Assembly (NCBI GenBank): GCA_014381785.1
Contig: JACNKZ010000024.1
Location: forward strand, 1 to 40,405
From: Kiritimatiellota bacterium
GTDB taxonomy: Bacteria > Verrucomicrobiota > Kiritimatiellia > Kiritimatiellales > Tichowtungiaceae
Direction: 5' to 3'
DNA length: 40,405 nt
The position numbers were made by a program, and so were the translations under genes. Below, piece after piece: positions 1 through 40,405 of this stretch; the first letter of the stretch is position 1; each line of letters begins with the position of its first letter. Under the pieces are notes generated by a model, which ran no database searches, had not been told where the DNA came from, and saw nothing but the letters and a program-made list of their open reading frames with translations.

Positions 1-750
1 CACGGCTATTTCATCCCCTTCGTCAGCCTCGCGGTGATCTGGTACAACCGAAAAGAAATTTTTTCCGCCGAAACCGGGATCGACTGGCGCGGCCTGGTAG
101 TCGTTGTTTTTGCGCTGGGGATGCATTGGCTGGGCGCAAAAATGCAGCAGACCCGTTTCTCATTAATGAGTCTGGTTCTGCTGATCTGGGGCATTCCGTT
201 TTATCTGTTCGGCTGGCAGCTCGCAAAAAAAATCATTTTCCCCTGCGCCTATCTGACATTCTGTATCCCGCTAAACTTTTTGGATGTGATCGCTTTCCCT
301 TTGCGTATGTTTTCGACCAAACTCTCGGTGGGAATGCTCAATGGATTCGGTATTGAGGCGGTTCGCTCTGGAACGGCCATCTTGATTCCGTCGATGCCGA
401 CCGGAATGGATGTTGCCGACCCCTGCAGCGGGTTGCGTTCCCTGTTGGCTATGACTGCATTGACTGCGGTCTACGCTTATTTTACCCAGAAAACACTGCT
501 GAAAAAGTGGATCCTTTTCCTGGCATCAATCCCTCTGGCGGTGGTTGGGAATATTGCGCGTATTGTCACCATCGCCGTGGTGGCGGAGGCGCTTGGGCCC
601 AAGCCCGCCCTCGGGCTCTACCATGACTTTTCCGGATATATTCTTTTTACCGCGGCGATTATAACCATGGTGATTACCGGCAGTTTGTTGAATATGGAAT
701 TTAGGGAGGTTGCAGCAAAATGGAAATCCGCTCTTTCAGCCCGCACCTGA
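1..750 (+). CDS. Exosortase (C-terminal part, 5' end outside window)
   Basis: Integral membrane cysteine protease-like transpeptidase of the exosortase/archaeosortase family, which processes secreted proteins carrying a C-terminal PEP-CTERM-type sorting signal. The reading frame is open from base 1, and the first residues (HGYFIPFVSLAVIW) match the internal HGYliPl motif of the family, so the start lies upstream and the GTG at 34 is not the real start. The three catalytic positions are visible: Cys in PCSGLRS (about 421-441), Arg in NIARI (about 550-564) and His in HDFSGYI (about 622-642). Several hydrophobic segments alternate between them. The last 31 bases overlap epsI, so the two are translationally coupled. 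No clear PEP-CTERM substrate lies in this window. Family assignment is firm; the exosortase subtype is not resolved. Confidence 0.9.
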   Translation, partial: HGYFIPFVSLAVIWYNRKEIFSAETGIDWRGLVVVVFALGMHWLGAKMQQTRFSLMSLVLLIWGIPFYLFGWQLAKKIIFPCAYLTFCIPLNFLDVIAFPLRMFSTKLSVGMLNGFGIEAVRSGTAILIPSMPTGMDVADPCSGLRSLLAMTALTAVYAYFTQKTLLKKWILFLASIPLAVVGNIARIVTIAVVAEALGPKPALGLYHDFSGYILFTAAIITMVITGSLLNMEFREVAAKWKSALSART

Positions 751-1496
751 TTTTGATCGGGTTAATGGCCTTAACGGCTCTGGCCTTGGCATTCACGGTG
801 GATGTCACCTTGAGTGATCAGGCCGGGGTTCGCATGGAACTGCCTGCTCAGATTGATGAGTGGGCCGGAGATGAGTTGCGCTATACCCATGACCGCGATA
901 ATCCGAAACAGTATCGGGTAAGTGAACTGGAACTTCCGGACATTGACCCGGAAACTGGCGAAAAACTCTATACCATGAGTTATGCAGAGTATGAGGCGCT
1001 GCCGCATGATACCGAGTTCCGCAAATCAATTTATACCAACAACGTCGACGGCCGTGTTTTTGTTTCCATCGTTCTTTCGGGAAGAGAGCGCGACAGTATT
1101 CATCGTCCGCAACGTTGTCTGGTCGGGCAGGGCCTTGCCATCGTGGATACCGAAAGGATCGAAATCCCTCTCGCGGGAAGGGAGCCTCTCAAAGCGGACG
1201 TTTTAAAGACGGAACGGCGTTATCGTAATGAAGCGGGCGAAATGGAGACGTATTACGGTTACTACGCGTACTGGTTTGTTGGGCAGAACCGCGAAACCCC
1301 CAGCCATTATGAGCGTATGTTCTGGCTGGCCTGGGACCGGGTCGTTCACAGCGTGGCCCATCGCTGGGCTTATATTGCCGTGTCTGGGCGGCGTGACGGT
1401 GAGGAGTCGGAAGAGTACAAACAGGAAATCATCGACTTCGTTAAGAAACTATATCCCCACCTTCTATTAGATTCTCCGCAAAACGGACACGGTTGA
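720..1496 (+). CDS. epsI: EpsI-family exosortase-associated protein (DUF3485)
   Basis: A 258-residue protein with one N-terminal membrane anchor (about residues 8-26) and a periplasmic domain. It carries the family hallmark HRPQRCLVGQG in the middle, after a VSIVLSGRERDSIH segment. EpsI proteins are encoded beside, or fused to, exosortases in exopolysaccharide or biofilm-associated loci, and their biochemical role is unsettled. The start at 720 is favoured by a GGGAGG ribosome site about 9 bases upstream, inside the end of the exosortase gene. The stop codon TGA at 1494-1496 is overlapped by the -35 element of the leu promoter, so the next transcription unit starts immediately. Confidence 0.88.
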   Translation: MEIRSFSPHLILIGLMALTALALAFTVDVTLSDQAGVRMELPAQIDEWAGDELRYTHDRDNPKQYRVSELELPDIDPETGEKLYTMSYAEYEALPHDTEFRKSIYTNNVDGRVFVSIVLSGRERDSIHRPQRCLVGQGLAIVDTERIEIPLAGREPLKADVLKTERRYRNEAGEMETYYGYYAYWFVGQNRETPSHYERMFWLAWDRVVHSVAHRWAYIAVSGRRDGEESEEYKQEIIDFVKKLYPHLLLDSPQNGHG

Positions 1497-1521
1497 CAAA
1501 CCTGATTCCGGTTCTTACCAT
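1493..1521 (+). promoter_or_regulatory. Sigma-70-type promoter of the leu leader
   Basis: A perfect -35 hexamer TTGACA (1493-1498) is followed after exactly 17 bases by TACCAT (1516-1521, 4 of 6 matches to TATAAT). Transcription would begin near 1528, only about 7 bases before the leader-peptide ATG at 1535. That fits the absence of a Shine-Dalgarno sequence there and suggests a nearly leaderless leader peptide. The -35 overlaps the epsI stop codon. Confidence 0.7.
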
Positions 1522-1534
1522 CCCCTCAGTGATT

Positions 1535-1609
1535 ATGAAAAACACATTCAACAGTCTAGAACTTCTTAACCTCGCCGGGGATACCCTGCGGGAGTTCTGC
1601 GCTTGTTGA
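1535..1609 (+). CDS. leuL: Leucine-rich leader peptide of the leuA attenuator
   Basis: A 24-codon open frame (MKNTFNSLELLNLAGDTLRE, then FCAC) with five Leu codons, four of them in residues 8-13 and spelled CTA, CTT, CTT, CTC. It ends at TGA 1607-1609, just before an intrinsic terminator. The RNA can form the three competing pairings of a classic amino-acid attenuator. Pairing 1:2 joins 1558-1566 with 1590-1598 (six Watson-Crick pairs in a row, then one more plus two G-U). Pairing 2:3 joins 1594-1601 with 1643-1650 (8 bp, GTTCTGCG with CGCAGAAC). Pairing 3:4 is the terminator stem. The Leu codons sit in strand 1. A ribosome stalled there for lack of Leu-tRNA would free strand 2 to block the terminator. 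Function is inferred from this architecture and from leuA downstream. Confidence 0.75.
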   Translation: MKNTFNSLELLNLAGDTLREFCAC

Positions 1610-1634
1610 TCTGATTCATCACTGGATTTCGCTG

Positions 1635-1666
1635 AACCTCTCCGCAGAACGGAGAGGTTTTTTTTG
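1635..1666 (+). terminator. Attenuator terminator upstream of leuA
   Basis: Perfect 10-bp stem AACCTCTCCG (1635-1644) / CGGAGAGGTT (1650-1659) with a 5-base loop, followed by a run of T to 1665. It lies between the leader peptide and leuA, so by default it would stop transcription before leuA. Bases 1643-1650 can instead pair with 1594-1601 in the leader, which disrupts the stem. Confidence 0.85.
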
Positions 1667-1712
1667 TTTTGAGAGTGGGTTTTAAAGAGAAAAAACAGTA
1701 AAGGAATGAGCC

Positions 1713-3389
1713 ATGAATACACCGAAATATAAAGTGCCCGTGTCAGTTGACCTGCCGACGCGCCAGTGGCCCTCGCGCACACTGACCGAAAGCCCCGCCT
1801 GGTGTTCCGTCGACCTGCGTGACGGAAACCAGGCATTGCCCAACCCGATGACCCCGGCTCAGAAACTCGAATACTTTCAACTGCTGTGTAGTATCGGCTT
1901 TAAACAGATTGAGGCGGGCTTCCCCTCCGCCAGTCAGGACGACTTCGACTTCTTTCGCAGCCTGATCGAAGACGGGCACATTCCGGACGACGTGTTCATT
2001 ATGGGCCTGACCCAATGTCGACCCCATCTGATTGAACGTACCTTTGAGGCCTTCAAAGGTGTTAAAAAAGGAATTGTGCATGCCTATATTGCCTCCTCCG
2101 ACCTGCACATGAAGCAGGTGTTCGGGATGAGCCAGGCGGACACCATTGAAACCGCGGTGGCGGCCACCCGTCAGATCCGTGAGCTGGCAGATGCCATGCC
2201 GGAGAGCGACATTCGCTACGAATTTTCCCCCGAAGAGTTCACCGACACCGACCAGTCGTTCTGTTTGGAGCTGTGTCAGGCCGTGTATAATGCATGGGGC
2301 AAAGCGACTTCTGAAAAGCCGCTGATTCTGAATCTGCCCGCCACCGTGGAGCGTCGTCCGCCCAACCATTATGCGGACATGATCGAATGGTTCTGTGCCA
2401 ACTTCCCGGATCGCGACTCGGTTCAGATTTCGCTCCATTCGCATAACGATCAGGGCATGGCGGTCGCCGCTACCGAGCTGGCTTTGATGGCCGGCGCCGA
2501 CCGCGTGGAGGGCACGCTGTTTGGGCACGGAGAGCGTACCGGCAACGTGGATCTGGTCACGGTTGTCGGCAATCTGTTCTCTCGTGGCATTGGAACCGGC
2601 CTGGACTTTTCTGACATGGAAAACGTGGTTGAAACCGTTGAGCGGTTGACCGGCATGCCGGTCTATTACCGCCAGCCCTATGCCGGCGAGTACGCCTTCA
2701 CCGCCTTTTCCGGTTCGCATCAGGATGCCATCAACAAAGGCATGCACCGGCTGGATCAAGCCGCTGAGATTTTTGGTATGCAGTGGAAAGTTCCGTACCT
2801 GCACATTGATCCCGCCGATTTGGGTCGCAGTTTTGAGCGGCTGATCCGCATCAACTCACAGTCCGGTAAAGGCGGCATCGCCTGGGTGCTGGAGCAGGAT
2901 TACGGCATTCAGGTGCCCAAAGCCATGCAGCCGCAGTTGCGCGAAGAGGTTCAGGCGTATAGCGAAGAGGTCTCCCGCGAACTGAGCGCTGAAGAAGTGC
3001 ACGCCATCTTCCAGAAAAAGTTTGTGGAGCCCGATGGACCGTATCAGCTGACTGGCTACTGGCCGCGCCCGGACGATAAAGATCCGACGTTTATCCACGG
3101 CGAAGTCAAAGTTGTCATCAACGGACAGGAAAAAACCGCCGTTGCGGATGGTAATGGCCCCATCTCCGCTTTTGTGAACGCCATGAACGAACTGGTCGAC
3201 ATCGACTTTAGTGTGGATGACTACCACGAGCAGGCCGTCGGCAAAGGCGCAGACGCACAGGCGCTGGCTTATGTGCCGTTGAAATTGAAAGACAACGGCG
3301 TGGTCTTCGGCGTTGGATCGGACTCCAATATCGATCAGGCCGCCGTGCGCGCGGTCATCGCCGGCCTCAATCGTATTGCATCCAAGTAG
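1713..3389 (+). CDS. leuA: 2-isopropylmalate synthase (LeuA, long type)
   Basis: First committed enzyme of leucine biosynthesis: condenses acetyl-CoA with 2-oxoisovalerate to 2-isopropylmalate in the cytosol. The 558-residue protein has the HMGL-like TIM barrel with the DLRDGNQ motif at residues 34-40 and the metal-binding HSHNDQG further on, then a LeuA regulatory (allosteric) domain in the last 130 or so residues (from about VKVVINGQEKTAVADG). Length and motifs fit the longer class of LeuA seen in actinobacteria and fungi. Start ATG 1713 has AGGA about 8 bases upstream. Expression is probably controlled twice: by the upstream leucine attenuator, and at protein level by leucine feedback through the C-terminal domain (known for the family). 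aroE follows after a short palindromic repeat. Confidence 0.96.
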   Translation: MNTPKYKVPVSVDLPTRQWPSRTLTESPAWCSVDLRDGNQALPNPMTPAQKLEYFQLLCSIGFKQIEAGFPSASQDDFDFFRSLIEDGHIPDDVFIMGLTQCRPHLIERTFEAFKGVKKGIVHAYIASSDLHMKQVFGMSQADTIETAVAATRQIRELADAMPESDIRYEFSPEEFTDTDQSFCLELCQAVYNAWGKATSEKPLILNLPATVERRPPNHYADMIEWFCANFPDRDSVQISLHSHNDQGMAVAATELALMAGADRVEGTLFGHGERTGNVDLVTVVGNLFSRGIGTGLDFSDMENVVETVERLTGMPVYYRQPYAGEYAFTAFSGSHQDAINKGMHRLDQAAEIFGMQWKVPYLHIDPADLGRSFERLIRINSQSGKGGIAWVLEQDYGIQVPKAMQPQLREEVQAYSEEVSRELSAEEVHAIFQKKFVEPDGPYQLTGYWPRPDDKDPTFIHGEVKVVINGQEKTAVADGNGPISAFVNAMNELVDIDFSVDDYHEQAVGKGADAQALAYVPLKLKDNGVVFGVGSDSNIDQAAVRAVIAGLNRIASK

Positions 3390-3394
3390 AACGT

Positions 3395-3416
3395 GTACCG
3401 CAGGCGTCTCGCCTGC
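3395..3416. repeat. Dispersed palindromic repeat, copy A (GCAGGCG family)
   Basis: A 22-base element beginning GTACCGCAGGCG, with inverted arms GCAGGCG/CGCCTGC around a 3-base spacer. A second copy at 5197-5218 is identical at 21 of 22 bases. This one fills the leuA-aroE gap between the leuA stop and the aroE ribosome site. Confidence 0.8.
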
Positions 3417-3428
3417 CCTGGAGAAAAA

Positions 3429-4304
3429 ATGAAAAAACTCGCAGTTCTCGGCCATCCCATCGGCCACACCCTTTCGCCGCTGATGCACAATGCGTCTATC
3501 AAGGCGCTTGGATTGGAGAGTGAATACGAGTACAGCAAACTCGATGTTGCACCGGACGACTTGATGGAGCGCCTCGCACAGTTTCCCGCTGAAGGCTATG
3601 CCGGTGTCAACCTCACCATCCCGCTTAAAGAAGTGGCTTTCCAGGGACTGGCATATCTCGATGTCAGCGCAAAAACCCTTGGCGCAGTCAACACCGTTGA
3701 GTTTTCTGAAAACGGACCGATTGGCCACAACACCGATGGCTACGGCTGCCTGAAAGCGCTGGAAGAGGCCTTCGGAAAAACAGCGGAGGGCGATTCTGTC
3801 TTTATTCTTGGCTGCGGCGGGGCGGGCCGTGCGGTCGCGCTGATGGTCGCGCTCGACGGCGCGAAAGCTGTCACGCTGGCGGATATCGATGCAGAACGCG
3901 TTGCGAACCTGGCCGCAGAAATCCATGAGCGCGCTCCAGACGTAGAAATTATTCAATCTGTGGGTGGAGGCTCAGCCTCCTTCCAATGTTTGGAAAAAAG
4001 CGAACAGGTTGAAAAATGCCGCGCGGCGGATCTGGTGATTCAGGCCTCCCCGGTCGGGATGAAAAAAGATGACCCATCGCTGATGCCGCCGGAAGCCTTT
4101 CGGGAAGGGCAGCGCGTGTTCGACCTGATCTACATGTATCCCGAAACAGCCCTGCTGAGCATTGCGAAGGCGCAGGGCGCTTTGGTTGCCAACGGCCTCG
4201 GCATGCTTTTGCATCAGGGAGCCAAGGCCTTTGAAATTTGGACAGGAATTCAACCGGATGTTGCCGCCATGCGCGCGGCATTAGAGGAGGCCGTGTACTC
4301 ATGA
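3429..4304 (+). CDS. aroE: Shikimate dehydrogenase
   Basis: NADP-dependent reduction of 3-dehydroshikimate to shikimate, in the aromatic amino-acid pathway. The 291-residue protein begins MKKLAVLGHPIGHTLSP, the usual AroE N-terminus. Catalytic Lys67 (in NLTIPLKE) and Asp103 (in NTDGYG) are present, and the Rossmann loop LGCGGAGRA is at 128-135. I place the start at ATG 3429, preceded by GGAG, rather than the in-frame GTG at 3393, which lies inside a repeat. Residues 179-190 (GGGSASFQCLEK) look like an in-frame insertion: they are encoded by a small inverted repeat (GGAGGCT-CAGCCTCC) followed by the palindrome TTCCAATGTTTGGAA at 3981-3995. The gene ends in a 4-base ATGA overlap with the prepilin peptidase gene. 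Confidence 0.95.
   Translation: MKKLAVLGHPIGHTLSPLMHNASIKALGLESEYEYSKLDVAPDDLMERLAQFPAEGYAGVNLTIPLKEVAFQGLAYLDVSAKTLGAVNTVEFSENGPIGHNTDGYGCLKALEEAFGKTAEGDSVFILGCGGAGRAVALMVALDGAKAVTLADIDAERVANLAAEIHERAPDVEIIQSVGGGSASFQCLEKSEQVEKCRAADLVIQASPVGMKKDDPSLMPPEAFREGQRVFDLIYMYPETALLSIAKAQGALVANGLGMLLHQGAKAFEIWTGIQPDVAAMRAALEEAVYS
3981..3995. repeat. Phased-palindrome family, single copy inside aroE
   Basis: Perfect TTCCAATGTTTGGAA, read in aroE as F-Q-C-L-E (residues 185-189). No partner copy at 31-32 bp on either side. Directly preceded by the small inverted repeat GGAGGCTCAGCCTCC. Confidence 0.85.
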
Positions 4305-5125
4305 CATTCACAGAAGTTTATTTCGCTTGTGTCACGCTGATCATAGGGCTCTGCTTCGGCAGTTTTCTCAATGTCTGCATCTACCGTATTCCGGCGGAAA
4401 TCTCGCTGTCTCATCCGCCATCCACCTGCCCCAAATGTAAAACACGCATCAAGTGGTACGATAACGTTCCGGTGTTCGGCTGGCTTGCGCTGGGTGGGAA
4501 ATGCAGAAATTGCAAACTTCCGATTTCAGTCGGCTATCCGGTTGTGGAGCTCATGACCGGGGTCTTTTTTCTGATCCTTTATCTTCTTTATCCTGTCTAT
4601 TCCGCCGAGGGGCTAGACTGGCGGGCACCTGTGTATATGCTCGCCGTCTTCGGCCTGCTGTTGGCCACCTTTGTTGATCTGGCTGAAATGTGGATTCCCG
4701 ATCGCGTCAGCATCGGCGGAATGATCGTTTTCCCGATTCTCAGCATGCTGGTTCCTGAACTGCACGGAGCCGAGGGCTGGCTCGCCGGCCTGAAAGCCTC
4801 TGCCATCGGGCTGGCCGCTGGGTTCGGCCTCTTTTGGCTGATCGGAAAAATCGGAACCGCCATGTTCAAAAAAGATGCCATGGGCTTCGGCGACGTCAAG
4901 CTGATGGGCGGCCTCGGCGCGCTGCTCGGCTGGCAGGCCGTGTTGTTCATCACGTTTTTCTCGGCGCTGGCAGGAACCGTTATCGGCGTGGCGCTCATCG
5001 TCATGAAAAAGAAAGAGGTTTCCAGTCAGATCCCTTATGGCCCCTATCTCGCACTGGCTGCCTTTGCCTGGATGCTGGGCGGCTATCACCTCTGGGATGC
5101 CTACCTCGCCTTGATGGGATTATAA
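4301..5125 (+). CDS. pilD: Prepilin peptidase / N-methyltransferase (type IV leader peptidase)
   Basis: Inner-membrane aspartic protease that cleaves and N-methylates type IV pilins and type II secretion pseudopilins. The 274-residue protein starts with the family hallmark GSFLNVCIYRIP. It has the cytoplasmic zinc site formed by two CxxC pairs (CPKC and CRNC), and the two catalytic aspartates in LATFVDLAEMWIPD and GFGDVKLMG. About seven or eight membrane segments are apparent. ATG 4301 overlaps the aroE stop and has AGAGGAGG 10 bases upstream, whereas the longer in-frame ORF begins inside aroE. A pseudopilin or pilus system must exist elsewhere; the secretin at 20629-21987 may be related. Confidence 0.94.
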   Translation: MTFTEVYFACVTLIIGLCFGSFLNVCIYRIPAEISLSHPPSTCPKCKTRIKWYDNVPVFGWLALGGKCRNCKLPISVGYPVVELMTGVFFLILYLLYPVYSAEGLDWRAPVYMLAVFGLLLATFVDLAEMWIPDRVSIGGMIVFPILSMLVPELHGAEGWLAGLKASAIGLAAGFGLFWLIGKIGTAMFKKDAMGFGDVKLMGGLGALLGWQAVLFITFFSALAGTVIGVALIVMKKKEVSSQIPYGPYLALAAFAWMLGGYHLWDAYLALMGL

Positions 5126-5174
5126 GCCTGCACAGTTTTGCCGTTTCCATTTGGGTCGCTTCTTTTGGGACAAG

Positions 5175-5218
5175 GCCGCCGGGACGGCGGCGATACGTAC
5201 CGCAGGCGTCCCGCCTGC
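5175..5218. repeat. Compound palindromic repeat, GCAGGCG family copy B
   Basis: Two adjacent hairpins. GCCGCC/GGCGGC lies at 5175-5191, and the GCAGGCG element at 5197-5218 matches copy A (3395-3416) at 21 of 22 bases. It sits between converging genes (prepilin peptidase and the fusion enzyme) and its last base is the first base of the fusion gene's stop codon. It could act as a transcription end or RNA-stability element, but no clear T-run follows. Confidence 0.7.
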
Positions 5219-8200
5219 TACTGCTTTTCGATGACGGCCGCGCCGAAGGTGAAGCCGCCGCCGAAGGCGGTCAGACCGATTTTTGAACCGGCTTCGGTTT
5301 CGGGCATCAGCTCGGCCAGTGCGAACGGAATGGTGTTCGACGAGGTGTTGGCGTATTTGCCGATATGGTTGAACATTTTTTCCGGCGGACACTTAATCGT
5401 TTTGCGGATCGCTTCGATGATTCGCTCGTTGGCCTGATGCGGCACAATCCAGTCGAGCTCGCCGACGGTAACGCCGCGGCTTTCGCAGGCCTGCGTCAGC
5501 ATATTGATCATCTTCTTCACAGCCAGCTTGAAGACGGTCAGGCCTTCCATCTCAATTTTTTCTGTGCCGCCCATGTTCGGGACGAAGAGGATTTTCTCAT
5601 CCACGCCCATGGCGGAGAGAACCGGACGGTTGATGAGCGCGTTGATGTTGCCGTTGCGCGGCTCGCAGGAGAGCAGCGAGGCCGTCGCCGCGTCGCCGAA
5701 CAGGACGCTGGTTTTCGGATCGTCATGATTGATCATGGGCGAAAGGGTTTCGGAGGTGATGACGATCACTTTTTTCGATGAATCATCGCGCAGAATATCG
5801 ACTGCATTCTGCAGGGCGTACATGTAGCCGGAGCAGGCGGCGTTTACATCGTGCGCCTGCATCAGCACTTCGCCCTTTTCGGGGCTGAGTTCTTTAAGAA
5901 CGCGGCAGGCGAGTGACGGCGTCATCGAAAGCGGCGTGCCGGTCGAGCAGACCATTGCGTCGATATCAGAGATGGCGAGGCCTTCTTTTTCGAGCAGATC
6001 GCGCGCGGCGTTAACCGCCAGAGAAATTACGTTTTCGTCGCCATCAATCCAGTAGCGGGTGGTGATGCCGGTTCGTTTCTGGATGCCCGCCGAATCCCAT
6101 TCCGAGCCCGGCTCAACCAACTCGTCGTTCATCACTTTCCGTGAGCCCAGCACGGTGGTGATTGAAGATAGAATGACTGGTTTAGAGGTTGGCCTGTCCG
6201 CCGCAGCCTTGGCGGAAACCTTTATAGCGGCGGCGTTCTTTTCGAGAATCGGCGTGCCGGGGTTTTCGGAGGTGACCGGCTTTTTGATCATGTCGGTTGC
6301 ATCGGTCTTGATGCGGGCGAGCGGAGTGCCGACATCCACGGCGTCGCCTTCGGCGAGCAACAGCTCTTCGACGACTCCATCGACCGGGGTTGAAATCTCC
6401 ATAGTTGCTTTGTCGGCTTCGACGGATGCCAGCAGATCGCCGGCGTTGACAGTCTGTCCGGCCTCAACCTGCAGTTCGGTTATTGTCACGGTCTTATCGG
6501 ACGGGCTGGAGCCGATCGCGTTAACGATCACAGAGCCCTCGGCCTCTTCGACCGGTTTCTGCCACGTGAGCGAGTAGTCGAGTAGCTCGGCCGCTTTGCC
6601 GAGAATACTCTTAAAGGAGGGCAGCACCTCCATCTGCGTTTCAAAAAGATACGGAATGTAGGTGTCCGCCCGTGTCACGCGCGCCATTTGTATTTCCACG
6701 CCCGCTCTTTCGGCAATGGTCGCGAGAATTTCGCCACCCAGTCCGCACGTATGGTTGTCTTCGTGGACGACCAGCAGCTTACCGGTCTTCCGCGCGGAGG
6801 CGATGATGGTTTCTTCGTCCCACGGGGAGAGCGACCTCAGATCAATCACTTCAGCGGAGGCGCCGGCTTCCTGAAGCGCATCGGCTGCTTTTTCGCACAG
6901 CGGCATGGTGCTACCCCAGCTGACCATCGTCAGCTCTTTACCGGGGCGCGAGACGCGTGCTTTGCCGATCGGAACGAACTGCTCAGCCGCATTTTCGGCG
7001 CAGGTAACCGACCGGTCGTTGATCAGGTTTTTCGGGAACAGGAAAATAGTCGGTCGGCCCGATTCAAACGCGGCGTTGAGCAGGCCGGCGGCATCGGCGG
7101 CAGTTGAGGGCATCAGCACATCGAGGCCGGGAATATGCGCGAAGGTGGCATCGAATGTTTGCGCGTGATACGGCCCGAGCCCGGGGCGGTACGCCCCGCA
7201 AATGGCGGCGACAATCACCGGGCATTCCCACTGGCCGTTGGTGCGCCACCACATCGCGCCGAGCTCGGAGGCGATCTGGTTGAAAGCGGGCAGCATAAAG
7301 TCGGCAAACTGAATGCTGGCAACCGGTTTCTTTCCGGCGAGCGCCTGGCCGATCGCCGCGCCGACGATGGTGGATTCGCTAAGCGGCGAGTTGACGACCT
7401 GGCCTGGGAAAGCGGTGCTCAGCCCGCGCGTCAGGCCAAAGACATCCCCTTTGGGGTCTTCGATGTCTTCGCCGTACATATAAGCGGACGGGTCGCCCGC
7501 GAAACGGGCGCGCAACACTTCGCGCATCGCCTCGATCATCGTCAGCGCGTCGCCGTCGGTCCGCTGTTCCGGCTTCGCTGGCGGCAGCGGTTTTTTCGCG
7601 GACAGTTCCGTGACGGCATTCGACGCTTTGCGCGCGATTTTGAAGGCTTCATCCATGGCATGATTGATCTCATGCTCAATTTCTTTGAGCTGTTCTTCCG
7701 GAATTCCGGCGGCGATCAGCTTTCCGGCCAGGTTCAGAACCGGATCGGCGTTGGCGTGCATATCACTGATTTCCTCTGTGGAGCGGTAGAGGGTGTGGTC
7801 GTCGGCGTTGGTGTGGCTTGTCAGCCGCTCAAGGTTGAGTATGACGATCTGCGGCCCGCCGGTTTTCCGAATCGTGGAAACCGCCTCGCCAAACACCTTG
7901 TGGGCATCGACGGCATCGGTGCCGTCCGCGCGCAGCAGATCAATTCCGTAAAACGCATCGACATCGCCATCGGGCCGCGAAAAGAAGGTGCGGCCCTTGG
8001 ATGGGGTGGAGAGAGCAAATTTATTGTTCTGAACCACAAACAGGACGGGCAGGTTGGATCGGACTGCTTCCGCCACCGCCTCAAAGAATTCACCCTCCTG
8101 GGTTCCGCCGTCGCCGATCCCGCAGTAGACGATCTCACCTTTTTCTTTCACGGCCTGCGCCACGCCGATAGCCTGCAAGGTGTTGGAGGCGACGCCGGTC

Positions 8201-8535
8201 GGCGCACTCAGCAGCTTCAGCTCGCGGCTGCAGGCGAAGCCGGGCATGCGACGTCCTTCGGTGGGTGAACCGGTTCGGCCGAGAAGCTCAAGCAGCATAT
8301 CGGTCAGGGTGACGCCGCGGGCGAGCATCAGCGCGCGGTCGCGGTAGTGGCAATGAAGCCAGTCGTTTGGTGTCAGATGCGGAGCCAGCGCCGCCATCGC
8401 TTCGTGGCCGGACGCCGGAATATAGAAAAAGGCCTCACCGCGCTGGGCGGCATCTGCCTGCACCGCGTCGGCTTTACGCGACGTCACCATGTGGCGGTAA
8501 ATCTCGAGAAAGAGGGGGATATCTGTTTTTTGCAT
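5218..8535 (-). CDS. Fusion: 2-oxoacid dehydrogenase E1 alpha + E1 beta + lipoyl domain + ketoacyl-ACP synthase III
   Basis: A single 1105-residue protein with four modules. Residues 1-315 are an E1 alpha domain with the thiamine-diphosphate motif GDG (141-143) to NN (170-171). Residues 330-660 are E1 beta (YGEDIED, SPLSESTIVGAAIG, QFADFM). Residues 664-745 are a biotinyl/lipoyl domain with attachment Lys709 in EADKATME. Residues 785-1105 are a FabH-like domain with intact catalytic Cys901 (NAACSGY), His1033 (VPHQANE) and Asn1063 (KYANTSSN). No E2 acyltransferase or E3 domain is present. I infer that the E1 unit decarboxylates a 2-oxoacid onto Lys709-lipoyl and that the KAS III domain may take the acyl group to start a chain on malonyl-ACP. 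The substrate is unknown. The frame is open throughout, with no sign of an error joining two genes. There is no clear Shine-Dalgarno before ATG 8535, and the leader is AT-rich. The linker after the lipoyl domain contains a repeat at 6194-6217. Confidence 0.9.
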   Translation of the reverse strand: MQKTDIPLFLEIYRHMVTSRKADAVQADAAQRGEAFFYIPASGHEAMAALAPHLTPNDWLHCHYRDRALMLARGVTLTDMLLELLGRTGSPTEGRRMPGFACSRELKLLSAPTGVASNTLQAIGVAQAVKEKGEIVYCGIGDGGTQEGEFFEAVAEAVRSNLPVLFVVQNNKFALSTPSKGRTFFSRPDGDVDAFYGIDLLRADGTDAVDAHKVFGEAVSTIRKTGGPQIVILNLERLTSHTNADDHTLYRSTEEISDMHANADPVLNLAGKLIAAGIPEEQLKEIEHEINHAMDEAFKIARKASNAVTELSAKKPLPPAKPEQRTDGDALTMIEAMREVLRARFAGDPSAYMYGEDIEDPKGDVFGLTRGLSTAFPGQVVNSPLSESTIVGAAIGQALAGKKPVASIQFADFMLPAFNQIASELGAMWWRTNGQWECPVIVAAICGAYRPGLGPYHAQTFDATFAHIPGLDVLMPSTAADAAGLLNAAFESGRPTIFLFPKNLINDRSVTCAENAAEQFVPIGKARVSRPGKELTMVSWGSTMPLCEKAADALQEAGASAEVIDLRSLSPWDEETIIASARKTGKLLVVHEDNHTCGLGGEILATIAERAGVEIQMARVTRADTYIPYLFETQMEVLPSFKSILGKAAELLDYSLTWQKPVEEAEGSVIVNAIGSSPSDKTVTITELQVEAGQTVNAGDLLASVEADKATMEISTPVDGVVEELLLAEGDAVDVGTPLARIKTDATDMIKKPVTSENPGTPILEKNAAAIKVSAKAAADRPTSKPVILSSITTVLGSRKVMNDELVEPGSEWDSAGIQKRTGITTRYWIDGDENVISLAVNAARDLLEKEGLAISDIDAMVCSTGTPLSMTPSLACRVLKELSPEKGEVLMQAHDVNAACSGYMYALQNAVDILRDDSSKKVIVITSETLSPMINHDDPKTSVLFGDAATASLLSCEPRNGNINALINRPVLSAMGVDEKILFVPNMGGTEKIEMEGLTVFKLAVKKMINMLTQACESRGVTVGELDWIVPHQANERIIEAIRKTIKCPPEKMFNHIGKYANTSSNTIPFALAELMPETEAGSKIGLTAFGGGFTFGAAVIEKQ
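6194..6217. repeat. Repeat in the lipoyl-KAS III linker (shared with the NAGS gene)
   Basis: The segment CTGTCCGCCGCAGCCTTGGC plus 4 more bases matches 27886-27909 at about 20 of 24 positions. It encodes part of the Ala-rich linker (VSAKAAADRP) of the fusion protein on the minus strand. In the NAGS gene the similar sequence is read as LSAEALAK. The match is imperfect and Ala-rich coding could contribute. Confidence 0.45.
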
Positions 8536-8626
8536 AAAATTTGGTCTGTTTTATTAAAACCACATACTACGGAGCCGTTCCGAACAGGTCGAACCTATTT
8601 TGAGGCTGACTGAACCGGAAATTATC

Positions 8627-8664
8627 AAAAAAGTGCCGCTGTACGGGGAAATGTACAGCGGCAC
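8627..8664 (-). terminator. Intrinsic terminator after the GEVED-repeat gene
   Basis: Perfect 12-bp inverted repeat GTGCCGCTGTAC (8633-8644) / GTACAGCGGCAC (8653-8664) with an 8-base loop. Read on the minus strand it is followed by six T (8627-8632). It lies 23 bases past the stop of the 1290-residue gene and separates it from the fusion gene's promoter region (8536-8626). Confidence 0.9.
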
Positions 8665-8687
8665 GGGGCAATTCTTTTTAGACCGAA

Positions 8688-11600
8688 CTAGTCAGTCCAT
8701 GGCGCAATGATGCGGAAGAATTGCGAGGTTGGCGAGGCGGAGTTGGTTTGCCAGTTGACCGGGCCCGTCAGCGATCCGCCGACATCGGCCCAGAGGTTGG
8801 TGAGAAGGTTCGTCGAGCTTTGCACCTTATAGATGATGTTGCTCTCGGCGTTCCATTCGACTTTGGCCAAGGCATTGGAGAGTGTGACAGTGATATTGGT
8901 GATGATGAGGTTGGTGGGAGCCGGCTGGTAGAGTTCGACCAGATAGTCTTCTACTTCGCCATCTGCCGCTGCTCCGGTCGGCAGGAGTCCGCCAGCCGAG
9001 GAGATGCGGAAGCGGGCGTACGTCGGGCCGAGCGCCTGCGCCGGAAGTCCCGGAACTGTAAAGCTGTAGTTGTTGGCCCCCGGATTTACTGTTTGCGCTG
9101 TGCCGCCCCACAGATGTTCGGATGGATCGCTCCAGCTGCCGTCGGCGTTGAAGTCGATCCACGCGTCGAGAAGGCCTCCGGACACACCGCCCACAACCAC
9201 CACCGTGGCGTTGGTTCCCGCCACGACTTGGGAGGTGAAGGCGACGCCGTCTTCGTCATCAAGGCCGGTGGTATCATCGCCGTCGGCTGCCGTTTTTGGG
9301 ACGCCGTCAGTCTCGGCATCGATGGTTGCGCCGAGCACAACACCGGCTGCAATGGTATGGCTGGCGCCGGCGCTGGCACTCAGCGTTGGGTAGGATGGAT
9401 CCGGTGCATCACCCCAGTCCGTACCGCCTGCAAGAGGCGTGATGTAATACTCATAGTCTTCAACCTCACCATCCATACACAATCCTGTATAGGAGACACC
9501 GGCGGGATAGGCACTGGTACCCCCGCTGAGGCGGAAACGTGCATAAGCCGGGTTGCCAGGAGATGCCGTGAGCGGAACCGGGAAGACGAGTGAGGTAAGA
9601 CCTAGGCCCACCGGTTGATTGTTGAATATTCGGTCACCCGTTTGATTCCAGCTGCCGTCATTGTTAAAGTCTATCCAGGCATCGATAAACCCTGGAATAG
9701 AGGCAATCACATCGACAGAGGCAAACCCACCCGGTTGGAGCAATGAGATAAGGTTTATTCCATCTTCGTCGTCGCCTGCCGAGGGGTAGACGAGATCTAT
9801 GTCGTCACCGTCAGCGTTCGCTGTGGGCTGACCATCCGGTTCTCCATCCGCATAGTTTCCTAAGAATAAAGGGTTTCCAATTAAGTGGTGCGCGCCGTTG
9901 TTGGCTCGAAGCGTCGGATAGGGTGTATCTGGCGCATCGCCCCAATCAATCTCCTGCACATCATCAATATTGAGCATGTAGTCTTCGACCTCGCCATCTT
10001 GTGCGAGTCCGGACGGAGGGAGTCCTCCGGCGGAACTGATGCGGAACCGCGCATAGGTGTTTGTTGCTGGTGCAGCATGGGTCGGAACAGGGACGAGATA
10101 TGTGTATGATCCGGGTGTCAGCACACCGGTGCCTATTATTTTCTCACCGGGATTTGCCCATATTCCATCTGCATTCCAATCGATCCATGCATCAACCGAT
10201 CCACCCGGCCCCCCCACTACGACTTGTACCTGTGCCACGGCACCGGGGACAAACGGAGTCAACCAGGTAACGCCGTCTTCATCGTCGCCTGAAGACGAGT
10301 AGAGGACATCGAGATCGTCGCCGTCGGCCAGCACGGTCGGTTGGCCATTCGGTTCGGGGTCGACCAGGCTGCCGAGGAACGGGTTCAGCCCACCTCCCAG
10401 GATGATATGGGCAGCGCCGCTACTGGTGGCAAGCGTTGGATAGGGCGTGTCGGGCGCATCACCCCAGTCCAGTTCTTCGACATCCACGGTGTAGTCTTCC
10501 ACTTCACCGTCGGTGGCATTGCCGGTGGGTAGCGGAGCGCCGCTTGCGTATGCGGATGCGGAACTCGTGTAGCGGAAGCGCAGATAATTCTGCCCCGCCG
10601 GTGTTCCAATCGGCAAAAGGAAGCTGAGCGGGTTCGACCCGGCAATAACACCGCTGCTGAAAACGTGCTCAGTTGGAAGATCCCATGTTCCGTTACCGTT
10701 TAGATCCATCCAGACATCGAGTTGTCCGACGGCGGAAGCGGTGGCGTTAAAGGTGACGCTTTGTCCGGGTACAAACGACGACGTGAATGTGATGCCGTCT
10801 TCGTCAGCCAGATTATTCACATCATCCCCGTTTGCGGCGGCCGTGGGCTGGCCGTCAGTCTCGGCATCAATGGTTGCGCCGAGGATATAGGTCTGGCTGA
10901 TCGTGTGGTTGGCCCCGTTGTTTGCGGCCAGCGTGTTGTAGCTGTCCGGCAGATCGCCCCAGTCGAAGTCCTCCGGCTCCTGTTCGTCTGGGCCGTCGAT
11001 GATGAAGGCGAGGTCCATGGACTGTTCGAACAGTGGTGGCTCGTAGAGTTCTTGCCACTGGGCGACGGGTATGTCGGCCCAGACGGCGTCGTCGTTCCAG
11101 TGGTTAGTGGTGGTTTTCCAGCCCCACTGACCGAAGGCTGTTTCCACGGAGACATCGAGCCAGTAGATGGTATTGCTGGTTTGGATGAAGGCCTCTTCGG
11201 TTGGAATCGTGATGTCGTAGCGGAAATAGTTGGAATGGTTGTTTGGAATATATTCGCCCAGATTCGGATCGTACCATCCCTGCATAGAGGGCTCTTCCGG
11301 TGTGATCGTCACACTCCATCCCGCTGGAGGATTGTGAGGGTCGAGGTTCCATTCCTGCAGCGCGGGCAGTTCCGGCATGCTGAAAAGAGGGCCCTCATCA
11401 TCGGGGTCGGGAATATCGTTGTGGATGCTCAGGTGGATGTTGGTGATTCCCTGATAAGGATCTGCCACATCAAACTCGTCGTAAAACCATGAGCCCCAGA
11501 AAATAATGTTGGTGATGGGGCCGCTGGCGGTGCAGAGGAAGTCATCTGCGAGAATCTTGGTCTTGCCGTCTCCGCCAGACTGTACTTCCCAATTGCAGGC

Positions 11601-12560
11601 GCGGACATCCCAACCGTTGGGGTCCGGGAGCTGCGGGTAGTGCATCTTGTGCGACACCACATCTTCTTCATCGTTGTAAAAAACGGAGGCGTCCGAAGCG
11701 TAGATGTATTCGATCTCTTCCCCCGTCCAGAATGGAGGCAGCGGTGTAGAGATATAACTGCCGTTGTCGATCAGCAGGGTATCGAGCCAGTGGCTGATTT
11801 TCAAAGAGGTGTGCCGATTATAGAGTACATCCATTCCCATCTGCTGGCTGGCGCGGATCACGCTGTGGCGGTAATCACTGATGGGCATGCCGGATCCCGT
11901 TACAGTGAACTGCATCAGTACGGTTGACTGCCCGCCGGCGGGAATATCGAACGGAACTAGTTTCCATGATGGAACCTGGAACTGTCCCGCCGGTTGATAC
12001 GGTTGCTGCTGACCCGGCGTCCAGCAGTACCATGCCCGTTCGTCTTCATTGGCGGCCACAATATAATAAGTGCCGCCAGAACCCGGATCGGGCCAGTAGG
12101 GCGGTGCGCTGCCCGCCGGCACCATATTGGTATCGGCTAGAGCGAATTCGGCGGTAATACGCACCTGTTGCATTAGGTCTTCACCGCTGGTTACACCGGA
12201 TGCGGCCTGCACTTCACCATGACTGTTGGTCACGCTTCCACCTGAATAATCGGCGGGGAGGCTGTTGGATACCGTTGCCAGAATCGCAAATCCTGTAATG
12301 TTGCCTAATGCGTTGGTGGTGATGCTCTGAACAACCCCTGCTATCGTCAGTGAGTTATCATTGTCATGATATTCTCGCGTACAGGCGTTGGTCGTGCCGG
12401 AGGTTGGGTCGAGGAACCATTGGCCCTGCACAGCCATGCTGTCCCATAAAGGGCCGCATGGGGATTGCGTCTGAAAGGTGTCGGAAGTGACGGGCCGGCT
12501 TGGGCCGGCGAACGCAAGCGCGCATTGGAGGGTGGTCAAAAGAATAAGTTTTGCTCTCAT
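8688..12560 (-). CDS. Secreted GEVED-repeat protein, 1290 aa
   Basis: Signal peptide (MRAKLILLTTLQCALAFA) followed by a long extracellular protein. The N-terminal half holds a domain with the pattern TKILADDFLCTASGPITNI (about residue 335), seen in large secreted PVC proteins. From about residue 533 to 1205 come four tandem modules, each opening with DWGD.PD...PTL, carrying an Asp-rich DG.P...ADGDD...DEDG stretch and D.W.D.N.DG.W, and closing with GEVEDY. The Asp-rich loops resemble calcium sites (inference). The last 85 residues form a domain ending TSQFFRIIAPWTD. I see no PEP-CTERM tripartite signal, so it is probably not a substrate of the exosortase at 1-750. Start ATG 12560 has AGGAG about 6 bases upstream. 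Likely a cell-surface or released adhesin or matrix protein; the exact role is unknown. Confidence 0.85.
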   Translation of the reverse strand: MRAKLILLTTLQCALAFAGPSRPVTSDTFQTQSPCGPLWDSMAVQGQWFLDPTSGTTNACTREYHDNDNSLTIAGVVQSITTNALGNITGFAILATVSNSLPADYSGGSVTNSHGEVQAASGVTSGEDLMQQVRITAEFALADTNMVPAGSAPPYWPDPGSGGTYYIVAANEDERAWYCWTPGQQQPYQPAGQFQVPSWKLVPFDIPAGGQSTVLMQFTVTGSGMPISDYRHSVIRASQQMGMDVLYNRHTSLKISHWLDTLLIDNGSYISTPLPPFWTGEEIEYIYASDASVFYNDEEDVVSHKMHYPQLPDPNGWDVRACNWEVQSGGDGKTKILADDFLCTASGPITNIIFWGSWFYDEFDVADPYQGITNIHLSIHNDIPDPDDEGPLFSMPELPALQEWNLDPHNPPAGWSVTITPEEPSMQGWYDPNLGEYIPNNHSNYFRYDITIPTEEAFIQTSNTIYWLDVSVETAFGQWGWKTTTNHWNDDAVWADIPVAQWQELYEPPLFEQSMDLAFIIDGPDEQEPEDFDWGDLPDSYNTLAANNGANHTISQTYILGATIDAETDGQPTAAANGDDVNNLADEDGITFTSSFVPGQSVTFNATASAVGQLDVWMDLNGNGTWDLPTEHVFSSGVIAGSNPLSFLLPIGTPAGQNYLRFRYTSSASAYASGAPLPTGNATDGEVEDYTVDVEELDWGDAPDTPYPTLATSSGAAHIILGGGLNPFLGSLVDPEPNGQPTVLADGDDLDVLYSSSGDDEDGVTWLTPFVPGAVAQVQVVVGGPGGSVDAWIDWNADGIWANPGEKIIGTGVLTPGSYTYLVPVPTHAAPATNTYARFRISSAGGLPPSGLAQDGEVEDYMLNIDDVQEIDWGDAPDTPYPTLRANNGAHHLIGNPLFLGNYADGEPDGQPTANADGDDIDLVYPSAGDDEDGINLISLLQPGGFASVDVIASIPGFIDAWIDFNNDGSWNQTGDRIFNNQPVGLGLTSLVFPVPLTASPGNPAYARFRLSGGTSAYPAGVSYTGLCMDGEVEDYEYYITPLAGGTDWGDAPDPSYPTLSASAGASHTIAAGVVLGATIDAETDGVPKTAADGDDTTGLDDEDGVAFTSQVVAGTNATVVVVGGVSGGLLDAWIDFNADGSWSDPSEHLWGGTAQTVNPGANNYSFTVPGLPAQALGPTYARFRISSAGGLLPTGAAADGEVEDYLVELYQPAPTNLIITNITVTLSNALAKVEWNAESNIIYKVQSSTNLLTNLWADVGGSLTGPVNWQTNSASPTSQFFRIIAPWTD

Positions 12561-12718
12561 GATTTTCTCCTGTCTCGATGGACGGTTTCAGTTTCTATAT
12601 CTATCCTCTCCCTTGTTTGGACAGGGCCGTTTTAGGCTCGATTTCCGGAGATGTCTAGATGAAACCCGAGCTATCTATACGGGTATTTGTGAGCACCTCG
12701 GTCACGTTAGAAAATGTT

Positions 12719-12954
12719 TTCCAAACCTTGGAAAAAATGCGCTGAAAAGTTTCCAAACTTTGGAACTCATAACCTCGCGGCACAGATAAAAGTTCCAATG
12801 TTTGGAAGCCGGAAGTTCCGGCACCCTCTCAACTTTCCAAACATTGGAAAATCTGGGATGATCCTTTCCAACGTCTGGAAGCAACTCCCGCCTGAAATGC
12901 TGTAGCACTGCGGGCAGCGCGTTGCGGCTTGCTATATTTTTCCAGACATTGGAA
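12719..12954. repeat. Array of six phased TTCCAANNNTTGGAA palindromes
   Basis: Copies start at 12719, 12751, 12793, 12835, 12866 and 12940. The first four are perfect and the last two have one mismatch each. Start-to-start distances are 32, 42, 42, 31 and 74 bp. Measured from the first copy (0, 32, 74, 116, 147, 221), all lie within about 0.05 turn of a whole number of 10.5-bp turns. The array ends 8 bases before the ATG of the YgiQ-type gene, so a bound protein would occlude its translation-initiation region or promoter. Confidence 0.9.
12887..12917. repeat. 31-base dispersed repeat, copy 1
   Basis: Begins CCCGCCTG and ends GCACTGCGGGCAG, with inner hairpin potential GCTGTAGC. It matches 40306-40336 at 27 of 31 positions. 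Both copies are intergenic and close to phased-palindrome copies. Confidence 0.7.
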
Positions 12955-12962
12955 AAACAGCT

Positions 12963-14681
12963 ATGTCGAAAGTCAAAAAACAGTTTTTACCTGTGTCTAA
13001 AGCGGAGATGAAGGCTCGTGGCTGGGATGAGCTCGATGTGTTGATCATCACCGGCGATGCGTATATTGACCATCCGGCCTTTGGCGCGGCGGTGGTCGGC
13101 CGCGTGCTCGAAGCCGACGGTTGGCGCGTCGGCATCATCGCCCAGCCGGATTGGACAGATCCCGAGTCGCTGACCGCCATGGGCCGCCCGAGGCTTTTTT
13201 GCGGAATCACAGCGGGTAATCTCGATTCCATGCTCTCGCACTACACTGCCGCGCGCCGCAAGCGCAGGGAGGATTCCTACACGCCCGGCGGGGAAGTCGG
13301 CAAACGCCCCAATTTGGCGTCAGTGGTTTATACGCAACTGGCCAAAAAGGCGTTTCCCGGCATCACGACGGTACTCGGCGGTATTGAAGCCAGCCTGCGC
13401 CGCACCGCGCATTACGATTACTGGCAGGATAAGCTGCGCCCTTCGATTCTGGCTGACGCTAAAGCCGACCTGTTGGTCTACGGCATGGGCGAGCACGCCA
13501 TCCGCGAAACCGCCCGGCGGCTTGATGCAGATGAAGCACTGGTGGGCATTTCCGGCACGGCGCGGTTTTTGGGTGGCAAGGAGACCGTCGCGCTCGATTT
13601 GTCGGCGTGCGTGGAGCTTCCGTCGTTTGAGGCGTGCAAGGCCGACAAAAAGACGGTGCTGGAACTGACGCAGTTGACCGAGCGCGAGCAGAATCCATTT
13701 TCCGGCAAGCCGCTGGTGCAGATGCATGGCGCACGCGCCGTGTTGATTGAAAAGCCAGCTGAGCCGCTTTCCACCGCAGAAATGGATCGTGTTTATGAGC
13801 TTCCTTATACGCGGCTTCCGCATCCGTCGTATAAAGAACCGGTTCCGGCGTATGTGATGATCAAGGAGTCGGTGACGGTGGTGCGCGGTTGTGGCGGCGG
13901 TTGTACCTTTTGCGGGTTGGGGCTGCATCAGGGCCGTTTTCTGACCAGCCGTTCCGAAGAGTCGGTGGTGCGCGAGGTACAGGATTTGGCGGATCAGCCG
14001 TGGTTCCATGGCACGGTGACCGATATCGGCGGACCGACCGCCAATCTGTATGGGTGTACTAACGGGGTGTGCGAGGCGTGCAAAACCTGTAAGCGCGCAA
14101 GCTGCCTCTATCCGTCGATCTGCCCCAATCTGGAATTGGACGCGACGGCGGCCATTCATTTGATGCGCCGGGTGCGCGAGCTCGAAAAGGTAAAGCACGT
14201 GTTTGTGCAGTCGGGTATCCGTATGGATGTGGCACTGCGCACGCCGGAATACATTCGCGAGCTGGCAAAGCACCATGTGTCCGGCCATTTGAAGGTGGCG
14301 CCGGAGCATATGCACGCCGAGGTGCTCAAAAAAATGCGCAAGCCGGGGCCGGGCTGCTTTGTTGAATTTCAGAAGGAGTTCGACAAGGAGAGCCGCAAGG
14401 CCGGCAAAAAGCAGTATATGGTTCCGTACTTTATTTCCAACTTTCCCGGTTCGACGGAAAAGGAGATGAAGGCCGTGGAGCAATTTGTTCGCGAAGAGGA
14501 GTGGAAGCTGCAGCAGGTGCAGGATTTTATTCCGCTGCCGATGACGCCCGCCGCCGCGACGTATTACACTGGTCTCGATTACGAAACCGGCGAGCCGGTG
14601 ACGGTGGTGCGCGGTTTGGCGGAACGCCGCACTCAGATGAAGCAGTTGCGCCCCCACGTCCGGCGCAGAACAAAGGGCTGA
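12963..14681 (+). CDS. YgiQ-family radical SAM protein (UPF0313)
   Basis: A 572-residue radical S-adenosylmethionine protein. The N-terminal part (about 1-290) resembles the UPF0313/B12-binding-like region, with LDVLIITGDAYIDHPAFG at the start and the YgiQ hallmark SRRTAHYDYWQ in the form LRRTAHYDYWQ. The radical SAM core begins with Cys310, Cys314 and Cys317 (CGGGCTFC), which bind a 4Fe-4S cluster. The C-terminal half includes KVAPEHMHAEVLKKMRKPG. No substrate or reaction is established for this family as far as I know. It is shorter than the roughly 740-residue E. coli YgiQ, mainly at the C-terminus. No good Shine-Dalgarno precedes ATG 12963; instead one phased palindrome ends 8 bases upstream. 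Confidence 0.92.
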   Translation: MSKVKKQFLPVSKAEMKARGWDELDVLIITGDAYIDHPAFGAAVVGRVLEADGWRVGIIAQPDWTDPESLTAMGRPRLFCGITAGNLDSMLSHYTAARRKRREDSYTPGGEVGKRPNLASVVYTQLAKKAFPGITTVLGGIEASLRRTAHYDYWQDKLRPSILADAKADLLVYGMGEHAIRETARRLDADEALVGISGTARFLGGKETVALDLSACVELPSFEACKADKKTVLELTQLTEREQNPFSGKPLVQMHGARAVLIEKPAEPLSTAEMDRVYELPYTRLPHPSYKEPVPAYVMIKESVTVVRGCGGGCTFCGLGLHQGRFLTSRSEESVVREVQDLADQPWFHGTVTDIGGPTANLYGCTNGVCEACKTCKRASCLYPSICPNLELDATAAIHLMRRVRELEKVKHVFVQSGIRMDVALRTPEYIRELAKHHVSGHLKVAPEHMHAEVLKKMRKPGPGCFVEFQKEFDKESRKAGKKQYMVPYFISNFPGSTEKEMKAVEQFVREEEWKLQQVQDFIPLPMTPAAATYYTGLDYETGEPVTVVRGLAERRTQMKQLRPHVRRRTKG

Positions 14682-14736
14682 GATTCCATGGGCTTTGCTA
14701 GCGCGGCCTCTTGCGGGAAGTGAAGCAGAATGAGCG

Positions 14737-17022
14737 TTAACCGTTTTGCACCTGAATTTTCCACAGCACGCCTTTGAGTTTGACTAGCTGAATGGGTTTG
14801 GTCAGGTAATCGTCCATTCCGGCGGCCAGACCGCGTTCGCGCTCTTCTTTGGCGGCGTGGGCGGTCATGCCGACAACCAGCGGGCGCTTATGGGTCGTGC
14901 CCTCAAAGTGTTTAATGATTTCCTTTGTTGCGGTTAGTCCGTCCATGCGTGGCATTTGAATATCCATCAGCACAAGGTCGTAGGATTTTTTCTCGATCAT
15001 CTCCACTGCTTCCATGCCGTCGTTGGCCAGATCGGCCTTATAACCGAGTTTCTCGAGCATGCGCATAGCTACTTTCTGATTCAGCAGGTTGTCTTCCGTG
15101 ACAAGGATATTCAGTGGACGGGCGTTGTCGTGTGTGCGGACGGTAGTGATGAGTTCGGTATAGCTTCCGCTATCACCGCGTAGAATGTTGGAGATGTTTT
15201 GGTAGAGCTGGGCCGGTTTGGTTGGTTTGGTGAGATAGGCGGAAATATCCAACGATTCATCCGGTCTTCCAAGCCCCAGTGAGGTCAGCACAATGATCGG
15301 AAGCTCTTTGGCGGCGCGGTGCTTGCGCACCTCGCTAATCAGCATCGTGCCGTCCATTTTCGGCATCTGCATATCGGTGATCATCAGGGCATATTTGTCG
15401 CCCTTTTCAATGGATTCGAGCGCAGACTCCGGTGTGTTGAAGACGGTCGGGGTTAGACCCCAGCGATGCAGCTGGGCGGAGAGGATTTTCAGGTTGGTTT
15501 CGTTGTCATCCACGATGAGCACTTCGTAGCCCGTCACATCAAAGGCTGTTTGATCGCGTCGAATGGTTCGAACCTGTTTCGCGACGGCAGCGCACAGGGT
15601 GAAGTGGAAGGTGGCGCCCTCGCCGGGAACGCTTTCGGCCCACATGCGTCCGCCCATCAGTTCACTTAGTTTCCGGCTGATCGTCAGCCCGAGCCCTGTT
15701 CCGCCGTATTGTCGGGTGGTGGAGATATCGGCCTGTGTGAATTCCTTAAAGATTTTCTCCATCTGGTCCGGTTCAATGCCGATGCCGGTATCGCGAATTG
15801 AAAATTCAATTTCATGGCCCTGTTCAAATCGCCGGGCAGTTACCGAAACGCAGATTTCACCTTCATGAGTGAATTTGACGGCGTTGCTCAGCAGGTTGAG
15901 CAGAATCTGCCGCAATCGGCCTGTATCGCCCCGGATGACCGTCGGGACATTGCCGTCGATTTCGTAGACCAGTTCGATGTCTTTTTCGGCGGCTTTGGGC
16001 ACGATCAGGTCGAGCGATCCTTCAATGCATTGGCTTAAATCGAAATCCTGCTGTTCCAGCTCCATATGTCCTGATTCAATTTTCGAGAAGTCGAGAACCT
16101 CGTTAATCAGGGACATGAGGGCCTCACCACTGGTGCGAATGATGTTTGCGGACTCGCGCTGTTCCGGGTTGAGGTCGGTTTCCATCAGCAGATCGGTCAT
16201 GCCGATCACCGCATTCATCGGCGTGCGTATTTCGTGGCTCATGTTGGCCAGGAACGAGGTTTTAGCTGAGCTGGCAGCCTGAGCCTTTTCAGCATAGTGT
16301 TTCTCAGAGTGAATGGCATCCTTGAGCTTTTGTTCCACTTGAACACGCTGGGTTACGTCGCGGCAGTGCTCGATGGCGCTTGTGATTTTCCCCTGTGCAT
16401 CCCATACCGGCGAGGTGGTTATTTCCACGAATCGCATCTCCCCGTCTTTGTTGGGGTGTTCGTGAATTACAACTTTTACAGCTCCGGTTTTTAAAACCTC
16501 CTGCAGGGGGCACGGGGTGGTTTCGCCATCGCAGGGCGTTTCAGACTGATGAGAGACCTGGTGGCAACAAAGGCCCGCTTCAGATGGATCTTGTCCGAAT
16601 TCGGTCCGGACGGCCCGGTTTGCGAGCAGAACTCGGCGGTCGGGGCCCACCACCATCATTTTGTCAGGAACCGAGTCCATGATGCTTTTCAGAAAATCAA
16701 CGTTTTGGCGGGTTTCTTGTCGCGCCTCTTCGGCGGACTCCTGGGCCTGTTGCAGGGGGCGGAAAACCAACAGGTACAGGAGCGGCACGGCGACGAGTGC
16801 CAGCAGCAGAGGGGCCAGAAAAATCCCCAGTGCGGAGCTGATGCCCAGCTTGTGCCACAAAATCATAATCCCGGTCTCGGTTGCCAGCAGCAGAACGGCC
16901 AGGGCGGCCACGACCCTCCAGGGGTCTTCTATGAGCCATTTTATTACTACATCCAAAGGGCCGCCGGGTTGTTCGGCCGAGACAGAGGGTTTTGTAGTCA
17001 GACCTGTTTTTGGGAGGGACAT
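14737..17022 (-). CDS. Hybrid sensor histidine kinase with PAS domain and two receiver domains
   Basis: A 761-residue inner-membrane kinase. Order: two membrane segments (about 36-56 and 64-86), PAS domain (about 105-235), HisKA with phospho-acceptor His263 ([10 protein letters not shown]), HATPase (N380, DTGIGIE, GGTGLGL), receiver 1 (VDDNETN, Asp550) and receiver 2 (EDNLLNQK, Asp687). The PAS domain has a cluster of cysteines (LCCHQVSHQSETPC, then TTPCPL), which could bind metal or sense redox (inference). No HPt domain or output regulator is encoded nearby. The gene is a tandem duplicate of the next kinase (17378-19228), which lacks the PAS domain. The ribosome site is weak (GGAACG). Confidence 0.93.
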   Translation of the reverse strand: MSLPKTGLTTKPSVSAEQPGGPLDVVIKWLIEDPWRVVAALAVLLLATETGIMILWHKLGISSALGIFLAPLLLALVAVPLLYLLVFRPLQQAQESAEEARQETRQNVDFLKSIMDSVPDKMMVVGPDRRVLLANRAVRTEFGQDPSEAGLCCHQVSHQSETPCDGETTPCPLQEVLKTGAVKVVIHEHPNKDGEMRFVEITTSPVWDAQGKITSAIEHCRDVTQRVQVEQKLKDAIHSEKHYAEKAQAASSAKTSFLANMSHEIRTPMNAVIGMTDLLMETDLNPEQRESANIIRTSGEALMSLINEVLDFSKIESGHMELEQQDFDLSQCIEGSLDLIVPKAAEKDIELVYEIDGNVPTVIRGDTGRLRQILLNLLSNAVKFTHEGEICVSVTARRFEQGHEIEFSIRDTGIGIEPDQMEKIFKEFTQADISTTRQYGGTGLGLTISRKLSELMGGRMWAESVPGEGATFHFTLCAAVAKQVRTIRRDQTAFDVTGYEVLIVDDNETNLKILSAQLHRWGLTPTVFNTPESALESIEKGDKYALMITDMQMPKMDGTMLISEVRKHRAAKELPIIVLTSLGLGRPDESLDISAYLTKPTKPAQLYQNISNILRGDSGSYTELITTVRTHDNARPLNILVTEDNLLNQKVAMRMLEKLGYKADLANDGMEAVEMIEKKSYDLVLMDIQMPRMDGLTATKEIIKHFEGTTHKRPLVVGMTAHAAKEERERGLAAGMDDYLTKPIQLVKLKGVLWKIQVQNG

Positions 17023-17377
17023 CTAACGTTCCTTAACTATATGGGGGTTGCTTTATTTTAATCTTCAAATCTATTAGGATTTAGTGTGTCTGAAATGCGC
17101 ATAAAAAGAAAGATTTTTATAGGCCGATTGCAACGGTTCGTTGGGTCAAACCGTTCGCAGTCGACTTCAAGGCATTGGTCGCGCGCGAGCGAAGCGACGC
17201 ATAATTTGCGCAGCAAATAATGACCGAAGGGAGTGGTTCAATGAGACTGGCACGTAGCAATGGCGCTGAATCGGCAAAATGTAGAGGGAAACGTTCCGGG
17301 GGTTGCCTCTTCGCTTCGCTCGTTGCCGTCGCAGTAGCGCCAGCCTCTCCCGTCTTCGCCCCGGGCGGAAAAATCGG
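17023..17377. other. 355-bp spacer between the two kinase genes, part of the duplicated segment
   Basis: Holds the upstream region of the PAS-containing kinase. Bases 17161-17263 align without gaps to 19381-19483 upstream of the other kinase, including the identical 19-mer GAAGCGACGCATAATTTGC (17191-17209). So the duplication included about 240 bp of 5' flank. I find no gene here and no clear terminator for the kinase that ends at 17378. Confidence 0.7.
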
Positions 17378-19228
17378 TCAGCCAGCTTGTCCCTGAAGCG
17401 TCCAGAGAACTTCTTTTAGTTTGACCAGCTGGATCGGTTTGGTGAGGTAGTCGTCCATTCCGGCGGCCAACCCGCGCTCGCGCTCCTCATTCGCAGCATG
17501 GGCGGTCATGCCGATAATGAGCGGGCGCTTGTCGTCCGCAAAGTGTTTGATGATTTCTTCTGTTGCGGTCATTCCGTCCATCCGAGGCATTTGAACATCC
17601 ATGAAGATGAGGTCATATTCGTTTTTCTTAACCATTTCGAGCACTTCGATGCCGTCGTTGGCCAGATCGGCATGATAACCCATTTTCTCGAGCATGCGCA
17701 GGGCGACTTTCTGATTCAGCCGGTTATCTTCCGCAAGAAGGATATTCAGTGGCCGGGCGGCTTCGTGCGTGTGGACGGATGCAAGAACTTTGGTGTAGTT
17801 TCCGTCTTTGCCGTGCAGGATGTTGGAGATGTTCTGGTAGAGCTGGGCCGGCTTGGCTGGCTTGGTGAGATAGGCGGAAATATCCAGCGCTTCATTCGGA
17901 TTTTCAAGCCCCAGTGAGGTCAGCATAATGATTGGCAGCTCCGCCGCCGACCGGTGTTTGCGCACCTCGCTAATCAGCATGGTGCCGTCCATTTTAGGCA
18001 TCTGCATGTCGCTGATCATCAGGGCGTATTGATCACCTTGCGCAATGGATTCGAGTGCGGCATGCGGCGTATCGAAAACAACCGGCGTCAGACCCCAGTG
18101 GGTCAGCTGGGCAGAGAGGATTTTCAGGTTGGTTTCGTTGTCATCCACGATGAGCACATCGCGATGGGTCACATCAAAGGCTTTTTGATCGCTTCGAATG
18201 GTTCGAACCTGTTTCGCAACGGGAGTGCTCAGGGTGAAGCGGAAGGTGGTGCCCTCGCCGGGAACGCTTTCGGCCCACATGCGGCCGCCCATCAGTTCGC
18301 TCAGTTTCCGACTGATTGTCAGTCCGAGCCCTGTTCCGCCGTATTGCCGGGTGGTGGAAACATCGGCTTGTGTGAATTCGGCAAAGATCTGCTCCAGTTT
18401 GTCCGGTTCAATACCGATGCCGGTATCGCGAACCGCAAATTCAATTTCATGGCCCCGTTCGCTCTGCCGGGCGGTTACCGAAACGCAGATTTCGCCCTCA
18501 TGAGTGAATTTGACGGCATTACTCAGCAGGTTGAGCAGAATCTGCCGCAATCGGCCCTTATCGCCCCGGATGACCAACGGGACATTGCCATCGATTTCGT
18601 AGATCAGTTCGATGTCTTTTTCAGCGGCTCTGGGCACCATCAGGTCGAGCGATTCTTCAATGCACTGGCTTAAATCGAAATCCTGTTGTTCCAGCTCCAT
18701 GTGTCCCGATTCAATTTTAGAGAAGTCGAGAACATCATTAATCAGGGTCAGAAGAGCTTCGCCGCTGACGCGAATGATGCTGGCGGAGTCGTGCTGTTCC
18801 GGGTCGAGATCGGTTTCCATTAGCAGATCGGTCATGCCGATCACTGCATTCATCGGGGTGCGGATTTCGTGGCTCATGTTGGCTAGGAATGACGTTTTAG
18901 CTACGCTTGCGGCCTGAGCCTTTTCGGCAAAATCTTCTGCAGATGCTGCGGCCCGTTGCAGGGGGCGGAAAACCAACAGGTACAGGAGCGGCGTGCCGAC
19001 GATTCCCAGCAGTAGCGGGCCTAGAACAATCGCAACGACCGAGTTGATGGCCAGAACGTGACACAACAACATAACACCGGTCTCGATTGTAATCAGCAGA
19101 ACAGCCAGAATGGCCACAACTCTCCAGGTTTTGTGTGTGATCATGTTTACTACGATGCCCAAACGTTTAGTGGGTTTGTTGGACGAGGCAGGGGCTTTTG
19201 CAACCGGATCTGTTTTCGGCAGGGACAT
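17378..19228 (-). CDS. Hybrid histidine kinase with two receiver domains, PAS-less paralogue
   Basis: A 616-residue paralogue of the adjacent kinase: the same MSLPKT start, the same two membrane segments and [11 protein letters not shown] junction. Only a very short linker ([15 protein letters not shown]) then leads directly to HisKA with His120 ([10 protein letters not shown]). HATPase, receiver 1 (Asp407) and receiver 2 (Asp544) follow at very high identity. The PAS region of the sister (about 145 residues) is absent, so this one either lost its sensor or represents the ancestral form. AGGAG lies 7 bases before ATG 19228. With the same output modules but different inputs, the two could form mixed dimers or compete (inference). 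Confidence 0.92.
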
Positions 19229-19577
19229 CTAACGCTCCTGTTTTTTGTTGGGCTTTCCCGCATTGTATGGGGCTTTGCCTTATTCTTCAAACCCATTCCC
19301 TTCCGCGATGTCTGCAATGGGCATAGAAACAAAGGTTTTTTGGCTGATTGCAATGGTGCGTGTGGTCAGATCGGTCACGGTCGATTGCGGGGTATTGGCC
19401 GCGCGCAAGCGAAGCGACGCATAATTTGCCCAGCAAACAAGGACCGAAGAGAATGGTTCAGTGAGGTTGGCGCGCAGCAATGTCGGCGGGATAAAAAAAG
19501 ACTCCCTTTAATAGAAAGGCTTGGCGCAGAACAGCGTTGACGTTATCTTGCCGTACGGATCAATCGGGGAAATCTTT
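19229..19577. other. 349-bp divergent region, kinase and galE upstream sequences
   Basis: 19229-19483 is the counterpart of the region upstream of the other kinase (19381-19483 matches 17161-17263). 19484-19577 should contain the galE promoter: a TTGACG is present near 19549, but no convincing -10 element lies at the right distance. No gene seen. Confidence 0.6.
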
Positions 19578-20555
<978 letters not shown>

Positions 20556-20628
20556 TTGCAATAAAAAACGGCGTGGTACGTTGTCTTGAGTCTACCCCGG
20601 GTGCGGGGCCATGAGTAGGGAAGGTGAT

Positions 20629-21987
20629 ATGAAAAAAGTTCTTTTATTGATTCTGTGTGTGTCTTCTTTTTCGGTACTGGCTCAGCAGCCCGCGCAAGCG
20701 AGAGGGGACGGGGAGCGTCCGCAACTCACACCGGAGGAGATCGCCGCGTTTAAGGCTAAAAGAGTTGAGGCCGCAGCGGCGGAACAGCAGGTGGCCGACC
20801 CGGCCCCGGCTTTAACCGGCGATCAGGAAAATTTTGATGAGATCATGGGCAGTTTCTCCAAGCTGGCCATGAAGTTTTCCGAAGAAGATTCCAGCAATCG
20901 GGAAATGTTTGTCTATGAATGCAAACATGTTGGCGGCAAAGCATTCAGCCGGGCGCTTGAGCCGTTTCTCTCCGTCAATGGGGAGTTGTCCGACTGTGAT
21001 GATTCGGATCTGGTAATCATCTCCGATGAGCGTGAGCACCTCGAGAAGCTTAAAAAAATTGCGGAAGCCATCGACCGCCCGGTTCGCCAGGTGCTCGTCA
21101 GCGCCAGCGTAGTCGAGTTCCAGATCACCGACGGCTTCGAAAAAGATCTCAGCCTGCAATACAATCAGTTTCAGAGGATGGAAAAGTTGACGGCGTTACC
21201 TGGCGGCGCTGCGACGGACAGCATTCTAAACTCGGATTTCGCGACGCGTATGATGGATGCGATCCTGCCTTCCGGCGGCAATCCGGCCAGTCTGAACGGT
21301 TCCTCCTCCTACATGTATTACGATCCGGATGAGCAGACCATTTTCTCGGCGTTTCTGACCTTCCTCGAAACGAAGGGCACCGCGCGTATTCTTTCCTCTC
21401 CCTCGCTGATTATGCGGCGCGGACACACCGGAAACATATTGTCCGGCGAAGACATCCCGATTACTGAGTCGAACGTCGGCTCGGGCGGAACCAGCTATTC
21501 CGTCGAATATAAATCAGTCGGGATCAAGCTGCGGGTTACACCGGAGTCTATTTTTGAAGACCGGGTTGTGCTAGAAGTCAGTCCCGAGGTTTCTAACATT
21601 ATCCGCTATGAAGAATCGGCCGCCGGGCGCAACCCGGTCATTGCGATTCGCAATGCCAGCACCATGCTGGAGATGAACGACACCCAGATGGTCTCTATCG
21701 GCGGACTTCTCCGGGAAGAAAAAATCGAAACCGAAAGACGGGTTCCAATCCTAGGAAGCATCCCGCTGATCGGAACCCTGTTCCGCGCCTCCTTTAGTGA
21801 GGAAATCCGTTCGCAACTCGTCATTTTCCTGACGGTGAACATCGTTGATCCGGCGAAGTTGTCGGTTGATACCATTGATCCCAGCCAGGTTCCGGATCAG
21901 CTGCAGGAACGGATTGATGCTTCCCATGCGGCGATGCCTCAGCAGAAACGTTCCTTTTTTCGCGACTTGTTCCGGTTGTTTAAATAA
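20629..21987 (+). CDS. Secretin-family outer-membrane pore protein (GspD/PilQ-like)
   Basis: A 452-residue protein with a signal peptide (MKKVLLLILCVSSFSVLAQQ). A short periplasmic N-domain follows (about residues 95-165, LVIISDEREHLEKLKKIAEA), then the secretin C-domain with the family signature VPILGSIPLIGTLFR and SQLVIFLTVNIVDP. It is shorter than typical GspD (about 650 residues), having only one recognisable N-domain. ATG 20629 is preceded by GGAAGG and fits the signal peptide; an in-frame ATG 18 bases earlier is less likely. A GC-rich hairpin (CCCCG/CGGGG, 20595-20608) precedes it. It is followed 12 bases later by a MacA-like lipoprotein gene, so it appears to be the first gene of an export operon in which it may serve as the outer-membrane exit (inference). 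Confidence 0.88.
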   Translation: MKKVLLLILCVSSFSVLAQQPAQARGDGERPQLTPEEIAAFKAKRVEAAAAEQQVADPAPALTGDQENFDEIMGSFSKLAMKFSEEDSSNREMFVYECKHVGGKAFSRALEPFLSVNGELSDCDDSDLVIISDEREHLEKLKKIAEAIDRPVRQVLVSASVVEFQITDGFEKDLSLQYNQFQRMEKLTALPGGAATDSILNSDFATRMMDAILPSGGNPASLNGSSSYMYYDPDEQTIFSAFLTFLETKGTARILSSPSLIMRRGHTGNILSGEDIPITESNVGSGGTSYSVEYKSVGIKLRVTPESIFEDRVVLEVSPEVSNIIRYEESAAGRNPVIAIRNASTMLEMNDTQMVSIGGLLREEKIETERRVPILGSIPLIGTLFRASFSEEIRSQLVIFLTVNIVDPAKLSVDTIDPSQVPDQLQERIDASHAAMPQQKRSFFRDLFRLFK

Positions 21988-21999
21988 GGCGGAAAACTT

Positions 22000-23475
22000 A
22001 TGAAACCGGCCTCTACACAGTTTATCCGCAGTCTGCTCGTCGCCTTGGCGGCGGCTACTCTTCTCACGGGATGCGGCAAAGACGGCGGCGACGACCAGCC
22101 CGACCAGATCTACGAGGTGGTTCGCGGTGATTTCAACATCGTCATCACCGCCAACGGCGTATTGGATGCCGTTAAGCGCTACATCATCGAAGCGCCGCCC
22201 GTCTCCAAACAGGGCCTCGACATCATCGAAGCCGTGGAGGATCAGACCGTGCTGAAAAAGGGCGATCAGATCGTTGCGTTTTCCGACGAGACCTATCTCG
22301 ATGAGCTCGAAGATCAGACCATCAAAATCGAAGAGGCCGAGAAAAACCTGATGATTCTGCAGCAAGACTATCAGATGAAAATTGCGGATATTGTCAGCGC
22401 CATCAAAGCGGCGACCGATGCCCATCGCATCAGCAGGGAAGCTCTCGAAAAATATGTGAGTGAAGATGCTCCGCTGGCCAAGAAAAACTTCCAGCAGGAT
22501 CTGGCGGCCGCCCGCCAGGATGTGGAAGATGAGGAACAAAACCTCGCTTCGCTCAAAGCCAGTCTTCTGTCCGCCTCGATGGGCGACGAAGCCGCCCGCC
22601 TGGAAATAGAAGAGCAGGTCGAAAACTCGGAAATGCAAAGCGAGGAGCTGGAGAGCAACGAGGAAAAAGCCTCCTACGACCTGCGGATCTTCAAGCAGTA
22701 CACCTTTCCTCAGCAGTCCCGCAAGCTAGAGCAGGATCAGGTCAGAGCCGAGATGGACCTGCAGAAAGAGCTCGTCAACTCGGCCGCGCAGCGCCTGCAG
22801 ATCGAGCGGAAAATTCAGACTCAGGAACGGCTTCTTCACAGCCTGAAGCAGCAGAAAAGGGATCTGCTTGAGAATATCGCGATGCTGAAAGTGACCGCGC
22901 CGGTGAATGGCGCCATTTCGTATGGCGACCCCAACCCACGCCGCCATAATCAGCAGCAAAAAGAGATTGTGGTTGGAGCCAAAATGAACCGCAGCGAAAT
23001 CATCGGCAGCATTCCCGATTTAAGCCGGCTGGTCGTGAATGTCGATATCCCTGAAATTTCCCGCTCGAAAATTGATCCGGGAATGCGTGCCGAAATGCGC
23101 ATCAAAGCATTGCCCAACCTCCGTTTGTCCGGGGTTGTTGAGAAGGTTTCCGATTTGGCAACCAGTCTGGTTTTCTGGGATCGAAGCAGTCCTAAAATAT
23201 ACCCAACCATTATCAGCCTGGAGCAGAACGACCCGTCTCTGAGGCCGGGCATGACCGTTGAGGTCGACATGATTTCCGAAGTGATCTCCAGCGTCCTCTT
23301 CGTTCCGGTCGAGGCACTGTTTGTCAAAGAAGGCGACGTGTACTGCCAGGTCAAGAAGGCGGTTGGTTCGGAAGCGCGGAAAGTCGTCATTGGGCGAAGC
23401 TCCAGCAGTTATGTGGAAATTCTGGAAGGGCTCGAAGAAGGAGATCGTGTTTTGTTGAGCCGGGAGGAGCTGTAA
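22000..23475 (+). CDS. MacA-like periplasmic adaptor, predicted lipoprotein
   Basis: A 491-residue HlyD/MacA-type membrane-fusion protein linking an inner-membrane ABC transporter to an outer-membrane pore. It has a lipoprotein signal peptide with lipobox LLTGC (Cys25), then a split barrel/lipoyl-like part (YEVVRGDFNIVITANG). A long Glu/Gln/Lys-rich alpha-helical hairpin covers about residues 105-285, longer than in canonical MacA. The return half follows (VTAPVNGAISYGDP, LRPGMTVEVDMIS). Lipid anchoring suggests it sits on the inner or outer membrane leaflet facing the periplasm. It lies 12 bases after the secretin gene, and its stop is 1 base before the TTG start of the ABC ATPase gene. Confidence 0.88.
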   Translation: MKPASTQFIRSLLVALAAATLLTGCGKDGGDDQPDQIYEVVRGDFNIVITANGVLDAVKRYIIEAPPVSKQGLDIIEAVEDQTVLKKGDQIVAFSDETYLDELEDQTIKIEEAEKNLMILQQDYQMKIADIVSAIKAATDAHRISREALEKYVSEDAPLAKKNFQQDLAAARQDVEDEEQNLASLKASLLSASMGDEAARLEIEEQVENSEMQSEELESNEEKASYDLRIFKQYTFPQQSRKLEQDQVRAEMDLQKELVNSAAQRLQIERKIQTQERLLHSLKQQKRDLLENIAMLKVTAPVNGAISYGDPNPRRHNQQQKEIVVGAKMNRSEIIGSIPDLSRLVVNVDIPEISRSKIDPGMRAEMRIKALPNLRLSGVVEKVSDLATSLVFWDRSSPKIYPTIISLEQNDPSLRPGMTVEVDMISEVISSVLFVPVEALFVKEGDVYCQVKKAVGSEARKVVIGRSSSSYVEILEGLEEGDRVLLSREEL

Positions 23476-23476
23476 G

Positions 23477-24148
23477 TTGAGCTTGATTCAATTGCAGGGA
23501 ATCAGCCGGGTTTACGGCAGCGGCCCCACGGCCGTACATGCCTTGCGACCCGCCACCTTATGTGTTGAAGAGGGAACCTTTGTCGCCATTTATGGCGCAT
23601 CCGGCTCCGGCAAGTCCACGATGCTCAACATGCTCGGACTGCTCGACGAGCCCACCACCGGCGATTATCTGCTCGAAGGCCGGAATGTGGCGAAGCTGAC
23701 CGACGCTGCCCGTTCCGAAATCCGCTGCCGGGAAGTCGGCATTATTTTTCAGTCCTTCAACCTCTTTCCTCACTTCTCGATCCTCGAAAATGTCTGCATG
23801 CCGATGCGCTTCGCCGGAGTCGACCGGCACGAAATGAGAGACCGCGCGGCGGAGTTGCTAACCCGCGTTGGACTGGGTGACCGTCTTGCTCACAGCCCGT
23901 CTCAACTGTCCGGCGGGCAGTGCCAGCGCGTTGCCATCGCCCGTGCACTGGCCAACAAGCCCACGGTGATTCTCGCCGACGAGCCGACTGGCAATCTCGA
24001 TGTAAAAACCGGCGATGAAATCATCGGAGTCTTTCACGAACTGGTGGCTGAGGGCCATACCGTGATTATGGTCACGCATAACGCCGAGTACGAAAAAGAG
24101 GTTCAGCGGGTCATCGAGCTTCATGACGGAAACGTGGTGCGCCAATGA
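23477..24148 (+). CDS. ABC transporter ATP-binding protein (MacB/LolD type)
   Basis: A 223-residue cytoplasmic ATPase with Walker [10 protein letters not shown] (40-48), signature LSGGQ (144-148), Walker B VILADE (164-169) and H-loop VTHN. It belongs to the MacB/LolD/FtsE class that drives mechanotransmission-type exporters, rather than to classical importers. The start codon is TTG at 23477, supported by GGGAGG about 10 bases upstream. The end overlaps the permease gene by 4 bases, so the pair is translationally coupled. Confidence 0.93.
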
Positions 24149-25365
24149 GTCTGTTTTACAATCTCGAATCGACCTGGCTGAGCCTGAAGCACCACGCCTT
24201 CCGCTCCCTGCTTGCCATGCTCGGCGTCGTACTCGGAGTGGCCGCAGTGGTCGGCATGCTGGCGGTCAGCGAAGGGGCCCGGGTCGAATCAATCGAACGG
24301 ATTCGGCGGCAGGGAGTTGATAATATTATCCTGCACTCCGAGGAACCTCAGGCTAATGCGACCGGCGGAGAAAACATCTATTATTACGGGATTACCAGCG
24401 AGGACATCGCCCATTTCAAAACCGCGTTAGACAACGTTAAAAAGGTTGTTCCGGTGGTGGGCCTCCGCCAGACCATCTATGCCAATGGGAGGCCGACCGA
24501 TGTGGTTTTAGTGGGGGCGGATCCTGAGTTTCTGAATATTTCCCGGTCCGAAAACGCCGATCCGCGCGGACGCTGGATTTCTGAACTAGACGGCGTGACT
24601 GCGTCACAGGTCTGCTCCGTCGGGGTGGATGCCGCCCGCCAGCTGTTTGGTCTGGACGATCCGCTGGGAAAAACGGTTTCGGTGTATGGGGCCACCTTTG
24701 AGGTGGTTGGCCTGCTCAACAATCCGCTGCATTCAAAATTGGCCGGAAAATATGACATCAATAACATGGTGTATGTTGAATACGATACCTTGCTCTCGAT
24801 CTTCAACCGGGATGCGCTCAAAGTGGAAGCCGACTATGTGTATATTCAGGTTCAGGATTTGGATTATCTCAAAAACACGGCGGATCGCATTCGAACCTAT
24901 TTGGCCGGAACCCACGAACTGCCCGATTACACCATCAGTGTGCCGTACGAACTGCTCCTCGCCGAACAGGCCACTCAGCGTGTTTTTGCCGTCGTCATGG
25001 GCTCCATTGCCGCCATCTCCCTCCTCGTCGGCGGCATCGGCATCATGAATATTATGCTCGCCAATATCTACGAACGCACCAAAGAGATCGGAACCCTGCG
25101 CGCCCTCGGCGCTCAGCGCCGGACCATCCTCACCCAGTTTCTCTTTGAAGCCGTCACACTCACAGGACTCGGCGGAGTTCTCGGGGTTGGCATCGGCTTC
25201 CTGATCGCGCTGCTGATCAAACACACCGCGGATATGCCCACCATTGTCACGCCAGGCAGCGTCATCGTTGCGCTCACCGTCTCCATTATGACCGGCATCA
25301 TCTTCGGAACTCATCCCGCGTGGAAAGCCGCCAACCTCAGCCCCATCGAGGCCCTTCGCCGATGA
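24145..25365 (+). CDS. MacB-like ABC transporter permease (FtsX superfamily)
   Basis: A 406-residue inner-membrane protein. One membrane segment (about 20-42, SLLAMLGVVLGVAAVVGMLA) is followed by a large periplasmic MacB_PCD domain (about 50-270). Three C-terminal segments form the FtsX domain (MGSIAAISLLVGGIGIMNIM, YERTKEIGTLRALGA, and the last pair ending GTHPAWKAANLSPIEALRR). The EIGTLRALGA coupling helix and the PIEALR end are hallmarks of MacB. With the ATPase encoded separately it forms a 2+2 complex. It overlaps cinA by 4 bases (ATGA). Substrate unknown; lipid, peptide or protein export are all possible. Confidence 0.93.
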   Translation: MSLFYNLESTWLSLKHHAFRSLLAMLGVVLGVAAVVGMLAVSEGARVESIERIRRQGVDNIILHSEEPQANATGGENIYYYGITSEDIAHFKTALDNVKKVVPVVGLRQTIYANGRPTDVVLVGADPEFLNISRSENADPRGRWISELDGVTASQVCSVGVDAARQLFGLDDPLGKTVSVYGATFEVVGLLNNPLHSKLAGKYDINNMVYVEYDTLLSIFNRDALKVEADYVYIQVQDLDYLKNTADRIRTYLAGTHELPDYTISVPYELLLAEQATQRVFAVVMGSIAAISLLVGGIGIMNIMLANIYERTKEIGTLRALGAQRRTILTQFLFEAVTLTGLGGVLGVGIGFLIALLIKHTADMPTIVTPGSVIVALTVSIMTGIIFGTHPAWKAANLSPIEALRR

Positions 25366-26168
25366 AAAACTCCATCGAACTCATCTCTATCGGAACCGAA
25401 CTGCTCAGCGGGCGCACACTCAACACGCACGCGCAGACCCTTGGCGCCGTGCTTTCAGAAATCGGCCTCAGTCTGTCGCGCGACACCACCATCCCCGACA
25501 GCATCAAAACCATTCAGTCCGCCGTGCGCGAAGCCTTTGAGCGGGTCGATATCGTCATCGTCAGCGGCGGCCTCGGCCCCACCTCCGACGACATCACCCG
25601 CGAAGCACTCGCCGCGCTTTTCAACCGCGACATCGTTAGTTCTCCCTCCGCGCTTGAAGAAATAAAAAAGCGCTATGCCGCGCGCGGGTATCCCATGAAC
25701 CCGGCTTCGGAGCGGATGGCGCTGATCATCGAAGGAGCCGAAACACTGATTAATTCCGCTGGTGCCGCTGCGGCCCAGCGGCTAGATCCGGAGACGGGCA
25801 AAACCCTGTTTGTTGTTCCCGGCCCGCCAAACGAATTTGCCGCCGTCCTCAATGACCACATCGTCCCGTGGCTTCGAAAAAACTTTCCCGATGCCGTGCC
25901 GCTCGAACTGCGGGTGCTAACCACGCAGGGCATCGGCGAATCTGCAATCGTCACGCTGCTCGAAAACTCAACATTCCAATGTTCGCCTGCCCTGCCTGTC
26001 CTGAGCGAAGCCGAAGGGAGGGAGCTCGAAGGGGAGCTTTCCATTGGATTTTATCCAGGGTTTGGGCGAGTCGAGATTCGCCTCACCGCCCCGAAAAAAA
26101 AAGCCGCGTTGCTCGACCAAACCGAACGAACCCTGCGGAAACTGCTCCATGACCACCTCATCGACTGA
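25362..26168 (+). CDS. cinA: CinA-type molybdopterin-binding domain protein (N-terminal domain only)
   Basis: A 268-residue protein consisting of the CinA N-terminal MoCF_biosynth-like domain: IELISIGTELLSGRTLNTHA at the start, GGLGPTSDDITREAL at 69-83 and FVVPGPPNEF at 150-159. In characterised CinA proteins this domain is an ADP-ribose pyrophosphatase-like (COG1058) unit. The C-terminal NMN-deamidase (PncC) domain is missing here. Residues 204-224 (TFQCSPALPVLSEAEGRE) are encoded by inserted repeat sequence: half of the TTCCAATGTT palindrome interrupted by a second repeat (25985-26020). The gene overlaps the permease by 4 bases and thpR by 20. Confidence 0.87.
   Translation: MKNSIELISIGTELLSGRTLNTHAQTLGAVLSEIGLSLSRDTTIPDSIKTIQSAVREAFERVDIVIVSGGLGPTSDDITREALAALFNRDIVSSPSALEEIKKRYAARGYPMNPASERMALIIEGAETLINSAGAAAAQRLDPETGKTLFVVPGPPNEFAAVLNDHIVPWLRKNFPDAVPLELRVLTTQGIGESAIVTLLENSTFQCSPALPVLSEAEGRELEGELSIGFYPGFGRVEIRLTAPKKKAALLDQTERTLRKLLHDHLID
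25974..26020. repeat. Nested repeat inside cinA
   Basis: TTCCAATGTT (25974-25983) is the left two-thirds of the phased palindrome. Instead of the expected right arm it runs into the second repeat family, whose core CCTGCCTGTCCTGAGC (25991-26006) is the exact reverse complement of 36931-36946 in the PNP gene. The reading frame is kept. Confidence 0.75.
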
Positions 26169-26766
26169 AACGATCCGGGCCTTCATGGCCGCCCGTCCGG
26201 ATGATGCGGCGCTCGCCGAACTCATCCGCGTTCAGCGCGAACTCAAAAAGTCTCTCGCGTCTTCCGGCCTGCGCATCAAATGGACCGACCCCGAAACCTT
26301 TCACATCACACTGCTTTTCCTGGGGGACATTCCGGCGGACCGTGTCGGACAGATTTTCCAAACATTGGAAAAAACGGCGGAAAATATTCCCAACATTGGA
26401 ACTTCCTTGAACGGCCTCGGCCTGTTCAAAAAATCCGGCGCCCTCTGGGTTGGCATTGATGCCCCACCCGAGTTGCTGGAACTGCACAAAAAGCTGGCGG
26501 TGGCGCTTGAGATAGAGCCTGGACGTTTTCACGCGCACTTTACGCTTGGGCGAATTAAAGCGGGCAGGGTAGAGGATGAATTTTTTCAGACATTGCCTTT
26601 CCACTTCGTTTCGTTGCCAGCGCACCAGAGCCAACCTCTCTCGGCTACGCAAAAGGATGTGAAGACGATTCCGTTCGACATCGCTTCGATCGAACTGGTG
26701 AAGAGTGAGCTGCTGCAACAGGGTGCGCGGCACGCAGTACTTGGGGTGATTCCTTTGAGCGGGTAA
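26149..26766 (+). CDS. thpR: RNA 2',3'-cyclic phosphodiesterase (2H family)
   Basis: A 205-residue member of the LigT/ThpR family, which opens 2',3'-cyclic phosphates of RNA ends and can ligate 2'-5' in vitro. Both catalytic HxTx motifs are present: HITLLFLG and HFTLGRI. The start at ATG 26149 lies inside the cinA end (20-base overlap), and the family N-terminus (IRAFMAARP) follows closely. Between the motifs, residues 70-85 (FQTLEKTAENIPNIGT) are encoded by two phased palindromes 31 bp apart, read in two different frames. This looks like an insertion in a surface loop. It is the last gene of the secretin-MacAB-cinA run. Confidence 0.92.
   Translation: MTTSSTETIRAFMAARPDDAALAELIRVQRELKKSLASSGLRIKWTDPETFHITLLFLGDIPADRVGQIFQTLEKTAENIPNIGTSLNGLGLFKKSGALWVGIDAPPELLELHKKLAVALEIEPGRFHAHFTLGRIKAGRVEDEFFQTLPFHFVSLPAHQSQPLSATQKDVKTIPFDIASIELVKSELLQQGARHAVLGVIPLSG
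26356..26401. repeat. Palindrome pair inside thpR (31-bp spacing)
   Basis: TTCCAAACATTGGAA at 26356-26370 (perfect) and TTCCCAACATTGGAA at 26387-26401 (one mismatch). The spacing is 31 bp, three helical turns. The A-rich spacer with a GC core (AAAACGGCGGAAAA) resembles those between other pairs. Confidence 0.85.
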
Positions 26767-26851
26767 ATCCACCCTGAAAATTGCAAACAGCTTGGGACGC
26801 ATATAATTATATACAAACGATTTATATTATATCTTTGCTAAAACTATCCCG

Positions 26852-26865
26852 TACCTATATAGGTA
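26852..26865. promoter_or_regulatory. Perfect 14-bp palindrome just upstream of the double-HTH regulator
   Basis: TACCTATATAGGTA ends 6 bases before the ATG at 26872, with an AGG in its right arm that probably is part of the ribosome site. An AT-rich stretch including ATATAATTATAT (about 26800-26812) precedes it. Placement suggests an autoregulatory operator that blocks initiation (inference). Confidence 0.5.
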
Positions 26866-26871
26866 TAGGAA

Positions 26872-27435
26872 ATGAATGAACAAAATCAACTTCGACCGAC
26901 GCTTTGGCGGACCTGTCGCACTATGGCCTGCGAATCCAGACTTCGACTGTTGTGGGTGCTTTTTGATGAGCGGGAGCTGAGTGTTTGCGAATTGGCATAC
27001 CGGACCGGGATGGGAGCGGCTCAGGCCAGCGTACAGCTCCGTGCATTGAATGCCCGCGGACTGATCAGTTGCCGGCGGGAAAAGATGAGGGTGATCTATC
27101 GCGCTGAGGCGAATGATGCGGTGGATTCTGCGTCTCAATTATTAGCGGGGCTGCGTATGTGCCATGATCGCAACATGAGATTTTCAACCGTGATTCGTCA
27201 GACGACGGCGTTTACTCATCAGCGCAGAATAGAGCTGGTTCGGATTTTAAAAGAGGGTCCGATGGACAGTGAGCAGTTGTTGCAGGCTTCCGGGATGTCA
27301 TCCTCGGCACTGTCTCTGCATCTTAGGAAGTTAATGGATCGCGGGATTATTGAGAAGGTCGATGGGAAATACAGCATTTTTTTGCCAGCTAATCAGCTGG
27401 GTAAAGTTTTGCTTCAGGTTGCTTTATTCAGATGA
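26872..27435 (+). CDS. Double winged-helix transcriptional regulator (ArsR-like)
   Basis: A 187-residue protein made of two ArsR-type winged-helix units in tandem. Unit 1 (about 10-80) has SRLRLLWVLFDERELSVCELAYRTGM and the recognition segment QASVQLRALNARGLISCRRE. Unit 2 (about 100-180) has QRRIELVRILKEGPMDSEQLLQASGM and SALSLHLRKLMDRGIIEKVDG. ArsR proteins normally have one unit and act as dimers, so a fused tandem could bind DNA as a monomer or bind an extended site. No CxC-type metal site is obvious. AGG lies about 7 bases before the ATG, within or beside the palindrome 26852-26865. A weak hairpin (CTGGACGG/CCGTCAG, 27452-27487) with a T-run (27496-27501) downstream may terminate it. Confidence 0.82.
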   Translation: MNEQNQLRPTLWRTCRTMACESRLRLLWVLFDERELSVCELAYRTGMGAAQASVQLRALNARGLISCRREKMRVIYRAEANDAVDSASQLLAGLRMCHDRNMRFSTVIRQTTAFTHQRRIELVRILKEGPMDSEQLLQASGMSSSALSLHLRKLMDRGIIEKVDGKYSIFLPANQLGKVLLQVALFR

Positions 27436-27507
27436 GACGAGAGTCGCTCCACTGGACGGCATGTAAATTTGGTGTACTTTCCGTCAGAATGATGGTTTTT
27501 TGCTCCC

Positions 27508-28614
27508 ATGCTTTTAAACAAAACCATACGGCTGTTTCTCGACAGTATCGGGCGGCGGGAGGAATATGAGCTTTACCTCAACAAGTTTCAGTCCGCCGAC
27601 ACCATCTGCTTTGCTCTGCTTGTGCCGGATCTGGAAAGCCTTGATCAGGGCGCGGAGGCGCTTGCCTTCGATTTGCACTTTTTGCTACGGCTCGGTCTGC
27701 GGCCTGCCGTTGTTCTCTGCGGTCCCGATGCTGAAGCCAAATGGCATCTATTAGCTGACAACCCCTTGTTCGCCAAAGCAGAGCTTCCAAACACCTGTGG
27801 TGAGCCCGTCAAATCCATTGGAAATTCTGAAGATCAGGTGCCTGTCTTTTTCCAGGTTTTGGAAAAGTCGGAGAGTGCGGGCTCCCTGTCCGCAGAAGCC
27901 TTGGCGAAGAAGGAAGACTGCATCAAAACCTTGGAAAAAATGATTCCAACCATTGGCAAGCGGGTTCACTTCATCCGCGCGGCGGGTGGTTTTGATGCCG
28001 ACTATTACTACACCCAGAAAGAAAACACGCTCCATCTGACGGATGAAGAGCAGGCGCTGGCCGATACGGCTTCCGCATTGCTGGCTGCCCGGCCCGGCAC
28101 GCATATTTCCGTTACCTCGCCGATGAACCTGCTCGAAGAGATCTTCACAGTTAAAGGAGCGGGAACCTTGTTCCGTAAAGGTTCAACCATCGTGTCGCCC
28201 GATTTTCAGACATTGGAGAAGTCGAAGATGGTGACCCTGCTCGAAGAGAGCTTCAAGAAGAAGCCGAAGTCGAATGCCTTCGATGCAGTGACGCACGTTT
28301 ATCTGGAAGAAAATTATCGCGGCGCGGTACTGCTCGAAGAGCATCCTGAAGGGCTTTACCTTTCCAAGTTTGCCGTCGGGCCGGAAGCGCGGGGCGAAGG
28401 TCTTGCGCAGGAGCTGTGGGCTGAAGTCTGCAAAAAACACGACGCCTTTTTCTGGCGGTCACGGGTGGGCAATTCCGTCAACCAGTGGTACGACCGGCAG
28501 GCGGACGGCTACTACACCTCCGGCGACTGGCAGATCTTCTGGCGCTGTATGTCCGCCGCCTCACTGCCCGGCCTGATCGCCTTTTGCGAAAACCGTGCGC
28601 CCGACTTTATTTAA
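27508..28614 (+). CDS. N-acetylglutamate synthase, vertebrate-like (AAK + NAT/DUF619)
   Basis: A 368-residue protein. The C-terminal 140 residues match the NAT domain of vertebrate-like N-acetylglutamate synthases: YLSKFAVGPEARGEGLAQELW (284-304), WRSR at 316-319 and WYDRQADGYY at 327-336, followed by W..FW. The N-terminal 210 residues are a diverged amino-acid-kinase fold, lacking an obvious nucleotide-binding loop. Reaction: acetyl-CoA + glutamate to N-acetylglutamate, the first step of arginine synthesis. Residues 113-151 appear swollen by repeat-encoded segments (FQVLEKSES, LSAEALAKKED, TLEKMIPTIGK); 233-238 (FQTLEK) is the same peptide in diverged codons. No arginine genes flank it, so an acetyltransferase for another amino acid remains possible. 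Confidence 0.82.
   Translation: MLLNKTIRLFLDSIGRREEYELYLNKFQSADTICFALLVPDLESLDQGAEALAFDLHFLLRLGLRPAVVLCGPDAEAKWHLLADNPLFAKAELPNTCGEPVKSIGNSEDQVPVFFQVLEKSESAGSLSAEALAKKEDCIKTLEKMIPTIGKRVHFIRAAGGFDADYYYTQKENTLHLTDEEQALADTASALLAARPGTHISVTSPMNLLEEIFTVKGAGTLFRKGSTIVSPDFQTLEKSKMVTLLEESFKKKPKSNAFDAVTHVYLEENYRGAVLLEEHPEGLYLSKFAVGPEARGEGLAQELWAEVCKKHDAFFWRSRVGNSVNQWYDRQADGYYTSGDWQIFWRCMSAASLPGLIAFCENRAPDFI
27850..27958. repeat. Cluster of palindrome copies inside the NAGS gene
   Basis: TTCCAGGTTTTGGAA (27850-27864, one mismatch), ATCAAAACCTTGGAA (27922-27936, two mismatches) and TTCCAACCATTGGCA (27944-27958, one mismatch). Between them lies the CTGTCCGCAGAAGCC repeat (27886-27909). The distance 27850 to 27944 is 94 bp, about nine turns, and 27922 to 27944 is 22 bp, about two. 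Confidence 0.7.
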
Positions 28615-28615
28615 G

Positions 28616-28891
28616 TCACCACCGGCTGCCGCCGGGGTTTAAAATCCCGTCATGGTGTTCGATGGTCTTCCGCTCGTTCATTTTCTCCTTCCGAATCTGT
28701 TTGCTGTTTTTTTGGGGAGCCAGCATCTGCTCCGCAAGGTAGTGGTGATAAAGCGCCTCATTCATATAACCTTTGCAGTGACCGTGCGCCCACTGTTTTT
28801 TTGGATGGCTGAATACCGCGCACCGCTTTTTAAGGTTCAGCGGGCAGCCCTTGCATTTGCCCACCGGGTGTTTGTTCGTGTTGCTATGCAT
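28616..28891 (-). CDS. Small cysteine-rich protein, 91 aa, unknown function
   Basis: I do not recognise the family. The start at ATG 28891 is set by a strong AAGGAGG 6-7 bases upstream on the minus strand; a longer frame exists, but its extra N-terminus is unlikely. Four cysteines (C13, C16, C24, C39) in the pattern C-x2-C-x7-C-x14-C, with nearby histidines, suggest a zinc or iron-sulfur site. The motif is GKCKGCPLNLKKRC, then WAHGHCKGYMNEALYHHYL. The C-terminal third is basic and probably flexible. It is the last gene of the nrdD-nrdG direction, 96 bases after nrdG, and its stop lies 1 base past the convergent NAGS stop. Confidence 0.72.
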   Translation of the reverse strand: MHSNTNKHPVGKCKGCPLNLKKRCAVFSHPKKQWAHGHCKGYMNEALYHHYLAEQMLAPQKNSKQIRKEKMNERKTIEHHDGILNPGGSRW

Positions 28892-28987
28892 ATGACACCT
28901 CCTTACGTTGAGAAGGGTTCCCGTCCCTCCACCGATAAGAATAAATCCGTCCCGCTTTTCGGTCAAGCCGGTCGTTACGCACTTCCG

Positions 28988-29710
28988 TCAGGCACCGCGG
29001 ACGATGATGTTATCGGCGTAGGGGGTCATCAGCTTTTCGAGGTAGTGCAGACGGTCGGGGGTGGTGCGCTTGAGGGTTCGAAATTCTTCGCCGGGCAGGG
29101 AGTCCTGTGGCACGAAGGCCTGCAGGCAGTAGCGCTTGGCGCCTTTGATGAGCTCACCAGCTTCATGCATCTGTTCATCCGTATGGAACGGATCGATGAC
29201 GGTGGTGCGGAATTCGTGTTCGACGGAGCTACTCATGATGAGCTTGACGGACTCTTCGATGATGTCTTTGCGAGTGAATCCGGCGATTTCGGGGTAACCA
29301 GATAGTCCGGCTTTGATGTCCATAGCGATGTAGTCGATCAGCGGCAGGCACTCTTTGAGTACGTCGGGGTATGAGCCATTGGAGTCGAGTTTGACTTTGA
29401 ACCCGTGGCCGCGGAAGAAGCGAATCAATTCAACCAGACCGGGCTCCAGTGTCGGTTCGCCGCCGGTGATGCTGACAGCATCGACCCATTCGTTTTTGAA
29501 TTTACGGCAGATTTCCTCGAGCCGCTCCCAGGAGAGGGTTTTCTGTTTTTTGCCCATCAGGGTGGCGTTGTGGCAGAAGCCGCAGGTGAAGTTGCATCCG
29601 CTCGTAAAGAAAACCCCGCACAGGTGACCGGGGTAGTCGATCATGGAGGGTTTTTCGAGAAATGCGTAAACGGGCGATGCAGAGTCTGCGGGTTTTTGTT
29701 CGGCGTTCAT
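28988..29710 (-). CDS. nrdG: Anaerobic ribonucleotide reductase activating protein (radical SAM)
   Basis: Generates the glycyl radical on NrdD by reductive cleavage of S-adenosylmethionine. The 240-residue protein has the radical SAM motif C39-N-F-T-C43-G-F-C46, the GGEPT segment (SITGGEPTLE), and MDIKAG further on. At 240 residues it is longer than E. coli NrdG (about 154) and matches the NrdG2/PflA-like class. ATG 29710 has GAGGAG about 7 bases upstream. It is the third gene after nrdD and the glutaredoxin-like gene, separated from the latter by a hairpin with T-run that may lower its expression relative to nrdD. Confidence 0.93.
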   Translation of the reverse strand: MNAEQKPADSASPVYAFLEKPSMIDYPGHLCGVFFTSGCNFTCGFCHNATLMGKKQKTLSWERLEEICRKFKNEWVDAVSITGGEPTLEPGLVELIRFFRGHGFKVKLDSNGSYPDVLKECLPLIDYIAMDIKAGLSGYPEIAGFTRKDIIEESVKLIMSSSVEHEFRTTVIDPFHTDEQMHEAGELIKGAKRYCLQAFVPQDSLPGEEFRTLKRTTPDRLHYLEKLMTPYADNIIVRGA

Positions 29711-29745
29711 TTGAACTCCTCAAATCAAACCTGACTGTTTTTTAT

Positions 29746-29794
29746 AAAAAATGCATAAACGGGCGGCCAGCCTTGCGGCCGGGCCGCCCGTTTA
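29746..29794 (-). terminator. Hairpin with T-run between the glutaredoxin-like gene and nrdG
   Basis: A 13-bp inverted repeat TAAACGGGCGGCC (29756-29768) / GGCCGCCCGTTTA (29782-29794), followed on the minus strand, after ATGCA overlapping the stem base, by six T (29746-29751). As an intrinsic terminator inside the operon it would set nrdG below nrdD levels. Confidence 0.75.
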
Positions 29795-29819
29795 CGCGGA
29801 GCTTGCGCTCCAGGGGGTG

Positions 29820-30215
29820 TCACGCACGGGCCTCTTCGAGGACCGCAGTGATCATCTTGGGGGAGATGAGTCCTTTACCCGACGGCGTGTAGTCTGTCTG
29901 CAGGCCGACGTACTGGTAGAGCTTTGATTTTCCGCAGACTTCATCGGTCTGTTTCGGTTCACGAGTCGGAACCGGGGTGTAGTTGCCGGTTTTTTCGTCT
30001 TTGCGCGTGATGAGCATAGCCGGGATGCGTTGCGGATTAATACATTCTGCGGAAGCGAAGGCGACGAGACCGTCGACGGTTTCAACATCACAGTATTCTT
30101 TTTCGAAATCGGCCCACTCGGTTTCTTCGAGGAGCTTATCGAGGCGCTGGTTGAGCGTTTTACATTTTGCGCAACCGGGTTTGCCGAACACTTTAATTTT
30201 GTAGGATTTTGCCAT
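29820..30215 (-). CDS. Glutaredoxin-like protein linked to anaerobic RNR
   Basis: A 131-residue thioredoxin-fold protein: KIKVFGKPGCAKCKTLNQRL gives the first beta strand and a CxxC active site (C15, C18), and the cis-Pro segment is RIPAMLI. It is longer than NrdH/glutaredoxin (75-90 residues), with an added C-terminal stretch. ATG 30215 has AAGGAA about 8 bases upstream; the longer in-frame ORF would run back into nrdD and is rejected. It lies 25 bases after nrdD. Class III RNRs use formate or a thioredoxin/glutaredoxin as reductant; a dedicated redoxin between nrdD and nrdG suggests the thiol type here (inference). Confidence 0.85.
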   Translation of the reverse strand: MAKSYKIKVFGKPGCAKCKTLNQRLDKLLEETEWADFEKEYCDVETVDGLVAFASAECINPQRIPAMLITRKDEKTGNYTPVPTREPKQTDEVCGKSKLYQYVGLQTDYTPSGKGLISPKMITAVLEEARA

Positions 30216-30240
30216 GATATCGGTTCCTTGATTATAAAAG

Positions 30241-32952
30241 TTATGCTTTGACCAGCTGTTTGCCTGCGCCCTGATCAGCGGTTTCAACGCTGTACTGACC
30301 TTTCTGGCGGGCGATGAGTTCCCCGTAGCGCTTGGACTTGTTCCAGTTCTGCACTTTGGAGAAGTAGCCGACCACGCGGGTTTCACCGACGACGTCGGTG
30401 GACTCACAGGACGGGCAGGATTCCAGCAGGCCGCGAGTCTGATGGTGGCACTCATTGCAGAAGGTGAATTCCGGGGAGATGCACACCTGAGCCGACTGGG
30501 TGCGGAAGAAGGTTTCGGTCATCAGCTTTTCAATGGAGGCCGACGAGGGTTTTTCTTCGCCGACAAAGGCGTGGGTGATAGCGCCGGACTCGATCAGGCT
30601 GTGATATTTGGACTGCTCAACAATGCGCTGAACCAGACCGACCGGAGCGTCCGCGGTGAGGTGGATGCTGTTGGTGTAGTAGCAGACATCCTCGGAGGCG
30701 CCTTTGACGATGTTTTCGGCTTCGTCGCGGAAGTAGACGAGGTCGGTTTTGGCCATGCGGCGGGCGGCGGATTCGGCCGGGGATTCCTCAAGGGTGAACT
30801 TGAGGTTGTATTTTTTGCTGAGCTTTTTGGTTTTGGCGTACATGTGCGCCACAATCCGCAGGCCGAGCTGCTGGGCTTCTTCGCTGTCGTGCAGATCCTG
30901 ACCAATCAGGAACTGAACCGCATCGTTGACGCCGATCAGACCCAGAATATAGGTGCAGGTTTCCAGGTTGACATAGGGTTTGCCGTCGCAGGATTCTTTG
31001 CCGATCTGCCACAGCGGATGCCCCGGACCGCTGATCATTTTAGCGATGCTGGTTTTCTTCTGGATGTGCGCCTGTACGGCGAGCTCCATGGTGGCGTCGA
31101 TTTCGTCGTAGAAGTTCTGCAGGATGTCGCCGCCCTGGCGTGCGCCGCGGTAGGCGGCCTGCGGAATGTTGATGGTGACGTTCTGGAAACCGCAGAAGCG
31201 CATGTTTTCCGGATGCAGCAGCATGCGGTTGTCGCTGATGGTGGTGCGCAGGCGGCAGCAGGCGGAGAGGGTGACCTCGTCGCGGTCGAAGATGAAGTAG
31301 GTCGAGCCGTTCTTTTCGGCCAGGTCGCAGGCGGCCTGATAGATTTCGAACTGTTCCGGATCGGTGAAGGTTTCGTCGCAGATATGGAAGTCGCATTTCG
31401 GGAATTCGAAGATGCGGCCATTCTTGTCGCCGTCGCCCCATACTTCGAGCAGGGCGCGGCAGAATTCCTGGCTCTCTTTGGTGTAGTCGCCGTAGGTGAC
31501 GATTTTTTCGCCGCGTTCTTCAAGGTTGGCAGCTACGGTTTCGTCGTAGACGAGGCCTTCTTTGCCGAGCGTCTCACGCAGAACAAGGCGTTTGGAGCCG
31601 TCTTCTTCCGTGAGGTACAGATCCATCATTTTATAGCCGCTGGTGTCGCGCTCTTCGCGAAGCACCTCTTCGAGATCCGCTTTGGAACCGTCCTTGAGGC
31701 GCATCATGTATTTGCCGCCCGGTCCGATGGCCGGAACGACTTTGAGGTAGCCCGGTACGCCGCTGTGAATGTTGAAGTCGAGGAAGAGGGTCTGTCCGCC
31801 GCGGCTGAATGCGTTCTGTGATCCGTTGAAGATCAGCTCCTGAGCGATCTGCTTGAGCCCATTGGCATCCATGCCTTCGAGGAGCGGGGCGTAGAGAATG
31901 TTGATATAGGCGATGCCCAGCGCGCCGGCGTAGTTGGCCTGCATCGAGGCGAGGAAGGTGTTGAGGTGGCCGGTCAGCACGGAGGCGGAACGAGCCGGGC
32001 TGGATTCGGTGTTGAGGTTGACCAGTCCCTGCAGGCCGTATTTTTTGACGTACTCAATGGAGTGGCTGGAGCAGTAGACGCGGTGCGGGTAGCCGAGGTC
32101 GTGCAGATGCACGGCGCCGGTGTTGTGAGCGCGCTTGATGTCTTCGTCGAAAATGGTGTCGAGCGCCCACTGTTTCAGGACGAGCTCGGCGATGCCGAGG
32201 TTGACCGCTTCCGGGTTGTTGTTGACGATGTTCGAGTTTTCGGTCGATTTGGTGAACATCAGGCTGTCAACGTAGTCGCGCGGAACGCCGTAGAGCGAGA
32301 GGTCGCGCAGTTGATCGGTGAAGCCGCGTTCGGCCAGCTCGTTGTTGACCATTTCACGGATCAGCGTGGTGTTGATGGTATTGATTTTGCCGCCGATGAT
32401 ACGGTTTTCGACCGACTTGGCGATGCTGATGGCCATGGCGACGGAGAGATCGGTTTTGTCGAGAATCTGCTTAACGATCCGCTTGCGGTCCCAGGGCAGG
32501 GTGACTTCGGCGGTGCTGGACTCGACGAGGAGCAGGCTGGCATCGGTGACGTCGACACTGTCTTTAGAGTCGCCGCGGACGCGGATGGAGCGACGGGCAA
32601 TATCGCGCTGTTTGCGATACCGCTTATAGGCGGCAACAACCAGGGACTCGTTGTTGTCGGACAGAAGAATTTCCACCAGGTCCTGAACATCTTCGATCAG
32701 CGGGATGCGCTTATCGTCACCATTAGTGTGAACATAAAACTCGGACCGGGGGTTGCTGAGCTGTTCGATCACTTGCGCGGTGATTTTCTGGGCGAGACCT
32801 TCGTTGCGAGGGGTGCCTTCTTTGCGGGAAACCTCCTCCACTGCGTGGTGGATGGCCATTTCAATTTTTTTCTGGCTGAAAGGGACTACTAGCCCGGATC
32901 TTTTGCGAAACCCGTCAAAAAGTTCGCCTTTTGTTGCAATTGTTTCGCCCAT
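30241..32952 (-). CDS. nrdD: Anaerobic (class III) ribonucleoside-triphosphate reductase
   Basis: Makes dNTPs from NTPs without oxygen using a glycyl radical. The 903-residue protein has an N-terminal ATP-cone (about 15-115), a second ATP-cone-like repeat (about 145-235) that would bind allosteric dATP/ATP, then the 10-stranded barrel. The C-terminus has the zinc site (CNECHHQTRGLLESCPSCES) and the glycyl-radical motif RVVGYF with Gly862. It is longer than E. coli NrdD (712) because of the doubled cone. Upstream on the minus strand are a good promoter (33036-33064), a NrdR-box-like site and a pair of DnaA-box-like repeats. There is no class I or II RNR in the window, and the presence of NrdD suits an anaerobe. 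Confidence 0.96.
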   Translation of the reverse strand: MGETIATKGELFDGFRKRSGLVVPFSQKKIEMAIHHAVEEVSRKEGTPRNEGLAQKITAQVIEQLSNPRSEFYVHTNGDDKRIPLIEDVQDLVEILLSDNNESLVVAAYKRYRKQRDIARRSIRVRGDSKDSVDVTDASLLLVESSTAEVTLPWDRKRIVKQILDKTDLSVAMAISIAKSVENRIIGGKINTINTTLIREMVNNELAERGFTDQLRDLSLYGVPRDYVDSLMFTKSTENSNIVNNNPEAVNLGIAELVLKQWALDTIFDEDIKRAHNTGAVHLHDLGYPHRVYCSSHSIEYVKKYGLQGLVNLNTESSPARSASVLTGHLNTFLASMQANYAGALGIAYINILYAPLLEGMDANGLKQIAQELIFNGSQNAFSRGGQTLFLDFNIHSGVPGYLKVVPAIGPGGKYMMRLKDGSKADLEEVLREERDTSGYKMMDLYLTEEDGSKRLVLRETLGKEGLVYDETVAANLEERGEKIVTYGDYTKESQEFCRALLEVWGDGDKNGRIFEFPKCDFHICDETFTDPEQFEIYQAACDLAEKNGSTYFIFDRDEVTLSACCRLRTTISDNRMLLHPENMRFCGFQNVTINIPQAAYRGARQGGDILQNFYDEIDATMELAVQAHIQKKTSIAKMISGPGHPLWQIGKESCDGKPYVNLETCTYILGLIGVNDAVQFLIGQDLHDSEEAQQLGLRIVAHMYAKTKKLSKKYNLKFTLEESPAESAARRMAKTDLVYFRDEAENIVKGASEDVCYYTNSIHLTADAPVGLVQRIVEQSKYHSLIESGAITHAFVGEEKPSSASIEKLMTETFFRTQSAQVCISPEFTFCNECHHQTRGLLESCPSCESTDVVGETRVVGYFSKVQNWNKSKRYGELIARQKGQYSVETADQGAGKQLVKA

Positions 32953-32975
32953 AACATCTTCCCCCTATTAGCCCT

Positions 32976-32996
32976 TGTTGATAACCTTGTCGATAA
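32976..32996 (-). promoter_or_regulatory. Two DnaA-box-like direct repeats in the nrdD leader
   Basis: Read on the minus strand, TTATCGACA (32988-32996) and TTATCAACA (32976-32984) each match the DnaA box TTATCCACA at 8 of 9 positions, 12 bases apart. They lie between the inferred nrdD transcription start and the ATG. DnaA control of ribonucleotide reductase genes is known in other bacteria; here it is inference. Confidence 0.4.
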
Positions 32997-33035
32997 CTCG
33001 AAATACGGTTGCTTTCTGGCCCAGCAACGGTTGGA

Positions 33036-33064
33036 AAATTAGTTAAATTGTGCCGAGCTGTCAA
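33036..33064 (-). promoter_or_regulatory. nrdD promoter
   Basis: On the minus strand, TTGACA (33059-33064) is a perfect -35, followed after exactly 17 bases by TAATTT (33036-33041, 4 of 6 to the -10 consensus). The transcription start would be near 33029, leaving a leader of about 77 bases before the nrdD ATG. Confidence 0.65.
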
Positions 33065-33070
33065 ACAAAA

Positions 33071-33086
33071 CCACAACATATTGTGT
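33071..33086. promoter_or_regulatory. NrdR-box-like palindrome upstream of nrdD
   Basis: The core CACAACATATTGTG (33072-33085) differs at one position from the inner 14 bases of the NrdR consensus palindrome (CACAATATATTGTG). It sits 7 bases upstream of the nrdD -35. A perfect half-site ATTGTG recurs at 33047-33052, 33 bp away, inside the promoter spacer; NrdR boxes usually occur in such pairs about three turns apart. Confidence 0.55.
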
Positions 33087-33264
33087 TTTTTGCGTAACAT
33101 TCTGATTTCGAGAGAGTTCCACCATCATGATTTTTGAATGTTAAAATTTGGTAAATTTTCATGGCGCCGGGCATTCCGCAGGTTGAATCCGGCCGGTTTT
33201 TTCCAGGCATAATAAACCGCCGTCCGCCTTGCTAAAGAAAATGGGTTTTTTTACTCTTGGGCAT

Positions 33265-34554
33265 ATGCTTCCACAGTGGGTAATCGAAAGAAAACGCGAA
33301 GGAAAGGAGCTCTCCGAAAAGGAGATCAGCTTCTTCATCGAAGGGTTTACCAACGGAAGCATTCCGGACTATCAGATGTCCGCTCTGGCCATGGCGATTT
33401 ACTTTCAGGGGATGACCCCTGCTGAAACGGCGGCGCTCACCACCGAAATGATGCTCTCCGGTGAAACGATTGATCCGGCCAGCCTGCCCGGCATCAAAGC
33501 GGACAAACACTCCACCGGCGGCATCGGCGATAAAACGTCCGTGATTATCGCCCCGCTCGCTACCGCCTGCGGGCTGACCGTTCCGATGATCTCCGGCCGC
33601 GGCCTCGGCATCACCGGCGGCACGCTGGACAAGCTCGAAGCCATTCCCGGCTATCGCACCGACCTCACCGGCGAAGAATTTATCCAATGTTTGGAAACCG
33701 TCGGCTGCGGCATCACCGGCCAGACCGCCCAGCTCGCGCCGGCCGATAAAAAGCTCTACGCCCTGCGCGACGTCACCGGCACCGTGCCCTCTATTCCGCT
33801 CATTACCGCCTCCATCATGAGCAAAAAGCTGGCCGAAGGGCTCGAGTCGCTTGTGCTCGACGTCAAATGGGGTAAAGGCGCCTTCATGAAAACCAAAGAA
33901 CAGGCTCGTGAGCTGGCCGAAGCGATGGTGGCGGTCGGCACACATATGGAGAAAAAGGTGCGCGCGGTTATTACCGACATGAACGCGCCGCTCGGCCGCG
34001 CCGTCGGCAACGCCCTCGAAGTACAGGAATGCCTAGAGGTCTTAAATGGCGGCGGCCCCGACGATCTGCGCAAACTGACCGTTGAGCTGACCGCGCATAT
34101 GCTCGAGCTTTCCGGAGTTTTTCCAACCCTTAGAGAAGCTAAAGAGAAAATTTTCCAATGTTTGGAAAATGGAGACGCGCTCCGAAAGTTTGAAGCAATG
34201 GTTGCCGCGCAGGGCGGCTCGACCGAATGGAAATTTGCCGAAGCGGAAATTCAGGAGCCGTTGCCCGCACCCGCGGATGGCATCGTCACCGCCGTCGATG
34301 CCGAGCTGATCGGCAAAGCCTGTCTAATGCTCGGGGCCGGCCGACAGAAAACCGGTGACACGATCGATCACGCTGTCGGCATCGCGCAGATGAAAAAGCC
34401 GGGCGAAACCGTCAAGCAGGGTGAGCCGTTCGCCGTCATTTTTTCCAATGATCGGAAAAAGCTCGACGAAGCGCTTCCAATGATTGGAAACGCATTTAAA
34501 ATGGGCGAGAACTATGAGTCGGTTCCGCTCATTACAGAAGTCATCGAAGGATAA
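33265..34554 (+). CDS. deoA: Pyrimidine-nucleoside / thymidine phosphorylase
   Basis: Phosphorolysis of thymidine/uridine to base plus (deoxy)ribose-1-phosphate; cytosolic salvage. The 429-residue protein has the family start (WVIERKREGKELSEKEISFF), the phosphate/substrate signature KHSTGGIGDKTS (81-92), SGRGLGITGGTLDKLEAIPG, and a C-terminal PYNP domain. I choose ATG 33265, which aligns with known N-termini; ATG 33241 and TTG 33229 in frame are alternatives, and none has a strong ribosome site. It contains five palindrome copies: IQCLET (33682), PTLREA (34121), FQCLEN (34153), SNDRK (34443) and PMIGN (34475). These appear as variable loops between conserved blocks. Pdp is an equally good name; base specificity cannot be read from the sequence. 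Confidence 0.94.
   Translation: MLPQWVIERKREGKELSEKEISFFIEGFTNGSIPDYQMSALAMAIYFQGMTPAETAALTTEMMLSGETIDPASLPGIKADKHSTGGIGDKTSVIIAPLATACGLTVPMISGRGLGITGGTLDKLEAIPGYRTDLTGEEFIQCLETVGCGITGQTAQLAPADKKLYALRDVTGTVPSIPLITASIMSKKLAEGLESLVLDVKWGKGAFMKTKEQARELAEAMVAVGTHMEKKVRAVITDMNAPLGRAVGNALEVQECLEVLNGGGPDDLRKLTVELTAHMLELSGVFPTLREAKEKIFQCLENGDALRKFEAMVAAQGGSTEWKFAEAEIQEPLPAPADGIVTAVDAELIGKACLMLGAGRQKTGDTIDHAVGIAQMKKPGETVKQGEPFAVIFSNDRKKLDEALPMIGNAFKMGENYESVPLITEVIEG
33682..33696. repeat. Phased-palindrome family, single copy inside the phosphorylase gene
   Basis: ATCCAATGTTTGGAA, one mismatch to TTCCAANNNTTGGAA, read as I-Q-C-L-E. Confidence 0.75.
34121..34167. repeat. Palindrome pair inside the phosphorylase gene (32-bp spacing)
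   Basis: TTCCAACCCTTAGAG (34121-34135, two mismatches) and TTCCAATGTTTGGAA (34153-34167, perfect), 32 bp apart. The first is read as P-T-L-R and the second as F-Q-C-L-E. Confidence 0.75.
34443..34489. repeat. Second palindrome pair inside the phosphorylase gene (32-bp spacing)
   Basis: TTCCAATGATCGGAA (34443-34457, one mismatch) and TTCCAATGATTGGAA (34475-34489, perfect), 32 bp apart, read in two different frames (S-N-D-R-K and P-M-I-G-N). Confidence 0.85.
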
Positions 34555-34559
34555 ATTGC

Positions 34560-34970
34560 ATGAAAAGAAAGTGGAACGTTGTGCCCAAATATATCACCGG
34601 TTTACTGGGATCCGCGCTGGTGGTGCTGGTTGTGCAGTATTCTCTGCTGACCGGTCTGATTGAGCCCGTGCATCCGATTTTTGTGATCATGCAGATGTTC
34701 TGCTATATGTTGCTGGGTGTGGCGGTGTTTCGCGGGTTTATTCAGCACTCCAGGCTGGCCTGGCTGGTCGCACAGATTATGCTCGCATCGATGTTTGCTG
34801 TTTCGATTCTTTTCACCACGTTTAGCTTGGTGTTTTCACTCGAATCAAAGGGGTTCGTGATCATGTTGGCTGGCGCGCTGCTGACCGCCGTGCTGAACGG
34901 GTTGATGCTCGGCTTCCTTTTCTCGCTACCGGTCTGCGATTACTTCAGGCCGTCTGACGAGGATCAGTAG
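34560..34970 (+). CDS. Small four-helix membrane protein, unknown function
   Basis: I do not recognise the family. A 136-residue, strongly hydrophobic protein with four predicted membrane segments (about 12-32, 38-58, 66-90 and 97-122), a basic N-terminus (MKRKWNVVPK) and an acidic tail (DYFRPSDEDQ), so both ends are probably cytoplasmic. It begins 5 bases after the phosphorylase stop and is presumably co-transcribed. It ends overlapping by 7 bases the 3' end of the convergent zinc-ribbon gene. Confidence 0.7.
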   Translation: MKRKWNVVPKYITGLLGSALVVLVVQYSLLTGLIEPVHPIFVIMQMFCYMLLGVAVFRGFIQHSRLAWLVAQIMLASMFAVSILFTTFSLVFSLESKGFVIMLAGALLTAVLNGLMLGFLFSLPVCDYFRPSDEDQ

Positions 34971-36172
34971 CCGACCCTGACTCCGCAGTGGATGCAGAAG
35001 GGGCCGCCAATCGGGGTTTCTTCATGACAGGCACCGCACTCATTCCATTGTCCTTTTCCACAGAAGGGGCAGGATTTGGCACCGGTCGGCAGCCGTTTGT
35101 TGCAAGCGGTGCAGTTTCCCTTCGCGAGCCGTTTTTGCATCACCTTTTGTTTGTTGAAGACCTTTCGCTGAATGAAACAGACCAGCGCCAGACCAACACC
35201 AATGGCCGCGAAGATGACAAAATAGTGCCAGAGCGCCATCAGGTGCAGCGACTGCAGGAACTTGAACAGGTTTTTAAAAAAGTGTTTGGGAATCAGATCC
35301 ACGACCAGCTCGATCACCTTCAGGATGATCGGTAGCGAGGCGATCACCAGCAGGTGCGAGGCGAGCAGCGCCTGAATCGGGTTGTCTTTTTTGACACTGC
35401 GGTTGCCCCACCAGTAAAAAACGCCGAAAATGGGCAGCATGAAAACCAGCTGCCAGATCAGCTCTTTAAGCGGGAACCAGAACTGGAATCGTTTGTTTTC
35501 CGCAACAAGTTGATCCCGTTCGGCATCGCCGGGCGAAACGATGACCCAGAGCTTCTGAATGCCGGGGTGCGCGTTGATTTCGTTTTCCAGCGAGCGGATT
35601 TCACCGGTGAGCCGGTCGATTTTCTGTGCGTACTGTTGAGCGGTGGTGGAGGTGGCGGTCGATCCCGGCTTGGTCGCGTTGGCAATGTTTTCGAGCAGCT
35701 GGGTGTCGTACGATTTTTTTGCATCATCAAAGGCGCTCTCGGTTTTATTGCGCTCGTCGACGGTTTTTTGCCGACTCAGGAAGAGCGCATGAAGCGCGGG
35801 GTTTTCGGAGAGGGCTTTGGCCTGACGGAAAAAGCGCTGTGCTTCCGGATGCATCCGTTTGATGCGGCGTTCTTCAAAGGGGCTTTCGTAGCGGTAGCGG
35901 GCATTGTTGCGATCGGCCAGGATCAGCGGTTGGAGTTTGGAGATGCGGTTGGCGGGGGTCCAGTTCTGTTGAATAAAAATGGCGTTCGCGGTGGGCGGCA
36001 TATATTCATATGGCGTTGTCAGCTGCTGTGTGTGGTCGTCTAATCCGATGAACAGAATGTTCAGGATGAAAATATCCAGAATGATAATGGCGGCCAGCGA
36101 TAGTTTATTGAGTGGCTCTTCTTTGCTGACGGAGGTCAGGCGGGTTTTGAATGCGGCGATTTGTTTTTTCAT
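34964..36172 (-). CDS. Membrane protein with central coiled coil and C-terminal double zinc ribbon
   Basis: A 402-residue protein of unknown function. Order: a membrane segment near 25-45; an extracytoplasmic, helix-rich and partly coiled-coil region (about 50-235, many Gln/Lys/Glu with YAQKIDRLTGEIRSLENEI); three more membrane segments (about 238-255, 268-292 and 318-342); then a cytoplasmic tail. The tail carries two zinc ribbons in the last 50 residues (CTACNKRL...CPFC and CGACHEET...CIHC), as in DZANK-type proteins. Start ATG 36172 lies 9 bases after the guaD stop, so it is probably in the guaD operon. A ribosome site (GAGGTG) lies in the gap. Confidence 0.75.
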   Translation of the reverse strand: MKKQIAAFKTRLTSVSKEEPLNKLSLAAIIILDIFILNILFIGLDDHTQQLTTPYEYMPPTANAIFIQQNWTPANRISKLQPLILADRNNARYRYESPFEERRIKRMHPEAQRFFRQAKALSENPALHALFLSRQKTVDERNKTESAFDDAKKSYDTQLLENIANATKPGSTATSTTAQQYAQKIDRLTGEIRSLENEINAHPGIQKLWVIVSPGDAERDQLVAENKRFQFWFPLKELIWQLVFMLPIFGVFYWWGNRSVKKDNPIQALLASHLLVIASLPIILKVIELVVDLIPKHFFKNLFKFLQSLHLMALWHYFVIFAAIGVGLALVCFIQRKVFNKQKVMQKRLAKGNCTACNKRLPTGAKSCPFCGKGQWNECGACHEETPIGGPFCIHCGVRVGY

Positions 36173-36181
36173 AATGGCACC

Positions 36182-36649
36182 TCAATAGGGGGTTCGGTCG
36201 GCTTTTTGTTTCCACGCGGCGAAGGCGTTGCGCGCTTCGTCGGCGAGCAACTGCCCGGCAGGCAGTTCGCGGTTTTCCCAATCTTTGGAAACTTCCTGAT
36301 AGAGAAATGCATCGTCGAAGCCCGCATCGGCGGCATCGGCGCGGGTGGCGGCGTAGTAGAGTTTGTCGAGCCGCGCCCAGTAAATGGCGGCCAAGCACAT
36401 GGGGCAGGGTTCGCAGCTGGCGTAGAGCTCGCACCCGGACAGATGGAAGGTGTCGAGGGTCTGGCAGGCATCGCGGATCGCCATCACTTCCGCATGCGCG
36501 GTCGGATCGTTGGCAGAGGTGACGCGGTTCCAACCGCGACCCACGATCTCGCCGTCCTTCACCACCACGGCTCCGAATGGCCCGCCTTCGCCCGCCTCCA
36601 TTTTTTCGATGGAAAGCGCAATGGCCTCGCGCATAAATGCTTCGTTCAT
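36182..36649 (-). CDS. guaD: Guanine deaminase (cytidine-deaminase fold)
   Basis: Converts guanine to xanthine in purine salvage. The 155-residue protein closely resembles Bacillus-type GuaD in length and motifs: GGPFGAVVVKDG, the zinc/proton-shuttle site TAHAEV, and CEPCPMCLAAIYWAR. It keeps the GFDDAFLY segment typical of GuaD rather than TadA. I start at ATG 36649, which gives the standard N-terminus; the longer frame to 36703 would run into the divergent PNP gene. A palindrome copy (36276-36290, one mismatch) is read near KDWENRE. The divergent gap to the PNP gene is only 40 bp. Confidence 0.9.
   Translation of the reverse strand: MNEAFMREAIALSIEKMEAGEGGPFGAVVVKDGEIVGRGWNRVTSANDPTAHAEVMAIRDACQTLDTFHLSGCELYASCEPCPMCLAAIYWARLDKLYYAATRADAADAGFDDAFLYQEVSKDWENRELPAGQLLADEARNAFAAWKQKADRTPY
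36276..36290. repeat. Phased-palindrome family, single copy inside guaD
   Basis: TCCCAATCTTTGGAA, one mismatch to TTCCAANNNTTGGAA. No partner at three turns. Confidence 0.65.
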
Positions 36650-36689
36650 GAGCTTGATGCTACCCGCCGCCGTCCGTACTATCAAGCCT

Positions 36690-37562
36690 ATGCAAGCGAT
36701 CAACCAGATGGCACTAAACGAGGCTGCGGCGGCGGTTAAAACCGCCTGGCCGGATGCAAAACCGAAGCTCGGTCTGGTTCTCGGCTCCGGGTGGGGCGAG
36801 GCGGTTGCCGATTTCCCGGTGAAGGCATCGCTTCCCTATGAGGAAATTCCAAACCTTGGAAAAACCGGCGTGATGAGTCATGCGGGGCAGTTGCTGTTGG
36901 CGGAATGCGGCCCTTCGACCTCTTCGGCGAGCTCAGGACAGGCAGGCTCAGGACAGGCGGCCACAGAGCTACTGATTTTTCAGGGGCGGCGTCATTGCTA
37001 CGAGGGCGAGGGCTGGACGCCGGTGATCCTGCCAATCTGGATTCTGAAACAATTCGGAGTCGAAACCGTGCTGCTGACCAATGCCTCGGGCGGAATCCGC
37101 GGCGATCTGGGGCCGGGCTCGCTGGTGGCGATTGAGGATCACATCAATATGCTCGGCGCCAATCCGCTGCAGGGACCGCACAATCCGAATTTCGGCGTGC
37201 GCTTTCCTGATCAGACAGCCATCTATTATCCCGCGCTACGGCAGGCGCTGCTCGATGCCGGGGCGGACTCTGCCGGCGTGTATGTCGCCGCCGCCGGGCC
37301 GACCTTCGAGACGCCGGCGGAAATACGCGCCTTCCGGTCGATGGGCGCCGATGTGGTCGGCATGTCCACCGTGCCGGAAGCGATTGTGGCGAATGCGATG
37401 GGGATGAAAGTGGCGGGGCTCTCCTGCGTTTGCAACTGGGCGGCCGGGCTGGGCCACGAGGAGCTGACCGGCGAGGATGTCATCCGCACCGCGAACGAGG
37501 CGATGCCGCGCATGCGGAGCCTTTTGAATCAATTTACACAAACGGTAATGCAGGAGAGTTGA
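36690..37562 (+). CDS. Purine-nucleoside phosphorylase (trimeric PNP type)
   Basis: Phosphorolysis of guanosine/inosine to the base plus (deoxy)ribose-1-phosphate; its product guanine would feed the divergent guaD. The 290-residue protein has the PNP-I signatures LGLVLGSGWGE (27-37), QGRRHCYEG (98-106), LTNASGGI, GPTFETPAEIRAFRSMGADVVGMSTVPEA and a late CNWAAG. Residues 53-58 (IPNLGK) are encoded by a perfect palindrome, and residues 74-91 (GPSTSSASSGQAGSGQAA) by a second inserted repeat. The latter expands the loop before the conserved QGR-H-YEG strand. The start at ATG 36690 is the best in-frame choice after the divergent guaD start; no Shine-Dalgarno is evident. It is followed 1 base later by the carbonic anhydrase gene. 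Confidence 0.92.
   Translation: MQAINQMALNEAAAAVKTAWPDAKPKLGLVLGSGWGEAVADFPVKASLPYEEIPNLGKTGVMSHAGQLLLAECGPSTSSASSGQAGSGQAATELLIFQGRRHCYEGEGWTPVILPIWILKQFGVETVLLTNASGGIRGDLGPGSLVAIEDHINMLGANPLQGPHNPNFGVRFPDQTAIYYPALRQALLDAGADSAGVYVAAAGPTFETPAEIRAFRSMGADVVGMSTVPEAIVANAMGMKVAGLSCVCNWAAGLGHEELTGEDVIRTANEAMPRMRSLLNQFTQTVMQES
36847..36861. repeat. Phased-palindrome family, single copy inside the PNP gene
   Basis: Perfect TTCCAAACCTTGGAA, read as I-P-N-L-G-K. The same 15-mer occurs at 12719-12733. Confidence 0.85.
36911..36960. repeat. Inserted repeat in the PNP gene (GCTCAGGACAGGCAGG family)
   Basis: The core GCTCAGGACAGGCAGG (36931-36946) is the exact reverse complement of 25991-26006 in cinA. 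Both copies are flanked by CCCTTCG-type sequence. Here a partial second unit (GCTCAGGACAGGC, 36946-36958) follows in tandem. The reading frame is preserved and gives a Ser/Gly/Ala-rich loop. Confidence 0.8.
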
Positions 37563-37563
37563 G

Positions 37564-38214
37564 ATGAAAACACTGAGCAGCCTTTTTGAAAACAACCGGA
37601 ACTGGGCCCAAAAAGTTAACCGGGAGGATCCGGAGTTTTTCACGGCATTATCAAATCAGCAGAACCCGGAATATCTTTGGATTGGCTGTTCGGACAGCCG
37701 GGTTCCGGCCAATGAGATTATCGGGCTGCGTCCGGGCGAGGTGTTTGTGCACCGCAATATTGCCAACATGGTCATTCACACCGACATGAATTGCCTTTCG
37801 GTCATTCAATATGCCGTGGATGTGCTGAAGGTGAAGCACATCATTGTCTGCGGGCATTATGACTGCGGCGGGGTGAAGGGCGCAATGAGTAACCAGTCGA
37901 ACGGACTGGTCGACAACTGGCTGCGGCACATCCGGGACATTTATGCGAAATACGAAACGACCCTGAATGCTATTGAAGATGAAAAGAGCCGGACGGAGAA
38001 GCTGTGCGAAATCAATGTGATTGAGCAGGTGGCTAATGTCTGCCATACGACGATTGTTCAGGACGCATGGAAACGGGGGCAGGAGCTCGCCGTGCATGGC
38101 TGGATTTACGCTCTGCAAAACGGCTTGCTTCAGGATCTCCATGTCTGTGTCCGGGAGCTTGATGAACTCTCTGCGATTTACCGTCTGGCGATTGATGGGG
38201 AGTTGGGGGGTTAA
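37564..38214 (+). CDS. can: Beta-class carbonic anhydrase
   Basis: Interconverts CO2 and bicarbonate with a zinc ion. The 216-residue protein has all four hallmark residues: Cys42 and Asp44 in GCSDSRVP, and His98 and Cys101 in CGHYDCGG, plus HRNIAN. The length fits the E. coli Can/CynT type. ATG 37564 has AGGAGAG about 7 bases upstream and lies 1 base after the PNP stop; its stop overlaps the cdd start by one base. The three genes thus look like one transcript, joining CO2/bicarbonate supply with nucleoside salvage. Confidence 0.96.
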   Translation: MKTLSSLFENNRNWAQKVNREDPEFFTALSNQQNPEYLWIGCSDSRVPANEIIGLRPGEVFVHRNIANMVIHTDMNCLSVIQYAVDVLKVKHIIVCGHYDCGGVKGAMSNQSNGLVDNWLRHIRDIYAKYETTLNAIEDEKSRTEKLCEINVIEQVANVCHTTIVQDAWKRGQELAVHGWIYALQNGLLQDLHVCVRELDELSAIYRLAIDGELGG

Positions 38215-38609
38215 TGAAAACGGAAGCTCTGCTGGAGGCCGCGGCGGAAGCCGCGCGCAAAGCCTATGCCCCGTATTCAAACTATAAAGTCGGGGCGGCG
38301 TTGCTCTGCGCTGATGGCGAGGTGTTTACGGGGTGTAATGTGGAAAACGCCTCCTACGGGCTGACCAACTGCGCGGAGCGCACCGCCGTTTTCTCAGCGA
38401 TTGCCGCCGGACGTAAAGATTGGGTCGCGCTTGCGGTTGTGGCGGAGGGGGAGAGCATGCCGTACCCTTGCGGCGCCTGCCGTCAGGTGCTGAGCGAATT
38501 CTGTCAGGAAGAATTTTCGGTCTACATCGCTAAAGCCGATGCTCTCGCAGAGTACGAAGTGGTTTGCCTCGCCGCGCTGCTTCCGAACCGCTTTAAGATG
38601 ACCAACTAA
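38214..38609 (+). CDS. cdd: Cytidine deaminase
   Basis: Deaminates cytidine and deoxycytidine to uridine and deoxyuridine, feeding the pyrimidine phosphorylase. The 131-residue homotetrameric-type enzyme has CNVENASYG, the zinc/catalytic CAE (53-55) and PCGACRQVLSEF (85-96). Length is standard. The ATG at 38214 shares its A with the TAA stop of the carbonic anhydrase gene. A GGAGTTGGGGGG stretch provides the ribosome site. Confidence 0.96.
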   Translation: MKTEALLEAAAEAARKAYAPYSNYKVGAALLCADGEVFTGCNVENASYGLTNCAERTAVFSAIAAGRKDWVALAVVAEGESMPYPCGACRQVLSEFCQEEFSVYIAKADALAEYEVVCLAALLPNRFKMTN

Positions 38610-38617
38610 ATTGTAGG

Positions 38618-38643
38618 ACACGCTTCTGCGAAGCAGAGCGTGT
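38618..38643. terminator. Hairpin between cdd and dapB
   Basis: ACACGCTTCTGC (38618-38629) and GCAGAGCGTGT (38633-38643) form an 11-bp stem with one bulge and a GAA loop between convergent genes. There is no T-run on either side, so it may be a bidirectional block or a REP-like element rather than a classic terminator. Confidence 0.5.
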
Positions 38644-38646
38644 GCA

Positions 38647-39459
38647 TTACAGCCCGAGCACATCCTTCATGCTGTAGAGGCCGGGTTGCTGTTTAACGGC
38701 CCATGCCCCCGCATTGAGCGCGCCCATCGCAAACGTGTCGCGGCTGGTTGCGCGGTGCGACAGCTCAATCATTTCGCCCGTGCCGGCCAGCAGGACCGTG
38801 TGGTCGCCGACAATGTCGCCGCCGCGCACGGCGTGAAAACCAATTTCCTCTTTCGTCCGCGCGCCGGGATGACCCGTGCGTCCGTCGACCTGTGATTTTT
38901 TCAGGTCGAGGCCCGCGCCGTCGGCGGCGGCCTGCCCCAGCATCAGCGCGGTGCCGCTTGGGGCGTCCGCTTTCTGGTTGTGATGGCGTTCGATCACCTC
39001 AATGTCATAGCCCTTGGCGTGCAGCGCTTTCGCGGCTTCTTCCACCAGGTTGCAAAGCAGATTGATTCCGAGGCTCATATTGCCCGCCATTACCACAGGA
39101 ACCTTTTTGGCGGCTTGTTTCACTTCGGCGAGTTCCTCGTTCGAAAGACCGGTCGTGCCGATTACCCACGCCGTTCCCCATTCGGCGACGCGTTCGGCGT
39201 TGCCGGCGGTGCCAAAGTGCGAGGTGAAATCAATAATCACATCGGCGTCCGACGCGACCGCGGCCAGATCGGTTGTCAGGTTCACGCCCGCCGCTTTTGC
39301 TCCCGAGTTGATTCCGGCATCTTCACCGATTCCCGGCACATCCCACAAATCGATTGCGCCGGCCAGTTTGAGGCCTTCGACTTTACCTTCCTGAATGCAG
39401 CGGATCAGTGTTTTGCCCATGCGGCCTGCCGCGCCTTGAATAACAACTTTTGTGCTCAT
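38647..39459 (-). CDS. dapB: 4-hydroxy-tetrahydrodipicolinate reductase
   Basis: NAD(P)H-dependent step of lysine and diaminopimelate synthesis, needed for peptidoglycan. The 270-residue protein has the Rossmann loop QGAAGRMGKTL (8-18), DFTSHFGT, the catalytic ERHHNQKADAPSGTAL and GARTKEEIGFHAVRGGDIVGDHTV. Length is standard. ATG 39459 has GGAG 8 bases upstream on the minus strand. It is preceded by an 82-base gap after the DUF4870-type gene, so it could be in its transcript. Confidence 0.96.
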   Translation of the reverse strand: MSTKVVIQGAAGRMGKTLIRCIQEGKVEGLKLAGAIDLWDVPGIGEDAGINSGAKAAGVNLTTDLAAVASDADVIIDFTSHFGTAGNAERVAEWGTAWVIGTTGLSNEELAEVKQAAKKVPVVMAGNMSLGINLLCNLVEEAAKALHAKGYDIEVIERHHNQKADAPSGTALMLGQAAADGAGLDLKKSQVDGRTGHPGARTKEEIGFHAVRGGDIVGDHTVLLAGTGEMIELSHRATSRDTFAMGALNAGAWAVKQQPGLYSMKDVLGL

Positions 39460-39541
39460 ACGTTTTCTCCGTTCAAGACGTTTTACAGAAGGGGGCTTCT
39501 GAAAGCAACCGTCTTACAGATGGAAGCGACACCCCGCACGG

Positions 39542-40003
39542 TCATTTGAAAAATCGGATGGAGCAGGGGTAGGGCCAGATTTCGCCGTTGCCGGCTTTGA
39601 TGGCACCGATGACCGGGAAGATGATTCCGGCAATGGAAATCAGGAGGATCAGCGGAAATCCGATCAGAGCAAAACAGAGAATTCCGGCGATGATCAGGAG
39701 GATGAATTCGGTAAAAAGCCAGTTCATGACAATCTTCCCGTGCCGGTCGATGATGGCGGACTCATCTTTTTTGATCTGCCACAGGATGAACGGCACGATA
39801 ATTCCCGCCAGCGGGAGGAGGTAGGTGCAGAACTGCGAGAGATGGATCAGCGCGCCCCATGTATTTGCATCCAGCACCATTAGCGGCTCAGCCGGGCGAT
39901 GCTGCGCCAGCAAGGATTGTTTAGCCTGCTCATATTCCTGTTCGGAGAGCGCGCCGGACTGTTTAAGATCGCTCAGTTTTTGAATGTCGTCAGCAAGGCT
40001 CAT
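39542..40003 (-). CDS. SHOCT + DUF4870 (Tic20-like) small membrane protein
   Basis: A 153-residue protein. The N-terminal SHOCT motif (DIQKLSDLKQSGALSEQEYEQAKQSLL, about residues 5-31 in two parts) is a short helical oligomerisation/anchoring module. The rest is a DUF4870-type membrane domain with three hydrophobic stretches (about 52-73, 94-115 and 117-136) and the WQIKKDES...HGKIVMNWL signature. Function unknown. AAAGGAGA lies 6 bases before ATG 40003. Confidence 0.85.
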   Translation of the reverse strand: MSLADDIQKLSDLKQSGALSEQEYEQAKQSLLAQHRPAEPLMVLDANTWGALIHLSQFCTYLLPLAGIIVPFILWQIKKDESAIIDRHGKIVMNWLFTEFILLIIAGILCFALIGFPLILLISIAGIIFPVIGAIKAGNGEIWPYPCSIRFFK

Positions 40004-40079
40004 GCGGTCTCCTTTGTTCGTTTGTCTGTCCGTCAGATCAACATCTTTTTAACACGTCGGGCCTGCGGCAACAACGAGT

Positions 40080-40125
40080 TTCCAAGGGTTGGAAAAACCG
40101 GAACCAAAACCTCCAAGGGTTGGAA
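40080..40125. repeat. Intergenic palindrome pair (31-bp spacing)
   Basis: TTCCAAGGGTTGGAA (40080-40094, perfect) and CTCCAAGGGTTGGAA (40111-40125, one mismatch), 31 bp apart, with A-rich spacer and CCGG core, about 75 bp upstream of the SHOCT/DUF4870 gene start. Confidence 0.88.
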
Positions 40126-40305
40126 AAAAAAGTTCTTCTCGGATTTGTGTCGTTGAGAGTTCGATCCTTGGCCAAAAACGCCCTGTATAGAAGATGTTTT
40201 ACAAAATCATGGACAGCAAAATCATTGAGACTGCGTTTATTAGGAAGAGGGTCTTAGCTGTTGGGTGCGTATAATTGGGTGTCTTTTTTTTTGAGTCGGG
40301 ATCCG

Positions 40306-40336
40306 CCCGCCTGTAACGCTGCAGCACTGTGGGCAG
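40306..40336. repeat. 31-base dispersed repeat, copy 2
   Basis: Begins CCCGCCTG and ends GCACTGTGGGCAG, matching 12887-12917 at 27 of 31 positions, with the differences clustered in the centre. Confidence 0.7.
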
Positions 40337-40405
40337 ATGATTCCTGCTCCGAGACCGAGGGTCTCGGCTACAACCTTCCCAACCCCATTGATTTAAAAAT
40401 GATTT

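Follow-up and report, generated by a model that had tools for sequence, protein, structure and literature searches.

A single-chain fusion of 2-oxoacid dehydrogenase E1, lipoyl and KAS III modules as a likely synthase of branched fatty acid primers that works without CoA

A gene in the window (the whole 40,405-nucleotide stretch of Kiritimatiellota bacterium DNA analysed here) encodes in one polypeptide the E1 alpha and E1 beta parts of a 2-oxoacid dehydrogenase, a lipoyl domain and a KAS III domain, and sequence comparison makes it likely that this fusion by itself, and without CoA, makes the primers of branched fatty acids, with isobutyryl as the most likely one. In bacterial type II fatty acid synthesis, KAS III starts from acyl-CoA, and 2-oxoacid dehydrogenases end in acyl-CoA. 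If the proposal is true, the fusion is an exception to both textbook rules, with an acyl-dihydrolipoyl arm priming the chain directly; CoA would be saved and a scarce branched primer would stay outside the acyl-CoA pool. With somewhat less assurance, we also favour the broader view that a KAS III without CoA binding replaced E2, giving a one-polypeptide, CoA-free start from 2-oxoacids that sets the iso-even membrane acids in several phyla. A limited search of the open-licence literature returned no account of such a fusion, of even-iso primers or of lipoyl-to-ACP transfer.

Architecture and spread of the fusion

The sequence-only reading had described the four modules in one frame, without E2 or E3 domains, and had placed the gene at the correct coordinates without stating its strand (Table 1). 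Both the open reading frame and a Pfam search agree with that description, and the residues it had named (GDG at 141-143, N171, K709, C901, H1033 and N1063) are all present. Across the 1105 residues, Pfam recognizes E1_dh at 13-304 (E=8e-49), Transket_pyr at 330-505, Transketolase_C at 524-634, Biotin_lipoyl at 683-742 (1e-17), ACP_syn_III at 896-959 and ACP_syn_III_C at 1017-1103 (7e-26), and finds no E2 core (PF00198), E3 domain or E3/E1-binding domain (PSBD). The E1_dh, transketolase pyrimidine and C-terminal domains are those of an alpha/beta-type E1, complete with the TPP motif (G141-D-G...N171), the loop histidine (His241, within SHTNADD) and the catalytic Glu and His of the beta part, and the lipoyl domain carries its lysine in an ExDKA motif. 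An AlphaFold2 model has a mean pLDDT of 90 and falls below 50 at 770-782, a disordered stretch of the linker (746-786) that joins lipoyl and KAS III domains. The sequence of this linker is not conserved among fusions (10-41% identity), and the spacing between K709 and C901 is mostly 184-212.

Table 1. Features of the fusion gene and its flanks (positions in the window; residues of the fusion protein)
Feature	Position	Strand	Details
Fusion gene	5218..8535	minus	1105 aa; ATG at 8535, stop 5218-5220; homologues known
E1 alpha domain	7618..8511	minus	residues 9-306; PF00676 at 13-304; invariant residues
E1 beta domain	6586..7548	minus	residues 330-650; Glu387, His457; PF02779 and PF02780
Lipoyl domain	6301..6534	minus	residues ~668-745; motif E706-A-D-K709-A; PF00364 at 683-742
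Variable linker, lipoyl/KAS III junction	6178..6300	minus	residues 746-786
KAS III domain	5221..6177	minus	residues 787-1105; PF08545 and PF08541; PRK09352; Cys901, His1033, Asn1063, ACP-docking Arg1038; substitutions at CoA adenine clamp positions
Terminator-like hairpin, 12 pairs, T6 tail	8633..8664	minus	between upstream GEVED-protein gene and fusion
Terminator-like hairpin	5202..5218	plus	ends convergent plus-strand gene, immediately past fusion stop

Searches for homologues yielded 58 intact fusions that are 43-100% identical to the 1105-residue protein and occur in Kiritimatiellia, other classes of Verrucomicrobiota, Spirochaetota and Sumerlaeota. Nearly all genomes of the source genus and of the neighbouring family have the four modules in this order in one frame, and a Pontiella desulfatans MAG (L035) carries the fusion as well. 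K709, C901, H1033, N1063, N171, H241 and H457 are invariant in all 58, as is E387, and the GDG motif nearly so. Compared with seven relatives from the same genus, dN/dS lies between 0.05 and 0.25 for each module, and by this measure all four are under purifying selection. The idea that an assembly or frameshift artefact united separate genes draws on a spirochaete copy broken into three open reading frames (L123), but is so improbable that it can be discounted, given that the intact single frames recur independently in several phyla and include single-contig genomes.

The fusion is a transcription unit of its own, since the upstream hairpin parts it from the GEVED-protein gene. Among 30 fusion loci there is no conserved operon or neighbouring gene, for an E2 core or otherwise, and the commonest neighbouring family is divergent and present at only 10. 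The adjacent leuA, once proposed to supply 2-oxoacids, is convergent and has no homologue at any other fusion locus compared; it was rejected as a functional partner, and its adjacency is attributed to chance.

The KAS III domain compared with FabH

Residues of the KAS III domain were surveyed, in E. coli FabH numbering, in the 58 fusions and in 19 stand-alone FabHs from related genomes. Trp32 and Arg151 of E. coli FabH, which sandwich the CoA adenine, are both present in 19/19 stand-alone enzymes and in none of the fusions, where no Trp occurs within 29-35 and no Arg within 149-153; five aligned FabHs from the PDB retain the clamp. Cys112, His244, Asn274 and the ACP-docking Arg249 are kept in every fusion, with partial conservation only of Lys214 and Lys257 in the docking patch. 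Phe87, the gate of the primer pocket and a Phe in all 19 stand-alones, is replaced by Thr (53 fusions) or Ser (5), and the mouth loop at 189-207 is shortened to 10-15 residues, against 25 in stand-alone FabHs and 18 in E. coli. The domain has the fold of FabH/KAS III (E. coli 1hn9, Aquifex aeolicus 2ebd), most top structural matches scoring TM 0.87-0.92, and differs further from these enzymes in being fused. Profile scores follow the same division: the fusion passes NCBIfam PRK09352 (KAS III; 265.4 bits, cut-off 249) and fails TIGR00747 (FabH proper; 221.5 bits, cut-off 292.1), which the stand-alone FabH of the source genome passes with 409.5 bits.

These substitutions suggest that the fused KAS III gave up the FabH-type grip on CoA and probably no longer needs acyl-CoA as donor. 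Loss of the clamp is strong evidence rather than proof, as other CoA-using enzymes of the thiolase fold may bind CoA via other residues. Together with the intact triad, the docking arginine and the descent and host enzymes described below, it supports the earlier suggestion that the lipoyl arm delivers its acyl group to KAS III without CoA.

Descent, proposed route and alternatives

The E1 parts of the fusions form one clade, whose closest relatives on the tree are single-ORF E1alpha-E1beta-lipoyl-E2 proteins of Verrucomicrobiota and Spirochaetota (L061-L075, L122). Module order is identical up to the lipoyl arm, after which these relatives have a PF00198 acyltransferase with a DHRxxNG-type motif and the fusion has KAS III; KAS III therefore occupies the position of the E2 acyltransferase. 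The E1 fold, the thiamine- and lipoyl-reacting His residues and the lipoyl domain are shared with branched-chain and pyruvate 2-oxoacid dehydrogenases of the E1 alpha2beta2 type (Thermus thermophilus 1um9, Pseudomonas putida 1qs0, Geobacillus stearothermophilus 1w85), and the T. thermophilus branched-chain E1 beta (1um9_B) is the closest solved fold for E1 beta (TM 0.94). Unlike them, the fusion joins alpha, beta and lipoyl parts in one chain, has KAS III as acceptor module and lacks the E2 core, E3 and the peripheral-subunit-binding domain. Scores for PDH E1 alpha equivalogs fall below the curated cut-offs (TIGR03181, 186 against 411 bits; TIGR03182, 149 against 394 bits).

In the proposed model, two chains, each with its alpha and beta halves, would probably pair into a homodimer that corresponds to the alpha2beta2 assembly of other E1 enzymes. 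E1 with thiamine diphosphate would decarboxylate a 2-oxoacid, most likely 2-oxoisovalerate, and reductively acylate a lipoyl group on Lys709; the flexible arm would ferry the S-isobutyryl-dihydrolipoyl group to KAS III, which would take over the role of E2 by accepting the acyl group on Cys901. His1033 and Asn1063 would then drive the decarboxylative condensation of this group with malonyl-ACP. The product would be 4-methyl-3-oxopentanoyl-ACP, with which iso-even fatty acid synthesis begins, and the dihydrolipoyl group would be reoxidized by E3 acting in trans. Lipoate synthase (LipA) is encoded in 16/16 genomes examined, and E3 and BPL/LplA/LipB-family proteins in 35/35, the host having all of these. 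Canonical branched-chain priming, in which BCKDH makes the acyl-CoA used by FabH, has the same expected product and overall logic but employs separate enzymes and free acyl-CoA, where the fusion would use a single chain and keep the intermediate covalently bound to lipoyl. Transfer to a non-CoA acceptor has a parallel in naphthyridinomycin biosynthesis, where NapB/NapD pass a thiamine-bound acyl group via lipoyl to ACP; these are separate proteins that provide a C2 unit for a peptide synthetase, without a KAS III condensation.

The canonical route also underlies an alternative, in which a separate E2 deacylates the lipoyl arm and the fused KAS III uses the free acyl-CoA as FabH would, the fusion conferring mere proximity. 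E2 genes are present in all 35 genomes examined, so that a host without any E2, which would have settled the route, is ruled out; because an ordinary FabH, an AceF-like E2 and E3 coexist in the same genome, another enzyme may load the acyl group onto CoA or take it from there, and the additional E1 of about 790-850 residues found in some fusion-bearing relatives could make acyl-CoA. We nonetheless regard this alternative as unlikely, given the missing clamp, the missing PSBD and the fact that the sole E2 found in the source genome adjoins AceE and has the pyruvate E2 model as its best match, albeit with a score under the cut-off. Still less probable is that KAS III is a transacylase, an E2 substitute that performs no condensation and only hands its acyl group on to ACP or CoA: KAS III enzymes do transfer acyl groups as a side activity, and the domain stands where E2 would be, but a pure transacylase would have no need of both His244 and Asn274, which serve the decarboxylative condensation and are as invariant as Cys112.

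Primer identity and fatty acids

The alternative that retains most weight, though still improbable, keeps the same chemistry but starts from pyruvate (acetyl primer) or makes a dedicated starter for a secondary metabolite, rather than isobutyryl for membrane acids. Pyruvate enzymes belong to the E1 family, whose sequences give no certain substrate, and the fatty acids of the spirochaete Salinispira hint at different primers in that phylum. Against it stand the opened pocket gate, the lack of a conserved neighbour and hence of a biosynthetic cluster, and the near-universal, housekeeping-like presence of the fusion in its families. Pyruvate is, moreover, already served in the source genome (98% complete) by AceE/AceF and one single-chain, 1183-residue PFOR-like protein. 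The latter is the sole POR_N protein found in it, and VOR was on that ground rejected as another source of isobutyryl-CoA; neither a separate-subunit POR_N protein nor a second E1alpha/beta, branched-chain E1 included, was found there.

Major acids of three Pontiella species and Tichowtungia are C18:0 plus i-C12:0, i-C14:0, i-C16:0 or i-C18:0, and with galactose and N2 every acid listed for P. agarivorans is either straight-even or iso-even (PMC10880615, PMC7356697). Since cultured relatives make iso-even acids besides straight chains and the source genome shows no other branched-chain E1 and no separate-subunit ferredoxin oxidoreductase, 2-oxoisovalerate is the likely substrate and isobutyryl the likely primer. 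Among the starters of the sequence-only reading (branched, odd or acetyl), the branched one is thereby favoured, and acetyl loses ground to the pyruvate enzymes named above. Salinispira has iso-C15:0 among its main acids (PMC4511686), and different lineages may accordingly use different primers.

If true, the proposed priming by isobutyryl would account for the unusual even-numbered iso acids used in describing Pontiella and Tichowtungia, make the fusion gene a marker of the iso-even lipid signature in sediments and offer a single-gene module ready for branched fatty acid engineering; with cultured hosts available, it is testable. Separately, i-C14:0 makes up 42% in Kiritimatiella glycovorans.

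Architecture and surroundings of the fusion gene

The fusion joins E1alpha, E1beta, a lipoyl domain and KAS III in one chain. Its Pfam hits are E1_dh, a pair of transketolase domains, one biotin/lipoyl domain and the two halves of KAS III, with none to an E2 or E3 domain. The four-module frame described in the sequence-only reading is confirmed, and every residue named there is present. An AlphaFold2 model (54 homologues) has a mean pLDDT of 90 and a pTM of 0.71, with a disordered stretch at residues 770-782. In Foldseek searches, the E1beta part matches the branched-chain E1 of T. thermophilus (1um9, TM 0.94) and the C-terminal part FabH (TM 0.87-0.92 for most top hits).

The gene looks like its own transcription unit, since terminator-like hairpins flank it, one between it and the upstream GEVED-protein gene and the second at its convergent end. 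No conserved same-strand partner was found among 30 loci, and the suggested link to the neighbouring leuA is not supported. Elsewhere in the window, an EpsI-like protein hints at an exosortase system.

Coordinates of the fusion gene and other features
Feature	Sequence	Position	Strand	Remarks
Fusion ORF	window	8535-5218	-	1105 aa
GEVED protein upstream of fusion	window	8688-12560	-	1290 aa; four GEVED domains + DUF7901
DUF3485/EpsI-like exosortase-associated protein	window	720-1496	+	score below EpsI cut-off
Two hybrid histidine kinases in tandem	window	14737-19228	-	two receiver domains each
Split fusion	L123 (Spirochaetota)	152-3644	-	three ORFs

Spread and conservation

The four-domain order occurs in Kiritimatiellia, Spirochaetota, Sumerlaeota and other Verrucomicrobiota classes. 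Whole-genome protein searches recovered the fusion, full-length and in a single frame, in almost every relative (57-82% identity). At E<=1e-100, matches occur in 60 of 346 genomes of the class Kiritimatiellia, among them every member of the window's genus and almost the entire neighbouring family, the two genomes lacking one being incomplete. At the same level, 16 of 393 sampled Spirochaetota genomes have a match, comprising 14 fusions, one split copy (L123) and one protein with an E2 end (L122). The fusion is also found in 2/40 Sumerlaeota genomes and in four genomes of other Verrucomicrobiota classes. Named records carrying it include Pontiellaceae, a MAG titled Pontiella desulfatans, Spirochaetales and Candidatus Sumerlaeota, and it is present in genomes of 3.9 (G009), 4.4 (G014), 7.4 (G024) and 8.7 Mb (G025).

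Residues N171, H241, H457, K709, C901, H1033 and N1063 are invariant in 58 fusions, as is E387 in a 54-row alignment, and each of the four modules has a dN/dS of 0.05-0.25. The lipoyl-KAS III linker shows only 10-41% identity, and the K709-to-C901 spacing is 184-212 residues in all fusions but two; poor sequence conservation with mostly kept length is as expected of a tether.

Some copies deviate. The breaks in L123 have 4-base overlaps (GTGA), one falling inside the lipoyl domain, and homology is nearly gapless across them; either frameshifts or coupled fragments would account for this. Two Spirochaetota fusions have a longer KAS III stretch: L124 and L121, the latter truncated at a contig end. 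In G009 (L004/L060) the open frame runs to 1511 codons, about 400 more than in the others; this probably reflects a long stretch free of stops upstream of the gene rather than a true extension of the protein.

The CoA-clamp positions of the KAS III domain

In FabH-CoA structures of the E. coli enzyme, whose numbering is used here, the CoA adenine is sandwiched by Trp32 and Arg151. Phe87 of this enzyme sets the primer size limit. The key residues of the E. coli reference sequence were checked. Both clamp residues are present in 19/19 stand-alone FabHs of related genomes, with which a residue-by-residue alignment of five PDB FabHs agrees, and both are missing in all 58 fusion KAS III domains, none of which has a Trp at 29-35 or an Arg at 149-153. 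At position 87 every fusion has Thr or Ser, where 19/19 stand-alone enzymes have Phe, and the mouth loop (189-207) has 10-15 residues in fusions versus 25 in stand-alone FabHs. Cys112, His244, Asn274 and Arg249 are kept in 58/58. The changes thus cluster around the mouth for CoA and the primer gate, sparing the condensation chemistry, the pattern predicted for an acyl donor other than CoA.

The proposal that the lipoyl arm serves KAS III without CoA is supported by several independent comparisons; the protein would be lipoylated and the acyl group would pass from lipoyl-Lys709 to Cys901. The modules themselves are known, but for a 2-oxoacid dehydrogenase that terminates in a KAS III lacking the CoA clamp of FabH we found no prior description in the searchable open literature.

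Origin and likely substrate

Single ORFs with the order E1alpha-E1beta-lipoyl-E2 (PF00198) exist in the same phylum. In a tree built from the E1 part, the fusions with KAS III fall into a single clade (SH-aLRT 100) adjoining these E2-type fusions, the nearest being a spirochaete E2-type protein (96), with a long branch in a quick tree search. The simplest story is a single exchange of E2 for KAS III; with the root placed on five separate E1s, this direction is an inference. The E2-type fusions (L061-L075 and L122; Verrucomicrobiota and one Spirochaetota) carry DHRxxNG or DHKxxNG, in contrast to DHRxxDG in ordinary E2s of the window's and related genomes, and their acceptor may also be altered. 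In two Sumerlaeota loci (L160, L161), E1alpha and E1beta share one ORF and E2 (DHRLIDG) is encoded by a separate gene behind it, possibly an earlier stage of the fusion.

The window genome (98.4% complete, 2.2 Mb) encodes adjacent AceE and AceF-like E2, a lone E3, lipoate synthase, BPL/LplA/LipB-family proteins, one PFOR-like chain and an ordinary FabH (above the FabH cut-off). As a protein search found no E1alpha/beta beyond the fusion, this inventory leaves it as the only evident candidate for branched 2-oxoacids. Some relatives have an additional E1-E2-E3 set.

Even-numbered iso acids require an isobutyryl primer, that is, 2-oxoisovalerate. On galactose under N2, Pontiella agarivorans contains C18:0, i-C12:0, i-C18:0 and i-C14:0, then C16:0, i-C16:0, C20:0 and i-C20:0, the listed acids being even-numbered iso and straight only (PMC10880615). 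The major acids of P. desulfatans, P. sulfatireligans and Tichowtungia aerotolerans are of the same kind, and Kiritimatiella glycovorans has i-C14:0 and C18:0 (PMC10880615; PMC7356697). Straight chains started by ordinary FabH and iso chains by the fusion, presumably primed with isobutyryl, would together explain this profile; spirochaetes may use a different primer (PMC4511686).
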